Positions 1-64,000 of a DNA stretch of 64,000 bases are shown here, one piece after another. The notes under the pieces were generated by a model. The model was not told the DNA's origin and ran no database searches. It saw nothing but the letters and a program-made list of their open reading frames with translations. The stretch comes from Mycolicibacterium mengxianglii (GTDB taxonomy: Bacteria; Actinomycetota; Actinomycetes; Mycobacteriales; Mycobacteriaceae). The position numbers and the translations under genes are program-made. The stretch lies in the NCBI RefSeq assembly GCF_015710575.1, contig NZ_CP065373.1, positions 1,984,001 through 2,048,000 of the forward strand, in the 5' to 3' direction. The number at the start of each line of letters is the position of its first letter. Position 1 is the first letter of the stretch.

Positions 1-508
1 GGAGACTCTGGTCGCATTGGAGGCCTTCGTCGACAACGAGCGCTGGCAGGGGGTGCCGTTCTATTTGCGCACCGGCAAGGCGATGGGTGACAACCGTCGC
101 ACCGTGACACTGCGTTTCCGTACTCCGCCGCTAGGGCGGTTCGGCGAAAGTGGTTACGGTGCAGATGAATTGGTGCTGGAGCTGGAGGAGTCCCCGACGG
201 CCCAGATCCACCTCAACGTCAAGCGGCCGGGCCCGGATATGGCGCTGACGTGCGGCACCTTCCACCTCGAGATCGCCGATGACGACCCCGACGATTCGCC
301 GCTGGAAGCCTACGAGCGGTTGCTGTTGGATGTGATGCGCGGTGATCAGACATTGTTCACCCGCGCCGATGAGGTGGACCGGCTGTGGCAGGTGTGCCAG
401 CCGGTACTGGACAACCCGCCGCCGGTGCAGCCGTACGCGCAAGGTTCATGGGGCCCCGCCGCCGCGGTGTCCCTGGTGAAGGGCGGTTGGCGGCTACCGG
501 ATGCGTGA
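1..508 (+). CDS. zwf: Glucose-6-phosphate 1-dehydrogenase, C-terminal part (5' end outside window)
   Basis: The open frame enters from the left edge (first full codon at base 2) and ends at TGA 506-508, so only about 168 C-terminal residues are visible. They match the C-terminal domain of G6PD: a GVPFYLRTGK segment followed by a beta-rich NADP-dehydrogenase fold region and the PYAQGSWGP motif near the end. G6PD oxidises glucose-6-phosphate to 6-phosphogluconolactone at the entry of the oxidative pentose phosphate pathway in the cytosol. The N-terminal Rossmann domain with the active site lies outside the window. The 3' end overlaps the next ORF by 8 bases, implying co-translation with the GH15 enzyme. 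Confidence 0.93.
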   Translation, partial: ETLVALEAFVDNERWQGVPFYLRTGKAMGDNRRTVTLRFRTPPLGRFGESGYGADELVLELEESPTAQIHLNVKRPGPDMALTCGTFHLEIADDDPDDSPLEAYERLLLDVMRGDQTLFTRADEVDRLWQVCQPVLDNPPPVQPYAQGSWGPAAAVSLVKGGWRLPDA

Positions 509-2315
509 GTGGCCCGCGATCGCCGATCATGGCGTGATCGGCGACCTGCGTACCTGCGCGCTGGTCAGCACCGATGCCACCATCGATTGGTTCTGCGCCC
601 CCCGGTTCGATTCCCCGAGTGTGTTCGGCTCGCTGCTGGACCGCGACGAGGGCGGGTGCTGGGATCTGGCGCCCGACGGCGAGATCAGCCGTACCCAGCA
701 GTTCTACTTTCCGAATTCGGCAGTGCTGATCACCCGCTTCCTGACCCCGGACGGGGTGGTGGAGGTGCACGATTTCATGCCGGTGCACGACTCCCATGAG
801 GCTGATCATCGACAACGGTTGGTGCGCCGCGTCTCCGGGGTACGCGGCAAGGTCACCGTGCGGATGCTGCTGGACGCCCGGCCGGATTACGGTCGCTCAC
901 GTTGCCACGCCGAAGCGACCGACTCCGCGGTGGTGATCTCCGGCGGTGGCGTCCGGATGGGGCTGACGACCACCACCGAGCTCACCGTGGACGGCGGGAC
1001 CGTCGGCGCCGTCTTCACCCTCGCCGACGGTGACAGCGTCCAGTTCGTCCTGGAGATGCTCGACGACGACGAACAGCCATCGCGCGATGTCGTCGACGAC
1101 ACCGCCGGCCTGCTCGATGCCACGACGGGGTTTTGGCGGAACTGGCTGGCGAAGTCCACCTACACCGGGCGGTGGCGGGAGATGGTCAACCGGTCGGCGA
1201 TCACTCTCAAGCTCCTCACCCATGAGCCCAGCGGTGCCATCATCGCCGCCCCCACCACCAGTTTGCCGGAACTCATTGGCGGAAGCAGGAATTGGGACTA
1301 CCGCTACGTGTGGGTGCGCGACGCCGGGTTCTCGTTGTATGCGTTGCTGCGGCTGGGTTTCACCGATGAGGCCAACGCCTTCATCCGGTGGCTGTCCGAA
1401 CGCCTTGGCCGAGACGGTGAACCCGACGGCCTGCGCGGCGGCTTGGGCCCGCTGCGAGTGCTCTATGACATCGACGGCAACTTGCCCGACGAGGAGGAGA
1501 TCCTGGACCATCTGAGCGGGTACCGTGACTCGGCTCCGGTGCGGGTGGGCAATGCGGCGGTCGATCAGCTGCAGCTCGACATCTACGGCGAGATCATCGA
1601 TTCGGTGTACCTGTTCAACAAGTACGGCGCCGGCATCAGCCATGACGCGTGGAGCGACGTGGTTCATGTGGTCAGCTGGGTGATCGAGAACTGGGATCGC
1701 AAGGACGCCGGGATGTGGGAGGTGCGAGACCGCGAGGGTGCGTATACCTCGTCGCGGTTGATGTGTTGGGTGGCCATCGAACGGACCATCCGGATGGCCC
1801 GCCAGCGGGGCTTGCCCGGCGATGTGGCGGCCTGGTCGAAGGTGCGCGACGAGATCTACGACCGGATCATGAACGAGTGCTGGAATCCCGAACTCAAAGC
1901 GTTCACCCAGACCGAAGGCGGTGAACGCCTGGACGCCAGCGTCTTGCTGATGCCGATGCTCAAGTTCCTCTCGCCGGCTGACCCGCGGTTCCTGTCCACG
2001 CTGCGCGCGGTGGAAGAGCATCTGGTCACCGACTCGCTGGTGTTTCGCTACGACCCCGAGTCCGACGGTCTCGCCGGTGCCGAGGGCACGTTCTCGATCT
2101 GCTCGTTCTGGTACGTCGAGGCGCTGACCCGCGCGGGCCGGCTCGCCGATGCGCAACTGGCGCTGGAGAAGATGTTCACCTACGCCAACCATGTCGGGCT
2201 CTACGCCGAACAGGTCAGCGCCACCGGAGATCAGGTGGGCAACTTCCCGCAGGCGTTCACCCATCTGGCGTTGATCAGCGCCGCCCTCAACCTTGACCGC
2301 GCCCTCGACGGCTGA
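501..2315 (+). CDS. Glycoside hydrolase family 15 protein (glucoamylase/trehalase-like)
   Basis: 604 residues, start ATG 501 inside the zwf stop region. The N-terminal beta-sandwich begins with IADHGVIGD and CALVSTDATIDWFC; the (alpha/alpha)6 catalytic domain has the GH15 signature NWDYRYVWVRDAGF at about residues 263-277, and a late YAEQVSATGDQVGNFPQAFTH segment carries the second conserved catalytic region. GH15 enzymes hydrolyse alpha-glucosidic bonds (glucoamylase, glucodextranase); in mycobacteria a GH15 member is a trehalase. There is no signal peptide, so a cytosolic role on trehalose or glycogen-derived oligosaccharides is likely. Coupling with zwf suggests the glucose released feeds the pentose phosphate pathway; that link is inference. 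Confidence 0.88.
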   Translation: MREWPAIADHGVIGDLRTCALVSTDATIDWFCAPRFDSPSVFGSLLDRDEGGCWDLAPDGEISRTQQFYFPNSAVLITRFLTPDGVVEVHDFMPVHDSHEADHRQRLVRRVSGVRGKVTVRMLLDARPDYGRSRCHAEATDSAVVISGGGVRMGLTTTTELTVDGGTVGAVFTLADGDSVQFVLEMLDDDEQPSRDVVDDTAGLLDATTGFWRNWLAKSTYTGRWREMVNRSAITLKLLTHEPSGAIIAAPTTSLPELIGGSRNWDYRYVWVRDAGFSLYALLRLGFTDEANAFIRWLSERLGRDGEPDGLRGGLGPLRVLYDIDGNLPDEEEILDHLSGYRDSAPVRVGNAAVDQLQLDIYGEIIDSVYLFNKYGAGISHDAWSDVVHVVSWVIENWDRKDAGMWEVRDREGAYTSSRLMCWVAIERTIRMARQRGLPGDVAAWSKVRDEIYDRIMNECWNPELKAFTQTEGGERLDASVLLMPMLKFLSPADPRFLSTLRAVEEHLVTDSLVFRYDPESDGLAGAEGTFSICSFWYVEALTRAGRLADAQLALEKMFTYANHVGLYAEQVSATGDQVGNFPQAFTHLALISAALNLDRALDG

Positions 2316-2318
2316 CTC

Positions 2319-2993
2319 CTACCGGTCGAGTACTTTCGCGCCGATTTGTTCGGCGATGCGCACCGCCGAGTCACCCGGATCAGCACTGCAGGTGTTGACG
2401 TCGATGATGACGTTGTTACGCAGGGAAAGCGCGCGTCCGCACGCCCAGCCGGGGGCAGCGGCTTCCTGTTGTGTGGCGACGGTGCTGAGGGTGCCGTTGC
2501 GGTTGGTGATCTCGCCGACGACCCACTCCGACCCGCTCTGGGTGTGGGTGTACTGGTGGCAGGCCGGCCACTGCTGCACAGACGATTCGAAGAACTCGGC
2601 GGCAGGCTTGCTGTACCAGAACAGGACCACCGCCTGCTTCAGATAATTCGTGAACGCGTTTCCGTTGTTCAGGCTCTGTTCGCGCTCCGCGCGGATCTTC
2701 CTGTTGGCATAGACCACGGCTTCGGCGGCACCGTCGATGGCCAGGCATTCTGGCGGCGCCATGATGGCGCTGTTGTCGGACATCACGGCTTTGGACTCGG
2801 TGGGGACCATCGGCGCCCTCATCGTGGCCGACGCCTCTTCGGGACTGAGCAGCAAACCGTCTATTTCGGTCTCGACCACAGGCCGCGGCTTCAGCGTCGG
2901 CTCCGGCTCGGGCGGCGCGGCATTGCCCGTGCTGCTGCACCCCGCGAGCAGGATGCAGACCGCCGCTGCGAAGGCAGCTCGTGATTGGCCCAT
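2319..2993 (-). CDS. Lipoprotein with PknH-like extracellular sensor domain
   Basis: 224 residues from ATG 2993. The N-terminus is a lipoprotein signal peptide ending in lipobox LLAGC, so the mature protein should be acylated and anchored on the outer face of the plasma membrane. The rest resembles the PknH_C-like sensor domain seen in many mycobacterial lipoproteins (LpqQ/LprH/LpqA group): conserved cysteines (PPECL, WPACH, WACGRAL, NTCSA) and a final AVRIAEQIGAKV helix. This domain forms the extracytoplasmic part of Ser/Thr kinase PknH; ligands are unknown. A longer reading from 3053 is open but would place 20 uncharged or His/Arg residues before the signal peptide and is unlikely. It converges on GH15 with only 3 bases between the stops. 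Confidence 0.85.
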   Translation of the reverse strand: MGQSRAAFAAAVCILLAGCSSTGNAAPPEPEPTLKPRPVVETEIDGLLLSPEEASATMRAPMVPTESKAVMSDNSAIMAPPECLAIDGAAEAVVYANRKIRAEREQSLNNGNAFTNYLKQAVVLFWYSKPAAEFFESSVQQWPACHQYTHTQSGSEWVVGEITNRNGTLSTVATQQEAAAPGWACGRALSLRNNVIIDVNTCSADPGDSAVRIAEQIGAKVLDR

Positions 2994-3118
2994 AACCAAT
3001 GGTGAGACACCGCGGTGCCCGGCGCTGGCAGAAATGGGGTGTTTTATGGTCACGATGAGCAGGGTCTTTGATAACGGAATGTATCCCTACTCGGTCACAC
3101 CCGGGCGGGGCCGTCGAG

Positions 3119-3688
3119 TCAGCCCGAACCTCCGGAGATCGCGGACTTGAGCTCTGCCAGTGACTCGCGGATGTGCACCGTGAGGTCGCGTTCCGCCGGG
3201 TCGTCCAGCCAGCGCTCGAATGCGATCTTGAAGACGGCAACCCCGGCCTCGGCGGTGAGGCTGGCCGCCGGTTCGGGCACACCACGATCGCGCAGCGTTG
3301 CGCCCATGGCGGTGGCCATGGAGGCGAGCTTGATCAACTCCCGTTCCCGCAGAGAGGAATTGGCCGCTATCACCGTCTGGCGTTGGCGCGAGTAGGGCCG
3401 GCGCTCGTCGAAGAAGTCGTTCATCGACTCGAGTGCCGCGGCGACGGCGTCCAGCGGCGGCACCGACTCGGGGACGGCGGCCAGCGCCGCGGCAATCGTC
3501 TGTGGGAATTCGTTGCCGCCGAAAAGCACCTCGCGTTTGTCGGCGAAGTGCCGGAAGAAGGTGCGTTCGGTGAGCCCGGCCCGCTCGGCGATGTCGGCGA
3601 CGGTGGTCTGTTCGAACCCGCGGTCGAGGTAGAGCTCCAGCGCGGCGCGCTCCAGCCGGCCTCGCGCATCCGGTTCCCATCGACCCAT
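3119..3688 (-). CDS. TetR family transcriptional regulator
   Basis: 189 residues. The N-terminal TetR DNA-binding domain is clear: LERAALELYLDRGFEQTTV, then the helix-turn-helix VADIAERAGLTERTFFRHF and KREVLFGG. The C-terminal ligand domain is not recognisable beyond the general all-helical pattern. It is divergent from the SDR/epimerase at 3776, with an 87-base intergenic region containing a promoter overlapped by an inverted repeat, so it probably represses that gene and itself. The ligand is unknown. Confidence 0.92.
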   Translation of the reverse strand: MGRWEPDARGRLERAALELYLDRGFEQTTVADIAERAGLTERTFFRHFADKREVLFGGNEFPQTIAAALAAVPESVPPLDAVAAALESMNDFFDERRPYSRQRQTVIAANSSLRERELIKLASMATAMGATLRDRGVPEPAASLTAEAGVAVFKIAFERWLDDPAERDLTVHIRESLAELKSAISGGSG

Positions 3689-3706
3689 ACGGGAATTCTA
3701 CGGGGA

Positions 3707-3754
3707 TGACAGTGGCTGACATCAGGCGTTAGGTTGATGTCTGTCACTGACATC
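3707..3754. promoter_or_regulatory. Divergent promoter with overlapping TetR operator candidate
   Basis: On the plus strand a plausible SigA-type promoter is visible: -35 TGACAG (3707-3712), 17-base spacer, -10 TAGGTT (3730-3735). It is overlapped by an inverted repeat, TGACATCA (3717-3724) and TGATGTCT (3735-3742), 7 of 8 positions paired, 10-base spacer, with flanking TGACAG/CTGTCA (3707-3712, 3741-3746) also inverted. Position between a TetR gene and its divergent neighbour fits an autoregulatory operator. Confidence 0.5.
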
Positions 3755-3775
3755 GCACAACGTGAAGGAATCGCA

Positions 3776-4672
3776 ATGCATCTTTTCGTCACTGGTGCCT
3801 CCGGGCACATCGGTTCGCTGGTGGTCCGCGAGCTACTCGACAACGGGCATCAGGTGAGCGGGTTGGCCCGGTCCGACGCCTCCGCCGACTCGCTGACGGC
3901 GGTCGGGGCGCAGGTGGTTCGCGGCACGCTCGATGACTCCGAAGTCCTGGCCCGCGCCGCCGCCGAGGCCGAGGGCGTGATTCACCTGGCCTTCAAACAC
4001 GACTTCGGCGACTACGCCGGCGCGGCTGCGGATGACCTGCGGGCCGTCGAGGCGATGGGGAGTGCGCTGGTCGGCTCGGGGAAGCCGTTTGTGAACACCT
4101 CCGGGACCGCCATGCTGGCCACCGGTTCGGCGAGTGTGCTGGGCACGGAGGAGGCCCACGTCGATCCGTCAGGCGCCCGCGTCGCATCAGAGAACGCCAC
4201 CATCGCACTGGCCGAGCAAGGGGTGCGTGCGTCGGTCATCCGGCTGGCGCCCACGGTGCACGGATCCACCGACCATCACGGCTTCATCCCGACGATCATC
4301 GAAAATGCCTGCAGGACAGGGCGATCCATCTACATCGACGGCGGAGCCAACCGCTGGCCCGCCGTGCACAACCTCGACGCGGCCCGCCTTTACCGATTGG
4401 CGGTGGAATCGGCCCCGGCCGGGTCGCGACTGCACGGAGCAGCGGAGGAAGGCGTGCCGTTCCGGGAGATCGCGCAAGCCATCGCCGACCAACTCGACGT
4501 GCCGGTGGCCGGCGTGTCGATCGACCAGGCGACGGAAGAACTGGGGTTCATCGGCTGGGTGGCGTCACTGGACAACCCGACCTCGAGTGCGTTCACCCAG
4601 CAACTGTTGGGGTGGCAGCCCGAACATCCGACACTGCTCGAAGATCTGAAAGCCGGGCACTACTTCGCCTGA
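3776..4672 (+). CDS. NAD(P)-dependent epimerase/dehydratase-like SDR protein
   Basis: 298 residues. ATG 3776 is chosen because GAAGGAA lies just upstream and the protein then begins directly with the Rossmann motif (MHLFVTGASGHIG); an in-frame start at 3734 would lie inside the operator. It is an extended/atypical SDR: GxxGxxG nucleotide loop, GLARSDAS for the adenosine ribose, VIHLAF, then NTSGTAMLA where the catalytic Ser/Thr is expected. The usual YxxxK is not obvious, as in many NmrA/atypical SDRs, so catalysis is uncertain. Substrate unknown; probably controlled by the divergent TetR at 3119-3688. Confidence 0.85.
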   Translation: MHLFVTGASGHIGSLVVRELLDNGHQVSGLARSDASADSLTAVGAQVVRGTLDDSEVLARAAAEAEGVIHLAFKHDFGDYAGAAADDLRAVEAMGSALVGSGKPFVNTSGTAMLATGSASVLGTEEAHVDPSGARVASENATIALAEQGVRASVIRLAPTVHGSTDHHGFIPTIIENACRTGRSIYIDGGANRWPAVHNLDAARLYRLAVESAPAGSRLHGAAEEGVPFREIAQAIADQLDVPVAGVSIDQATEELGFIGWVASLDNPTSSAFTQQLLGWQPEHPTLLEDLKAGHYFA

Positions 4673-4756
4673 GTCCGGCCTCCGGACCGGGTGCTTTTGG
4701 GTGGCACTCTGACGGTCGGTACCGTCGATGAAGCCCTACCTGCAAGGGGAATGTCT

Positions 4757-4822
4757 ATGTCACGCAACGCCGATCCTGACATCCTCGTCATTGGAGCCAC
4801 CGGCATACCGGGTCTGCCGTAG
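4757..4822 (+). pseudogene. Truncated N-terminus of a flavin-dependent monooxygenase-like gene
   Basis: After a good ribosome site (AAGGGGA, 4744-4750) an ORF opens at ATG 4757 and reads MSRNADPDILVIGATGIPGL before a TAG at 4820. The DILVIGA-x-GxxGL pattern is the FAD-binding beta-alpha-beta start of Baeyer-Villiger-type and other flavin monooxygenases. Homology to anything stops at the junction with IS21-type transposase sequence reading on the other strand. I read this as a gene whose body was lost when a mobile element inserted and was later partly deleted. Only about 21 codons remain. Confidence 0.5.
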
Positions 4823-5134
4823 CGTCGTCGACGCCTTCTGATCGGCCGCGAAGGCGACGAAGCGCCGTCGGGAGAACGCCAACACCGCACAGAACAGGAA
4901 CAATCCTGGTGCGGCTTGGGCCCAGTCGATCACCAGATACTCACCCGGTGACCACACCGCCGACCGCCGCCCGCGGTGATTTTCATTGCGCCACAAGAGC
5001 TTCGCCTTGGCGACCAGGCGACGAAAGTTACGCGGCGATCCCTGGTGGCCGGCGGCCCCACGACGAACTCCCGTCAGCTCGTGATGTGCCTGAGAACCCA
5101 ACGCACGGCGCACGCGCTGGCGTTGGGCGTCCAA
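4823..5134 (-). mobile_element. IS21-family transposase (istA) remnant
   Basis: The minus-strand frame reads GSPRNFRRLVAKAKLLWR, then WSPGEYLVIDWAQAAPGLFL and FCAVLAFSRRRFVAFAADQK, closely following the start of the DDE core of IS21-type IstA transposases (the D in VIDW being the first catalytic acid). It lacks the helix-turn-helix N-terminus, the later DDE residues and any istB partner; the frame is interrupted upstream at 5135, and it ends abruptly after KASTTL at the fused monooxygenase stub. It is therefore a dead fragment. No terminal inverted repeats or target duplication are recognisable. The stretch 5135-5235 holds further degraded sequence and the leader of the next gene. Confidence 0.75.
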
Positions 5135-5235
5135 CAGCTACTCGGTGTCGAACTGGCGGGTAACTTGGGTGAGGCGGGCGCGTCGGCCCGCGGGACGGGT
5201 CGGTCGGCCGATGAGGATAGGTAGGGAACACGCGC

Positions 5236-6204
5236 ATGTCCGATGCGGCGCCTAGCGGAGCCGGGACCGCCTCCGGGTCCCCTGGCCTTCCCGACGGCTT
5301 CGAGAGTGTCTTCGCCAGCCGCTGGGTCGACCTCGGCGAGCTACGTCTACACGCCGTCGTGGGTGGCCACGGCCCGCCGCTGTTGCTGGTGCACGGCTGG
5401 CCCGAAACCTGGTATGCGTGGCGCCTGGTCATGCCCGCCTTGGCGCGACACTTCACGGTGGTCGCCGTCGATCGACGAGGTAGCGGTCTGTCCGACAAGC
5501 CATTCGACGGATATGACAGCGCCACCCTGGCCAACGACATGGTCGAGCTCATGGCTGCGCTTCACCACGAACGGTTCGCCGTGGTTGGACACGACGTGGG
5601 CATGTGGATCGCCTACGCGCTGGCCGCAGATCACCCCGACAGAATAGAGTGCCTCACCGTCGTCGAAGCGGCAGTTCCCGGCCTTACCCCCGCCCCGGAA
5701 ATCGCTGAAGTTCAGGACAGGTCGAATGCACTGTGGCATTGGGGGTTCAATCGGCTGGCCGATTTGAGCGAGGAGCTCGTCGAGGGCCGCGAACGCTTGT
5801 TCTTCGGCTGGCAGTTCGCCCACAAGGCGGCCACCCCGCTGCCGCCAGAGGTCATCGAAGTCTACTTGGCCGCGCTCACCACGGGGCGCGACGCTCTGCA
5901 CGGGGGGTTCGCCCCCTACCAGGAGATCGGCACCACCATTGAGCAGAACGCGCGGCGCAAACAGCAGCCGTTGTCCTTGCCGGTGTTGACGATCGCCGGA
6001 GAGCGGTCCACCGGGGATGTGGTGGCCGCGACCATGGACCCGGTTGCGGACAACGTGCACGCGCACGTCGTCATCGCCGGGTGCGGACACTTCCCCGCCG
6101 AGGAAGCGCCCACCGAGGTGCTCGCCGCACTCGAGGACTTTCTGGCGCCATATCGCGGCAGCGGAGTGCAGCGAGTCACCGATGTCGACGACGGCGGATC
6201 GTAG
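5236..6204 (+). CDS. Alpha/beta hydrolase, epoxide-hydrolase-like
   Basis: 322 residues, ATG 5236 preceded by AGGGAA. The fold is canonical: oxyanion HGWPETWYAWR at residues 53-63, VVAVDRRGSGLSDKP, nucleophile elbow VVGHDVGMW with Asp-120 in place of Ser, and late GCGHFPAEEAP supplying the catalytic His. An Asp nucleophile after His plus the HGWP motif points to epoxide hydrolases or haloalkane dehalogenases, which form an alkyl-enzyme ester; the HGWPE type favours epoxide hydrolase. Ring-opening tyrosines cannot be assigned with certainty. Cytosolic; stand-alone gene next to a decayed IS element. Confidence 0.85.
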   Translation: MSDAAPSGAGTASGSPGLPDGFESVFASRWVDLGELRLHAVVGGHGPPLLLVHGWPETWYAWRLVMPALARHFTVVAVDRRGSGLSDKPFDGYDSATLANDMVELMAALHHERFAVVGHDVGMWIAYALAADHPDRIECLTVVEAAVPGLTPAPEIAEVQDRSNALWHWGFNRLADLSEELVEGRERLFFGWQFAHKAATPLPPEVIEVYLAALTTGRDALHGGFAPYQEIGTTIEQNARRKQQPLSLPVLTIAGERSTGDVVAATMDPVADNVHAHVVIAGCGHFPAEEAPTEVLAALEDFLAPYRGSGVQRVTDVDDGGS

Positions 6205-6341
6205 GGTGCATGACGTTCGAGCAGCAGACCAAGACCGCGCACCTCGCCGGCCTGCGCCCACGCACCAGGTCAGCGTGCACTGAGCACGCCGGCCGACCCA
6301 AGTCGCTTCACCGGGCAGAGGCTATCTCCGGTACCTGTGCA

Positions 6342-6845
6342 TCACCGCCGCTCCTGGCTGGGATTTACCCGCGCAAGGCGGATCACAGCCAGCGCAACGG
6401 CTGCAACCCGTTGACTCTCAACCCGCAGAAACGCGGCTGCCTCGATGTCGTCGTCGTTTCCATGCTCGTTCAGTTCTCCGGCAACGTCGATGGCGAAGAA
6501 GTATCTTTGTGAGCGCCACGCGGTGCCGGGGTTCGGCTGGTAAAAGTGTTCCTCGAAATGGCATATGAGCTGCGGAGTAGACGTCCGCGTCATTCCCGTT
6601 TCTTCGTTCAGTTCCCGATCGAGTGCCGCAACCAGCGACTCCCCGTCGTCGACGCCGCCGCCGGGCAGATCCCAGGCACCGCCGCCTGCCCGATCCTTGA
6701 CCAGCAGGACGTCGTCGGCCCGAACCGCCACCCCGTACACGGAGGTGCGGTCGACCAAGTCCGCGACAGGTATCAGATGCACTGCGCCTGACAAGTCTCG
6801 GCACAAGGCTCGTTCAAGCCCATCGCGAGAAGGAACCTGCGTCAT
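6342..6845 (-). CDS. Nudix hydrolase
   Basis: 167 residues from ATG 6845 (GAGGTGG upstream); a GTG 12 codons further upstream is also open. The Nudix box is complete: G-G-G-V-D-D-G-E-x7-R-E-L-N-E-E-T-G-M, preceded by GAWDLPGGGVDDGES. Nudix enzymes cleave nucleoside diphosphates linked to another moiety (NDP-sugars, oxidised dNTPs, ADP-ribose and so on). The flanks give no substrate clue: convergent to the epoxide-hydrolase-like gene, divergent from a UvrA paralogue. The 137 bases between 6205 and 6341 show no gene. Confidence 0.88.
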   Translation of the reverse strand: MTQVPSRDGLERALCRDLSGAVHLIPVADLVDRTSVYGVAVRADDVLLVKDRAGGGAWDLPGGGVDDGESLVAALDRELNEETGMTRTSTPQLICHFEEHFYQPNPGTAWRSQRYFFAIDVAGELNEHGNDDDIEAAAFLRVESQRVAAVALAVIRLARVNPSQERR

Positions 6846-6982
6846 AACCGGCCACCTCGGTAGGAAGTTACTTCCCCACACCTGCTTTCACGCCCCGACT
6901 ACGAAGCGAGCGAATTCTCCCACGCCCCACCGCACGGTGTCCGAGCGTGGAGTACGCACTGTCTTCTGCTCGCGGCGGCAGA

Positions 6983-9538
6983 ATGACACGGATGGCCGCC
7001 AACCAGCACGACGTGACTGACGACATCGACTCCCATGTGCGCGTCCACCGATCCCGCGTGCACAACCTGCGGGCGGTCGACGTCGCGGCGCCGCGCAACA
7101 CGTTCGTGGTGTTCACCGGGGTGTCGGGTTCGGGAAAGTCGTCGCTGGCGTTCGGCACCATTTATGCCGAAGCCCAGCGCCGCTATTTCGAATCGGTGGC
7201 CCCGTACGCCCGGCGCCTGCTGCTGCCCGAGGACGCACCCAAGGTCGACGACATCACCGGTCTCCCGCCGGCCGTCGCACTGCAGCAGCGCCGGGGTACG
7301 GCCACGTCGCGGTCGACGGTCGGCACCGTCACCACCCTGTCGAACCTGCTTCGGATGTTGTTCTCCCGGGCCGGCACCTATCCCGCCGGCGCGACGGTGC
7401 GGCTGGATTCGGATGCGTTCTCCTCCAATACCACCGTGGGTGCCTGCCCACAATGTCACGGACTGGGTCGCATCCACCGGGTCACCGAAGACACCTTGGT
7501 GCCCGACCCCACGCTGACCATCAGGGAGGGCGCCGTCGCGGCCTGGCCGGGTGCCTGGCAGGGCCAGAACCTACGCGACATCCTGATCACGTTGGGCTAC
7601 GACATCGACAAGCCGTGGCGCAAATTGCCGAAGCGCCAACGGGACTGGATCCTGTTCACCGATGAGCAGCCCACCGTGGAGATCGATCCGTCCCAACACC
7701 CGGTGACGGCTGACTATTACTACAACGGAACGTTCTCCAGCGCGGAGCGGCACGTCCGGCACACACTGGCCAACTCACAGAGCGCGACGATGCGCCGACG
7801 GGTGCTGCAGTTCGTCGACAGTGTGGACTGTCCCGAATGCCTGGGCTCGGGGCTGCGGCCGGAAGCACTCGCAGTCACCTTCGGCGGCTACAACATCGCC
7901 GACCTGGTTGCGATGCCGTTGACGGAACTGGCCGACACGCTGGCACCGGTTGCCGGCAGAACCGAGTTCGAGGCTGCTTACGAATCCCTCGAATCCGGCG
8001 AGCACACCGAGGTGGCCACGCTGATCGCCGCCGATCTGGTGGCGCGGATCGAGGTGCTGATCGACCTGGGCCTGGGTTATCTGAGCTTGAACCGGCGCAC
8101 CCCGTCGGTGTCACCCGGTGAGCTGCAGCGTCTGCGGCTGGCCACCCAGCTGCGGGCCGGGCTCTTCGGCGTCCTGTACGTGCTCGACGAGCCGTCGGCG
8201 GGCCTGCACCCGGCGGATGCCGAACCGCTGCTGGGGGTCCTGGAACGGCTGCGGCGCGCAGGCAACTCACTGTTCGTGGTCGAACACGATATGGACGTGG
8301 TGCGACGGGCGGAGTGGGTAGTCGATGTCGGGCCGGGGGCGGGTGAACTCGGCGGTGATGTGCTCTACAGCGGCCCGGTCGCCGGGCTTGCCGACGTGGA
8401 GTCCTCGGTCACCCGGCGCTATCTGTTCGCCGAGGGTGCGGTGCCGACCCGACCGGCCCGCAAGTCAGAGAAAACGCTTCGCCTGCAACATATTTCATTC
8501 CACAACTTACAGAACGTCGACGTCGACCTACCGCTGGGTTCTTTCATCGCCGTCACCGGTGTGTCCGGGTCGGGTAAGTCCACGCTGGTGTGCAAGGTCC
8601 TCGGTGATGTGGTGGCGCGGCATCTGGGTGGTGTCGCCGCCGAGCCCGGTGAGACCGACGCCGACTCCGAAGGTGGGCTACTCGACATCGATGCCGACGC
8701 CAGTGTGGGTGTGATCGCCGAGGGTATCGAGGAGATCAACCGGCTGGTCATCGTGGACCAGCGGCCGATCGGGCGCACCCCCCGGTCCAACCTGGCGACC
8801 TACACCGGATTGTTCGACGGGGTGCGAAAGACCTTCGCCGACACCGAGGAGGCGCGTCGGCGCGGCTGGAAGGCCGGGCGGTTCTCGTTCAATGTCGCCG
8901 AAGGCCGCTGCGACACCTGTCAGGGCGAGGGATTCGTGGCCGTCGAACTGCTGTTCCTGCCGGGCACCTACGCCACCTGTCCGGCCTGCGGGGGAGCCCG
9001 GTATGCCGACGACACGCTGCAGGTTCGTTACCGGGACCGCACCATCGCTGATGTGCTTGCCATGACGGTGGACGAGGCTCACGATTTTCTCTCCGATATC
9101 CCCAGTGCTGCAAGGAGTTTGGCGACACTACGCGAAGTCGGGCTGGGCTACCTGCGGTTGGGTCAGCCCGCGACCGAGCTGTCCGGCGGGGAAGCCCAGC
9201 GCATCAAGCTGGCCACCGAGCTGCAGCGCGCGCGTCGCGGTCACACCCTCTACGTGCTCGACGAGCCCACCACGGGACTGCACCCGGCCGATGTCGAGCA
9301 GCTGGAGCGGCAACTGCACCGCCTGGTCGACGCCGGGAACACCGTCGTGGTGGCTGAGCACGACATGGGGGTGGTCGCCGGTGCCGATCTGGTGATCGAT
9401 CTCGGACCAGGCGGCGGCGATGCCGGTGGCCGGGTGGTGGCTACCGGCACGCCGGCGCAGGTCGCTGCCGCCAGTGGGAGCCGCACTGCGCCCTACCTGG
9501 CGGCCCGCCTGTCTCACGCCGCGGACACCGGTGCGTAA
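6983..9538 (+). CDS. UvrA-like excinuclease ABC ATPase paralogue
   Basis: About 851 residues; ATG 6983, ATG 6992 and GTG 6947 are all possible starts and none has a strong ribosome site. Two ABC cassettes are visible: Walker [10 protein letters not shown] with signature [11 protein letters not shown] and [15 protein letters not shown] in the first half, Walker [10 protein letters not shown] with [12 protein letters not shown] and [15 protein letters not shown] in the second. Zinc modules are present ([30 protein letters not shown]). It is shorter than housekeeping UvrA (about 950-970) and the first signature has SPGE in place of SGGE. Such UvrA paralogues occur in actinomycetes and have been linked to drug resistance or alternative damage recognition. 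Ends overlap the convergent methyltransferase by 25 bases. Confidence 0.9.
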
Positions 9539-10029
9539 CCCAGGGCTCTGTTCTCCGCCCTGATCCGTACGTTGAGCACCAGCGCGTTGGCGATGCTGAA
9601 GACGATCGCCGTGACCCACGCTGAATGCACCAGCGGTAATGCAGCCACCTCGGCGGTGACGGCGGTGTAATTGGGGTGGTGTATCCAGCGGTAGGGGCCG
9701 CTGCTGACCAGCGGGGCGTTCGGGATCACGATGAGCCGAGGGTTCCAGTGTTTGCCCAGTGTGGCCACACACCACCAGCGCAACGCGGTGCTCAGCGCCA
9801 CCACGGCTACCATCGGCCAGCCCAGCCAGGGCAGGAACGGCCGGTGCATCGCCGCGACCTCCACGATGCAGGCGACCAGCAGCAGGGTGTGCATGGCCAC
9901 CATCACCGGATAGTGTCCGCGGCCGAATTCCTTGCCGCCTTGGGCAATCGACCAGCGCGCGTTTCGCCGGGACACGACGAGCTCGATCAGCCGTTCCACG
10001 CCGATGACGAGGATGAAGAAGTAGTACAT
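9514..10029 (-). CDS. ICMT-like membrane methyltransferase partnered with the type III PKS
   Basis: 171 residues, strongly hydrophobic with 4-5 membrane helices. The C-terminal signature GPYRWIHHPNYTAV and a late [10 protein letters not shown] match the isoprenylcysteine carboxyl methyltransferase/phospholipid methyltransferase fold, an SAM-dependent integral-membrane enzyme. It starts 10 bases after the type III PKS stop, so the two are one operon. In Bacillus subtilis the homologous pair BpsA (type III PKS) and BpsB (ICMT-like) makes alkylpyrones and their methyl ethers; by analogy this protein probably O-methylates the PKS product. It is not expected to act on prenylated proteins. Confidence 0.87.
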   Translation of the reverse strand: MYYFFILVIGVERLIELVVSRRNARWSIAQGGKEFGRGHYPVMVAMHTLLLVACIVEVAAMHRPFLPWLGWPMVAVVALSTALRWWCVATLGKHWNPRLIVIPNAPLVSSGPYRWIHHPNYTAVTAEVAALPLVHSAWVTAIVFSIANALVLNVRIRAENRALGYAPVSAA

Positions 10030-10039
10030 CGTCCGGCCC

Positions 10040-11146
10040 CTACCAGCTCAGCAGCAGGAGTTCGAAGGCGAATCCCGGGCCCATCGCCAGCATCACGCCC
10101 AATGATCCGACCGGTGGCGGGTCGGCGATCGTCCGGCGCAACACGTCGAGCACCGAGGCCGAGGAGACGTTGCCGTTTTCCCGCATCGACTCCGTGCTCT
10201 TGGCGAGCGCCTCCAATGGCAGCCCGATCGCGTTGACGATGGAGTCGATGACCTTCGGCCCGCCGGGGTGACAGACCCACGTCGAGATGTCCGCGGTGGT
10301 CAATCCCTGGTCGGCCAGGAAGCGGTCCACCTCCTCACCCAGATAGGTGTCAGCCATCTTGGGCACGTCCCGCGTCATCACCAACTGGAATCCCGACGAG
10401 CTGACGTTCCAGCCCATCACGTCGACGGTGCCGGGGAAGAGCCTGCTCCTGGTGGCCAGCACCCGCGGATCGCGGTGCACCCCAGGATGGGACGGCACCC
10501 GGTCGGCCCCGGTGGCGACCACCGCGGCGGCACCGTCACCGAACAGGCACACCCCGATCAGGGCCGGGATCGAGGTGTCGTCGCGCTGCAGGGTCAGTGA
10601 GCACAGTTCGACGGACAACAGCACGGCAACCTGATCCGGGTAGCCGCGCAGGTAGTCGTGGACCCGGGCCATGCCTGCCGCACCGGCCACACAGCCGAGG
10701 CCGAACAGCGGTAGCCGCTTGACATCCGGTCGAAGCCCCACCTGCGAGGCCAGGCGGGCATCGATGGTCGGCACCGCCACTCCCGTGCTGGACACCGTGA
10801 TGATGACGTCGACCTCCTCGGGGCTGATTCGCGCTGCCTCCAGCGCGGACCGGATCGCCTGCTCGCCGAGGTCGACGGCGACTTCGAGGTAGGCGGCGTT
10901 GGCCTCGGTGAAACCGGACAAGTGGGGATAGCGGGTGAGCGGCAGTGCCAGGCTGCGGGTGTCCACGCCGCTGGTCTGTGCGAAGCGCATGAAGTCGGGG
11001 CCGCCCATGGTGGTGAGCTCACGGGCCACGTCTTCTTGCTGGTACCGGTGCGGCGTGAAAGCCACAGCGGTGCCGGCGATTCTCGGCGCACCACTGCGGC
11101 GGGAATCAAGCGGAAGAGAGGTTTCGAAATGCGTTGTATCGGTCAT
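10040..11146 (-). CDS. Type III polyketide synthase (chalcone/stilbene synthase superfamily)
   Basis: 368 residues from ATG 11146; a TTG three codons upstream is also open. The catalytic triad is recognisable: Cys-152 in FGLGCVAGAA, His-293 in VCHPGG, Asn-326 in ENGNVSS. Other thiolase-fold landmarks include VSSTGVAVPT and the C-terminal AMGPGF. These homodimeric enzymes extend an acyl-CoA starter with malonyl-CoA and cyclise it to alkylpyrones, alkylresorcinols or similar; mycobacterial relatives (Pks10, Pks11, Pks18) accept long acyl chains. First gene of a two-gene operon with the ICMT-like methyltransferase. A perfect 16-base palindrome lies 24 bases upstream of the start. Confidence 0.95.
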   Translation of the reverse strand: MTDTTHFETSLPLDSRRSGAPRIAGTAVAFTPHRYQQEDVARELTTMGGPDFMRFAQTSGVDTRSLALPLTRYPHLSGFTEANAAYLEVAVDLGEQAIRSALEAARISPEEVDVIITVSSTGVAVPTIDARLASQVGLRPDVKRLPLFGLGCVAGAAGMARVHDYLRGYPDQVAVLLSVELCSLTLQRDDTSIPALIGVCLFGDGAAAVVATGADRVPSHPGVHRDPRVLATRSRLFPGTVDVMGWNVSSSGFQLVMTRDVPKMADTYLGEEVDRFLADQGLTTADISTWVCHPGGPKVIDSIVNAIGLPLEALAKSTESMRENGNVSSASVLDVLRRTIADPPPVGSLGVMLAMGPGFAFELLLLSW

Positions 11147-11155
11147 ACCGACCAA

Positions 11156-11568
11156 AAGTACGACTCAAATCAGTGAATTCACTGAATGGTTGCCGAAAAT
11201 AGGGAATTGTGACTCATTGCACAAATGGGTATCAATCGGAATAATTCGTAAATGTCACGAAGCTGTGAATAGACATTGAAGTCATGCCCCGCAATTAAAA
11301 GCATTTATTTCGGTAAAACCGCAGTTCAGATAGCGTTTTTGGCGCCCGGCCCACGATTCCCCCGAGGCGCAGATGATAGTAATGGCGCATTTACCTAGGT
11401 GCCGTCTGAGAAATATTCGTGTTGATAATGCGGCTGGATTATACGATCTCAATTCACGCGCAACTGCATAATCGATGTCAAATTGCTGCCAATGGACTGG
11501 TTCTCCCGGGCGGGGCGCTTTGCGCCGCGGCATCCGAACACAGCTGAGGTGACGTCAACTTCGATGGG
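11156..11568. other. AT-rich gene-poor gap upstream of the PKS operon
   Basis: This roughly 410-base stretch is visibly richer in A and T than the rest of the window. It contains the PKS promoter region, the palindrome at 11170-11185, and one minus-strand open frame of 83 codons (11282-11533) beginning MPRRKAPRPGEPVHW. That frame has no recognisable motif and no clear ribosome site; I do not call it a gene. It abuts a tRNA gene, a common position for integration scars. Confidence 0.4.
11170..11185. promoter_or_regulatory. Perfect 16-bp palindrome, operator candidate for the type III PKS
   Basis: TCAGTGAATTCACTGA is perfectly self-complementary and ends 24 bases upstream of the PKS ATG, where a repressor would block transcription. 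No regulator gene is adjacent, so the binding protein is not evident in this window. Confidence 0.5.
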
Positions 11569-11654
11569 TGTCCGAGGGGGGACTTGAACCCCCACGCCCG
11601 TTAATAGGGCACTAGCACCTCAAGCTAGCGCGTCTGCCATTCCGCCACTCGGAC
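11569..11654 (-). tRNA. tRNA-Leu (anticodon GAG)
   Basis: Read on the minus strand, the 86-base sequence folds as a class II tRNA: acceptor stem GTCCGAG/CTCGGAC with discriminator A, D-arm GGCGGAATGGCAGACGC, anticodon arm CTAGCTTGAGGTGCTAG with GAG in the loop, a variable arm TGCCCTATTAACGGGC, and T-arm GGGGGTTCAAGTCCCCC. The long variable arm and A discriminator fit leucine. A CCA end is not clearly encoded (CCC follows the discriminator). Confidence 0.95.
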
Positions 11655-11769
11655 CCGTTACTGCTGCCCGTCGGCGCAGTGATGCGCGGCGGGCGACTAA
11701 GGCTAACGGATCGGTCCGCCTGCGCCCAAACTGAGGGCGTCGCGTGGGCAGATGGTAGGAAAGGTACTT

Positions 11770-13089
11770 GTGAGCAACCCCGCCCAGGAGGTCGTCGACC
11801 TCGTCAGTTCGCTGATCAGATTCGACACCTCGAACACCGGCGAGCTCGCTACCACCAAGGGTGAAGCAGAGTGCGCCCGGTGGATCGCGGCGCAGCTCGA
11901 AGAGGTCGGTTACACCTGTGAGTACGTCGAGTCCGGTGCGCCGGGCCGGGGCAATGTCTTCGCCCGGCTCGAAGGCGCCGACCGCAGCCGCGGGGCGCTG
12001 CTGGTGCACGGCCATCTCGACGTGGTGCCCGCCGAAGCTGCCGACTGGAGTGTGCACCCGTTCTCCGGAGCCGTCGCCGACGGCTATGTCTGGGGCCGCG
12101 GCGCGATCGACATGAAGAACATGGTCGGGATGATGGTCGCGGTGGCCCGGCACTTCAAGCGCGCCGGCATTGTGCCGCCGCGGGACCTGGTGTTCGCCTT
12201 CGTCGCCGACGAAGAGGCCGGCGGCAAGTACGGCTGCGGCTGGCTGGTGGAAAACCGCCCGGACTTGTTCGAGGGCGTCACCGAGGCGATCGGCGAAGTG
12301 GGCGGCTACTCGTTGACCGTGCCGCGCAGGGATGGCGGTGAGCGGCGGCTGTACCTGATCGAAACCGCCGAAAAGGGCATGCTGTGGATGAGGCTGACCG
12401 CGCGTGCCCGCGCCGGGCACGGATCGATGGTGCATCCCGACAACGCCGTCACGGTCTTGGCCGAGGCCGTGGCGAAATTGGGGCGTCATCAGTTCCCGGT
12501 GGTGCTCAGCCCGGCGCTGGAAGAGTTCCTGACCGTGGTGTCCGAGGAGACCGGCTACAGCTTCGAAGCCCCGGATATCGAAGGCAGCATCGCCAAGCTG
12601 GGCTCGATTTCACGGTTCATCGCCGCGACGCTGCGTGACACCGCCAATCCGACGATGCTCAATGCCGGCTACAAAGCCAACGTCATTCCTGCCACCGCCG
12701 AGGCGGTGTTCGACTGCCGGGTACTTCCCGGTCGGCAGGCGGCTTTCGAGCGCGAGGTCGACGAGATCATCGGCCCCGACGTCACCCGCGAGTGGCTGAC
12801 CGAATTACCTTCGTATGAGACCAGTTTCGACGGTGACCTGGTGGAGTCGATGAACGCCGCGTTGCGGGCTGTCGACCCCGAGGCCCGCACCGTGCCCTAC
12901 ATGCTCTCGGCCGGAACCGATGCCAAGCACTTCGCCCGGTTGGGCATTCGGTGTTTCGGATTCATTCCGCTGCGCCTGCCGCCGGAGCTGGACTTCACCG
13001 CGTTGTTCCACGGGGTTGACGAGCGGGTGCCCGTGGACGCGCTGACCTTCGGCGTCGAGGTACTCGAACACTTCCTGCAGAACTGCTGA
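11770..13089 (+). CDS. M20 family metallopeptidase (Rv2141c homologue)
   Basis: 439 residues from GTG 11770, preceded by AGGAAAGG; an ATG at 11752 is open but lacks a ribosome site. M20/dapE-type motifs are in order: HGHLDVVPA (first zinc His), [10 protein letters not shown] (bridging Asp), [12 protein letters not shown] (general-base Glu-Glu), [10 protein letters not shown] dimerisation region and a late [11 protein letters not shown]is. Such enzymes are cytosolic dizinc amidohydrolases or dipeptidases. The exact substrate is unknown. It is followed 25 bases later by the PEBP-family gene, the same pair as Rv2141c-Rv2140c in M. tuberculosis as I recall it. Confidence 0.92.
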
Positions 13090-13114
13090 TCGCACCCCGA
13101 AAGGACACCAGCGC

Positions 13115-13645
13115 ATGGCTTTTCCGTACAACCCCTACGACTTTCTGCCCAAGCTGCCCAGTTTCACCTTGACGTCCCAGTCGGTGACGGACGGCCAACC
13201 CCTGGACAATGCCCAGGTGAGCGGCTTGATGGGGGCGGGCGGCGAAGACGTCTCGCCACAGCTGAGCTGGTCGGGCTTTCCGGAGGAGACCCGCAGCTTC
13301 GCGGTCACCGTCTACGACCCCGACGCCCCGACCGGGTCCGGCTTCTGGCACTGGGCGGTGGCCAACCTCCCGGGCACAGTCACCGACCTGCCCGCCGGAG
13401 TCGGCGACGGCAGCGATCTGCCGGGTAGCGCGGTGACTCTGCGTAACGACGCGGGCCTGCGCCGGTTCGTCGGCGCCGCTCCGCCGGCCGGTCACGGCCC
13501 GCACCGCTACATCGTCGCCGTGCATGCCCTTCAGGTGGAGAAGTTGGACGTCACCGAGGACGCCACCCCGGCGTTCCTGGGATTCAACCTGTTCGCCAAT
13601 GCGATCGCTCGCGCGCTGATCCACGGCACCTACGAGCAGAAGTAG
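13115..13645 (+). CDS. PEBP/YbhB-YbcL family protein (Rv2140c homologue)
   Basis: 176 residues, ATG 13115 after AAAGGACA. Phosphatidylethanolamine-binding-protein motifs: [20 protein letters not shown] and [20 protein letters not shown], then [17 protein letters not shown]. The DPDAP and GxHR loops form the anion-binding pocket of the PEBP fold. The M. tuberculosis homologue is an abundant cytosolic protein with unclear function. Paired with the M20 peptidase. Confidence 0.93.
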
Positions 13646-13674
13646 GGCCGTCCGGGTCACCTCGGCTGCGCCGG

Positions 13675-15072
13675 TCATCCGGTGTCACCGCCCGGGTGGC
13701 CCCGGCTGCGGCTCTCGTCACCTGCTTGCGGAATGAACCGCTCCGGGTGGTGATAGGCATTCACGGTGCCGGGGAATCCGATGCCGAGTTGTGCGGGTGT
13801 GAGCCATTCGGTGTCGCCGTTGGCCAGTTTGCGCGTGCGCCAGCCCTGCCCGGCGAGTTTGTGGTGGAGCCCGCAGGCGAAGGTCAGATTGTCGATATCG
13901 GTGTTGCCACCGACGGACCATTCGTCGACATGGTGCACCTCGCACAGATATCCGGGCTTGTCGCAACCGGGGAACGTGCAACCCCGATCGAGCGCGTGCA
14001 AGACGATCCGCTGATCAGCCGAGGCGCACCGTTTGCTCCGGCCCAGCCACAACGGCCGCCCGGTCTGGTCGTCGAACACCGTCAGGTAGTGAAGGGCATG
14101 CCGGGCCATCCTGATCAGATCCGGGATGGGCAACAGCGTGCCACCGGCGGTGACGGCCTGCCCGGCGCCGGCCTGCAATTCGCTGACCGTGGTGGAGGCG
14201 ATGATCGTGACGGGCAGCCCGCGGTGAGTACCGAGTTTCGGATCGCCGAGTTGTCTGCGCACCAACGCATTCAGTGCGTCGTGGCGCCGCTGCGCCGGGC
14301 TGCGGGTATCGCGGCCGGCCGCGTCGGGGTCGGGTTCGCCGTCGGTGCAGGGGGATTCATCGGCGGGATTGTTCATGCCCGGTCTGGCGTCGTGGGCGAA
14401 GTGGGCGTCCAGCCCGGCGCGCAACTCGGGGGTGGCCCACAACGTACCTTTGCTCATCCCGTCGCGACGCTGCGGTCCCCAAGCGAATCCACTCAGGCGT
14501 GTGCGGTCAACATCGGTGAACACCCCATCGGGGTTCAGTGTGATGGAGAGTTTGTCGGCCAGCTCCTTGAGCTGATCCGGGCGCGTATTGGCGGCTTCTC
14601 GGGCTAGGAAGACTTCGGCCTTCTCCCGCTCGGTTGCGTCGACGTGGGCAGGCAGTCCCTTGAAGAAATCCAGGATCACCGTCAAATGCTCTTCGTCCAG
14701 AACTCCGGCATGCCACTGCGCGGCCGTGGCTCCCAGCGCCGGCGGTAACGGCTGACCCGTCAACGTGGTGCGCTCATCGATCTTCGCGGCGTGATCCAGC
14801 CGGTGTTTGGCCTCGGCGGTGGTGATACGCAGCCAGTCGGCCAACAACTGCTTGGGTCCACCACCGAGGACGGCCTGTTCATCGCCGATCAGCGTCGACG
14901 CCAGCGTGGTCCCCACCGCCAGCCCCCGACGCCGCGCCGTCTCCACGGCGTCGGCCCCCTCGAGCCGCTCCGCCAGTGACAAACCTTCCCAGTCGGGTTT
15001 GGTGATGCCCGCCAACACATCGAAGCCGGCGACGACCAACGCCACCGCCTCAGACACCGCATTCGCAAGCAT
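13675..15072 (-). CDS. DUF222/HNH endonuclease family protein (13E12 type)
   Basis: 465 residues, start ATG 15072. N-terminal two thirds are the helical DUF222 domain typical of mycobacterial 13E12-repeat proteins; the C-terminus has an HNH nuclease module with zinc ligands: CTFPGCDKPGYLCEVHHVDEW, then NLTFACGLHHKLA. These proteins are multicopy in actinomycetes, often mobile or hypervariable, and their biological role is unresolved. It sits at the left edge of the accessory block between the Rv2140c and pyrD homologues, with DnaA-box-like sequences just upstream. Confidence 0.9.
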   Translation of the reverse strand: MLANAVSEAVALVVAGFDVLAGITKPDWEGLSLAERLEGADAVETARRRGLAVGTTLASTLIGDEQAVLGGGPKQLLADWLRITTAEAKHRLDHAAKIDERTTLTGQPLPPALGATAAQWHAGVLDEEHLTVILDFFKGLPAHVDATEREKAEVFLAREAANTRPDQLKELADKLSITLNPDGVFTDVDRTRLSGFAWGPQRRDGMSKGTLWATPELRAGLDAHFAHDARPGMNNPADESPCTDGEPDPDAAGRDTRSPAQRRHDALNALVRRQLGDPKLGTHRGLPVTIIASTTVSELQAGAGQAVTAGGTLLPIPDLIRMARHALHYLTVFDDQTGRPLWLGRSKRCASADQRIVLHALDRGCTFPGCDKPGYLCEVHHVDEWSVGGNTDIDNLTFACGLHHKLAGQGWRTRKLANGDTEWLTPAQLGIGFPGTVNAYHHPERFIPQAGDESRSRGHPGGDTG

Positions 15073-15110
15073 GTTCGAATCATATCGAGCCCAGGTGACA
15101 AGTACGGCAG

Positions 15111-15139
15111 TTGTCCACAGGCTCGAAAGCTATCCACAG
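15111..15139. promoter_or_regulatory. Pair of DnaA-box-like nonamers upstream of the HNH gene
   Basis: TTGTCCACA (15111-15119) and CTATCCACA (15130-15138) are 10 bases apart, the first identical to the commonly used mycobacterial DnaA-box consensus and the second one or two mismatches away. They lie 38-67 bases upstream of the DUF222/HNH start. No other origin features are present. Confidence 0.4.
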
Positions 15140-15168
15140 ATCAACGAAACACCTTGACTCCCAGCCGT

Positions 15169-15948
15169 CTAGGTGACTTCCATACCGTCGGACAACCGCG
15201 ACTCCGAGCGCACCAGCAGCCGGGTCCGATCGGCGCGAAACAGATCGACGCTGTACTCCACCGGGTGGCCGTGTTGGTCGTAACCGACGCGCTCCAACTT
15301 GAGCACGGGCGTTCCCGCCGGCTGTCCCAGCAGGGCGCCTTCGGTGACCGACAGCGACGCGATCTCGATCGACTCGTCCACCACATCGATACGGACGCCG
15401 AGGCGGCAGCGAAGGGTGATGTACATCGACGTCATCTCGGTGCGCAGCACCGCAGCCAGTTCGGGGCGCAGGTACATCTGCTCCAACGACAACGTTTCAC
15501 CGTCGGCGTGACGCAGCCGCAGCAGCGATACCGCCGACTGCTCCGGCGTCAGCCCCAGGGCACGGGTGACCTGCGGCTGCGGGGTCACCATTGCGGCCCT
15601 GATCACCGAGGTGCCATCTCGAAAACCCTGCTCCCGCAGGATCTCCGGGATTCCTTTGACAGTGTTGAGGCTACGCAGGACTCCACGGCTGCCGCAGTAG
15701 GGCTGGGACACGTGGGTCGAATCGTCCGGTATCGGGACAGTCGTGAGGTACGCGCCGCCGGTGCGCCCCTTGACCCGGCGAATGGTGCCGTCCTGCTCGA
15801 GTAACTCCAGCGCCTTACGCACCGTCGTCCGTGACGTGCCCAACCGCTCGGCCAGGACCCGCTCCGCGGGCAGACGGCTCTCGCCGCGGCCCGCGAGTTC
15901 GTCGGTCAGCCGCCGTAATGCCTCATGTGCATGTACGACCGCAAGCAT
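15169..15948 (-). CDS. GntR family regulator with UTRA domain (HutC subfamily)
   Basis: 259 residues from ATG 15948 (AGGAGC upstream); a longer frame from 16008 has no ribosome site. The winged helix-turn-helix is clear: SRLPAERVLAERLGTSRTTV and RKALELLEQDGTIRRVKGRT, followed by a UTRA-type ligand domain (LGLTPEQSAVSLLRLRHADG and later MTSMYITLRCRLGVRIDVVD). UTRA domains bind small metabolites such as phosphosugars, histidine intermediates or fatty acids. It is divergent from an eight-gene-span catabolic operon beginning at 16097 and is its likely repressor. Confidence 0.93.
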   Translation of the reverse strand: MLAVVHAHEALRRLTDELAGRGESRLPAERVLAERLGTSRTTVRKALELLEQDGTIRRVKGRTGGAYLTTVPIPDDSTHVSQPYCGSRGVLRSLNTVKGIPEILREQGFRDGTSVIRAAMVTPQPQVTRALGLTPEQSAVSLLRLRHADGETLSLEQMYLRPELAAVLRTEMTSMYITLRCRLGVRIDVVDESIEIASLSVTEGALLGQPAGTPVLKLERVGYDQHGHPVEYSVDLFRADRTRLLVRSESRLSDGMEVT

Positions 15949-16072
15949 GGCGGTGCTCCTTCCGTGCACAGTTGAGGGCACCGTATCGGCGCAAGGGGAG
16001 CACCGCATACCTACCGGCGGGCAGACACCGCGTATTTACATGGGCTTAACGTCGGCCTCACTGAACCAGAAA

Positions 16073-16080
16073 TGGTCTAA
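16073..16080. promoter_or_regulatory. Half operator-like site for the GntR/HutC regulator
   Basis: TGGTCTAA lies 17 bases before the IMPase ATG. HutC/DasR-type GntR proteins recognise TGGTCTAGACCA-like palindromes; here only the left half is well conserved (the right half reads ACGCGA). This is a weak candidate within the GntR-IMPase divergent region. Confidence 0.25.
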
Positions 16081-16096
16081 CGCGACAGTCGGTGAG

Positions 16097-16909
16097 ATGA
16101 CCGACTCCCGTGCCCGCCGCATCGAGCTCGGCTTTGCGATGGCCACCGAGGCCGGCGACATCTCGCGTCGCTACTTCGAAGACCAGGACCTCGACGTCGA
16201 CCTCAAAGCGGACGGATCGCCGGTCACCGAGGCCGACCGGCAAATCGAACTCCGGCTGCGCGAAGCCGTCAGTGCAGAATTCGGTGACGACGGATTCACC
16301 GGCGAAGAGTTTCCGGACACTCCCGGCACCAGCGGATACCGCTGGATCGTCGACCCCATCGACGGCACCAAATCCTTCGTTCGCGGCGTGCCTCTCTATG
16401 CCAACCTGATCGCCCTGCAAGAAGGCGACGAGATCGTCTTCGGCATCATCAACCTGCCCAGCGCCGGGATCCTCGTCCACGCCGAAAAAGGCAAGGGCTG
16501 CTGGCGAAACGGCACCCGGGTGTCAGTATCGGACCGGCCCAGCCTCGACGGCGCGTACGTGATGGCGACCTGGCTGGAGGACTGGGATCCGTCGGTGATC
16601 TCCGACCTGCACAGCCAGAACGTGGTGCTGCGCACCTGGGGTGACGCGTTCGGCTACGCAATGGTGGCCTGCGGACACGCCGACGCCGTGGTCGACTACA
16701 CCGCACGCGTCTTCGACCTCGCACCCATGCCGGTGATCCTCAGGGAGGCCGGCGGGCGATTCACCAGCCTGGACGGTCGCGAGGTCTTCGACGCCGGCAA
16801 CGGCATCGCCAGCAACGGCCGCATCCACCACCTGCTGTTGCCGTGGGTGTCACCGACATTCGATCACTCAGGACCTCAAGACCACCTAGGGAAGGGCATT
16901 CGCGTATGA
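16097..16909 (+). CDS. Inositol monophosphatase family protein (HisN/IMPase-like)
   Basis: 270 residues, ATG 16097 with GGTGAG upstream. Mg2+-dependent IMPase motifs: TGEEFP (metal Glu), WIVDPIDGTKSFVRG (metal Asp pair and phosphate loop), and WGDAFGYAMVACG typical of histidinol-phosphatase-like members. The last metal motif, usually W-D-x-A, reads VFDLAP: the Asp is kept, the Trp is replaced by Phe. The enzyme removes phosphate from a small polyol or amino-alcohol phosphate. It is the first gene of the operon; its end overlaps the next start (ATGA), coupling translation. In an operon with two kinases, either dephosphorylation of an intermediate or relief of phosphosugar stress is plausible. 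Confidence 0.88.
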   Translation: MTDSRARRIELGFAMATEAGDISRRYFEDQDLDVDLKADGSPVTEADRQIELRLREAVSAEFGDDGFTGEEFPDTPGTSGYRWIVDPIDGTKSFVRGVPLYANLIALQEGDEIVFGIINLPSAGILVHAEKGKGCWRNGTRVSVSDRPSLDGAYVMATWLEDWDPSVISDLHSQNVVLRTWGDAFGYAMVACGHADAVVDYTARVFDLAPMPVILREAGGRFTSLDGREVFDAGNGIASNGRIHHLLLPWVSPTFDHSGPQDHLGKGIRV

Positions 16910-17223
16910 CAAGTACACGGGAGTTCATCAAGGGGCTGTCGCGGCGCGGCATCGTCGGATTCTTCGGCGCGTTGTATGCCGTCTCCCTGCTGTTCGCGCT
17001 GTTCCCACCGCTGTACCTGTGGGGCAGCGGAATTCGCGTCGACGTGCTCGGCATTCCCTTCGCGATCATGTACTGGATCATCAACGCCCTGGTGCTGGGG
17101 CTGACCCTGACCGCGTTCTACATCGTCGAGGACATCCGCGGCGAACTCGACAGTGACTCAACCGAACGCGAATCGACCGAACGCGAATCGACCGAACCCC
17201 TCACCGAAACCCTCGGAGGCTGA
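16906..17223 (+). CDS. Small two-helix membrane protein, symporter accessory subunit
   Basis: 105 residues; ATG 16906 overlaps the preceding stop and follows AGGGAAGGG. Two membrane segments are visible (about residues 16-38 and 46-74), the second containing GIPFAIMYWIINALVLGLTL, followed by a hydrophilic tail that contains a tandem STERE repeat. Small proteins of this kind (DUF3311/DUF485-like) regularly precede sodium:solute symporters and are thought to be accessory subunits. The symporter starts one base after this stop, so the pair is translated together. Confidence 0.75.
   Translation: MTSTREFIKGLSRRGIVGFFGALYAVSLLFALFPPLYLWGSGIRVDVLGIPFAIMYWIINALVLGLTLTAFYIVEDIRGELDSDSTERESTERESTEPLTETLGG
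17161..17197 (+). repeat. 15-bp tandem repeat encoding STERE
   Basis: ACCGAACGCGAATCG occurs twice in direct succession (17161-17175, 17176-17190) with a third partial copy (ACCGAAC). Being a multiple of three, it keeps the frame and encodes repeated S-T-E-R-E in the cytoplasmic tail of the small membrane protein. Confidence 0.85.
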
Positions 17224-17224
17224 T

Positions 17225-18784
17225 ATGTGGATCATGCTCAGCATGCTGGCGGTGTTCTACGCCATCGTCGTCGGCATCCTGTACGTCACGCAGCAGAAGA
17301 CCGCGCCCACCTTCGACGAGTACGCCGTGGGCGGTCGCAGCTACGGCCCCTGGTATGTGGCGATGAGCTACGTCAACTCCTGGTGGCCGGGATCGACGTT
17401 CATCGCGTTCTTCGGATTGGCCGCCGGCGCGGGTGTTTTCGGCCTCTACGGCCTGGCCTACTCCTCGCTGGGCGTGGCGATGATGTACTTCATGGCCACC
17501 AGGGCGTGGCGCTGGGGCAAGAAGTACGACCTGCGCTCACAGCCAGATCTGCTGGGAAAACGCTACAACTCCTCAGCGGTACGGGTGATCGCCAGCGTCA
17601 TCGGTATCGCCTCGATCTTCCCCTGGGTGGTGCTCGGCATGCAGGCGCTGGGCTCGGTGTTCGAGATCGCCAGCGACGGGGCATGGTCGCTGACCACGTG
17701 CCTGATCGTCGGGCTGGCAGTGATCATCATCCGGCAGTATTGGACCGTGCGGATGGGTATGCGCGGCCTGATCATGACCGACGCGTTCCAGGGCACCGTC
17801 GCCTACGTGTTCTCGGCGGTCGTGTGCCTGGTGCTGCTGTCCGGTGTGGCCGGTGGGCCCATCAGTTTCGCCGCCCTGAATGACGTCACCGACGAGGTGT
17901 TGACCCTGCCCGGCGACGGCGGGTCCTACGGGCCGCTGTACATTTTTGCGCTCATCTTCACCGGTGTCATCGGATCGCTCTGCTGGCCAACGAGTTTCCA
18001 GCGCATCTACACCGCGTCGAGCGTGCGCTCGGTGAAGTCGGGCACGTTGTGCACAGTCCTGATCTCGGGGGTGTTCTACACCCTGCTGATGCTGGTCGGC
18101 ATCGCCGCCACCGTCATGCCCGACGTGTTCGAGAACCCGCAGATGGGCTGGTTCACCATCATGAGCGACTACGGCGGCACCTGGTTGCTCGGCCTGGGTG
18201 TCACCATCGTGTTCGCCGCGTCCATGGGACACATCGACGGCAGCGTCCAGGTATGCGGGCTGCAGATCGCCAACGACCTGGTGAACACCACCAAGCGCCC
18301 TCTGAGCGACAAGCAGCTGACCAGGGTCGCCAAGACGTCGATGATGGGCTTCATGGCCGCTGCCGGTGTGGTCGCGTACCTGACCTTCAGCATGGAACGC
18401 CTGCAGCTGTTGGCCCAGATTTCCTACCAGGGCATCGTCCAGCTGGCGGTGCCGTTGTTCCTCGGCATCTTCTGGCGCGGCGGCAACAAGCAGGGCGCGA
18501 TCGGCGGCATGGTGTCCGGGTTCGTCGTCGCGATGGTGCTGACCTGGATCTACCCCGACGACATCAGGGGACTCGGCAGCCTCACCGGCGGAATCGTCGG
18601 CATTGTGGTGAACTTGCTGGTGTTCCTGGCAGCCGCCTGGTTCATCAAATCCGACGATGACGAAAAGGCAAGGGTGTCCGCGATGTTCGACGTAGCGAGG
18701 ACTTCCGTACGGGACGCGGCCCCGGCGGCCGACGAATCGCTCGAGGACAAGGTGCAGACGGCCGCCGTGGAGGGCAGCGCGTGA
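17225..18784 (+). CDS. Sodium:solute symporter (SSS family)
   Basis: 519 residues. ATG 17225 is chosen because GGAGG (17214-17218) precedes it and the protein then opens directly with the first membrane helix; the longer frame from 17153 reads through the previous gene's repeat. About 13 hydrophobic helices, with SSS landmarks: [20 protein letters not shown] near the N-terminus, the R-x-[KR]-YDL region ([16 protein letters not shown]), and [15 protein letters not shown]. Such carriers import small metabolites with Na+ (sugars, proline, pantothenate, ureides, carboxylates). Neighbouring hydrolases suggest an amide- or ureido-containing substrate; that is inference. Confidence 0.92.
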
Positions 18785-20049
18785 CAGCAGTTCCGGGGGA
18801 CTTCAGCGACGAATCCTTCCTGGCCGATTTCGCCGAATTGTCGGCGATCGGGGCAACACCTTCCGGCGGAGTGCACCGGGAGGCGGCCACTGTGGCCGAC
18901 GGCCAGGCCCGCGACTGGTTGCGGGCCTGGTTCGACCGGCACGGCCTGGCCACCGTGGTGGATTCCGTCGGCAACATGTACGGCTGTGCGGAGCTGCTGC
19001 CCGAGGCACCGTATGTGCTTGTCGGGTCGCATCTGGACAGCCAGCCCACCTCCGGCCGCTTCGACGGTGCCTACGGCGTCCTGGCGGCGGCGTACGCGGC
19101 TGGCCGGCTGGCCGCAGACCCGCCCGATGGCACGCGCCTCAACGTCGCGGCGGTGAACTGGTTCAACGAGGAGGGGTCCCGGTTCTCGCCCAGCCTGATG
19201 GGTAGCGGGGTCTACATCGGCAAGTTCGACGCCGCAACGATCCTCGACACCGCGGCGCTGGACGGGACCACCGTGCGAGAGGCGCTGACCGCCATCGGGT
19301 TTCACGGTTCTGATACGCCGCCGCGGGCTGACGCGTTCGCGGAGATCCACATCGAACAGGGCCGCACCCTGGTCGACGAGGGGCTCGACATCGGTGTGGT
19401 GACACGGAACTGGGCCGCCTACAAGTACGTCATCACCGTCGTCGGCGAACAATCCCACACCGGCGCCACCCACATGCGGTACCGCCGCGACGCCCTGGTG
19501 GGGGCCAGTCAGGTGGTGTTGGCGGTGCGGGCGGTCGCCCGGGAGTTCAACGAACTCGCAGAGGGTTCGGTGCTGAGTTCGGTCGGCCAGTTCACCGTCG
19601 AGCCCAACTCGCCGGTGGTGGTGCCCGCCAAGGTGCGTCTGGCCGCCGACCTGCGGTCACTGGACGCCGAGACACTCGAGAAGGCACACACGCGATTGAC
19701 CGCCGAACTCAACGAGATCGAGGCCGAAGGCGAAGTGCAGGTCAGCGTGGAGTCGGCGACACTGCGGCCGTCGAAGGCCTACCCGGACGCCGGTGCCGCG
19801 CTGGCCGGTGCCGTGGCCGACGACCTCGGACTGCGATGGCGCGAGCTGCCCACGATGGCCGGACACGACTCGGTCAATCTGTGCGACGTGGTCCCCACTG
19901 TGATGCTGTTCGTACCCAGCGTCGACGGAATATCGCACAACGAAAAGGAATTCACCACTGATGCCCAGATGGTCGCCGGGGTTCAGATGCTGACCGCCAC
20001 CGCCGGGCGGATGCTTGCCGGCGCACTCGAGGTGGCGGCGCACGCGTGA
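18781..20049 (+). CDS. M20 allantoate/N-carbamoyl-amino-acid amidohydrolase family protein
   Basis: 422 residues; GTG 18781 overlaps the symporter stop. Metal ligands of the AllC/beta-ureidopropionase/HyuC group are in place: GSHLDSQ (His-84), GRFDGAYGV (Asp-95), [10 protein letters not shown] (Glu-130/131), EIHIEQG (His-190), and a C-terminal [11 protein letters not shown]is. Such dizinc enzymes remove a carbamoyl or ureido group (allantoate, N-carbamoyl amino acids, ureidopropionate). No allantoinase or dihydropyrimidinase is nearby, so the source of the substrate is open; the adjacent amidase and kinases suggest a multi-step degradation route. Confidence 0.9.
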
Positions 20050-21467
20050 GTTCCCCCGGCGTCGATGAGCTCCTCGACGGTGATACCACCGCTCTCGGCG
20101 AGTCCTACCGCTGCGGTGCGGTGACACCGGAGGCGGTGGTCGAACACACGCTGGCCCGCATCGCCGAGCGCAACCCGGCGATCAACGCTCTGGCCTATCT
20201 GGACGCCGACGGCGCCCGGGCTGCCGCCAAGGCGTCGGCGCGGCGTTGGGCGGCGGGAACCCCGCTCAGCGGCCTCGATGGTGTGCCGGTGACCGTCAAG
20301 GACAGTGTGCACACCACCGGAATGCCGTGGCGGCACGGCTGTGCGGCGAACCGGGACCTGCCGGACTCCACGTTCGACGCTCCGCCCGCGGCGCGGCTCA
20401 AGGAGGCCGGCGCGGTGATCCTCGGCAAGACCACGATGCCCGATTTCGGCATGATGGCCGCCGGTGTGAGTTCGTTGTACGGCATCACCCGCAATCCATG
20501 GCAGCTCTCCCGCAATACCGGCGGCTCCAGTGCGGGTGCCGGTGCCAGTCTCGCGGCCGGAATCGGCTTCGGCTCGGTGGGTTCCGATATCGCCGGGTCG
20601 GTGCGGCTGCCCGCCGGGCACTGCGGGCTGGTGGCGCTCAAGCCGACCCAGGGCCGCATCCCGCATCTGGCGCCGTCCACCATGCGTTCGGCCGGGCCGA
20701 TGGCCCGCACGGTCGACGACGTGATCCTGCTCTACGACGTGCTGAGCCGCCCTGACCAACGCGACGTGTGGAGTCTGGCCCCCGAGAGCGGTGAAACCAA
20801 CCGAGAGCCGCTGTATCCCTTCGGCTTCCGTATCGGGGTGCTCACCGAGCTGGTGCCCGGCTACGTCGCCGCCGACCCGGTGGCGGAGGTGGTCAGCGCC
20901 GCGGCCGCCGCGCTCTCCGATGGGGGAGCCACGGTCGCCACGATGCCCCCGGTGTTCACCGACACCGACCCGTACCCGGCGCTGGATCGGGTGTTCCAGG
21001 TCCGCGCCGTCGCCGAACTGCAGTCGATCGCCGCGGACCGCCGAGATCAGGTGCACCCGGTGATCCGACAGTGGTGTGCGCCGGCCGCGGACTTCTCGGC
21101 TGCCGACCTGACCCGCGACACCGAAGCCGTCGCCCGCTCGGCGGAGGTGATCCGTGCGGCGTGCGCCGAGTTCGACTTCGTGCTTGCCCCGGTGCTTCCG
21201 ATGGTAGGCTTCGACGCCGAAGAGTGTGGCGCTGACCCCTCACAACCGTTGGGACACTGTGGTTTCACCGCGTGGTTCAACCAGACCGGCGCCCCGGCAT
21301 CGGCGGTGTGCTTCGGCTTCTCGGGCGGGATGCCCGTGGGCGTGCAGGTCATCGGACCGCGGTTCGCCGACCGGGCGGTACTGCGACTGACGAAGTGGCT
21401 CGAAAATGCTCGTGGTTTCAGCATCACCTGGCCCAAACCGGTGGCCGCGGTAGGAGGTACTCGATGA
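20046..21467 (+). CDS. Amidase signature family protein
   Basis: 473 residues; GTG 20046 overlaps the previous stop. Amidase-signature catalytic elements are all visible: Lys-85 in [11 protein letters not shown], the cis-Ser loop [16 protein letters not shown] (Ser-161/162), and the nucleophile Ser-185 in [12 protein letters not shown]. The family hydrolyses primary and substituted amides and carbamates. No signal peptide; cytosolic. Position after the carbamoylase and before the kinases suggests successive hydrolytic steps on one imported compound. Confidence 0.92.
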
Positions 21468-22384
21468 CAGTCACCACGCAACTGCGCCACCTCGGCCTGA
21501 CCCTGGATGGCGAGGTGACCACCGACCCCGCCCCGTCGATGGCCAGTCCCAGCTGGTGGGGCGCGGACTCGGAATGCCTCGACGTGCGTTCAGATTCCAC
21601 GTCGATGTTCGTCAAGACCATGATCGGCCACGCCAAGGCCTACGTGGACATCCCGCAAGCGTTCGCCGCTGCCACCGAGGCGGGCGCACTCGGGGTGGGG
21701 CCCGTGGTGCTCGCGTCCGACGCCGACACCGGGATGCTGGTGATGGAGAACCTCACCGAGAGTGCCGCCACCGCGACCCTGGACAAGTTCGACGACGACG
21801 CCGCGCTGGAGCGGTTGATCGCGGTGCGCACCCGGGTGCGGGAGATGACCGCCACGATCACCCGCGCCGCAACGGTGTTCGACGACATCCGGGACCTGAT
21901 TGCTCTCGCTGAGGCCAACAAGGTGGGGTTACCCAAGGACTTCGACTGGATGATCCGTCTGGTCGACATGGCCGAACAGCGGATCCTGGCAAGCGGTTTC
22001 GACACCGTACCGGCTCACGGTGACGGCAATGTCTCCAACGTCCTGCTGGTCGAGGACGGGCGGACCCTGCTGGTGGACTGGGACGTGGCGGCGGTGATGG
22101 ACCCGCTGCAGGACATCGGTGTGCTGCTGGCCGAGGTGCGCCCGTTCGATTCGTCGGCCCGGTCGGCATTCGAAATAGCTTGGGGTTCCTACGATCAGAG
22201 CTTGTTCGACCGCGCCCGGGTGTACGGGATCGTCGACTGCGTGCGGTGGGGCCTCATCGGCGCCTACGCCGACGCCGCTCGGCCCGGAACCCTGGAGTAC
22301 TCGAAGCTGTCAGACTGGCAGTTCCTGCGGGCGCGGGCCGGATTGGCCGACGTGCACTTCCACGACCGATTGGAGAGTCTGTGA
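21464..22384 (+). CDS. Phosphotransferase, APH/choline-kinase-like (first of two)
   Basis: 306 residues from ATG 21464, preceded by a strong AGGAGG; this start overlaps the amidase stop. Kinase-like fold: ATP lysine region SMFVKTMIGH, Brenner loop VPAHGDGNVSNVLL (HGDxxxxN) and metal-binding LLVDWDVAAVMDPLQDIG (DWD in place of DFG). These are the hallmarks of aminoglycoside phosphotransferase/choline kinase enzymes, which phosphorylate hydroxyl groups of small amines. The N-terminal glycine-rich loop is poorly conserved. Paired with a second kinase of the same superfamily but clearly different sequence. Confidence 0.85.
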   Translation: MTVTTQLRHLGLTLDGEVTTDPAPSMASPSWWGADSECLDVRSDSTSMFVKTMIGHAKAYVDIPQAFAAATEAGALGVGPVVLASDADTGMLVMENLTESAATATLDKFDDDAALERLIAVRTRVREMTATITRAATVFDDIRDLIALAEANKVGLPKDFDWMIRLVDMAEQRILASGFDTVPAHGDGNVSNVLLVEDGRTLLVDWDVAAVMDPLQDIGVLLAEVRPFDSSARSAFEIAWGSYDQSLFDRARVYGIVDCVRWGLIGAYADAARPGTLEYSKLSDWQFLRARAGLADVHFHDRLESL

Positions 22385-23367
22385 CGGTGACTGACGATCC
22401 CGCCGAGGCGCGCCCGGACAATGGCGGTGACCGCACGGTCGGGTCTGCGCGCACGGCTGTGGAACGCCGCGTCGAAGAGGTGCTCGCCCAGATCGACCGG
22501 TGGCAGGGCCGCACCATGAGCTACGCCCCGGTGCTGGGCGGCATCATGAACAGCAACTGGCGCATCACCGTGGAAGGGCAGGACACCCGGTACTTCCTGA
22601 AGATCCCCGGCGACGGCAGCGATGCATTCATCGACCGGACACTGGCCAACGAGGCCGCCCGCCGGGCCGGGGACCGCGGTATCGGTGCCGAGGTGGTGTT
22701 GTTCGATCCCGCCACCGGCGTCGAGGTGATCGAATTCCTCGAGGGGTACCGGGCCTGCACCAACGGCGACTTCAAGCGGCCTGAAGTGCCCCGCGAGATC
22801 ATCGGGATCTACCGGACCCTGCACGACGGCGAACTTCTCAGCGCCACCAAGACGATGTTCGACATGATCGACGAGCACCTGGCACAGGCCGAGGAGATCG
22901 GGGTGCGGTTGCCCGCCGACGCCGCCGTGATCTTCGGGGAGTACCAGCAGGCCAAGTCGGCGCTGCTGGCCTCGGGGCTTGATCTTGTTGCCTGCCACAA
23001 TGATCCAATGCCGGGCAATTTTCTGGTGGCCGACGGCAAACCGATGCGGATGGTGGACTACGAGTTCGCCTCCAACAACGAGCGTGCCTACGAGCTCGCC
23101 CTGCTGGTGGCAGAGATGTTCTACGGCGAGGAGCAGCTGCTCGAACTCGTCGAAGATTTCTACGGCCGCGTCGATTTCGCCACGTGCGCGCGGGTGCAGG
23201 TGTGCTGTGCGCTGGCCGACACCAAGTGGGGACTGTGGGCGGTTGTCAACCAGCAGCTCAACACCACCTGGGATTTCGACTACCACAAGTACGGCTACTG
23301 GAAGCTGATGCGGGCAAGGATGAAGATGTCGGATCCGCGGTGGCCGTTCTGGGTCAAGGCGCTCTGA
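22381..23367 (+). CDS. Phosphotransferase, choline/ethanolamine-kinase-like (second of two)
   Basis: 328 residues; GTG 22381 overlaps the stop of the first kinase. Motifs: GGIMNSNWRI (nucleotide loop), RYFLKIPGDGSDAFIDR (ATP Lys), LVACHNDPMPGNFLV (Brenner loop, H-N-D variant) and PMRMVDYEFASNNERAYELA (metal Asp). The HNDxxxxN and DYE forms are typical of choline/ethanolamine kinases, distinguishing it from its neighbour. Together with the IMPase-like phosphatase it suggests a phosphorylated intermediate in the operon's pathway. Last gene of the operon; its stop codon lies inside a 15-base repeat. Confidence 0.87.
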   Translation: MTVTDDPAEARPDNGGDRTVGSARTAVERRVEEVLAQIDRWQGRTMSYAPVLGGIMNSNWRITVEGQDTRYFLKIPGDGSDAFIDRTLANEAARRAGDRGIGAEVVLFDPATGVEVIEFLEGYRACTNGDFKRPEVPREIIGIYRTLHDGELLSATKTMFDMIDEHLAQAEEIGVRLPADAAVIFGEYQQAKSALLASGLDLVACHNDPMPGNFLVADGKPMRMVDYEFASNNERAYELALLVAEMFYGEEQLLELVEDFYGRVDFATCARVQVCCALADTKWGLWAVVNQQLNTTWDFDYHKYGYWKLMRARMKMSDPRWPFWVKAL

Positions 23368-23408
23368 CCCAGCTCGACCTGACAGAGCTCGACCTGACCC
23401 AGCTCGAG
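23364..23408 (+). repeat. Triple 15-bp imperfect tandem repeat at the end of the kinase operon
   Basis: CTGACCCAGCTCGAC, CTGACAGAGCTCGAC and CTGACCCAGCTCGAG follow each other without gaps. The kinase stop TGA (23365-23367) sits in the first unit. The following 40 bases are rich in GGCGGCCC-like repeats. No gene is seen between here and the riboswitch. Confidence 0.8.
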
Positions 23409-23483
23409 GACGTTCTGGCGGCCCCGGCGGCCCTGGCGGCATCGCGGTGAGCCGCTTCGGACCGCCCACTTGCGGCGCTGCGC

Positions 23484-23489
23484 TAGATT
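23484..23489 (+). promoter_or_regulatory. -10 element for the thiamine transporter leader
   Basis: TAGATT fits the mycobacterial SigA TAnnnT -10 consensus and sits about 15 bases before the first conserved bases of the TPP riboswitch, placing the transcript start near 23496. No convincing -35 is seen, which is common in mycobacteria. Confidence 0.4.
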
Positions 23490-23499
23490 GTTAGTCGTA

Positions 23500-23594
23500 A
23501 CCCACGCGGGAGTGCACACCGAGTGCGCTGAGAGGACGGCTGGTGGCCGTCGACCGTACGAACCTGACCGGGTAATGCCGGCGTAGGGAGTGAA
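23500..23594 (+). promoter_or_regulatory. TPP riboswitch (THI element)
   Basis: The leader carries the conserved TPP-aptamer blocks in order: GCGGGAGTGC (23506-23515), GCGCTGAGAGG (23525-23535) with the invariant CTGAGA, a variable stem-loop, ACGAACCTGACCGGGTAATGC (split here as ACCTGA, CGGGTAATGCCGGCG) and GTAGGGAGTGAA abutting the YkoE start. The aptamer binds thiamine pyrophosphate. Because GGGAGTGAA at the 3' edge also contains the ribosome site of the first gene, control is probably by sequestration of translation initiation. Confidence 0.95.
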
Positions 23595-23597
23595 GTG

Positions 23598-24227
23598 ATG
23601 AATATCGATGTTTCCGAGCACGCCGGCGGGACCCGCCGCGTGTACCGCTGGCGCGTCGTCGACATCGTCGTAGCCAGTGTGCTTGCCGTCGCGGCCGGCC
23701 TGGTCTTCGTGATGTGGAACATCGCGTCCAACCCGGTCAGCGCACCCCTGAGTGCGCTGCTGCCTGGGCTGCAGGCACTGCTGGGCGGGGGCTGGCTCTT
23801 TGCCGGAGTCCTCACCGCACTGGTGATCCGTAAGCCGGGTGCGGCGCTCTACGGCGAGCTGGTCGCTGCCAGCGTCTCCGCCCTGGTCGGCAACCAGTGG
23901 GGGGTGCTGACCCTGGAATCAGGACTGGTCCAGGGCTTGGCCGCCGAGCTCGTGTTCGCGGTGTTCTGGTATCGAGTATGGAACCTGCCGGTCGCGGTGC
24001 TGTCCGGCGCAGCTGCCGGATTGGCGTTGGCGATCAACGATCTGATTCTCTGGTACCCGGGTTCAGCGGCGGCCTTTTCCGCCATCTACATCGGCTCGGG
24101 GATCGTCTCCGGAGCTGTCCTCGCAGGCGGCCTGTCGTGGTACGTGGTGCGGGGTCTGGCGAAAACCGGGGCGTTGTCGCGCTTCCAATCCGGCAGAACG
24201 GGGTCGCACCGCGGCGTACCGCAATGA
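23598..24227 (+). CDS. ykoE: ECF transporter substrate-binding S component, YkoE type (thiamine precursor)
   Basis: 209 residues from ATG 23598 (a GTG one codon earlier is also possible). About six membrane helices and a YkoE-like start (YRWRVVDIVVASVLAVAAGL) with later LVAASVSALVGNQWG. YkoE binds thiamine or its pyrimidine precursor and forms an ECF transporter with YkoD and YkoC. Direct control by the TPP riboswitch and coupling to ykoD (ATGA overlap) confirm the assignment. Confidence 0.9.
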   Translation: MNIDVSEHAGGTRRVYRWRVVDIVVASVLAVAAGLVFVMWNIASNPVSAPLSALLPGLQALLGGGWLFAGVLTALVIRKPGAALYGELVAASVSALVGNQWGVLTLESGLVQGLAAELVFAVFWYRVWNLPVAVLSGAAAGLALAINDLILWYPGSAAAFSAIYIGSGIVSGAVLAGGLSWYVVRGLAKTGALSRFQSGRTGSHRGVPQ

Positions 24228-25714
24228 CCGAGATCGGTTGGCCCAGTGGAGGAGTCGCTGTCGAAGCGCAGGGATGGCACTGGCGCCATGCCGGCCGCTC
24301 AGGGTGGGCCCTGACAGACCTCGATCTTGCGATCGAGCCAGGCGAGCGGGTGTTGCTTCTCGGCGCCAGTGGCTCCGGCAAATCGACGCTGCTGCAAGGC
24401 ATTGCCGGCCTGCTCGACAGTGACGAGGACGGCGACGAAAAGGGCCGCCTGCTGGTCGACGGGGTGGCACCCACACAACGCCGCTCCCGCATCGGGATGG
24501 TGTTGCAGAATCCAGAATCGCAGGTGATCCTGTCCCGCGTCGGCGATGACGTGGCGTTCGGCATGGAGAACTTCAACGTCGACCGAGAACAAATATGGCC
24601 GAGGGTGCGACAGGCGCTGAGCGCCGTCGGGCTCGAACTGCCGTTGATGCGAGACACCGCAAAGCTTTCCGGCGGTCAACAGCAGCGGCTGGCGCTGGCC
24701 GGCGTGCTCGCGATGCACCCCGGCCTGCTCCTGCTCGACGAGCCGACGGCGAACCTCGACCAGGCCGGTGTCCTCGAAGTCCGGGACGCAGTCGGTGCGA
24801 CAGCCCAACAATCCGGCGCGACACTGATCGTCATCGAACACCGCACCTCGGTCTGGCTTCCCGTCGTCGACCGGGTGATCGTGCTGGGCGACGGCGGCCG
24901 GGTCATCGCCGACGGCCCACCCGGTGTCACCATCGCCGCGCACCGCGACCACCTGAGGAGAGACGGTGTCTGGGTGCCGGGGGCCGATCTTCCTGAGATC
25001 ACCCGCCACCAGTCCCCAGGTGCGCCGCTGCTGACGGCCGCAGACCTGGCCATCGGGTACCGCCGCGGCCGGCAGGCCCATCAGCTGGACTTCGAAATCT
25101 GCCGGGGCGCAACGACAGTCGTCACAGGCCCCAATGGCGCCGGGAAATCCGCCTTGGCTCTCACCCTGGGCGGGCTGCTTCCACCACGCGCGGGGCGGCT
25201 CACCGCGCACGACATGTTCGCCCCCGCGGCCCACCGCCGCGAACCCATCAAGTGGCGGTCACGCGAACTGCTCACCCGAATCGGCAGTGTGTTCCAGAAC
25301 CCCGAGCATCAGTTCCTCGCCGGTACTGTGCGTGCTGAGCTGGAGCTCGGTCCGCGCGCGTTGAAGCAGGACCCAGCCACGGTCGCCGAAGTCTGCGATG
25401 AGCTGCTGGACAGATTGCGACTGGCGCACCTGGCCGACGTCAACCCGTACACCCTGTCGGGGGGTGAGAAACGCCGGCTCTCCGTGGCGACCGTACTGGC
25501 CACCCGCCCCGGTCTGATCATTCTCGACGAGCCCACGTTCGGCCAGGACCGCAACACCTGGGAAGAACTGGTGCGCCTGCTCGCCGAGATCGCCGATGAG
25601 GGCACGGCGGTGGTGGCGATCACCCACGACCTCGACTTCGCCGGCCTGCTCGCCGACAGCCAGATCGAACTGCGCGCCTGGGACTTCGAGGCCACCCGGG
25701 AAGTTTCGTGCTGA
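24224..25714 (+). CDS. ykoD: ECF transporter tandem ATPase, YkoD type
   Basis: 496 residues; ATG 24224 overlaps the ykoE stop. Two fused ABC ATPase domains: the first with Walker A LLGASGSGKST, signature KLSGGQQQRLALAG and Walker B LLLLDEPTANLD; the second with Walker A VTGPNGAGKSAL, signature TLSGGEKRRLSVAT and LIILDEPTFGQD. Q-loops (VLQNPESQ, VFQNPEHQ) have the NPEx-Q form typical of ECF energising modules. Powers uptake of the vitamin precursor through YkoC/YkoE at the inner face of the membrane. Confidence 0.93.
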   Translation: MTEIGWPSGGVAVEAQGWHWRHAGRSGWALTDLDLAIEPGERVLLLGASGSGKSTLLQGIAGLLDSDEDGDEKGRLLVDGVAPTQRRSRIGMVLQNPESQVILSRVGDDVAFGMENFNVDREQIWPRVRQALSAVGLELPLMRDTAKLSGGQQQRLALAGVLAMHPGLLLLDEPTANLDQAGVLEVRDAVGATAQQSGATLIVIEHRTSVWLPVVDRVIVLGDGGRVIADGPPGVTIAAHRDHLRRDGVWVPGADLPEITRHQSPGAPLLTAADLAIGYRRGRQAHQLDFEICRGATTVVTGPNGAGKSALALTLGGLLPPRAGRLTAHDMFAPAAHRREPIKWRSRELLTRIGSVFQNPEHQFLAGTVRAELELGPRALKQDPATVAEVCDELLDRLRLAHLADVNPYTLSGGEKRRLSVATVLATRPGLIILDEPTFGQDRNTWEELVRLLAEIADEGTAVVAITHDLDFAGLLADSQIELRAWDFEATREVSC

Positions 25715-26493
25715 ACGCCGCCGTCGAGCTGTCCCCGACCCGGCCCGTTGGGATCAACCCGGTCGCGAAGCTGTTGGCCGCGCTCGTGATCGCCGCCGGG
25801 CTGGTCCTCAGCGTCGACTGGGTGTCAGCGCTGACGGCGCTGGTACTGGAGATCGCACTCGTGCTGGTGCTGCGAGTACCGTTGCGGTCCTTGCTCACCC
25901 GAGGTGCTGTCCTCGTGCTGGCCGCCGGCCTCACGGCGGTCACCATCCTGCTCTACGGGGAACCCGGCGGCGCTGTGCATTGGCATTTCTTCCTCATCAC
26001 CGTCAGCGACGGTTCGATCACGTTGGCGGTGGCGACTTTTCTTCGGGTGCTGGCCATCGCCCTGCCATCGGTCTTTCTGTTCATCGACGTCGACCCCACC
26101 GAGCTCGCCGACGGTCTCGGGCAGATCCTGCGGCTCCCGGCCCGGTTCGTGCTCGGCGCACTCGCGGGCGCCCGGCTGGTCGGGCTGCTCGGCCAGGACT
26201 GGCGCTATCTCGGGTACGCGCGCAGAGCGCGGGGGGTGGCCGACCAGGACCGCGTGCGGCGCGCCGCCGGCCAGGCTTTCGCGCTGCTGGTGTCTGCCAT
26301 TCGGCGGGGATCGACGCTGGCCACCGCGATGGAGGCGCGCGGTTTCGGAGCTCACCCGACGAGGACCTGGGCACGGCCGTCGGCAATCGGCTGGCGCGAT
26401 GTCGCCTTGATCTGCGCGGCTTTCGCCATCATTGCGGTCGCGCTGACCACCTCGGTCGGCACCGGACATTGGAACTTCATTGGGAGTCGATGA
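25708..26493 (+). CDS. ykoC: ECF transporter transmembrane T component, YkoC type
   Basis: 261 residues; GTG 25708 overlaps ykoD by 7 bases. Begins [18 protein letters not shown] as EcfT proteins do, has 5-6 membrane helices, and the two coupling-helix motifs with Ala-Arg signatures: YARRARG and TAMEARGFG. It couples ATP hydrolysis by YkoD to YkoE toppling. A P-loop kinase gene overlaps its 3' end by 14 bases. Confidence 0.9.
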   Translation: MLNAAVELSPTRPVGINPVAKLLAALVIAAGLVLSVDWVSALTALVLEIALVLVLRVPLRSLLTRGAVLVLAAGLTAVTILLYGEPGGAVHWHFFLITVSDGSITLAVATFLRVLAIALPSVFLFIDVDPTELADGLGQILRLPARFVLGALAGARLVGLLGQDWRYLGYARRARGVADQDRVRRAAGQAFALLVSAIRRGSTLATAMEARGFGAHPTRTWARPSAIGWRDVALICAAFAIIAVALTTSVGTGHWNFIGSR

Positions 26494-27121
26494 CATCGTT
26501 CGGGGGCTGTCCGAGACCGGCGCCCGAACTGTCTTGATCGACGGTCGGTCGGGGTCGGGCAAGTCAACGCTGGCCGAGCAAATCCATCAGGCCTGGAAGT
26601 GCAGTGCGGTAGTCCGGCTCGACGACATCTACCCGGGCTGGGACGGCCTGGCGTGGACCGTCGAGCACATCCGCACCGCACTGCTGGAACCTCGTTTTGC
26701 CGGGCGCGCCGGCCGGTGGCGGGGCTGGGACTGGGCGACGGGGGCGCCCGCCGACTGGCACACCGTCGAACCGGGGCAGCGCCTGATCGTCGAAGGTGTC
26801 GGGGCGCTGACCGCGGCTAGCCGCGCACTCGCCGATCTGGGCATCTGGGTGGACGCTTCCGAGGCGGACCGGAAACGCCGCGCACTGGCCCGTGACGGTG
26901 ACACCTACCGGCCCCATTGGGATCGATGGGCCGCCCAGGAGGACGACTTTCTCGCCCGATATGACCCACGGTCGGTCGCCGACTGGATAGTAGAGCGAAA
27001 TGAGTTCGCGCCCATCACCTCCGGCGAGGAGTTCGGCTACCGCCGGGCAGCGCCCGAACCCACCGCGTCGGCCAGCGACGAGAACCCACCGTCATGCAGG
27101 CGACGGGCCAACCCGTCGTGA
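26480..27121 (+). CDS. P-loop nucleoside-kinase-like protein of unknown function
   Basis: 213 residues from TTG 26480, overlapping ykoC by 14 bases and so very likely under the same TPP riboswitch. Walker A is [18 protein letters not shown] (residues about 18-35), followed by [13 protein letters not shown], the DD-x-Y motif of uridine/pantothenate-type kinases, LIVEGVGAL (Walker-B-like) and a lid region [18 protein letters not shown]. The family resembles uridine kinase/phosphoribulokinase. No substrate can be assigned from sequence; association with thiamine uptake suggests a salvage kinase, which is inference. Its last 85 bases are antisense to the end of pyrD. Confidence 0.75.
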
Positions 27122-28116
27122 ATGTGCTTGGCCCACAACCCGCCACCGTAGATGAACCCTGTGTAGCCCTGCAGCAGTGACGCCCCGGAGGTGATGCGCT
27201 CCCAGGCGTCGTCGGCGGTCTCGATTCCGCCCACGCTGATCAGCACCAGGCGGTCGCCCACCCGGTCGTAGAGCCGGCGCAGCACCTCCAGTGAACGGCG
27301 CGCCACCGGTGCGCCCGAGACGCCGCCGGCACCCAACTCCGCCACGCCCGCGGTGGCCAGGCCGTCGCGGGAAATGGTGGTGTTGGTGGCGACGATCCCG
27401 GCAAGTCCCAAGTCGGCCGCCAGGTCGGCGATGTCGTCGATATCGGTGTCGGCCAGGTCCGGTGCGATCTTGACCAGCACCGGCGTCGAGGTCGGCGCAG
27501 CTTCCTCCAGCACTGCCGACAGGATCGGCCGCAGCGACTCGACAGCCTGTAGATCCCGTAGCCCCGGAGTATTCGGCGAGCTGACATTGACCACGAGGTA
27601 GTCGGCCAACGGCGCGAGCAGGCGCGCGCTGGTGCGGTAATCGTCTGCTGCCGCCTCGACGGGGGTCACCTTGGTCTTGCCGATATTCACCCCGATCGGG
27701 ACATCAGGGTGCTGGCGCACCAGTTGGGCGGCCAGTGCCGCGGCGCCGTCGTTGTTGAAGCCGAGGCGATTGAGCAGTGCCCGGTCGGCGGGCAGCCGGA
27801 ACAGTCGCGGTTTCGGATTGCCCGGTTGCGCGCCCGCGGTCACCGTGCCGATCTCGGCGTAACCGAACCCCAGCGCGCCCCAGGTGTTCACGCCGTGGCC
27901 GTCCTTGTCGAACCCCGCGGCCAGACCCATCGGCGCGGGGAAATGCACCCCGAACACCGTGCTGGACAGGATCGGGTCCGACGGTGCCAGCGCCCGGCGT
28001 AGCCGACGGCGCACGGGCGCTGCGGCGGTGGCGGCGCGCAACGCGCCGAAGGCGATCGTGTGAATGCGCTCGGGTGGGAGGACGAACATCACCCGGCGCA
28101 GCGCGTCATAGCCCAT
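27037..28116 (-). CDS. pyrD: Dihydroorotate dehydrogenase (quinone), class 2
   Basis: 359 residues. The class 2 N-terminal membrane-associating helices are present ([20 protein letters not shown]), then FMN-binding and catalytic motifs: [40 protein letters not shown] with the class 2 catalytic Ser, LVKIAPDL and [10 protein letters not shown]. It oxidises dihydroorotate to orotate with electrons going to menaquinone in pyrimidine synthesis. Homologue of Rv2139; here separated from the Rv2140c homologue by the 13-kb accessory block. The upstream DUF5703 gene ends 0-1 bases before it, so they form an operon with lppL. Confidence 0.96.
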
Positions 28117-28374
28117 CTAGAGCTCCGGCAGATTGTCGGCGTGGGGGTTCTGCACACGGGACTTCTTGCGCCGCAACAGGACCCGCCGGGTGCCGTCGGT
28201 GTACAGCCGGACCTTGGTCAGCTCCCAGCCGCGGTATTCGGCTTCGATCGACAGCCGTGTCGAGGCCGTCAGGCGGGTGACGTCGGGAGGCAGCCGCAAC
28301 GGAACCCACTCGTAATCCTCGGAGAGGTCGACATCCCATCCGGCCGGCATCCTGCCGCGACTGCTCGCGGTCAC
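28117..28374 (-). CDS. DUF5703-like small conserved protein
   Basis: 85 residues from GTG 28374, overlapping the lppL stop by four bases and ending directly before pyrD, so the order lppL - this gene - pyrD is a compact operon. The sequence (GWDVDLSEDYEWVPLRLPPD, EAEYRGWELTKVRLYTDGTR, then a very basic RRKKSR) is a conserved actinobacterial family of unknown function; no motif suggests catalysis. The longer open frame to 28563 lies inside lppL and is not believed. Confidence 0.8.
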   Translation of the reverse strand: MTASSRGRMPAGWDVDLSEDYEWVPLRLPPDVTRLTASTRLSIEAEYRGWELTKVRLYTDGTRRVLLRRKKSRVQNPHADNLPEL

Positions 28375-29366
28375 GGGGCACCCGCAGACTCGATCATCTG
28401 CACGCCGGCGCCCGTTCCGGACACCACGAACAGCACGCCGGTGGCGTCGTCGAAGGCCAAGATGTCGGGTTGTTGCACAGTTGGATAACGCACCTTCTCC
28501 ACAGGTATTCCAGTCGCCAGATCGTATCCAACGACCACGTTGGTCGCGGTCTGTGACACCCACGCCAGCTCGGGGGATCCGGTGAGGCCGTACGGTGCGG
28601 CCGGAACGGGGTAGCGCTGACGCATGATCAGCGGGTCCACACCGAACACCAGCAACTCGTCGCCGCGGGTGTCGGCCACCAGCACGCGGCCCGCCGGGTC
28701 GGCGACCATCGTGGTGGCGCCCTCCCCGGCGCGCAACGCCTGCTGTGTCCGCCCGTCGGCGTCGACGCTGGTGACCGACGTCTGACCGCGGTCGAGCACC
28801 ACCGTGGTGTCGCCGACGGTGGTCAGGGCGTCCACCCGGGCGAAGATGCCCACCCGATGCTCGACCTCGTTGGAAGCACCCAGCAGGTAGACCGCGCCGT
28901 CGGCGCTACCGAGTGCGAGTCCGCCGTCCTGCCTGCGGGCCACCGCGGTGAACTCGGTGTCCCGCGCGTCGGCGACCTCGATCCGGTCGGCGGTGCCCGC
29001 TGCCAGGTCGACGCGGACATAGCCGCCGTGGCCTGACAGATAGGCGGTGCCGTCGTGGGTGGTCAGCGCGGTGGCTGGGCCGGGCACCGTGATCGTGCGT
29101 GGCGGCGTGGACCCGGTCCCGATCAGGGTGAGTGTGCTCGCCGCAGCGGGGTCCGCGCCCGGGCTCAGTACCACCAGCGCATCGACGGTCGCGTCGAACA
29201 CCGCGGCGGTGGGGCGCCCGGTGAAGGGCTGCACCGTTCCCGCCGGCGGTTCGGCCACGGCAGGCGAGATGGCGGCGCGGGCCGGTTCGATGGTCGGTGG
29301 AGGCGCGTCGGTGGGTTTCGACGAGCAGGACACGCCGACGAGCGCGAGCACTGTCAAGATCAGCAC
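28371..29366 (-). CDS. lppL: Lipoprotein LppL homologue (beta-propeller-like)
   Basis: 331 residues from GTG 29366, the first conventional start. The signal region LTVLALVGVSCSS contains a lipobox (VGVSC) but from this start it has no positive charge; 19 codons upstream an in-frame ATC (29423) has an ideal AGGAGAA ribosome site and would add STRHNYPLPLR before the hydrophobic stretch, so the true start may be there. The mature part shows repeated VFDATVDALVVLSPG / AVYLLG / LVADTRGDELLVFG segments, consistent with a beta-propeller facing the cell envelope. Homologue of Rv2138. Function unknown. Confidence 0.88.
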   Translation of the reverse strand: MLILTVLALVGVSCSSKPTDAPPPTIEPARAAISPAVAEPPAGTVQPFTGRPTAAVFDATVDALVVLSPGADPAAASTLTLIGTGSTPPRTITVPGPATALTTHDGTAYLSGHGGYVRVDLAAGTADRIEVADARDTEFTAVARRQDGGLALGSADGAVYLLGASNEVEHRVGIFARVDALTTVGDTTVVLDRGQTSVTSVDADGRTQQALRAGEGATTMVADPAGRVLVADTRGDELLVFGVDPLIMRQRYPVPAAPYGLTGSPELAWVSQTATNVVVGYDLATGIPVEKVRYPTVQQPDILAFDDATGVLFVVSGTGAGVQMIESAGAP

Positions 29367-29450
29367 GCCGACAGCGGCCGGGTTTACCCGAAGGGGCAGA
29401 GGGTAGTTATGGCGCGTGCTGATGTTCTTCTCCTGGAATGGCGATACTGA

Positions 29451-29470
29451 GAAACGCTACGCAGCGTTTC
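29451..29470. promoter_or_regulatory. Perfect inverted repeat between lppL and the Rv2137c homologue
   Basis: GAAACGCT-acgc-AGCGTTTC has 8-base perfect arms and a 4-base centre. It overlaps the position of a -35 for the plus-strand promoter whose -10 would be TATGGT (29481-29486), 6 bases before GTG 29493, i.e. a leaderless transcript. The shape is that of a TetR-type operator; no regulator gene is adjacent. Confidence 0.55.
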
Positions 29471-29492
29471 GTATTAACGGTATGGTCAACCT

Positions 29493-29804
29493 GTGACCTT
29501 GGCTCCGGAACGCGACTCGGTGCGTGGCGGTGACCGCGGATTCTTCTTCGAAGACATCACGCCGGGCATTCACGCCAGTGGCTTCGGGGAAGTCGGCGAT
29601 GGCCGCAGCTTCTCGTTCCGCGTCGAGCGTCAGGTGATGATCATCGAGGTGTACCGGCCGCGGTTGTCCGGCCCGGTGCCGGTCGCCGAGGACGTGGTGG
29701 CCACCGCGAGCCGGGGTCTGGTGGACATCGACGTCACCGATGCGCGCAGCATCGCAGCGGCCGTTCGGGACGCCGTGTTCGCGGCGAAGCCGGTCTCGCG
29801 CTGA
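29493..29804 (+). CDS. Conserved hypothetical protein (Rv2137c homologue)
   Basis: 103 residues from GTG 29493. Short, soluble, with FFFEDITPGIHASGFGEVGD and a late VDIDVTDARSIAAAVRDAVF; no known domain is recognised. Position between lppL and uppP and its orientation match Rv2137c. The promoter TATGGT placed 6 bases upstream suggests leaderless translation. Confidence 0.7.
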   Translation: MTLAPERDSVRGGDRGFFFEDITPGIHASGFGEVGDGRSFSFRVERQVMIIEVYRPRLSGPVPVAEDVVATASRGLVDIDVTDARSIAAAVRDAVFAAKPVSR

Positions 29805-29926
29805 CAAGGTTTGTGCCCTCCTCACTGTGACCGACGCCGAAGCCGGCGGTGCTGTCTCTGTCCGCCGACCACGGTACGGTTCGGGCAGCAACTGTCGAAA
29901 CGGGCAGTCGGGGAGGAGCCTGAGCT

Positions 29927-30778
29927 TTGGATGACGCAGTGGCGGCGATGTCGTGGCTGCAGGTGGTTGTACTGGCCGTCGTTCAGGGACTCACCGAGTT
30001 CTTACCCGTCTCGTCGTCCGGGCACCTGGCCATCGTGTCGAGGGTGTTCTTCGACGAGGACGCTGGTGCGTCGTTCACCGCAGTCACCCAGCTGGGCACC
30101 GAGGTCGCGGTGTTGGTCTACTTCGCCAAGGACATCGGCCGCATCGTGGTGGCCTGGTTCGCCGGACTGCGGGACGCGACCCGGCGCAGCGCCGACTACT
30201 GGCTGGGCTGGTGGGTGATCATCGGCACCATTCCGATCTGTGTGCTCGGCCTGCTGTTCAAAGATCTGATCCGCGGCGGTGCCCGCAACCTGTGGCTGGT
30301 GGGCACGGCGTTGATCGTGTTCTCCGCGGTGATCGCCGCCGCCGAGTACTACGGCAGGCAGACCCGGCGCGTCGAGCAGCTGACCTGGCGGGACGCGGTA
30401 ATCGTCGGATTCGCCCAGTGCCTGGCACTGGTGCCCGGAGTGTCCCGGTCGGGCGCGACCATCAGCGCGGGCCTGTTTCTGGGCATGAACCGCGAACTGG
30501 CCGCCCGATTCGGCTTCCTGCTGGCGATCCCGGCGGTCTTCGCCTCCGGTCTGTTCTCCGTGCCGGACGCTTTCGAACCGGTGACCGAGGGCATGAGCGC
30601 CAGCGGTGCCCAACTGCTGGTGTCGATCCTCATCGCGTTCGTCGTCGGCTACGCGGCCATCGCGTGGTTCCTCAGATTCCTGGTCAAGCACGGCATGTAC
30701 TGGTTCGTCGGTTACCGGGTGATCCTGGGGACGGTCGTCCTGATCCTGCTCGGTACCGGGGTGCTGGCCGCCCAATGA
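29927..30778 (+). CDS. uppP: Undecaprenyl-diphosphatase UppP/BacA
   Basis: 283 residues from TTG 29927, with GGAGGAG 8 bases upstream; ATG 29948 is the alternative. Signature motifs: [20 protein letters not shown] with the catalytic Glu near the start, and [18 protein letters not shown]. About eight membrane helices. It dephosphorylates undecaprenyl (in mycobacteria decaprenyl) diphosphate to recycle the lipid carrier of peptidoglycan and arabinogalactan synthesis. Homologue of Rv2136c, in a run with Rv2135c-Rv2133c homologues. The 122 bases between 29805 and 29926 show no gene. Confidence 0.95.
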
Positions 30779-30788
30779 GGAAAGTCCG

Positions 30789-31487
30789 ATGACCGTCATC
30801 CTGCTGCGCCACGGGCGCTCGACATCAAACACCGCCCACACCCTGGCCGGCCGCTCCGAAGGCGTCGACCTGGACGACAAGGGGCGCGAACAGGCCGCTG
30901 CGATCGTGGAGCGGGTGGCGGGCCTGCCGATCAAAGCGCTGGTCCGCTCGCCGCTGCTGCGCTGCGGCCGCACCCTGGAACCCCTGGCGGCCGAACTCGG
31001 CCTGGAACCGGTGATCGAGGAGCGGTTGGCCGAGGTCGACTACGGCGCCTGGACCGGGCGCAAGATCGGCGATCTGGTCAAGGAGCCGCTCTGGGCGGTG
31101 GTGCAGCAGCAGCCCAGCGCGGCGGTGTTCCCCGACGGCGAGGGTCTGGCCGCGGTGCAGGCCCGCGCCGTGGCCGCGGTGCGCGAGCATGACAAGCGGC
31201 TGGCCGACGAACACGGTGCCGATACGTTGTGGGTCGCCTGCACCCACGGCGACGTGATCAAAGCGGTGCTCGCCGACGCGCTGGGTACCCACCTCGACAG
31301 CTTCCAGCGGATCACCGCTGACCCGGCATCGATGAGCGTCATCCGCTACACCACGTTGCGGCCGTTTGTCGTCCACATCAACCACACGGGCCCGACGCTG
31401 GCCTCAGCTCTGAGCGCCCCGCCACCGAAGGCCGAGGCGGCTGAGACCGACACTTCGGACGCGGTGGTGGGCGGCTCCACTGATTGA
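30789..31487 (+). CDS. Histidine phosphatase family protein (Rv2135c homologue)
   Basis: 232 residues, ATG 30789. The phosphoglycerate-mutase-like core is clear: VILLRHGRSTSNTAHTLAGR with the phosphohistidine RHG, LVRSPLLRCGRTLEPLA, EVDYGAWTGRKIGDL and WVACTHGDVIKAVLAD with the second catalytic His. Rv2135c-type proteins are acid phosphatases or mutases of unclear physiological substrate. Follows uppP by 10 bases, so probably co-transcribed. Confidence 0.92.
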   Translation: MTVILLRHGRSTSNTAHTLAGRSEGVDLDDKGREQAAAIVERVAGLPIKALVRSPLLRCGRTLEPLAAELGLEPVIEERLAEVDYGAWTGRKIGDLVKEPLWAVVQQQPSAAVFPDGEGLAAVQARAVAAVREHDKRLADEHGADTLWVACTHGDVIKAVLADALGTHLDSFQRITADPASMSVIRYTTLRPFVVHINHTGPTLASALSAPPPKAEAAETDTSDAVVGGSTD

Positions 31488-31613
31488 GCCCAACGCGAAA
31501 CGGGCCACCTGGTCCGTGCCGCGAGCGTTTATGCGTCGGGAGGACCGTTTCGGCGCCTGCAGAGCTTCGCCCGATTACTGCCGGCGTCGTTCAACCGGTA
31601 TTTTGGAGGAGTC

Positions 31614-32201
31614 ATGGCGCGCGCAATTCACGTCTTCCGAACACCCGACCGATTCGTCGCCGGGACCGTTGGGCAACCCGGAAACCGGACCTTCTATCTG
31701 CAGGCGGTCCACGATTCGCGGGTGGTGTCGGTGGTGTTGGAGAAGCAGCAGGTCGCCGTGCTCGCCGAACGCATCGGCGCGCTGCTGGTCGAGGTGAACC
31801 GGCGCTTCGGCACCCCGCTGCCCCCGGAAACCACCGGTGTCGATGACCTGAGCCCGCTGGTGACGCCGGTGGACGCCGAGTTCCGCGTGGGCACCATGGG
31901 CCTGGGCTGGGACTCCGAGGCGCAGACCGTGGTCGTCGAGCTGCTCGCGGTCACCGACACCGAATTCGACGCGTCGGTGGTCCTCGACGACGCCGAGGAC
32001 GGCCCCGACGCGGTGCGGGTGTTCCTGACCCCGGAGTCGGCCCGCCAGTTCGCCAACCGGTCCAACCGGGTGATCTCCGCCGGTCGTCCGCCCTGCCCGC
32101 TGTGTGATGAACCGCTGGACCCCGAAGGCCATATCTGCGTGCGCACCAACGGCTACCGCCGTGCCGAGCTCTTCGGGTCAGACGATGACCCAGCGACGTG
32201 A
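31614..32201 (+). CDS. DUF3090 family protein (Rv2134c homologue)
   Basis: 195 residues, ATG 31614 with GGAGGAG upstream. Conserved actinobacterial family: starts RAIHVFRTPDRFVAGTVGQPG and FYLQAVHDSRVVSVVLEKQQ, ends with a possible metal site CPLCDEPLDPEGHIC (CxxC...HxC). Function unknown. Overlaps the SCO1664-like gene by 17 bases, a pairing conserved across actinomycetes. The 126 bases upstream (31488-31613) hold no gene. Confidence 0.9.
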   Translation: MARAIHVFRTPDRFVAGTVGQPGNRTFYLQAVHDSRVVSVVLEKQQVAVLAERIGALLVEVNRRFGTPLPPETTGVDDLSPLVTPVDAEFRVGTMGLGWDSEAQTVVVELLAVTDTEFDASVVLDDAEDGPDAVRVFLTPESARQFANRSNRVISAGRPPCPLCDEPLDPEGHICVRTNGYRRAELFGSDDDPAT

Positions 32202-33015
32202 GTCCGAGGAGCTGCTGGAAAACGGTGAGCTGACCGTTCTGGGCCGGATCCGCTCGGCCAGCAACGCGACGTTCTTGTGTGAGGCCTCGTCCGGCGGCGA
32301 CGCCGATGGCCCCACTGCGCACTGTGTCTACAAGCCGGTGGCCGGGGAACAGCCGCTGTGGGATTTCCCCGACGGCACCCTGGCCGGCCGTGAGCTGGCC
32401 ACCTATCTGGTGTCCGCTGCGTTGGGCTGGAACATCGTGCCGCACACCGTCATTCGTGACGGCCCCGCCGGGCCCGGGATGTGCCAGCTGTGGGTCGATC
32501 AGCCCGGCGACAGTCTGGACGAAGACACCGCCCAGGAAACCTTGGACCTGGTGGACCTGTGCCCTGCCGACCTGCTGCCGGCCGGTTATCTGCCGGTGTT
32601 ACGCGCCCAGGACTACGCCGGGGAGGACGTACTGCTGATCCACGCCGACGACCCGCGGTTGCGGTTGATGGCAGTGTTCGACGTCCTGGTCAACAACGCC
32701 GACCGCAAGGGCGGGCACATCCTGCACAGCGTCGACGACGAGGTGTTCGGCGTCGACCACGGGCTGTGCCTGCACGTCGAAGACAAGCTGCGCACCGTGC
32801 TGTGGGGCTGGGCGGGCAAGCCGATCGAGGACGAGGTGCTGCAGTCGGTCGCCGGGCTGGTCGACGAGCTGCGCGGCGAACTGGCCGACACCTTGGCCCA
32901 GCACATCACCCGAGCGGAGGTCGCCGCCCTGCGTAACCGGGCCCGCGCCATGCTCGACGTCCCCGTCATGCCCACCCCGGACCGGCGCCGGCCGATTCCC
33001 TGGCCGGCCTTCTAA
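32185..33015 (+). CDS. SCO1664-family protein (Rv2133c homologue)
   Basis: 276 residues from ATG 32185, which begins inside the end of the DUF3090 gene. Kinase-like features: FLCEASS...HCVYKPVAGEQPLWDFPDGTLA (possible ATP Lys), VFDVLVNNADRKGGHIL (catalytic-loop-like DxxxxNxDR) and VFGVDHGLCLHVEDKLRTVL (metal Asp), resembling the phosphatidylinositol 3/4-kinase-like HipA/PI3K superfamily. No substrate is established to my knowledge. Always next to DUF3090, implying a shared function. Confidence 0.85.
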   Translation: MTQRRESEELLENGELTVLGRIRSASNATFLCEASSGGDADGPTAHCVYKPVAGEQPLWDFPDGTLAGRELATYLVSAALGWNIVPHTVIRDGPAGPGMCQLWVDQPGDSLDEDTAQETLDLVDLCPADLLPAGYLPVLRAQDYAGEDVLLIHADDPRLRLMAVFDVLVNNADRKGGHILHSVDDEVFGVDHGLCLHVEDKLRTVLWGWAGKPIEDEVLQSVAGLVDELRGELADTLAQHITRAEVAALRNRARAMLDVPVMPTPDRRRPIPWPAF

Positions 33016-33476
33016 GTGCGGGGCTCCCAGCTGACGATGCCGCCGTCGGCCATCAGCGACATGTGCAACTGCTGGCCTTTGAACACGTAGCCGCGGACAT
33101 GCGGCAACGCCGCGGTGAGGCTGTCGGTCACGGCCTGCTGCTCGGGCGGGCCCGGGCAGCCCATCAGGGTGGCCGCGATCGGCCCGAACGTCAGCGACCC
33201 GGATGTGCCGTCACCGGTCGGGTCGGCCTCGTAAGTGCCGCTGCCGCGATTGCAGTCCAGCTGGAACGCCGCGGTGCCGTCGGCACCGAACGAGACGGTG
33301 TAGCCCACTCCGGGTGGAGCGGGGGTGATGCCCTGAGCATCGTTCATCGATTCGATGGTCGTCAGCTGCCAGCTGGTGCCTGCCAGGGAGCGCGGCTCCG
33401 TCGTCCCCCCACACCCGGCCAGGACTGCCACAGACACCGCGAATGACACCGGGACGATCAACCGGACGGCGTGCAC
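33012..33476 (-). CDS. META-domain lipoprotein
   Basis: 154 residues from GTG 33476. Signal peptide [20 protein letters not shown] ends at lipobox VLAGC. Mature part is a META/HslJ-like domain: [34 protein letters not shown] (the typical GCN/DCN turn), [17 protein letters not shown], and [17 protein letters not shown]. Envelope-located; META domains occur in stress and resistance proteins such as HslJ. The gene converges on the SCO1664-like gene with a 4-base overlap of stops and is divergent from cysQ. Confidence 0.87.
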
Positions 33477-33536
33477 CCGACCATCGTTGCAGGCCCCACC
33501 CGACGCGGATACCACTGCGCCCCGGATACTGAGGAC

Positions 33537-34310
33537 GTGCACACCGCATCCGAGGGCAGCGACGCAGCGCTGGCGGCAGACCTCGCCGAGGATGCCGGGA
33601 AACTTCTGGTGGCGCTGCGCGAGGAGATCGGCTTCGACTATCCCTGGTCGCTCGGTGACGAGGGGGACAGCCGGGCGAACACGCTGCTGCTGCGTCGGCT
33701 GCGGGCGGAACGTCCCGGCGATGCGGTGCTGAGTGAGGAAGCTCACGACGACCTGAAACGGCTGCAGTCCGATCGGGTATGGATCATCGACCCCGTGGAC
33801 GGCACGCGGGAGTATTCCCTGCCGGGCCGCGAGGACTGGGCGGTGCACGTGGCGCTGTGGCAGCGCACCGGCGGGCCCGACGGTCAGATCACCGACGCCG
33901 CAGTCGCCCTGCCTGCCCGCGGCGAGGTGTACCGCACCGACACCGTGGCCGCCGTCCCGCCACGGCCTCCCGGACCCATCAGGATCACCGCGAGTTCCAA
34001 CAGGCCGCCGCGGGTGCTGTACCGGATCGCCGAACAGATGGACTTCGAGATGGTGCGCATCGGCTCGGCCGGCGCCAAGGCGATGGCGGTGGTGCGCGGC
34101 GACGTCGACGCCTACATCCACGCCGGGGGACAGTGGGAATGGGATTCGGCCGCACCGGCCGGGGTGGTGCTCGCCGCGGGGCTGCACGCCTCCCGGATCG
34201 ACGGTTCACCGATGCTGTACAACCGCCCAGACCCCTATCTGCCGGATCTGCTGTTCTGTCGGCGCGAACTGGCCGACGTGCTGTTGGGCGCGATGCGGTT
34301 GGCGGGCTGA
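33537..34310 (+). CDS. cysQ: 3'-phosphoadenosine 5'-phosphatase CysQ
   Basis: 257 residues from GTG 33537. Closely follows mycobacterial CysQ (Rv2131c): [18 protein letters not shown] start, [14 protein letters not shown] (metal Glu), [18 protein letters not shown] (metal Asp motif), [13 protein letters not shown] and [16 protein letters not shown] (third metal Asp). It converts 3'-phosphoadenosine 5'-phosphate to AMP in sulfate assimilation and can also act on fructose-1,6-bisphosphate and inositol monophosphate. Upstream of mshC, both being sulfur-related. Confidence 0.93.
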
Positions 34311-34337
34311 GGCGCAGCGTCACATAGAGTTCAGTGC

Positions 34338-35576
34338 ATGCGATCGTGGTCGGCCGACGAAGTTCCGGTACTACCTGGGCGGGGCCCGGCGCTACGGCTT
34401 TTCGACACCGCTGACCGCCAGGTTCGCCCGGTCTCTGCCGGTGACACCGCGACGATGTACGTGTGCGGCATCACCCCGTATGACGCCACCCACCTCGGAC
34501 ACGCGGCCACCTACCTGACGTTCGACCTGGTGTACCGGCAGTGGCTCGACGCCGGCAACGACGTGCATTATGTGCAGAACGTCACCGACATCGATGACCC
34601 GCTGTTCGAGCGGGCCGCGCGTGACGGCATCGGCTGGCGTGAGCTCGGCGACCGCGAAACCCAGTTGTTCCGAGACGATATGGCCGCACTGCGGGTGCTG
34701 CCCCCGCGGGACTACATCGGGGCCACCGAGGCCATCGGCGAGGTCATCGAGCTGGTGGAGAAGATGCTGGCCTCGGGTGCGGCCTACGTCGTCGATGACC
34801 CCGAGTACCCGGATGTCTACTTCCGCGCCGACGCGGTAGCGCATTTCGGCTACGAGTCGGGGTACGACCGCGAGACCATGCTGGCGTTGTTCAGCGAACG
34901 GGGCGGTGACCCCGACCGCGCCGGCAAGGCGGACCCGCTGGATGCGCTGATGTGGCGTGCCGAACGTGATGGCGAACCGGCCTGGCCGTCACCGTTCGGG
35001 CCCGGCCGCCCCGGCTGGCACATCGAGTGCGCTGCGATTGCGTTGAGCCGCATCGGTTCCGATCTCGACATCCAGGGCGGCGGTAGCGACCTGATCTTCC
35101 CGCACCACGAGTTCTCGGCGGCTCACGCCGAGTCGGTGACGGGCGAGCGGCGTTTCGCCCGGCACTATGTGCATGCCGGGATGATCGGCTGGGACGGGCA
35201 CAAGATGTCCAAGAGCCGCGGCAATCTGGTACTGGTGTCCCGGTTGCGTGCCGAGGGGGTGGACCCCGGCGCGATCCGCCTGGGACTGTTCGCCGGTCAC
35301 TACCGCCAGGACCGGTTCTGGAGCCCGGAGGTGCTCGAGGAGGCCCAAGCGCGGCTTGCCCGGTGGCGGACCGCCACCACGCTGCCCGCGGGTCCGGATG
35401 CCGCCGACGCCATCAGTCGGCTGCGCCGCTACCTGGCAGACGACCTCGACACCCCGAAAGCGCTTGCGGCAGTTGATGCCTGGAGTGCAGATGCGATCTC
35501 CTACGGCGGCCATGACGCCGATGCGCCGCGGCTGATGTCGACGGCGATCGACGCGCTGCTCGGCGTGCTGCTCTAG
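34338..35576 (+). CDS. mshC: Mycothiol ligase: cysteine:GlcN-Ins ligase MshC
   Basis: 412 residues, ATG 34338. Class I cysteinyl-tRNA-synthetase-like fold: [20 protein letters not shown] (zinc Cys and HIGH-type motif), [27 protein letters not shown] (zinc His) and the KMSKSRG loop at about residues 289-295. The full tRNA-binding C-terminus of CysS is missing, distinguishing MshC. It adenylates cysteine and joins it to the amine of glucosaminyl-inositol, the penultimate step of mycothiol synthesis. Homologue of Rv2130c; a strong indicator of an actinomycete. Confidence 0.97.
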
Positions 35577-35626
35577 TTCCCGTCGCAAACCCGGGTACGG
35601 TCAGTCGACTCGACCCGGGAGGACCG

Positions 35627-37066
35627 ATGAAACGGCTCGCCATGCTCTGCGCCATCGTGTTACTGGTGGCCAGTTGCGCCACCGACACTGGTAGCTCGGA
35701 AACCACCTCGTCGTCGGCTCCGCCGGCCGGTCCGGCGGCGGTGAGCCCCGAACAGGCGCGCACGATCGCGAAAGACGCCTACGTCTACGGCTTTCCGCTG
35801 GTCGACAACTATCGGGTCCTGTATTCGTATTTCGTCGACGAGCAGGATCCCGAGTACAAGGGCGGCTGGAACCAGGTGCACAGCACCGCCCGGCTGTACA
35901 CCCCACAGGACAAGGCGGTCCAGACGCCGAACTCCGATACCCCCTACTCGGCGTTGGGTGCCGACCTGCGCACCGAACCGCTGGTGCTCAGTGTGCCGCC
36001 GATCGAGCAGGATCGGTACTACTCACTGCAATTCGTTGACGGGTACACCTCCAACATCGCCTACGTCGGCAGCCGGACCACCGGCAACGCGGGCGGCAAG
36101 TACCTGCTGGCCGGTCCGAACTGGCAGGGCCAGACCCCCGAGGGGGTCAACGCCGTGATCCGTTCCGACACCGACCTGGCGTTGGTGCTCTACCGCACCC
36201 AGCTGCTGGGCCCCTCAGATCTGCCCAGCGTGGAGAAGATCCAAGCCGGCTATCAGGTGCAGCCGCTGTCGGCGTTCCTCAAGCAGCCACCGCCCGCACC
36301 GGCTCCAGCCATCGACTTCCTCCCGCCGCTGACCGCCGAGCAGCAGAAGACGTCGCCGCAGTTCTTCGAAACCCTGAACTTCGCCATGCGCTTCGCCCCG
36401 GGGCGGCCCGGTGAGCAGGATTTGCTCGCACGGTTCGCCACGCTGGGCATCGGGCCCGACGGTGATTTCGACGCCGACGAGCTGACACCTGAGCTGCGCA
36501 CGGCGGTCGAGGCCGGGATGGCCGATGCCTGGACCGAGCTGAAGACATTCCAGAAAGAGCAGCTCGACACCGGCAAGGTTCGGTCGGCAGATCTGTTCGG
36601 CTCACCGGAACAGCTGGGGGACAACTATCTGTACCGGATGGCCGGCGCCGTCTTGGGGATCTACGGCAACTCCGCTGACGAGGCGCTCTACCCGACCACC
36701 GATGCCGATGCCGCCGGCGATCCGCTCACCGGAGCCACCAAGTACACCTACCGGTTCGCACCCAACGGTTTACCGCCGGTCAACGCCTTCTGGTCGCTGA
36801 CCATGTACCAGCTGCCGGAGAACCAGTTGGTGGCCAACCCGATGCAGCGGTACCTGATCAACTCCACGATGCTGCCCAGCCTGGTCGCCGATCCGGACGG
36901 CGGTTACACGCTGTATCTGCAGCACGAGTCCCCGGGTGGGGGCAAGGAAGCGAACTGGCTGCCGGCGCCCGAGGGGCCGTTCCGACTGGTGTTACGGCTC
37001 TATTGGCCCAAGCCCGACGCTCTCAACGGCACCTGGAAGGCACCGCTGCCGGAGCCCGTCCTCTAG
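35627..37066 (+). CDS. DUF1254/DUF1214 domain lipoprotein
   Basis: 479 residues, ATG 35627 with GGAGGA upstream. Signal peptide MKRLAMLCAIVLLVASC ends in a lipobox, so an envelope lipoprotein. DUF1254 is recognisable by ARTIAKDAYVYGFPLVDNYR and TPNSDTPYSALGADLRTEPL, DUF1214 by NAFWSLTMYQLPENQLVANP and LYLQHESPGGGKEANWLPAP. Proteins with this domain pair are widespread and of unknown biochemical role. Its stop lies in a 12-base tandem duplication shared with the convergent PAC2 gene. Confidence 0.9.
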   Translation: MKRLAMLCAIVLLVASCATDTGSSETTSSSAPPAGPAAVSPEQARTIAKDAYVYGFPLVDNYRVLYSYFVDEQDPEYKGGWNQVHSTARLYTPQDKAVQTPNSDTPYSALGADLRTEPLVLSVPPIEQDRYYSLQFVDGYTSNIAYVGSRTTGNAGGKYLLAGPNWQGQTPEGVNAVIRSDTDLALVLYRTQLLGPSDLPSVEKIQAGYQVQPLSAFLKQPPPAPAPAIDFLPPLTAEQQKTSPQFFETLNFAMRFAPGRPGEQDLLARFATLGIGPDGDFDADELTPELRTAVEAGMADAWTELKTFQKEQLDTGKVRSADLFGSPEQLGDNYLYRMAGAVLGIYGNSADEALYPTTDADAAGDPLTGATKYTYRFAPNGLPPVNAFWSLTMYQLPENQLVANPMQRYLINSTMLPSLVADPDGGYTLYLQHESPGGGKEANWLPAPEGPFRLVLRLYWPKPDALNGTWKAPLPEPVL

Positions 37067-37077
37067 CCCGTCCTCTA
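37054..37077. repeat. 12-bp tandem duplication containing both convergent stop codons
   Basis: GCCCGTCCTCTA occurs twice back to back (37054-37065, 37066-37077). Each copy plus the following G contains CTAG, which gives TAG on both strands; the DUF1254 stop uses the first copy (37064-37066), the PAC2 stop the second (37075-37077). Confidence 0.8.
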
Positions 37078-37956
37078 GCCTCTGAACCCCGGCCCGCGGC
37101 GGCGCAGGTAGCGCTCGAACTCGGCGGCCAGCGCGTCGCCGTCGATCTTGCCGAGCGCCTCGTTCATGTCGACCTCGGCGTCGCCGCGCTGCTCCAGGGA
37201 GGCGACGTATTCGGCGATCTCCTCGTCGTCGGCGGTCATCTCGGTGACCGCCTCCTCCCACTCCTCGGCCTGGGTCGGCAGGTCCGCCAGCGGCACCTCG
37301 ATGTCCAGGACGTCCTCCACCCGGCGCAGCAAGGCCACCGTGGCCTTGGGGTTCGGCGGCTGCGAGACATAGTGCGGCACGGCCGCCCAGAACGTCACAG
37401 CCGGGATACCGGCGTTGACGCAGGCGTCCTGGAACACGCCGGCGATACCGGTCGGGCCCTCGTAGCGGGTCTCCTCGAGGCCGAAGAACTTCGCCGATTC
37501 GGGGGAGTACGCCGCTCCGGACACCGGGACCGGGCGGGTGTGCGGCGTGTCGGCCAGCAACGCACCCAGGATGACGACGGTATCGACGTTGAGTTTGTCG
37601 GCGATGGCCAGCAGTTCGGCACAGAACGTGCGCCACCGCATGTTGGGTTCGACGCCGTGCATCAGCACGATGTCGCGGTCGCTGCCGGGCGGACGGCAAT
37701 GCGAGATGCGCATCGAGGGCCAGGCCAGCTCGCGCGTCACCCCGTCGATCTGGCGGATCACCGGCCTGTTCACCTGGTAGTCGTAGTAGGACTCGTCGTC
37801 GATTTCGACGATTGTCTCCGCTTCCCAGATCGCGTCCAGGTGCTCCAACGCGTCACTGGCCGCGTCACCAGCGTCATTCCAGCCCTCGAACGCCGCGACA
37901 ACGACGGTGTTGTTCAGCTTTGGCAGATCGGTTCTGCGCGGGTCCGGCCGGGTCAC
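37075..37956 (-). CDS. PAC2 family protein (Rv2125 homologue)
   Basis: 293 residues from GTG 37956; a longer frame to 38064 is not conserved-looking. PAC2 fold: VVVAAFEGWNDAGDAASDAL at the N-terminus, ESYYDYQVNRPVIR, IVLMHGVEPNMRWRTF, ILGALLADTPHTRPVPVSG and GIAGVFQDACVNAGIP. The family is related to proteasome assembly chaperone 2. In actinobacteria with proteasomes a link to the Pup-proteasome system has been considered but is not proven; mpa lies 14 kb away. Confidence 0.92.
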   Translation of the reverse strand: MTRPDPRRTDLPKLNNTVVVAAFEGWNDAGDAASDALEHLDAIWEAETIVEIDDESYYDYQVNRPVIRQIDGVTRELAWPSMRISHCRPPGSDRDIVLMHGVEPNMRWRTFCAELLAIADKLNVDTVVILGALLADTPHTRPVPVSGAAYSPESAKFFGLEETRYEGPTGIAGVFQDACVNAGIPAVTFWAAVPHYVSQPPNPKATVALLRRVEDVLDIEVPLADLPTQAEEWEEAVTEMTADDEEIAEYVASLEQRGDAEVDMNEALGKIDGDALAAEFERYLRRRGPGFRG

Positions 37957-38280
37957 CAATCCAGCGTAAGGCCTGGGTGCCGCTCGAGTGTCAACAGGCA
38001 CAGCCTGGCCACATCGACTGGCTGGACGTGTTCGGGTCGGCGACCAGACGCGGCCCGACGTCATCGAGCAGATCCACCGCGACTACTTCGCCAGCGGGTG
38101 CCGAGGCCGCACAGGCGAAATACGTTCAGCTGCAATCTGGTTAATGTCGGTGGCTACGATAGACCCGACAAGATCCGTGAGCTGTCGCACAAAGGCACCC
38201 GCAATCGCCGCGCGGGTCGGGGTCGCGGCACGGGATTGGTGTCCAGACGTCGATCACATGACGACGTAGACTCATCGAGG
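37957..38280. other. Gene-free gap upstream of metH with a possible methyltransferase remnant
   Basis: No intact gene is seen. At about 38047-38094 the plus strand reads GDQTRPDVIEQIHRDYFASG, which resembles the RPDVVxxIHxxYxxAG segment of homocysteine/betaine methyltransferase domains, but it is flanked by stops and unrelated sequence. I read it as a decayed fragment of a Hcy-methyltransferase-like gene. Confidence 0.3.
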
Positions 38281-38362
38281 TCGAGAGGCGTTGCAACGGT
38301 TATCTGGGGGGCCGGGTCCCCCTCGTTATCCGCCACGCTCGGCAGAGTCAAGGACGCCTTCC
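38281..38362 (+). promoter_or_regulatory. S-adenosylhomocysteine (SAH) riboswitch candidate, metH leader
   Basis: The leader matches the SAH aptamer layout: CGAGAGGCGTTGCAAC (38282-38297; known aptamers read CGAG-GAGCGCUGCAA), a long hairpin with GGGGG/CCCCC stem, then CCACGCTCGG (38334-38342; known CCAGGCUCG), and CAAGGACGCCTT (38349-38360; known CAAACGGCGCUC). Pairing fits: P1 AGGCGT (38286-38291) with ACGCCT (38354-38359), and a crossing pseudoknot CGAG (38282-38285) with CTCG (38338-38341). SAH riboswitches raise expression of SAH-recycling and methionine genes when SAH accumulates. Ends 18 bases before the metH GTG. Confidence 0.75.
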
Positions 38363-38380
38363 GCTATGGAAGGAGCGCAC

Positions 38381-42121
<3,741 letters not shown>

Positions 42122-42173
42122 GCGCGTCGCATCGGCAGCGACGATTTCGGCCTCACCGTGGCGCGATGAGATA

Positions 42174-42866
42174 ATGGACGTCATGCGTGCGGTGCTCTGG
42201 GACATGGATGGAACCCTCGTCGATTCCGAAAAGCTGTGGGATATCTCGATGCATGCGCTGTATGCGCGCATGGGCGGGGTGTTGACCCCGGAGGTTCGGC
42301 TGGCGACTGTCGGCGGGTCCGCCGAGGGTGTGATGCAGATCGTGTACGACGATCTCGGGCTGGATCACGACGAGGCGGCCATGACCGAATCGATGGACTG
42401 GCTGCACACCTACACCGGCGAACTGTTCGCCAAGGGCCTGCCGTGGCGCGACGGCGCCCACGAACTGCTGGAAGAGCTACTGGCGGCCGGGGTGCCGATG
42501 GCCCTGGTCACCAACACCCGTCGCGATCTGGCCGAGCAGGCACTCAACAGCATTGGCCGACAGTATTTCTCGGTCACCGTGTGCGGTGACGAGGTGCCGC
42601 ACGGCAAGCCGGCGCCGGATCCCTACCGGCGTGCCGCGGAGCTTCTTCACCTCGACCCGGTGCAGTGCCTGGCGGTCGAGGATTCGGTGACCGGAACGCT
42701 GTCCGCGGAATCAGCAGGCTGCCCGGTGCTGGTGGTACCGAACGATGTCGAGGTCCCGACCGGTCCGCTGCGCCGCCATGTCCCTTCGCTGAAATCCCTG
42801 CACCTGGACGATCTGCGGGCCGTGCATGCCGAACTGGTGCCGCAGCGCGGCGACCGCTCGGCCTGA
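42174..42866 (+). CDS. HAD-superfamily hydrolase (beta-phosphoglucomutase/phosphatase-like)
   Basis: 230 residues from ATG 42174 (ATG 42183 equally possible). HAD motifs: VLWDMDGTLVDSEKLWD (nucleophile Asp), ALVTNTRRDLAEQAL (motif II Thr), GKPAPDPYRRAAELL (motif III Lys) and CLAVEDSVTGTLSAESAGC (motif IV). The helical cap between motifs I and II fits subfamily IA, i.e. a small-phosphoester phosphatase or mutase. Lies between metH and a sugar transporter. Substrate not predictable. Confidence 0.9.
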   Translation: MDVMRAVLWDMDGTLVDSEKLWDISMHALYARMGGVLTPEVRLATVGGSAEGVMQIVYDDLGLDHDEAAMTESMDWLHTYTGELFAKGLPWRDGAHELLEELLAAGVPMALVTNTRRDLAEQALNSIGRQYFSVTVCGDEVPHGKPAPDPYRRAAELLHLDPVQCLAVEDSVTGTLSAESAGCPVLVVPNDVEVPTGPLRRHVPSLKSLHLDDLRAVHAELVPQRGDRSA

Positions 42867-42965
42867 TTGCGGCCCGATCGGGGCTTCGATTAACCCCTCT
42901 TCGCGGTTTTACTGTGCCATCGTGGTGGGAACACGTCACGCAGCGCTGCGAAAGAAGGACGTCTT

Positions 42966-44444
42966 ATGGCCGGTCAGGGTCCCGTCGACAACACTCCGTC
43001 GGCCATCACCGATGAAGACTTCTCGTCCGGTAAAACCGCCATCCGAATAGCATCGGTCGCCGCCCTCGGTGGCCTGCTGTTCGGTTACGACAGCGCCGTC
43101 ATCAATGGTGCGGTGGACTCCATCCAGGAAGACTTCGGGATCGGAAACACCGAACTGGGCTTTGCCGTCGCCTCGGCGCTACTCGGCGCGGCTGCCGGTG
43201 CCATGACCGCAGGCCGGATCGCCGACAAAATCGGCCGTATCGCCGTGATGAAAATCGCTGCCGTGCTGTTTCTGATCAGTGCATTCGGCACCGGCTTCGC
43301 CCACGAAATCTGGGCCGTCGTGCTGTTCCGGATCGTCGGCGGTATCGGCGTCGGTGTGGCCTCGGTGATCGCACCCGCCTATATCGCCGAGACGTCGCCA
43401 CCGTCCATCCGCGGCCGGCTCGGGTCGCTGCAGCAGCTTGCCATCGTGTCTGGCATCTTCTTGTCCTTCGTCATCAACTGGCTGCTGCAGTGGGGGGCAG
43501 GCGGACCCAACGAACCGCTGTGGGCGGGGCTGGACGCCTGGCGCTGGATGTTCCTGGCGATGGCGCTGCCCGCAGTGCTGTACGGAGCGTTGGCCTTCAC
43601 GATTCCGGAGTCGCCGCGCTATCTCGTTGCCAGCCACAAGATCCCGGAGGCCCGCCGCGTACTGAGCACGCTGCTGGGGCAGAAGAACCTGGAGATCACC
43701 ATCAGCCGCATCCGGGAGACCCTGGAGCGTGAGGACAAACCGTCGTGGCGCGACCTCCGCAGGCCGGGCAAGGGGTTCTTCGGTCTCTACGGCATCGTCT
43801 GGGTGGGGCTCGGACTGTCGATCTTCCAGCAGTTCGTCGGCATCAACGTGATCTTCTACTACTCCAACGTGCTGTGGCAGGCGGTCGGTTTCAGCGCCGA
43901 CGAATCCGCGATCTACACCGTCATCACCTCGGTGATCAACGTGCTGACCACGCTGATCGCCATCGCCTTGATCGACAAGATCGGCCGCAAGCCGCTGCTG
44001 CTGATCGGCTCCACCGGCATGGCGGTGACGCTGATCACCATGTCGGTGATCTTCGCCAACGCGACGCTCGACGCCGAGGGCAACCCGAGCCTGTCCGGCG
44101 CCTCCGGAGTGATCGCGCTGGTCGCGGCGAACCTGTTCGTGGTCGCGTTCGGCATGTCCTGGGGTCCGGTGGTGTGGGTCCTGCTCGGTGAGATGTTCCC
44201 CAACCGCATCCGCGCCGCGGCGCTGGGCCTGGCCGCTGCCGGTCAGTGGGCGGCCAACTGGCTGATCACCGTGACGTTCCCGGGACTGCGCGAGCACCTG
44301 GGCCTGGCCTACGGCTTCTATGGACTGTGCGCGCTGCTGTCGGGGATCTTCGTGTGGAAATGGGTCATGGAGACCAAGGGTGTGTCGCTGGAGGACATGC
44401 ACGGCTCGATCATGAAGTCCGAGGACAAAACGGCCCCTGCCTGA
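42966..44444 (+). CDS. Sugar porter (MFS, galactose/xylose:H+ symporter-like)
   Basis: 492 residues, ATG 42966. Twelve membrane helices and the sugar-porter signatures: GGLLFGYDSAVINGAV, GRIADKIGRIAVMKIA, GGIGVGVASVIAPAYIAETS, VPESPRYL-type PESPRYLV, QQFVGINVIFYYSNVLW, and LIDKIGRKPLLLIG with GPVVWVLLGEMFPNRIRA. Imports a hexose or pentose by H+ symport. Stand-alone; inserted between metH and hisE, where M. tuberculosis has PPE37 as I recall. Confidence 0.93.
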   Translation: MAGQGPVDNTPSAITDEDFSSGKTAIRIASVAALGGLLFGYDSAVINGAVDSIQEDFGIGNTELGFAVASALLGAAAGAMTAGRIADKIGRIAVMKIAAVLFLISAFGTGFAHEIWAVVLFRIVGGIGVGVASVIAPAYIAETSPPSIRGRLGSLQQLAIVSGIFLSFVINWLLQWGAGGPNEPLWAGLDAWRWMFLAMALPAVLYGALAFTIPESPRYLVASHKIPEARRVLSTLLGQKNLEITISRIRETLEREDKPSWRDLRRPGKGFFGLYGIVWVGLGLSIFQQFVGINVIFYYSNVLWQAVGFSADESAIYTVITSVINVLTTLIAIALIDKIGRKPLLLIGSTGMAVTLITMSVIFANATLDAEGNPSLSGASGVIALVAANLFVVAFGMSWGPVVWVLLGEMFPNRIRAAALGLAAAGQWAANWLITVTFPGLREHLGLAYGFYGLCALLSGIFVWKWVMETKGVSLEDMHGSIMKSEDKTAPA

Positions 44445-44471
44445 TCCCGTTTCACCGGCGGTGAGCCGCGC

Positions 44472-44753
44472 ATGAAAGAATCGCAGGTCGTGAAGACCTT
44501 CGAGGAGTTGTTCGCCGAACTGGGCGAACGCGCACGCACCAGGCCGGCGGGCAGCGGCACCGTCGCTGCGCTCGATGCCGGCGTGCACACCATCGGTAAG
44601 AAGATCCTCGAAGAGGCCGGCGAGGTGTGGCTGGCGGCTGAGCACGAGTCCGATGACGCACTGGCCGGGGAGCTGAGTCAGCTGCTGTACTGGGCTCAGG
44701 TGCTGATGGTGGCGCGCGGGCTCACCCTCGACGACGTGTACGGAAAACTGTGA
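44472..44753 (+). CDS. hisE: Phosphoribosyl-ATP pyrophosphatase HisE
   Basis: 93 residues, ATG 44472. MazG-like helical fold with metal motif [20 protein letters not shown] and [20 protein letters not shown]. It hydrolyses phosphoribosyl-ATP to phosphoribosyl-AMP, step two of histidine synthesis. Stand-alone HisE (not fused to HisI) and directly upstream of hisG, as in M. tuberculosis. Confidence 0.96.
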
Positions 44754-44758
44754 GCACC

Positions 44759-45604
44759 ATGCTGCGGGTGGCTGTGCCCAACAAGGGTGCGCTCAGTGAA
44801 TCGGCCGCCGAGATCCTCGCCGAGGCCGGGTACCGGCGCCGCACGGACCCCAAGGACCTGACGGTCATCGATCCCGCCAACAACGTCGAGTTCTTCTTCC
44901 TGCGCCCCAAGGACATCGCGATCTACGTGGGCTCGGGACAGTTGGACTTCGGGATCACCGGCCGGGATCTTGCGCGCGAGTCCGATGCGCCGGTGCAGGA
45001 ACGGTTGTCATTGGGCTTCGGCTCGTCGACGTTCCGCTACGCCGCCCCGGCAGGTGCCCAGTGGTCGGTAGCCGATCTGGCCGGCAAGCGGATCGCCACG
45101 GCGTACCCGAACCTGGTGCGGAAAGACCTGTCCAGCAAGGGAATCGACGCCACCGTGATCCGGCTCGATGGTGCGGTGGAGATCTCGATCCAGCTGGGGG
45201 TGGCCGACGCCATCGCTGACGTGGTGGGTTCGGGCCGCACTCTGCGACAGCATGACCTGGCAGCGTTCGGAGAACCGCTGTGCGACTCCGAAGCGGTGCT
45301 CATCGAGCGGGCCGGCCCGGAATCAGATCCGGCCCGTGACCAACTCGCCGCGCGGGTGCAGGGTGTGGTGTTCGGCCAGCAGTACCTGATGCTCGACTAC
45401 GACTGCCCCCGGGCGGTGCTGGAGGAGGCCACCGCGGTGACCCCCGGTCTGGAGTCGCCGACCATCGCGCCGCTGGCCGATCCGGACTGGGTCGCAGTGC
45501 GCGCCCTGGTGCCGCGCCGGGATGTCAACGCCCGCATGGATGAGCTGGCCGCCATCGGAGCCAAAGCTATTTTGGCCTCTGACATCAGGTTCTGTCGCTT
45601 CTGA
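44759..45604 (+). CDS. hisG: ATP phosphoribosyltransferase HisG (long form)
   Basis: 281 residues from ATG 44759; GTG 44750 overlapping the hisE stop is also open but the M. tuberculosis protein starts at [12 protein letters not shown]. Features: [25 protein letters not shown], the PRPP loop region [13 protein letters not shown], and a C-terminal regulatory domain ([20 protein letters not shown]) that binds histidine for feedback inhibition in the hexameric long form. First committed step of histidine synthesis. Confidence 0.97.
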
Positions 45605-45670
45605 TCAGCAGGTGCACCACCTCCCAGCGTGTTAGCGTCCCGGTGTCGCTGTCACTGCCAGGAGGCACCC

Positions 45671-46150
45671 ATGACGCAAGCCCTCGTGATCCTGCTTGCC
45701 CTGTTGATCGGCGTCGTCGCCGGTCTCCGGGCGCTCACTCCACCTGCGGCGGTGGCATGGGGAGGGTTGCTCGGCTGGATCAACCTGGATGGGACGTGGG
45801 CGCAGTGGGTGGCGCACCCGATCACCGTCGCGATCTTCACCATCCTGCTGATCGGTGAACTGATCACCGACCAACTCCCGAAAACCCCGAGTCGCAAGGT
45901 GCCCCCGCAGTTCGCCGCCCGGCTGATCAGCGGCGGGTTCGCCGGCGCGGTGATCGGAACGGCATGGGGACATCCGTGGACGTGTCTGGGTGCGGGTCTT
46001 GTCGGTGCGGTGCTGGGCACCCTCGGCGGTGCGCAAGCGCGTGGTTGGCTGGCCACGAAGGTCGGCAAGGACTTTCCCGCGGCCCTGACCGAGGACGTCA
46101 TCGCCGTTGTCGGCGGGTTCGCCGTCGTCGCGCTAGCATCGGCGTTGTGA
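45671..46150 (+). CDS. DUF4126-like membrane protein (Rv2120c homologue)
   Basis: 159 residues from ATG 45671 with AGGAGG upstream. Four or more hydrophobic helices: LVILLALLIGVVAGLRALTP, ITVAIFTILLIGELITDQLP, LISGGFAGAVIGTAWGHP, and a final AVVGGFAVVALASAL. The GLRALTPPA and DQLPKTPSR motifs are typical of DUF4126-type membrane proteins. Function unknown. Coupled to the next gene (GTGA overlap). Confidence 0.85.
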   Translation: MTQALVILLALLIGVVAGLRALTPPAAVAWGGLLGWINLDGTWAQWVAHPITVAIFTILLIGELITDQLPKTPSRKVPPQFAARLISGGFAGAVIGTAWGHPWTCLGAGLVGAVLGTLGGAQARGWLATKVGKDFPAALTEDVIAVVGGFAVVALASAL

Positions 46151-47553
46151 GCAACCGCGGCATGGCTGAAAAACCGGATACCTCAACCCATTTCGACGCC
46201 ATCATCGTCGGCGCCGGGCAGGCCGGGCCGCCGCTGGCGGGCCGGCTGACCGCAGCGGGGCAGACGGTCGCGGTGATCGAACGCAAGCTTGTCGGCGGCA
46301 CGTGCGTGAACTACGGGTGTATCCCCACCAAGACCCTGGTGGCCAGTGCACATGCGGCGCACGTCGCTCGCCGCAGTGCCGACTACGGGATCGGCACCGG
46401 CGAGGTCACCGTGGACATGGCAAAGGTGAAGGCCCGCAAGGACGGCATCGTCGAAGGTGACCGCAAGGGCGTCGAGAGCTGGCTGGAGGGAATGGACGGC
46501 TGCACCTTGATACGCGGCCACGCCAAGTTCACCGGCCCGCACTCGCTGTCGATCGACGGCGGTTCCGAGATCACCGCCGACCGGATCTTCCTCAACGTCG
46601 GCGGTCGCGCCGTGGCCCCGCCGATCCCCGGGCTTTCCGATGTCGACTACCTGACCAATGTCGGTGTCCTCGAACTCGGTTCGGTACCAGAGCATCTGGT
46701 GATCATCGGTGGTAGCTACATCGGCCTGGAATTCGCGCAGATGTACCGCCGGTTCGGCGCAGAGGTCACCGTCGTCGAGCGCGGATCGCGGTTGGCGTCC
46801 CGTGAGGACGACGACGTATGCGCCGCCATCAAAGAGATCCTGGAGAACGACGGAATCACAATACATCTGGACGCCAACGACATTCGGGTGTCCAAAGATG
46901 GTGAGGGAATCGCGGTGCATACCAGTGCCGATGGCCCCACGGTGACCGGCTCACACCTGCTGGTGGCTGTCGGGCGCCAGCCCAACACCGACGAGCTCGG
47001 CCTCGAGACCGCCGGGGTGGCGACCGACAAGCGGGGCTACGTGGTGGTTGATGACCAGTTGCGTACCAACGTCGAGCACATCTGGGCAATGGGGGACTGC
47101 AACGGCAGGGGTGCGTTCACCCACACCTCGTACAACGACTTCGAGATCGTGGCGGCCAACCTGCTCGACGACGAGCCGCGCAAGGTCAGCGACCGGATTC
47201 CCACCTATGCGCTCTACATCGACCCGCCACTGGGGCGCGCGGGTATGACCGTGGCCCAGGTGCGCGAATCGGGCCGAAAAGCGTTGGTAGGCAAGCGACC
47301 GATGACCCGGGTGGGCCGGGCGGTGGAGAAGGGTGAGACCCAGGGATTCATGAAGGTGGTGGTTGACGCCGACACCCACGAGATCCTGGGCGCGGCGATC
47401 CTCGGGGTCGGCGGCGACGAGGTGATCCACGGCATCCTCGACACCATGTCGGCCAAGGCGCCTTATACGACACTGACTCACACGGTGCACATCCACCCGA
47501 CGGTCAGCGAGTTGGTGCCGACGATGCTCGAAGAGATGAAACCGCTCCAATAA
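46147..47553 (+). CDS. FAD-dependent pyridine nucleotide-disulfide oxidoreductase (mercuric-reductase-like)
   Basis: 468 residues from GTG 46147; ATG 46162 is the alternative. Class I flavoprotein: FAD loop DAIIVGAGQAGPPLAGRL, redox disulfide GGTCVNYGCIPTKT, NAD(P) loop VIIGGSYIGLEFAQMYRRFG, FAD ribityl IWAMGDCNGRGAFTH, and C-terminal catalytic His HTVHIHPTVSELVP. It lacks both the N-terminal heavy-metal domain and the C-terminal Cys pair of true MerA, so detoxification of Hg(II) is unlikely; a general disulfide or quinone reductase is more plausible. Runs after the DUF4126 gene. Confidence 0.88.
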   Translation: MSNRGMAEKPDTSTHFDAIIVGAGQAGPPLAGRLTAAGQTVAVIERKLVGGTCVNYGCIPTKTLVASAHAAHVARRSADYGIGTGEVTVDMAKVKARKDGIVEGDRKGVESWLEGMDGCTLIRGHAKFTGPHSLSIDGGSEITADRIFLNVGGRAVAPPIPGLSDVDYLTNVGVLELGSVPEHLVIIGGSYIGLEFAQMYRRFGAEVTVVERGSRLASREDDDVCAAIKEILENDGITIHLDANDIRVSKDGEGIAVHTSADGPTVTGSHLLVAVGRQPNTDELGLETAGVATDKRGYVVVDDQLRTNVEHIWAMGDCNGRGAFTHTSYNDFEIVAANLLDDEPRKVSDRIPTYALYIDPPLGRAGMTVAQVRESGRKALVGKRPMTRVGRAVEKGETQGFMKVVVDADTHEILGAAILGVGGDEVIHGILDTMSAKAPYTTLTHTVHIHPTVSELVPTMLEEMKPLQ

Positions 47554-47570
47554 GCGCCCGCGCCAACCTC

Positions 47571-47963
47571 TCAGCTGCTCTGTAGCTGGGCGGCGATTGC
47601 CTCGGTGTCGAGCAAGGAGAAGACCTCGGCGATTTTGGCGGCCCGGAAGCGGTAGAAGACGTGCTCTGCGAACGTGATCGCCGATCCCGTAGGGCTCCAG
47701 CCCAGGAATTCGCGCTCCGGGGTGCAGTGGAAGAGCAGCCGGCATCCGACAGTGGCGTCGTCGGCCACCAGCAGGGTCGCGGTGAACTGCAGGTCCGGAA
47801 TGGTGTCGACGTCGTGCTGCAGCATCGACCGGTAGCCGACCAGCCCGATCCGCTGTCCGTTGTAATGCACGTCATCGCAGACGAACTCGCCGAGGTCGTC
47901 CCATCGCCGGTCGTTGAGGCAGTCCAGATAGCGGCCGTACACGGTGGGCAATGTCGTCGTCAT
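47571..47963 (-). CDS. SnoaL-like/ester cyclase family protein (NTF2 fold)
   Basis: 130 residues, ATG 47963. NTF2-like cone fold expected from LPTVYGRYLDCLNDRRWDDL, VHYNGQRIGLVGYRSML, VDTIPDLQFTATLLVADDAT and ITFAEHVFYRFRAAKIAEVF. SnoaL-like proteins include polyketide cyclases, isomerases and many uncharacterised members. Follows the thioesterase by 30 bases on the same strand. Confidence 0.85.
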   Translation of the reverse strand: MTTTLPTVYGRYLDCLNDRRWDDLGEFVCDDVHYNGQRIGLVGYRSMLQHDVDTIPDLQFTATLLVADDATVGCRLLFHCTPEREFLGWSPTGSAITFAEHVFYRFRAAKIAEVFSLLDTEAIAAQLQSS

Positions 47964-47993
47964 GATGGCAATTCTGCTGCAGGGCGCTGGTGC

Positions 47994-48769
47994 TCAGCGA
48001 CGCTGCACCAGCAGGGTCTGCGCGCAGGTGCCGATGAACCCGTCTCGGTCGAAGACGTCGGCGGTGGTCACGCCGATCCCGTCCGGGCCGATGGAGCCGC
48101 GGGCACGCAGCGCGAAATCGTCGCCGGCGGGCAATCGGTGCAGGTGCACCACGGTGTCGGTGTTCATGAACAGGTACTGCTGGGGGTCCAGCGCCGAACC
48201 GACTCCGTTGGCCGAATCCACCACCATCGCCAGCCGTTGCAGCGCCGTGGTCGGCTCGTCGTCCACCAGGGGAACCTCGGGCGTCAGCCAGAACACCCGA
48301 GAGCCCGACGGATCGTCGTGCTGTGGGCGGAAGTCCACACTGTCGAGATAGCCGCCGACATTCCACCATTGGTCGGGTAGCGCCGCGGCGGGTCCCTCGA
48401 CCAGCGGCGGGTAGCGGTCACCGGCGGCATCCCCGGTGTCGCTGGTGGCCAGCGCCCACGCGCTCACCCGGGCCACCGGGCGTGCCCCGCCTACCGGCGT
48501 CATCTCGGAATTCAGCAGGCAGATGCGCTTGCCGGGCCGCTCCACCCAGGCACGCACCGTCAGCGGTGCCACCGGAATGGCGCCCAGGATGTCGAGCGCC
48601 AGCCGGCCGATCCGCAGCGGCGAGCCGGTCAGCTGTTCCTCGATCGCCTTCGTCAGCAGCGCCAGCGGCGGCGAGCCGTGCTGGATGTCAGGTGTCCAGT
48701 TGCTGCGGGTCAGGTCGGTGGATTCGAAGATCTGCTGATCGCCTGGCCGGCGTCGGTAATAACAATCCG

Positions 48770-48773
<4 letters not shown>
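47994..48773 (-). CDS. Acyl-CoA thioesterase-like double-hotdog protein
   Basis: 259 residues from GTG 48773, overlapping the stop of the RecB-like gene by four bases. Features of TesB-type double-hotdog proteins: FESTDLTRSNWTPDIQHGSP with a PPLALLTKAIE helix, RIGRLALDILGAIPVAPLTV, and FMNTDTVVHLHRLPAGDDFA with DRDGFIGTCAQTLLVQ. Such proteins hydrolyse acyl-CoA or bind acyl groups. Probably transcribed with the nuclease and the SnoaL-like gene. Confidence 0.85.
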
Positions 48774-50520
<1,747 letters not shown>

Positions 50521-50526
50521 GCGGGG

Positions 50527-50835
50527 TCAGTCGTCGCTGCGGGACAGGCCGCGACGGACCGAGAGCAGTTCGATCTCCGGGCGGGCTGCCACCAACCGTT
50601 CGGCGGCGTCCAGGATGTCGACCACATGCGCGCGTTCTCCGGCGACCGCGGCCATACCGATGCCCGCGCGACGGTGCAGGTCGGCAGATCCCGTCTCCGC
50701 GGCCGAGACGGTGAATCGGCGGCGCAACTCGGCGACGATGGGGCGCACCACCGAGCGCTTCTCCTTGAGCGAGTGCACGTCACCGAGCAGGATGTCGAAC
50801 TCCAGCCAGCCGATCCACATGCCGTCCGCACTCAC
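50527..50835 (-). CDS. DUF503 family protein (Rv2117 homologue)
   Basis: 102 residues from GTG 50835 (overlaps the lppK stop); ATG 50820 gives 97. Motifs: WLEFDILLGDVHSLKEKRSVVR, AELRRRFTVSAAE, and late ARPEIELLSVRRGL. DUF503 is a small ferredoxin-like fold widespread in bacteria, often next to rbfA or in this mycobacterial position; function unknown. Confidence 0.9.
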   Translation of the reverse strand: MSADGMWIGWLEFDILLGDVHSLKEKRSVVRPIVAELRRRFTVSAAETGSADLHRRAGIGMAAVAGERAHVVDILDAAERLVAARPEIELLSVRRGLSRSDD

Positions 50836-51293
50836 CCGCCGAACTCCAGGAGCAGGTCCGCGGTCTCCCGAGACAGCTGCCAGCCCTGGCCCAGCGGTTT
50901 GAACTCCATGGGGTAGGTGAACGGCGCAGCGGCGGGGTCAGCGGGGGTGATCGTCACGGTGGCCACCAGGTACCCGCGCTGTTCCGACCAGGCGATGTCG
51001 GTGACGGCAAAGGTCAGCGGAGCCTGCTTGTTGTCGCGCAGCGCGACGACGAGACCGTCGAGGGCTTTTGCGTCCGCCGCGGTGGCGCCTTCGACGAGGG
51101 TGAGCTTGTTGTTGCCGGGAACTGCCGGATCGGTCAGCCGTGTCAGCACGTCGATCAGCGCCGACGGCTGCGGCAGGTCGGCAGGCTGTGATGGCGCCGG
51201 TGACACGACGGGCGGTGGGGGCGACGGGGCCGGAGGTGCCTCGCTGCTGCACCCTGACAGCCCAAAAGACCCTGACAGCCCGAACGCCGCCAC
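50832..51293 (-). CDS. lppK: Lipoprotein LppK homologue, MTB12-like
   Basis: 153 residues from GTG 51293, the only conventional start. Lipobox is GLSGC; from this start the signal peptide has no positive charge. An in-frame CTG at 51338, sharing CTGA with the upstream stop, would give LTQIRTTVRNAATILVAAFG, a normal n-region, so the real start is probably the CTG. The mature domain (VLTRLTDPAVPGNNKLTLVEG, LTFAVTDIAWSEQRGYLVAT, YPMEFKPLGQGWQLSRETAD) resembles MTB12/Cfp2-type low-molecular-weight antigens. Homologue of Rv2116. Probably co-transcribed with the next MTB12-like gene upstream. Confidence 0.87.
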   Translation of the reverse strand: MAAFGLSGSFGLSGCSSEAPPAPSPPPPVVSPAPSQPADLPQPSALIDVLTRLTDPAVPGNNKLTLVEGATAADAKALDGLVVALRDNKQAPLTFAVTDIAWSEQRGYLVATVTITPADPAAAPFTYPMEFKPLGQGWQLSRETADLLLEFGG

Positions 51294-51334
51294 GAGGATC
51301 GTGGCGGCGTTGCGGACTGTAGTGCGGATCTGGG

Positions 51335-51832
51335 TCAGCCCAGCGAGGAGAGGAACGCCATCGCGGTGCCCTTCTGGACCACCCAGCCCGTGGGGCTCGG
51401 GGCGGCGATGAAGGTGAGCGGCCGGCTGGTGGAAACGCCGTTCGCGGCGGTGGCCGTGACGTTCGCGGTGGCTACCGGGCCGTTCTGATCGATGTCGATG
51501 ACGTTGAACGCCACCGGGAAGTAGCCCTTGGCCTGCGCGTTGCGGTAAGCCCGGTCAGCGAGGATCTGCTCACCCCGGCCCAGTCCGCCCTCGACATAGG
51601 GGCTGAACGAACCGCTGGTGAGCGCGCTGAGCGTCTGGGTGAGTGCACCCTGCAGCTGCGGCGCCGGAGCGGCCGGCATCGGGATTTCCCAGGAGACCGG
51701 CTGGATGGCCGTTGACGCTGCGGGAGCTGACGCGGTGGATGCAATGGAAGTCACACCTGCCGTCGCAGCGCCGATGACGGCGACCGCACCGGCAGCGGTT
51801 GCCACACCGGTGGCGAGGGATTTCAGGTTCAC
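51335..51832 (-). CDS. Secreted MTB12/Cfp2-like low-molecular-weight antigen
   Basis: 165 residues from GTG 51832, with AAAGGAC upstream. Sec signal peptide NLKSLATGVATAAGAVAVIG and AATAGVTSIASTASA without a lipobox, so exported free. Mature part follows MTB12: PMPAAPAPQLQGALTQTLSA, YVEGGLGRGEQILADRAYRNA, FPVAFNVIDIDQNGPVATAN, GWVVQKGTAMAFLSSLG. These abundant secreted proteins have no known enzymatic function. Its stop overlaps the probable CTG start of lppK; two members of one family in tandem suggest duplication. Divergent from mpa. Confidence 0.85.
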   Translation of the reverse strand: MNLKSLATGVATAAGAVAVIGAATAGVTSIASTASAPAASTAIQPVSWEIPMPAAPAPQLQGALTQTLSALTSGSFSPYVEGGLGRGEQILADRAYRNAQAKGYFPVAFNVIDIDQNGPVATANVTATAANGVSTSRPLTFIAAPSPTGWVVQKGTAMAFLSSLG

Positions 51833-51980
51833 GGCTGTCCTTTCAAGTCGGCGCGCCTCTGTTGAAGAGGCTAACAGTGTGCTGGTGTGATGAATTCCGA
51901 CACCGCACACAAAGTCTGAATCGCCGGTAGCGTTGAAGTTGTTACCGCACCAACTTTCGGTGCGGGAGAAGGAGCGCATT

Positions 51981-53801
51981 ATGAGTGAGTCAGAGCGTTC
52001 GGGGGCGAACCCGCAGGGCTTTTCCAGCGAAGATGCAGCAGAGCTGGAGGCACTGCGCCGCGAGGCGGCAATATTGCGTGAACAGCTCGAGTCTTCACCG
52101 GGCGGTGCCGGCGGTGCGCGAACCGCCCGCGACGTACATCAGCTCGAAGCCCGGATCGACTCGCTGGCGGCGCGAAACTCCAAGCTGATGGAAACTCTCA
52201 AAGAGGCCCGCCAGCAACTTCTGGCGTTGCGCGAAGAAGTTGACCGGCTGGGTCAGCCGCCAAGCGGCTACGGCGTCCTGCTGGACACCCATGACGACGA
52301 CACCGTCGACGTGTTCACCTCGGGCCGCAAGATGCGCCTGACGGCTTCTCCCAATATCGACGTCAAGTCGCTCAAGCAGGGTCAGACGGTACGCCTCAAC
52401 GAGGCGCTCACCGTGGTCGAGGCCGGCAACTTCGAAGCGGTCGGCGAGATCTGCACCTTGCGCGAGATCCTGGCCGACGGTCACCGCGCTCTGGTGGTGG
52501 GCCATGCCGACGAGGAACGCATCGTCTGGCTCGCCGAGCCCCTGGTGGCGGCCGCGCATCTGCCCGTCGACCTCGTCGCCGAGATGGAGGACGAGTGGCG
52601 GCCGCGCAAGCTGCGCCCCGGTGACTCGCTGCTGGTCGACACCAAGGCCGGGTACGCCTTCGAGCGCATCCCCAAGGCCGAGGTCGAGGACCTGGTGCTC
52701 GAAGAGGTGCCCGATGTCAGCTACGAGGACATCGGTGGCCTGACCCGGCAGATCGAGCAGATCCGCGACGCGGTGGAACTGCCGTTCCTGCACAAGGATC
52801 TCTACCGGGAGTACGCGCTGCGGCCGCCGAAGGGTGTGCTGCTCTACGGGCCTCCCGGGTGCGGTAAGACGCTGATCGCGAAGGCTGTGGCGAACTCACT
52901 GGCCAAGAAGATGGCGGAGCTGCGCGGCGAGGACTCCCGTGAGGCCAAGTCGTACTTCCTCAACATCAAGGGCCCCGAGCTGCTGAACAAGTTCGTCGGT
53001 GAGACCGAGCGGCACATCCGCCTGATCTTCCAGCGGGCCCGTGAGAAGGCATCCGAGGGCACCCCGGTGATCGTGTTCTTCGACGAGATGGACTCCATCT
53101 TCCGGACCCGCGGCACCGGCGTGAGCTCCGATGTGGAGACCACGGTCGTCCCGCAGTTGCTCTCGGAGATCGACGGTGTCGAGGGCCTCGAGAACGTCAT
53201 CGTGATCGGCGCCTCCAACCGTGAGGACATGATCGATCCGGCGATCCTGCGGCCCGGCCGCCTGGACGTCAAGATCAAGATCGAGCGGCCGGACGCCGAG
53301 TCGGCGCAGGACATCTTCAGCAAGTACCTGACCGACGAATTGCCGGTCAACGAAGACGATCTCAGGGAGTTCGGCGGCGATCGGTCGCTGACCATCAAGG
53401 CGATGATCGAGAAGGTCGTCGACCGGATGTACGCCGAGATCGACGACAACCGGTTCCTGGAGGTCACCTACGCCAATGGTGACAAGGAAGTCATGTACTT
53501 CAAGGACTTCAACTCCGGCGCCATGATCCAGAATGTCGTCGACCGCGCCAAGAAGAACGCGATCAAGGCGGTTCTGGAGTCCGGGCAGAGGGGTCTGCGG
53601 ATCCAGCATCTGCTGGACTCGATCGTCGACGAGTTCGCCGAGAACGAGGACCTGCCCAACACCACCAATCCGGATGACTGGGCAAGGATCTCGGGCAAGA
53701 AGGGCGAGCGGATCGTCTACATCCGCACGCTGGTCACCGGCAAGAGTTCGTCGGCCAGCCGCGCTATCGACACCGAGTCCAACTTGGGCCAGTACCTGTA
53801 G
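51981..53801 (+). CDS. mpa: Proteasome-associated ATPase Mpa (ARC)
   Basis: 606 residues from ATG 51981 with AGAAGGAG upstream. Order: N-terminal coiled coil (about residues 20-85) that captures Pup, tandem OB domains, AAA+ domain with Walker [21 protein letters not shown] (about 288-307), Walker [17 protein letters not shown] and arginine-finger region [11 protein letters not shown], and the C-terminal QYL that docks into the 20S proteasome. Hexameric unfoldase for pupylated proteins. Homologue of Rv2115c; confirms a proteasome-bearing actinomycete. Confidence 0.97.
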
Positions 53802-53817
53802 CAGTCAGTCCCTGCGC

Positions 53818-53873
53818 GAGCAGACACAAAATCGCCCTTTTCGCTCGCGGAAAGGGCGATTTTGCGTCTGCTC
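53818..53873. terminator. Bidirectional terminator, near-perfect 23-bp inverted repeat
   Basis: Arms 53818-53840 and 53851-53873 are complementary at 22 of 23 positions around a 10-base loop (TCGCTCGCGG). The core is AAAATCGCCCTTT/AAAGGGCGATTTT, so each strand ends in a run of T after the GC stem, working for mpa on the plus strand and for the esterase remnant on the minus strand. Confidence 0.85.
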
Positions 53874-54677
53874 ACCCCGTGGTCGTGTCGCCCTGAGTTG
53901 CATCGACCACGTGATCGCACATCAGGTCGTACATGCCACGGGTCACCTCGACGTCGTCGCTCATGATGTTGTAACCGTGGTCGACGGCCGGGACTTCGTG
54001 ATAGGTCACCGATGCGCCGGCCGCGCTCAGTTTGTCCGCGTACCGCGCCGCCTCGGCCCGCAGTCGGTCGTATTCCGCGGACACGATCAGCGCGGGTGCG
54101 ATGCCGTGCAAGCCGTCGCCGTTGGTGCCCCACGCCGGGGAGGCCAAGCGGTCGCGGCGCTGCGCCGGATCCGGAATGTAAGCGGTGTCGAACACCTCGC
54201 CCATCCAGGGGCGGAGGACCGCGGATTTGCCTTGCGGGCTGGGCTTGTCGGCGGTTCTCGTCACGAGATCAAGTGGGGCGTAATGCAATACCTGCAGCGA
54301 GATCGAGGGCGTGCCCAGTTCCAGCGCCAACCGGGCGGCAGCGGCCGAGAGGTTTCCGCCCGCACTCTGACCACCGACGCACAGTCGGGTGGGCGCCAAC
54401 ACGTAGTCGATGTTGACCACCACGACGTCGGCGTGGGCCGCGAGGTAACGGCACCAGGGATCGTCCTGCTCGCGATGGCCGACGACGAATCCTCCGCCGT
54501 GGACGTTGACATACACCGCGGGACGACGGCCTCGGTGCTCGGCTGGGTGTACACGGTGGCCGCGGTGTTTCCCGGGATGTCGGGGAACCGCACGGCGGGC
54601 TTGGGCGCCGGATTGATGGTCGCGGCGAAGAGGCGTGCGATGTCGTCGGCTATCCAGGGCGTGGCCAGAACGGACAC
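53872..54677 (-). pseudogene. Frameshifted and internally deleted acetyl-esterase/lipase (HSL family)
   Basis: The C-terminal frame carries an HSL-type hydrolase: VYVNVHGGGFVVGHREQDD (oxyanion HGGG), GGQSAGGNLSAAAARLALEL (nucleophile Ser), LIVSAEYDRLRAEA (Asp) and VPAVDHGYN (His). The N-terminus (SVLATPWIADDIARLF, FPDIPGNTAATVY) lies in another frame, joined near 54515. In addition YVLAP runs straight into TRLCVGGQSAGG, where the family normally has some 25-30 residues more, so an in-frame deletion removed part of the fold. No intact start leads into HGGG. I regard it as non-functional. Confidence 0.7.
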
Positions 54678-54764
54678 CTACAGGCTCCTAGTCTCGAGGA
54701 CGGTTCGGCATGCCTCAGAGGGTACTCAGACCGCAGAGCAGGTGGGCTCGTGAATCATCCCGGT

Positions 54765-56150
54765 TCAGGAGGCGCGTTTGTTGGCGGCGATCGCTCGTTC
54801 CACCAGCGCCGACTCCGCCAGGATCGACGGATGGGCCAGCGTATGCACCACGGAGGTGAACACGTCGGAGATCGACTGATCGACGAGGGTGGCCTGGAGT
54901 ACTTGGTCCATGGCCCATCTGTGGTGGGCGACGTCCTCGGGTAGTTCGGTGCCGTGCAGGGCGTCCTGCCGAGCGGTGTCGGCTTCGGTCGACAGGGTCC
55001 ACGCGGCGTCGGTCACGACCGCCTGCAGGTCGAAGAATGAGGTCGCCGGCCGGTTGAGCGGCGGGGTGGCGACCAGATAGTCGGATAGGCAGCTCGCGTG
55101 CAGGGCGGCCGACGAGATGCCTTGGCCGTGAACCGGGTTGAACGAGGCCACCGCGTCTCCGACGCTGACGAGACGGGCGGGGAACCGCGCGAGTCCGGTG
55201 AAGTCCCGGCGGCGGCTGTCAGCTTGCCGGTATGTCTGGACCTCGCAGGTCGGGGGCCCGCTGACGGCGTGTCTGAAGATGGGGGGCAGCTTCGCGCACG
55301 TCTCACGAAAACCTTCGATCGAGGCGGGCGGCCGATCAGGCTCATACGAATAAAGGAGCACGAGCCATTGGTCACCTTCGACTGCGAGAACCAGGGCGTC
55401 TGGCTTCGACGGCCCGGCCAGCCGCCAGAACGACAACGCGACTGGTAGTTCGGCGGCGCCCGGTGGCCGTTCGAACAACGCGGTCGCGTAGTTGATGTTG
55501 GTTGGGAGCCGTTGCAGTTTCGGACGCTGAAAGCCGGCCTCTTCGACCCAGCGCGATACCTTGCTGGACCTTCCCATGGCGTCCACGACGAAATCGACGT
55601 CGATCGCCTTCTCTTGTTGCTCTTCCACGTACCGCACGGCGCGCACCGCACCGTCATCGAACTCGAGACCTGTTGCCTGAGCGGTCACGACTGACACGTT
55701 GGGAAGCGCCAGCACACGGCTGCGGATCCGCGATTCCAGAAACGGTCTTGTGCCCGTCAGGAGGGACGTATTGCGTTGGGGCACTTGTTGTCGACCGCCC
55801 AGATAGACGGCCTGTTGGTCAGGCCGGGCGAGCACGCCGCCGCGGTCCTGCGCTTCGCGGGTGAAGCCGGGTAGCCATCGCTCGATCTGCGCGAGGCCAC
55901 CCGGCAGCAGGACATGCGCCTGCCGACCTTGCGGAACTCCTTGCCGTAGATTGTCTTCGGAGTCCACTGCATCGCGTTCGATGATCAGCACCCTGGATGC
56001 GTGGTCAGCCAGCACCCGGGCGGCCAGCAGACCGGCGATGCTGCCACCCAACACGCACGCCGTATCGAACAGCACCGGGGTGCGTACTGGCGGATCAGTG
56101 CGACTCAGACGGTCGAACAGGGCACGGGGAGAGTCGGTCGTCGAGGTCAC
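54765..56150 (-). CDS. FAD-dependent monooxygenase/halogenase-like oxidoreductase
   Basis: 461 residues, ATG 56150 with AAAGGACAACGG upstream. FAD-binding start TACVLGGSIAGLLAARVLAD, acidic IIERDAV, LLPGGLAQIERWLPGF, DFVVDAMGRSSKVSRWVE and second FAD motif LVSVGDAVASFNPVHGQGISS. This order is that of group A flavoprotein monooxygenases and geranylgeranyl-reductase-like enzymes. No partner genes indicate the substrate. Divergent from a TetR gene with a palindrome between, so probably repressed by it. Confidence 0.87.
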   Translation of the reverse strand: MTSTTDSPRALFDRLSRTDPPVRTPVLFDTACVLGGSIAGLLAARVLADHASRVLIIERDAVDSEDNLRQGVPQGRQAHVLLPGGLAQIERWLPGFTREAQDRGGVLARPDQQAVYLGGRQQVPQRNTSLLTGTRPFLESRIRSRVLALPNVSVVTAQATGLEFDDGAVRAVRYVEEQQEKAIDVDFVVDAMGRSSKVSRWVEEAGFQRPKLQRLPTNINYATALFERPPGAAELPVALSFWRLAGPSKPDALVLAVEGDQWLVLLYSYEPDRPPASIEGFRETCAKLPPIFRHAVSGPPTCEVQTYRQADSRRRDFTGLARFPARLVSVGDAVASFNPVHGQGISSAALHASCLSDYLVATPPLNRPATSFFDLQAVVTDAAWTLSTEADTARQDALHGTELPEDVAHHRWAMDQVLQATLVDQSISDVFTSVVHTLAHPSILAESALVERAIAANKRAS

Positions 56151-56240
56151 TTACCGTTGTCCTTTCAGTAATCGCGGACAGTAAGCAACAGGCTCCCAGC
56201 GGGGAGCGGGTCGACGCCACGAACGGGACATGCAAACGGT

Positions 56241-56260
56241 GATAACGGTAAACCGATATC
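56241..56260. promoter_or_regulatory. TetR operator candidate between monooxygenase and tetR
   Basis: GATAaCGGTaaACCGaTATC is a 20-base imperfect palindrome (16 of 20 positions symmetric) in the 228-base divergent region. The rest of 56151-56378 has no gene; TATCGT (about 56367) is a possible -10 for the TetR gene just before its ATG. Confidence 0.5.
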
Positions 56261-56378
56261 TCTGAGAACACAATGAGCCGTGCGGCTGTGGTCATCGGCG
56301 ATTCAGTGCACCAACATCGTTGGCATCTCGCGTCACTCGTGGAACCGCCGCTGACGATCGTGGGGTATCGTTGGTAAC

Positions 56379-57092
56379 ATGTTGACAGGCCCTCGGGCGT
56401 CTACTTCAAACGGGATATTGGAGGCGGCGGCCGAGCTGCTGCGCGACGGAGGCGTGGAGGCGGTGTCAACCCGTGCGGTAGCCGCGGCCGCCGGTACACA
56501 ACCGCCGAACATCTACCGCCGATTCGGCGATAAGCAGGGGTTACTCGAAGCAGTCACCCTGCACATTCTCCACAACTACATCGCCCAGATGCGAAGAGTT
56601 GCTTACCAATCGGATGATTCGGTCGAAGATCTGCGACACCTGTGGGACCTGTATGTGACATTCGCTATGACGCAGCCCGAGTGCTTCGCCCTGATATACG
56701 GACCCACCCGACGCGGAGAGGCCATCTCGGCGGCTGCAGAGACGATGAAGTCCATGATTCAGGCTGCGATCGGGCGAATCGCCGACGACGGCAGATTGCG
56801 GATGAGTGTCATGCGGGCGACTGCGTTGTTCCGATCTTGCGGTGTGGGTTTTGTGCTCACCCAGCTGGCAATCCCCGCGGTAAAGCGCGACTGGGAGCTG
56901 AGCGACATCGCCCGGGAGAATGCACTCGCCAACATCGTGGTCACTTCGGGGGCGAGCAACGAGCGCAACACGTTGATCGGACGAGCCACCGCGCTGCGGC
57001 AAACTCTCGATGGCGACGATGTGCCGTTGATGCGGGCCGAACGTGAGGTGATGATCGAATGGCTCAACCGTATCGCCGACGGGCGGCACTGA
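56379..57092 (+). CDS. TetR family transcriptional regulator
   Basis: 237 residues, ATG 56379. DNA-binding domain: ILEAAAELLRDGGVEAVSTR, helix-turn-helix AVAAAAGTQPPNIYRRFGDK, QGLLEAVTLHIL. The C-terminal domain (VRDLW-type DLRHLWDLYVTFAMTQPECF, ALIYGPTRRG) is of the TetR_C type found in many actinobacterial members. Short or absent leader. Probably controls itself and the divergent monooxygenase; ligand unknown. Confidence 0.92.
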   Translation: MLTGPRASTSNGILEAAAELLRDGGVEAVSTRAVAAAAGTQPPNIYRRFGDKQGLLEAVTLHILHNYIAQMRRVAYQSDDSVEDLRHLWDLYVTFAMTQPECFALIYGPTRRGEAISAAAETMKSMIQAAIGRIADDGRLRMSVMRATALFRSCGVGFVLTQLAIPAVKRDWELSDIARENALANIVVTSGASNERNTLIGRATALRQTLDGDDVPLMRAEREVMIEWLNRIADGRH

Positions 57093-57141
57093 CAACGTCC
57101 GGCAGGATGCGGCCGGCAAATTCGTCGGGAAAGCGCTGCGG

Positions 57142-57939
57142 CTAGCGAGAATTCACCACGTCGAGCACATTCACCACATGGACGCGCACCCCGTACTCGG
57201 AAATGCGCTCGAGCTGTGCGGCGTCGGCGGTCGAGTCGGTCACCAGATGATCGAGCCGGTCCAGAGACGCCATCTTGGCCAGCGTCACCTTGCCGATCTT
57301 GGAGCCGTCGACGGCGACGATGACCCGCTGGGCGTTGGCGGCCATGGCAATTGCGGTCCGGGCCTCGGCTTCGTCGAAGGTCGTCGCACCCACTTCGGCG
57401 GACATGCCGTCGGCACCGAGGATCGCTGTGCCGACGGTGATCACCTGAAACGCATGCTCGGACATCGGGCCAACGGCCTCGAGGGAATTCGCCCGCACCA
57501 AACCACCGGTCATGATGACCTTCATGTGTGCGTCGACGGCGCAATTGGCCGCGATCGTCAGCGAATTGGTCACGATGGTCATATTGGGTCGGCCCTTCAG
57601 CGATTTCGCTACCTCACCGGTGGTCACGCCGCCGGTCAACGCGACGGCTTGCGGCCCGGGGGGCACCAGCGCCGCGGCATGCTGGGCGATCCGACGCTTG
57701 ATGGCAACCATCCGGTGGTCGCGTAGCCGCACCGGGATCTCACTGCCGCTGGGGTCCAGGGCCCGGGCGCCACCATGGGTCCGGACCAGTAAGCCCTGCT
57801 CTTCGAGTTCGCTCAGGTCCCGGCGCAGCGTCGCAGGGGAGACGTTCAGTTTCCGGCACAGTTCGTGCGAGTCGACGTCGCCGCGGTCACGCAGCAGGGA
57901 CAACACTTCTCGCATGCGGTCGGTGCGTTTGATCGACAA
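57142..57939 (-). CDS. DeoR family transcriptional regulator (AgaR-like)
   Basis: 265 residues, ATG 57939. DeoR helix-turn-helix: VLSLLRDRGDVDSHELCRKL, NVSPATLRRDLSELEEQGLL, RTHGGA; then the sugar-isomerase-like effector domain (VALTGGVTTGEVAKSLKGRP, MTIVTNSLTIAANC, GADGMSAEVGATTFDEAEAR). DeoR proteins sense phosphorylated sugars. Divergent from the aldolase operon starting at 58084, so it is the likely repressor; a tagatose- or galactosamine-phosphate is the probable inducer. Confidence 0.93.
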   Translation of the reverse strand: MSIKRTDRMREVLSLLRDRGDVDSHELCRKLNVSPATLRRDLSELEEQGLLVRTHGGARALDPSGSEIPVRLRDHRMVAIKRRIAQHAAALVPPGPQAVALTGGVTTGEVAKSLKGRPNMTIVTNSLTIAANCAVDAHMKVIMTGGLVRANSLEAVGPMSEHAFQVITVGTAILGADGMSAEVGATTFDEAEARTAIAMAANAQRVIVAVDGSKIGKVTLAKMASLDRLDHLVTDSTADAAQLERISEYGVRVHVVNVLDVVNSR

Positions 57940-57977
57940 CGCTCCTCACCCCCGATGATAGGAACGATCAGTTTTCC

Positions 57978-58040
57978 TGAGCGTTTCTCCGCTTTCCGTT
58001 GCGCGTTATGAGCGATCTTCCCATGATCAACCCATGCTCA
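57978..58040. promoter_or_regulatory. Repeated TGAGCG boxes in the DeoR-aldolase divergent region
   Basis: TGAGCG occurs at 57978-57983 and 58009-58014, 31 bases apart (about three helical turns), with an inverted TGCTCA at 58035-58040. DeoR proteins often bind spaced direct or inverted repeats; these are candidate boxes only. Confidence 0.3.
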
Positions 58041-58083
58041 ATCAAGTTCTCCATCCGGCTCGCGGCTCCCGGCGGTCACCGGC

Positions 58084-58959
58084 GTGACCGTTGCCGCAAC
58101 ACCTGATCTCGTCGCGGCTGCCACCGCTGCCGGTACCGCCGTCCTTGCGTTCAACGTGGTCTCGATCGAACACGCCGAAGGGATCGCCGCCGGCGTCGAA
58201 CGGGCGGACTCCGCCGCGTTGCTGCAGATCAGTGAGAACACGATCGTCTTCCACGGGGGGCGGATCGCGCCGCTGCTGGCCGCGTGCGCGCAGATCGCCA
58301 CGGAATCCACGGCACCCCTGGGAATTCATCTGGATCATCTCCAGGACATGACGCTGCTCAGCGAGGCGATCAACACCGCCGCCGCCCTCGGGGCCGGCTC
58401 CATCATGATCGACGCCGCGCACCTGCCGTACCTGGCCAATATCGAGCGCACCCGCACGCTTGCCGGCGCCGCACACGCCGCCGGACTGTGGGTGGAAGCC
58501 GAACTGGGGGAGATCGGCGGTAAGGGTGGTGCCCACGCCCTGGGAGCACGCACGGATCCGGAGGAGGCGGCGGCCTTCGTCGCGGCGACGGGCGTGGATG
58601 CCCTCGCGGTGGCGGTGGGGAGCTCGCACGCGATGACCACCCGCGAAGCCCAGCTCGATCACGACCTCATCAGCCGGCTGGCCGGCAGCGTCCAGGTTCC
58701 GCTGGTCCTGCACGGGTCTTCCGGGGTGCCCGACGGTGATCTCCGCAGCGCCGTCGAAGCGGGCATCCGCAAGGTGAACGTGGGCACCGCGCTCAACATC
58801 GCGTTCACCGGTGCGGTTCGGGATGCCCTGTCGGCCAGTCCTTCTGCGCCGGATCCGCGGCCCTACCTGAAGGCCGGCCGGGAGGCCGTCAGTGACACGG
58901 TGGCCGCGCTGTGTCGTGTTGTTGCAGTGGCACCCGCCGGGAAGGTGGGGCCGTGGTGA
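58084..58959 (+). CDS. Class II ketose-bisphosphate aldolase, tagatose-1,6-bisphosphate type (KbaY/GatY-like)
   Basis: 291 residues from GTG 58084. Class II aldolase metal and catalytic motifs: FNVVSIEHAEGI, PLGIHLDHLQDM (catalytic Asp and zinc His), EAELGEIGGKGGAH (zinc Glu region), VAVGSSHAM (zinc His), VLHGSSGVPDGD and IRKVNVGTALN. It cleaves tagatose- or fructose-1,6-bisphosphate to DHAP and glyceraldehyde-3-phosphate. The immediate downstream partner is KbaZ-like, supporting the tagatose assignment. First gene of the operon. Confidence 0.88.
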   Translation: MTVAATPDLVAAATAAGTAVLAFNVVSIEHAEGIAAGVERADSAALLQISENTIVFHGGRIAPLLAACAQIATESTAPLGIHLDHLQDMTLLSEAINTAAALGAGSIMIDAAHLPYLANIERTRTLAGAAHAAGLWVEAELGEIGGKGGAHALGARTDPEEAAAFVAATGVDALAVAVGSSHAMTTREAQLDHDLISRLAGSVQVPLVLHGSSGVPDGDLRSAVEAGIRKVNVGTALNIAFTGAVRDALSASPSAPDPRPYLKAGREAVSDTVAALCRVVAVAPAGKVGPW

Positions 58960-60281
58960 GCCGGACACAGTTGATCAATCCGCTGCTGAACACCATTCAC
59001 CGACACAAGGCCGGTGAGCCTGTCGGTGTCTACTCGGTGTGCTCTGCCCACCCGACCGTCGTGCAGGCCGCGATCGAGCAAGCGGCCGCCGACGACGGGT
59101 ATGTGCTGATCGAAGCCACATCCAATCAGGTCGACCAGTTCGGCGGCTATACCGGTATGCGGCCGAGCGAATTCCGAGAGCAGGTCCTCGGGATCGCCGA
59201 CCGGTGTGGCTTCGCCCGCGAACGCGTGGTGCTCGGGGGAGATCACCTGGGCCCCAACCGTTGGCAACACCACCCCGCCGAAGAGGCGATGGCCCTGGCC
59301 GACGATCTGATCGCCGCCTACGTCGAAGCCGGATACACCAAGATCCACCTGGACTGCAGCATGTCGTGCGCCGATGACCCGGCCACCCTCACCGACGAGG
59401 TGGTCGCCGGCCGGTCGGCCAGGCTGCTGCGGGTCAGCGAAGAAACGGCCGACCGCCTCGGCCTGCCCGGCCCGGTGTACGTGATCGGCACCGAGGTGCC
59501 GGTACCCGGCGGCGCCCACGAAACGCTGGGTGGCCTCACCCCGACCCCCGCCGACCACGCCCGCCGGACGCTCGACGCGCACCGGGCAGCGTTCGCCGCG
59601 CTCGACATGGACCACGTGTGGCCCCGCGTCATCGCACTGGTGGTCCAACCTGGCGTGGAGTTCGACCACCGCGCTGTCTTCGACTACCAGCGCGGCGCCA
59701 CCGCAGAGTTGCGCCATGTCCTCGACGACCAGGACAACCTGGTGTTCGAAGCGCACTCCACCGATTACCAGCGGCCGGCGCAACTACGCGAACTCGTCGA
59801 AGACCACTGGGCGATCTTGAAAGTCGGCCCGGGGCTGACCTTCGCGCTGCGGGAAGCGTTGTTCGCGCTGGCCTACATCGAGACCGAACTCGTCGCCGCC
59901 CCGTTGCGGTCGAACCTGGTGGGTGTCATCGAGCGGCGCATGCTGGCCGCCCCTTCCTACTGGGAGGCGTACTACGAGGCGGGCTCGGAAGGGGACCCGT
60001 CCCCGTCCGCCCAACGCACCGCCCGCCGATACAGCTACAGCGACCGGCTCCGCTACTACTGGCCAGATCCTGACATCGAGTCGGCGCGAAAGACCCTGTT
60101 GGCCAACCTGCGCCGCACCGCCATTCCCATGCCGTTGATCAGCCAGTTCCTGCCCGGTCAGTACCACCGGATCCGCGGGGGCCGCCTGAGCGCCGACCCG
60201 CAGGCTCTGGTTGTCGACCGGGTTCGTGATGCCCTTCGCCCCTACGCCCATGCCTGCTCGACCACTGGAGACCTCCGATGA
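58956..60281 (+). CDS. Tagatose-1,6-bisphosphate aldolase subunit KbaZ/GatZ-like
   Basis: 441 residues from GTG 58956, overlapping the aldolase stop (a GTG one codon earlier is also possible). KbaZ/GatZ family throughout: GVYSVCSAHPTVVQAAIEQA, LIEATSNQVDQFGGYTGMRP, LGGDHLGPNRWQHHPAEEAM, HLDCSMSCADDP, IGTEVPVPGGAHE, ILKVGPGLTFALREALFALA. In E. coli this subunit is required for full activity and stability of KbaY/GatY. Length matches the family (about 420-430). Confidence 0.93.
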   Translation: MSRTQLINPLLNTIHRHKAGEPVGVYSVCSAHPTVVQAAIEQAAADDGYVLIEATSNQVDQFGGYTGMRPSEFREQVLGIADRCGFARERVVLGGDHLGPNRWQHHPAEEAMALADDLIAAYVEAGYTKIHLDCSMSCADDPATLTDEVVAGRSARLLRVSEETADRLGLPGPVYVIGTEVPVPGGAHETLGGLTPTPADHARRTLDAHRAAFAALDMDHVWPRVIALVVQPGVEFDHRAVFDYQRGATAELRHVLDDQDNLVFEAHSTDYQRPAQLRELVEDHWAILKVGPGLTFALREALFALAYIETELVAAPLRSNLVGVIERRMLAAPSYWEAYYEAGSEGDPSPSAQRTARRYSYSDRLRYYWPDPDIESARKTLLANLRRTAIPMPLISQFLPGQYHRIRGGRLSADPQALVVDRVRDALRPYAHACSTTGDLR

Positions 60282-61420
60282 CCGCGACACCCATTCCCGC
60301 CCAAGAAGACGGCGGCGCCACGATCCTCGAGATCGGCCAGCAGCCCGACGCGTGGCGGGAGGTCGCCGCGACCATCGACGACCACGCGGTCGCATTCCTG
60401 CGGGACGTCACCAGTAGGCCGGACCTGCGGGTCATCCTGACCGGTGCAGGCAGTTCCGCATTCGCGGGCACCATCGCCGCCCCGGCACTGCGTCGTCACC
60501 TGAGCCGTCACGACCGACACGCTCGCGTCGAGGCCATCCCCACCACGAGCATCGTGGCCAGCCCGCTGGATCACCTGGAGCCGCACACTCCGACACTGCT
60601 CATCTCCTTCGGCCGGTCGGGCAACAGCCCCGAGAGTCTGGCCACCACTGCGCTGGCCGACGAACTGGTCGACGACATCTGGCATCTCATCCTCACCTGC
60701 GACCGCGACGGCGAGCTCGGCCGCGCCCACACCGGGCGGGTGAACTCGTTGGTGGTCTACATGCCGGCGCGCACCAACGACACCGGCTTCGCCATGACAT
60801 CGAGCCTGACGTCGATGCTGCTGTCGTGTCTGTTGATGCTCGGTGACACCGATCGCCGCGACGTCGAGGCGCTGGCTCAGGCCGCGCAGTACGTCATCGA
60901 CCGGCAAGCCGACATCCGGTCGCTGGCTCAGGCCAAGAAGCAACGATTCGTTTATCTCGGCAGTGGCCCCTTGGTGGGTCTGGCTCGCGAATCAGCGCTC
61001 AAGCTCCTGGAATTGACCGCCGGTGAGGTGGTCACCTACTTCGACTCCCCGCTGGGATTCCGGCACGGTCCCAAGTCCGTGCTCGACGCGGACACCCTTG
61101 CCGTGGTGTACCTGTCCACTGACACCCATACCCGGCGCTATGACCTGGACATGGTGGCCGAGATCCGCGGACAACTGGGCACCGAGAGCGTCGTCGTGCT
61201 CAGCACCGAGCCGGTCCCCGACGACCTGGGGCCCGCGGTGGTGCTCCCCGGACTGGTCGGTCTGGACGACTCGACGGTCGCCGTGGTCTACCTGGTATTC
61301 GCCCAGTACCTGGCCTTGTTCACCTCACTGGAGTACGGGAAGACACCGGACAATCCTTTCCCCGCAGGCGAAGTGAGCCGCGTCGTGCGGGGCGTCACGA
61401 TCTACCCGATGGAACGGTGA
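60278..61420 (+). CDS. SIS-domain sugar-phosphate isomerase/deaminase (AgaS-like)
   Basis: 380 residues; ATG 60278 overlaps the previous stop (ATGA). Two SIS domains: VILTGAGSSAFAGTIAAPAL, LISFGRSGNSPESLATTALA, then FVYLGSGPLVGLARESALKL, LELTAGEVVTYFDSPLGFRH, GPKSVL. AgaS converts galactosamine-6-phosphate to tagatose-6-phosphate with loss of ammonia. Its place directly after KbaY/KbaZ repeats the E. coli aga gene set and suggests galactosamine or a related amino sugar as the carbon source. Confidence 0.9.
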   Translation: MTATPIPAQEDGGATILEIGQQPDAWREVAATIDDHAVAFLRDVTSRPDLRVILTGAGSSAFAGTIAAPALRRHLSRHDRHARVEAIPTTSIVASPLDHLEPHTPTLLISFGRSGNSPESLATTALADELVDDIWHLILTCDRDGELGRAHTGRVNSLVVYMPARTNDTGFAMTSSLTSMLLSCLLMLGDTDRRDVEALAQAAQYVIDRQADIRSLAQAKKQRFVYLGSGPLVGLARESALKLLELTAGEVVTYFDSPLGFRHGPKSVLDADTLAVVYLSTDTHTRRYDLDMVAEIRGQLGTESVVVLSTEPVPDDLGPAVVLPGLVGLDDSTVAVVYLVFAQYLALFTSLEYGKTPDNPFPAGEVSRVVRGVTIYPMER

Positions 61421-61426
61421 CCGGCC

Positions 61427-62407
61427 ATGACCTACTATCTCGGCGTTGACGGCGGCGGTTCCAAAACCGCTTTTGCGCTGATCGACAGCGACGGCCACAT
61501 CGTGGCGCGTGCGATGGCGCCGAGCTCGTACTACTTCAACCAGGGCATCGGCGTCGTGGAACGTGTTCTACACCAAGGTATTTCCGCGACCACCGATACG
61601 GCGGGCATCACCGCCTCCGACGTCGACTTCGCGTTCTTCGGCCTGCCCGGGTACGGCGAGGCCAGCGCTGACATCGAAGCGCTGAACGCCGTTCCCAGGC
61701 AGATCCTGGGTCATGACCGCTACGCCTGCGACAACGACATGGTGTGCGGGTGGGCGGGCTCATTGGCCGGGGAAGACGGCATAAACGTCATCTGCGGTAC
61801 CGGGTCGATGACCTATGGGGAACGCCTCGGCACCGGACGCCGCGTCGGTGGCTGGGGCGAACTGTTCGGCGACGAGGGTTCGGCGTACTGGGTTGCCACC
61901 CAAGGACTCAACGCGTTCAGCCGGATGAGCGACGGCAGGCTGGCGCGCGGGCCCCTCTACGACCTGGTCAGGCGTCGCCTGCAGCTCACCAGCGACCTGG
62001 ACGCGGTGGGCCTGGTCATCGAACAATGGGGCGGCAATCGCGGTTCCATCGCCGCATTGGCAACCACGGTGTGCGAAGCGGTTCGAGAGGGCGACATGGT
62101 GGCCGCCGGCATCGTCGACGCCGCCGCCGGTGAGCTGGTGCAGCTGGTCGAGACCACCAGGGTGTTGGTCGGCTTCGGCGAACACGACCGTGTTCCGGTG
62201 TCATATTCCGGCGGAATGTTCTCTGACACCGGCTTTCTCGACATCTTCCGTCGATCTTTGGAACGACTTGCCGTCAAGTACGACCTGCAGATACCTGTCC
62301 TCGATCCTGCGGTGGGCGCCGCGCTGTATGCGGCCAAACGCAGCGGTCACCCACTGTCTGCCATTGCTCTGGATCAACTTCGAACACGTGAGGTGACGTC
62401 ACCATGA
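61427..62407 (+). CDS. BadF/BcrA-type sugar kinase (N-acetylhexosamine kinase-like)
   Basis: 326 residues, ATG 61427. ASKHA ATPase motifs: YYLGVDGGGSKTAFALIDSD (phosphate 1), FAFFGLPGYGEAS, ACDNDMVCGWAGSLAGEDGI, NVICGTGSMTYGE (phosphate 2), GGWGELFGDEGSAYWV and VSYSGGMFSD (adenosine). This is the eukaryotic-type N-acetylglucosamine kinase group. In an operon without PTS genes it most likely phosphorylates the imported hexosamine at C6, replacing the PTS step of the E. coli aga pathway. Confidence 0.9.
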   Translation: MTYYLGVDGGGSKTAFALIDSDGHIVARAMAPSSYYFNQGIGVVERVLHQGISATTDTAGITASDVDFAFFGLPGYGEASADIEALNAVPRQILGHDRYACDNDMVCGWAGSLAGEDGINVICGTGSMTYGERLGTGRRVGGWGELFGDEGSAYWVATQGLNAFSRMSDGRLARGPLYDLVRRRLQLTSDLDAVGLVIEQWGGNRGSIAALATTVCEAVREGDMVAAGIVDAAAGELVQLVETTRVLVGFGEHDRVPVSYSGGMFSDTGFLDIFRRSLERLAVKYDLQIPVLDPAVGAALYAAKRSGHPLSAIALDQLRTREVTSP

Positions 62408-63348
62408 CCGCTCCGAATACCACCGGCACTCGCAGCTGGATCTTCTATGCCGCGCTCCTGATCCTGTTCTGGGGTGTCTGGGGCGCGTTCTCCGCCCTGC
62501 CTGCAACAAAGTACGGCTACCCCGACGAGATGATCTACAGCATCTGGGCGTTGACGATGATCATCCCGGCAGCGTTCGCTCTGCGTGGGCAACGCTTCGA
62601 CCGGCGCCCACAAGCCGCGATCTACGGCCTGCTGATCGGTCTGACCGGCGCGGGCGGTCAGCTCCTGCTCTTCCAGGCGCTGACCATGGGACCTGCCTAC
62701 CTGATCTTCCCGATCGTGTCGATCTCGCCGGCGATCACTGTCATCATGGCCATGGTGCTACTGCGCGAACGCATCTCGAAGCTCGCGGCTGTCGGCCTGG
62801 TCGCTGCCTTGGCCGCCATCGTGCTCTTCAGTGTGACCAGCGCCGAGTCCGACGGATCGACCGGCCCGTGGCTGCCCCTTGCCATCGGTATCTGCATAGC
62901 CTGGGGGGTGCAGGCGTACTTCATGCGCAAGACCGCCACCATCGGCGTGAACGAGGCCACCACATTCGGCTGGATGGCGATCAGTGCCATCATCCTGATC
63001 CCGGTCGCGCTGTTCTCCCTCGGCGGGCTGCCTCTCGACTTCCCCTGGCAGGCACCGGTATTGACTGCCGGAACCCAGCTCCTCAACGCCGTCGGCGCGC
63101 TCTTTCTGGTGATGGCACTGAGCCGCGGCAAAGCCACCATCGTCGCACCCATCACCAATGCGTTGGCGCCGGCACTGACGATCGTGGTCTCGCTCATCGC
63201 CTACCAGACCCTGCCATCACCCTACGGCGCGGTGGGCATCGCGCTGGCACTCATCGGCTCGACACTGATGGTCTACAGCGACGAGAAGCGGGGCGAGGCA
63301 CCGACGGCCGCCGTTCTGACGCCGGCGACGACACGGCAGTCGAAATGA
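62404..63348 (+). CDS. DMT/EamA-superfamily transporter
   Basis: 314 residues; ATG 62404 overlaps the kinase stop. Ten hydrophobic helices in two EamA-like halves: WIFYAALLILFWGVWGAFSA, ALTMGPAYLIFPIVSISPAI with VIMAMVLLRERISKLAAVGL, and ALSRGKATIVAPITNALAPA with GAVGIALALIGSTLMVYSDE. The two-repeat pattern with a conserved RE after helix 4 is typical. Placement suggests uptake of the operon's sugar, although DMT proteins are often exporters. Confidence 0.88.
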   Translation: MTAPNTTGTRSWIFYAALLILFWGVWGAFSALPATKYGYPDEMIYSIWALTMIIPAAFALRGQRFDRRPQAAIYGLLIGLTGAGGQLLLFQALTMGPAYLIFPIVSISPAITVIMAMVLLRERISKLAAVGLVAALAAIVLFSVTSAESDGSTGPWLPLAIGICIAWGVQAYFMRKTATIGVNEATTFGWMAISAIILIPVALFSLGGLPLDFPWQAPVLTAGTQLLNAVGALFLVMALSRGKATIVAPITNALAPALTIVVSLIAYQTLPSPYGAVGIALALIGSTLMVYSDEKRGEAPTAAVLTPATTRQSK

Positions 63349-64000
63349 AACCCACCATCGTCATCATCGGGGCGGGCAGCGTGGAGTTCACCCGCGAACT
63401 CCTCGGCGACATCTTCTCCTTTCCCGAACTCGGGGCCGTGCGGGTGGTGTTACACGACATCAACACCGAACGCCTGGAGACCGCGGAGGCGATCGCGCAT
63501 GCCACCGCCCGCGAAACCGGGGCCACCCCCGAGGTGGTTGTCTCCCCGGACCGCCGTCGGGCTCTCGAGGGCGCGCACTACGTCATCAACGTCATCGCCG
63601 TCGGCATGCACGAGGCGACGGTGCGTGATTTCGACATCCCCGCCCGGTTCGGTCTCAACCAGACCATCGGCGACACCATCGGAATCGGCGGCATTTTCCG
63701 TGGGCTGCGGACGTTTCCGGTGCTCGCCGGGATCGCCCGCGATATGCAGGACGTCTGCCCCGACGCCTGGCTGTTGAACTACACCAACCCGATGGCCATG
63801 AACGTCACGTTCCTGCGCCGCGTCGCGCCGCAACTGAAGGTGCTCGGGCTGTGCCACTCGGTGTACTGGACGATGGTGGGCCTCTGCGAGATCGTCGGGG
63901 TGCCTTATGACGAGGTGTCCTACTGGTCGGCCGGCGTCAACCACCAAGCCTGGGTTCTCAAGTGGGAGCGCGGCGGCCAGGACCTGTATCCGCTGCTGGA
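63345..64000 (+). CDS. Glycoside hydrolase family 4 protein, alpha-galactosidase MelA-like (3' end outside window)
   Basis: 218 residues visible from ATG 63345 (ATGA overlap); the frame is open at the right edge. NAD-dependent GH4 motifs: IVIIGAGSVEFTRELLGDIF (Rossmann), LHDINTERL, RFGLNQTIGDTIGIGGIFRG, LLNYTNPMAMNV, VLGLCHSVYWT (Mn2+ Cys/His) and AGVNHQAWVLKWE. Spacing and motifs follow E. coli MelA closely (QTIADTLGPGGI, NYVNPMAMN, GLCHSV). GH4 enzymes cleave alpha-glycosides by an NAD/Mn redox mechanism. Suggests that the operon's natural substrate is an alpha-galactoside or alpha-galactosaminide, hydrolysed after import. Confidence 0.92.
   Translation, partial: MKPTIVIIGAGSVEFTRELLGDIFSFPELGAVRVVLHDINTERLETAEAIAHATARETGATPEVVVSPDRRRALEGAHYVINVIAVGMHEATVRDFDIPARFGLNQTIGDTIGIGGIFRGLRTFPVLAGIARDMQDVCPDAWLLNYTNPMAMNVTFLRRVAPQLKVLGLCHSVYWTMVGLCEIVGVPYDEVSYWSAGVNHQAWVLKWERGGQDLYPLL

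Follow-up and report, generated by a model that had tools for sequence, protein, structure and literature searches.

The window analysed here, a stretch of 64,000 nucleotides from Mycolicibacterium mengxianglii, contains seven tightly packed plus-strand genes (16097-23367) opposite a divergent GntR/UTRA regulator (Table 1). They encode, in order, an IMPase-family phosphatase, a small membrane protein, a sodium:solute symporter (SSS), an M20 hydrolase, an amidase, and two kinases, K1 and K2. The list of open reading frames (ORFs), the Pfam matches and the junction DNA all confirmed this layout as the first-pass annotation had described it. With the starts used, each gene overlaps the next by 4 bases, except that the small-protein and SSS genes lie 1 base apart. 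Gene starts came from the ORF list, and the DNA was inspected directly for the first two junctions; for the IMPase, small protein, SSS, K1 and K2 genes longer ORFs exist, and the starts chosen were those of the first-pass annotation or those fitting the overlaps. The K1 start matches that of an identical database protein of 306 aa.

Table 1. Genes and predicted regulatory sites of the operon region (positions within the window)
Feature	Positions	Strand	Basis
GntR/UTRA (HutC-type) regulator	15169..15948	-	Pfam UTRA 7.2e-29, GntR 1.4e-10
Putative GlnR-like box TTTAC-n6-TTAAC (AC-n9-AC)	16035..16050	+	30 nt upstream of operator core
Probable GntR/UTRA operator (predicted), AACCAGAAATGGTCTA	16064..16079	+	core conserved in intergenic regions
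IMPase-family phosphatase, nearest HisN-type histidinol-phosphatase	16097..16909	+	PF00459 8e-47
Small membrane protein, goes with symporter	16906..17223	+	homologue in 34/54 loci
Sodium:solute symporter (SSS) importer	17225..18784	+	PF00474 1.3e-19
M20 hydrolase, hydantoinase/carbamoylase type	18781..20049	+	PF01546 1.7e-18
Amidase-signature hydrolase	20046..21467	+	PF01425 4.5e-82
Kinase K1, APH fold	21464..22384	+	PF01636 6e-14
Kinase K2, choline/ethanolamine-kinase-like	22381..23367	+	PF01633 4.5e-19

The longest ORF of the regulator covers 15169-16008 on the minus strand, and its start is probably codon 21, as tabulated, because the regulator ORFs of the related loci L047 and L057 begin MLALEHA; this start would leave 148 bp between the regulator and the operon. 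Two conserved motifs lie in this interval. The operator core, ACCAGAAATGG, was found in 30/30 intergenic regions, and it is present in all 34 loci with this GntR and in none of the 20 without it; in the genome the site is unique at up to one mismatch, and a reversed-pattern control gave 0. The second motif, a GlnR-like box, lies 29-30 nt upstream of the operator in 28 of the 30 distinct intergenic regions, the window included (Markov expectation, 0.0014 per sequence), and is missing from two Tsukamurella-type loci, L069 and L140. The AC-n9-AC pattern for GlnR was taken from an excerpt of PMC3662644. Together, the conserved operator and the GlnR-like nitrogen box suggest, at the level of DNA motifs, a role in nitrogen scavenging.

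Among the proteins, the small membrane protein has no Pfam or NCBIfam match, and the phosphatase scores 227 bits against TIGR02067 (HisN), below the equivalog cut-off of 275.15, which its Agrobacterium counterpart on pAspH13-3a exceeds (286.7 bits). The M20 hydrolase lies within the curated hydantoinase/carbamoylase family (TIGR01879, 293.8 bits; cut-off 204), and in 39/39 aligned enzymes the Arg of its D-x-R motif is kept. The amidase reaches 479.5 bits against NF005450 (cut-off 458), with GatA structures as its only solved matches at E up to 1e-40. Both kinases appear intact: the catalytic and metal-binding Asp of K1 occur in 45/46 aligned rows (one of them a duplicate), being lost in L082, and Lys74, Asp208, Asn213 and Asp226 of K2, whose best solved relative is 3dxq (9.7e-30), are invariant in 16/16 aligned sequences. 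K1 and K2 share 27% identity over 260 aa (E about 1e-18); by this likeness they are diverged paralogues, and a view of them as dissimilar kinases with separate origins is not supported.

Related loci in two phyla

Related loci were found through K2 and kept if the K2 match exceeded 200 aa at an identity of at least 34%, with weaker K2-like loci (about 25-33% identity) left out; removing 4 duplicates from 58 left 54 distinct loci, 41 in Actinomycetota and 13 in Pseudomonadota. The counts over these 54 loci take in truncated contigs and do not equal natural frequencies, 12 of the 96 plasmid records with a match having been picked for variety, and weakly matching members, among them the HAD gene (29%) and K2 (37%) of L082, go unlabelled at the cut-offs used. 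K1 adjoins K2 in 54/54 loci, and 51 carry an amidase or M20 hydrolase, neither being found in L074 (contig edge), L107 and L136 (AT-K1-K2 only). Because the kinase pair and most of its partners recur jointly in two phyla, with K2 proteins 35-82% identical to that of the window, the operon is a conserved unit, more than a chance grouping. The co-occurrence in other genomes that the first-pass annotation had proposed to look for was thus borne out. Hosts of the module include soil mycobacteria and rhodococci as well as rhizobia, Paracoccus and Pantoea, and it is also carried by hairy-root (Ri) plasmids and their relatives.

Several functions are filled by alternative proteins. The importer is an SSS protein in 38/54 loci and a peptide-type ABC importer (binding protein) in 8, never both, and the ABC binding protein distantly resembles dipeptide and agrocinopine binding proteins. 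Likewise, the phosphatase is a HisN-type IMPase in 36 loci and a HAD protein in 7, with no locus having both; the two types are unrelated, and in the members of each that were scored alongside the window and pAspH13-3a enzymes the best named match is a histidinol-phosphatase (amino-alcohol phosphate) family.

A further exchange concerns the enzyme that may end the pathway. EutB is encoded in 6/54 related loci and a class-III phospholyase-type AT in 18/54, with both in one (R. ruber, where AT, EutB and EutC follow a window-type gene order), so that EutBC or AT stands beside the kinases in 23/54 loci of two phyla. An unbroken K1-K2-hisN-EutB-EutC row occurs both on pAspH13-3a and on a plasmid of Shinella, and Paracoccus yeei has the order K1-K2-EutB-EutC; EutB and EutC of pAspH13-3a pass their NCBIfam cut-offs (672.9 against 554 and 290.4 against 230, respectively). 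One cluster AT scored 318 bits against the solved phospholyase 5g4i and 312 against 6tor, whose name is ethanolamine-phosphate phospho-lyase; the next enzyme reached 172. By raw counts that ignore kinship, EutB occurs in 24/25 K2-positive versus 223/376 K2-negative genomes of the family, and the 25th K2-positive genome carries an AT within its cluster. The window genome has one EutB outside the operon (C1:1494635-1495951). Five AT homologues (E up to 1e-40) are also encoded elsewhere in it, of which the best share 55-57% identity; phospholyase-type genes lie at 3.40 Mb and at 4.46 Mb. The earlier argument that the lack of an ammonia-lyase gene speaks against ethanolamine is not supported by these observations.

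A candidate pathway for capped amino alcohols

With moderate confidence, we favour a nitrogen-scavenging operon for an N-substituted, ethanolamine-type amino alcohol, used in the order kinase, hydrolase, phosphatase. The sequences show that the module and two DNA motifs are conserved, that the kinase motifs are intact, and that phosphatases and terminal enzymes are exchanged between loci; the substrate, the order of steps, and all binding and catalysis we infer from sequence. The SSS symporter would import the compound as an amide or ureide, the K1/K2 pair would phosphorylate its hydroxyl, and the amidase and/or the M20 enzyme would then remove the N-acyl or N-carbamoyl group to give an amino-alcohol phosphate, e.g., phosphoethanolamine, from which the HisN-like phosphatase would free the amino alcohol. 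In relatives the last step would be encoded within the locus, by EutBC or a phospholyase, and in this genome elsewhere, by EutB at 1.49 Mb or by the phospholyase-type genes mentioned above. The GntR/UTRA protein would repress the operon, and the nitrogen regulator GlnR would probably activate it. The substrate is most likely a capped ethanolamine or a close amino alcohol; conceivable candidates would be gamma-glutamylethanolamide, N-acetylethanolamine, 2-ureidoethanol, guanidinoethanol or the peptaibol amino alcohols. What is supported of the original interpretation is a single catabolic operon joining import, amide or ureido hydrolysis, phosphorylation and a pathway phosphatase, probably for an amide- or ureido-bearing amino alcohol; its exclusion of ethanolamine and its view of the kinases as dissimilar are not supported.

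Several observations count against this model. Neither EutBC nor AT lies nearby in 31/54 loci, and the ORFs of the window operon include no EutB, EutC or phospholyase by ORF list and Pfam. At the cut-offs used, 11/54 loci, some of them at contig ends, have no phosphatase; the Pseudomonas HAD score, like the HisN score in the window, is under its family cut-off, and for the YqaB-type HAD of Corynebacterium another family scores best. The three loci that lack both hydrolases and the two that lack the GlnR-like box, named above, also weigh on this side.

A more specific form of the same idea, which we offer tentatively and regard as rather unlikely, is that phosphorylation gates the amide or ureide hydrolysis. 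K1 and K2, products of a duplication, would act as an obligate hetero-oligomer and phosphorylate the neutral hydroxyl of N-carbamoyl- or N-acyl-ethanolamine. The M20 enzyme would recognise this phosphate through its conserved Arg, at the place where N-carbamoyl-beta-alanine offers a carboxylate; N-carbamoyl-ethanolamine phosphate would resemble that compound in shape. Any available phosphatase or phospholyase could remove the phosphate afterwards.

The combination of a kinase with a phospholyase is a known logic of amino-alcohol breakdown, and it fits an unlikely alternative in which hydrolysis comes first: the amidase and M20 enzyme would free the amino alcohol, K1/K2 would phosphorylate it for a phospholyase, and the phosphatase would act on another phosphorylated product or drain overflow. 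The 18 loci with AT, and L136 with AT-K1-K2 and no hydrolase of either type, agree with this. However, where a locus has EutBC but not AT, both kinases are retained, and so is the IMPase in 5/5 cases (L098, L100, L101, L104, L106). A kinase would be superfluous for EutBC, and a cycle that puts phosphate on free ethanolamine and then takes it off again would achieve nothing. The operon also differs from the kinase and class-III phospholyase route (5g4i; 6tor), with which those 18 loci share an AT homologue, in its second, paralogous kinase, its amide hydrolases and its phosphatase, with the phospholyase outside it.

It appears improbable that the operon is a modified RMM/AAUM pathway (1-amino-2-propanol and aminoacetone) that has no shell in most genomes. 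The resemblance lies in a class-III aminotransferase-fold gene, an SDR, a GntR regulator and APH-family logic; according to an excerpt of PMC4207490, RMM loci contain an SDR, a phosphotransferase, an aminotransferase, GntR and hydrolases. SDR genes occur in 10/54 of our loci, which would fit 1-amino-2-propanol too and counts against the favoured model, and AT is present as given above. In one relative (G343, L083/L096), K2, K1, an amidase and an SDR adjoin a GntR gene, BMC shell genes, AT and an aldehyde dehydrogenase gene. However, PF00936 (BMC) has no match in the window genome, with the control positive in 2/14 genomes, and a BMC gene occurs in only 1/54 loci; on these grounds a microcompartment was rejected. 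The importer is different, and the kinases may belong to another subfamily: against this genome's own RMM-like APH kinase, to which neither is close, used as the reference instead of the characterised M. smegmatis enzyme, K1 shows 26% identity over 108 aa (E 0.02) and K2 no meaningful match. Moreover, an RMM-like locus without a shell is already present at 3.39 Mb in this genome, and EutBC, present in some relatives, lies outside the pathway as that excerpt describes it.

It is very improbable that the operon serves an allantoate-like route that draws nitrogen from ureides or purine-related compounds, with the ethanolamine genes beside its relatives being coincidental. NCBIfam does name the M20 enzyme allantoate amidohydrolase (NF006772, 437.8 bits; cut-off 424), and the P. 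oryzihabitans copy adjoins allophanate hydrolase, formamidase and an oxalurate gene. However, the operon region has no allantoinase among its ORFs by ORF list and Pfam, allantoate would not need kinases, and EutBC or AT accompanies the kinases as counted above; the kinases and these neighbours led us to reject this route as the main reading. As a member of the hydantoinase/carbamoylase subfamily, the enzyme is related to the M20 carbamoylases, beta-ureidopropionases and allantoate amidohydrolases; it differs in that it sits here with kinases, and the second Asn of the PNxxN motif is replaced by Val or Ile in 26/39 and by Ser in 1/39 aligned enzymes. Thiamine salvage, brought to mind by a downstream TPP riboswitch (23496-23606, 60.5 bits; cut-off 54.3), a YkoE-type PF09819 gene (23595-24227) and a weak likeness of K2 to ThiK (TIGR02721, 40 bits; cut-off 299), is almost certainly wrong, as the riboswitch follows the operon and is conserved in 0/7 related loci examined, including Mycobacterium L047, L048, L050 and L057, and no other locus table has the YkoE neighbour.

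Possible implications for ethanolamine metabolism

Full-text searches of an open-licence library turned up neither a described pathway with this gene set nor a named substrate for it, in agreement with the original claim of novelty, and the favoured pathway is apparently both widely shared among bacteria and undescribed. Its likely end is that of EutBC ethanolamine utilisation, to which relatives and the EutB gene of this genome point; the difference lies in the importer, two kinases, two amide-hydrolase types and phosphatase placed upstream, with EutBC outside the operon. If the model is true, an upstream arm would be added to ethanolamine metabolism, making ethanolamine locked in amides and ureides usable by bacteria, with the kinases preparing the substrate for hydrolysis. 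The model would also assign functions to protein groups that are now annotated by fold only: two families of orphan kinases, one M20 subfamily and two families of amidases. Since the module is present in many soil- and plant-linked bacteria and plasmids, an abundant soil or plant compound probably awaits identification. If phosphorylation does gate the hydrolysis, the pathway would offer a general route by which capped amino alcohols enter ethanolamine metabolism, and it would be shared by soil actinobacteria, rhizobia and Ri/Ti-type plasmids.

Architecture of the operon and companions of its kinase pair

In the 5.96-Mb single-contig genome (window at 1,984,001-2,048,000), the seven plus-strand genes are joined by 4-base overlaps or a 1-base gap, and both the ORFs and the junction DNA bear out the first-pass annotation, which had described a tightly packed set of seven beside a GntR/UTRA regulator. 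The same annotation had regarded the two kinases as dissimilar, a view that we had to abandon: K1, the APH-fold kinase, and K2, the choline/ethanolamine-kinase-like one, share 27% identity over 260 aa and are, judged by sequence, paralogues of each other. In K2, four key residues are unchanged across 16/16 aligned sequences, and K1 retains its catalytic and metal-binding Asp in 45 of 46 aligned rows (one row a duplicate). The sole exception, locus L082 in genome G091, has lost both Asp residues and still adjoins an intact K2, which hints that K1 might there serve as a structural partner.

Features of the window and of related loci (window coordinates unless a locus or contig is named)
Feature	Position	Strand	Evidence
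DUF222/HNH gene	13675-15072	-	
GntR/UTRA regulator		-	
Conserved core site	16064-16079		
Seven-gene operon	16097-23367	+	
IMPase		+	Pfam 8e-47
106-aa protein upstream of symporter		+	no family assigned (Pfam search)
SSS symporter		+	Pfam 1.3e-19
M20 peptidase fold hydrolase		+	Pfam 1.7e-18
Amidase		+	Pfam 4.5e-82
K1, APH kinase	21464-22384	+	Pfam 6e-14
K2, choline/ethanolamine kinase	22381-23367	+	Pfam 4.5e-19
Thiamine-precursor uptake unit	23496-27121		TPP riboswitch, 60.5 bits
Microcompartment-associated locus	L096 (G343) 3651-9298		
L092, phospholyase-type gene cluster	G000:C1:3388000-3406000		
L093, second phospholyase-type gene	G000:C1:4452000-4470000		
L137, second amidase-K1-K2 copy	G728:C1:749500-768500		

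The DUF222/HNH gene separates a PEBP-family gene from the regulator and looks like a lineage-specific insertion, because in locus L047 the PEBP gene (2908) abuts the regulator (2910) directly, with nothing between them.

Co-occurrence of both kinases with the M20 hydrolase or amidase in other genomes was confirmed in a collection of 54 distinct loci (41 Actinomycetota and 13 Pseudomonadota, after 4 duplicates were dropped), gathered via K2 and partly picked for variety; the counts thus describe the collection and not nature. K1 adjoins K2 in 54/54, and an amidase (44/54), an M20 enzyme (44/54) or at least one of them (51/54) lies nearby. Import falls to an SSS symporter in 38 loci and to a peptide-type ABC system in 8, and dephosphorylation to an IMPase in 36 and to a HAD enzyme in 7; in neither case does one locus have both alternatives. 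No phosphatase was detected at the cut-offs in 11/54, a contig end explaining some. Such mutual exclusion argues that both import and dephosphorylation would be required steps, fillable by different enzymes. A second amidase, AMI2 (best model NF004815, score under cut-off), recurs near the cluster in 14/54 loci, lying downstream in L051-L056, L058, L072 and L077 and upstream in L057. The genome with the full cluster L138 also carries L137, in which the amidase matches are confined to two short pieces.

Probable link to ethanolamine and probable order of reactions

On the Agrobacterium plasmid pAspH13-3a the gene order is ABC importer, DeoR, M20, K1, K2, hisN-like IMPase, EutB and EutC (ethanolamine ammonia-lyase), the last two exceeding NCBIfam cut-offs; in Shinella it is amidase, DeoR, M20, K1, K2, hisN, EutB, EutC, and in Paracoccus yeei M20, K1, K2, EutB, EutC. 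Two further plasmids, pRi1724 (a hairy-root plasmid) and pAoF64/95, have EutB near the module, along with an amidase and a gene of the N-formylglutamate amidohydrolase family. A class-III aminotransferase-fold, phospholyase-type gene (AT) replaces EutB/EutC in Rhodococcus, Tsukamurella, Dietzia and Corynebacterium (18/54 loci altogether). The Corynebacterium AT of L076, the sole one searched, scored 318 bits against the solved phospholyase 5g4i and 312 against 6tor, a human-type ethanolamine-phosphate phospho-lyase, the next enzyme reaching 172. R. ruber has the window-type gene order followed by AT and then EutB and EutC. As read from this gene content, what the loci share is ethanolamine, its phosphorylated form or a closely related vicinal amino alcohol. 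In the window genome itself, EutB lies at 1.49 Mb and homologues of AT at 3.40 and 4.46 Mb, and among 401 genomes of its family EutB occurs in 24/25 K2-positive versus 223/376 K2-negative ones (naive Fisher p 7.6e-5, genome relatedness uncorrected).

The pAspH13-3a IMPase clears the HisN histidinol-phosphatase cut-off, below which the window IMPase falls (227 bits versus 275.15); the P. oryzihabitans phosphatase is a HAD-IB enzyme, unrelated to IMPase, with histidinol-phosphatase as its best model (243.7 bits, cut-off 280). Since both point to histidinol-phosphatase, and histidinol phosphate is a 2-amino-alcohol phosphate, there is a hint that two unrelated phosphatases may share this one kind of substrate, although the Corynebacterium HAD is of another type, with hexitol phosphatase as best model.

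Where EutBC is present and a phospholyase absent, both kinases are retained, and so is the IMPase in 5/5 loci. Because of this retention, and because phosphorylating and then dephosphorylating free ethanolamine would be pointless, we infer that the probable kinase substrate is the amino alcohol in its capped (N-acylated or N-carbamoylated) form, with the hydrolases acting after the kinases and the phosphatase last. Among 39 aligned M20 sequences the Arg of the D-x-R motif is conserved in all, and the second Asn of PNxxN is retained in all 12 from Pseudomonadota and replaced in the actinobacterial ones by Val/Ile (26) or Ser (1). In the yeast enzyme the N-carbamoyl-beta-alanine carboxylate is held by this Arg; by analogy, a substrate phosphate could occupy the carboxylate's place, a possible structural reason for phosphorylation ahead of hydrolysis.

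Distribution and regulation

A K2 search of genome contigs returned 31 named loci, which come from one Comamonadaceae MAG and from the genera Mycobacterium/Mycolicibacterium, Rhodococcus/Rhodococcoides, Tsukamurella, Dietzia, Nocardioides, Pseudonocardia and Corynebacterium. K2 occurs at E up to 1e-60 in 25/401 genomes of the window genome's family, a close K2 in 2/37 of its genus (window genome counted), and a K2 match in 96 plasmid records, mostly from Agrobacterium and Rhizobium, 12 of which had their gene neighbourhoods inspected. Given these scans, the module is patchy yet widespread.

The core ACCAGAAATGG is present in 30/30 distinct regulator-IMPase intergenic regions, in 34/34 loci with the window-type GntR and in 0/20 without it; in Nocardioides it precedes both divergent units of the module. 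The window's site is the genome's only one at <=1 mismatch (reversed-pattern control 0). A box resembling the motif of the nitrogen regulator GlnR, AC-n9-AC according to PMC3662644, lies 29-30 nt upstream of the core in 28/30 regions, with 0.0014 expected per region from Markov-resampled sequences; it is absent from two of the 30, both Tsukamurella-type. Related genomes are not independent in these motif counts, but the genera spanned have proteins differing by 20-45%. Conservation of core and box across genera supports a putative role in nitrogen scavenging.

Comparison with known systems

The operon differs from the eut operon in not encoding EutBC, and from the RMM/AAUM microcompartment in that a search of the window genome found no BMC domain; RMM loci carry hydrolases and a phosphotransferase, according to PMC4207490, and the AAUM name is used in PMC8007038. 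Thiamine salvage was rejected, a TPP riboswitch occurring in 0/7 related loci examined. The window's own riboswitch stands ahead of genes of the YkoE, ABC ATPase and CbiQ types and of an ORF resembling P-loop kinases, and belongs with them to a neighbouring thiamine-precursor uptake unit not conserved beside the operon.

In G343 only, the kinases, amidase and a dehydrogenase-family (SDR) gene, together with SSS, adjoin BMC shell genes, the phospholyase-type AT and an aldehyde dehydrogenase, possibly a new microcompartment variant; its shell-gene association is a single case, because no shell gene was found in two genus-mates within the locus stretches examined. In the window's genome, L092 combines GntR, SDR and an APH kinase with an amino-acid permease, a phospholyase-type gene and an acyl-CoA synthetase and resembles a separate shell-less 1-amino-2-propanol/aminoacetone pathway, and in L093 the phospholyase-type gene stands with a divergent APH kinase 59% identical to that of L092.

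The full text of open-licence literature, to which our search was confined, yielded no description of this gene set. The operon is real, a new, conserved and regulated combination of ordinary enzyme families, and probably represents a new route for the catabolism of capped amino alcohols.
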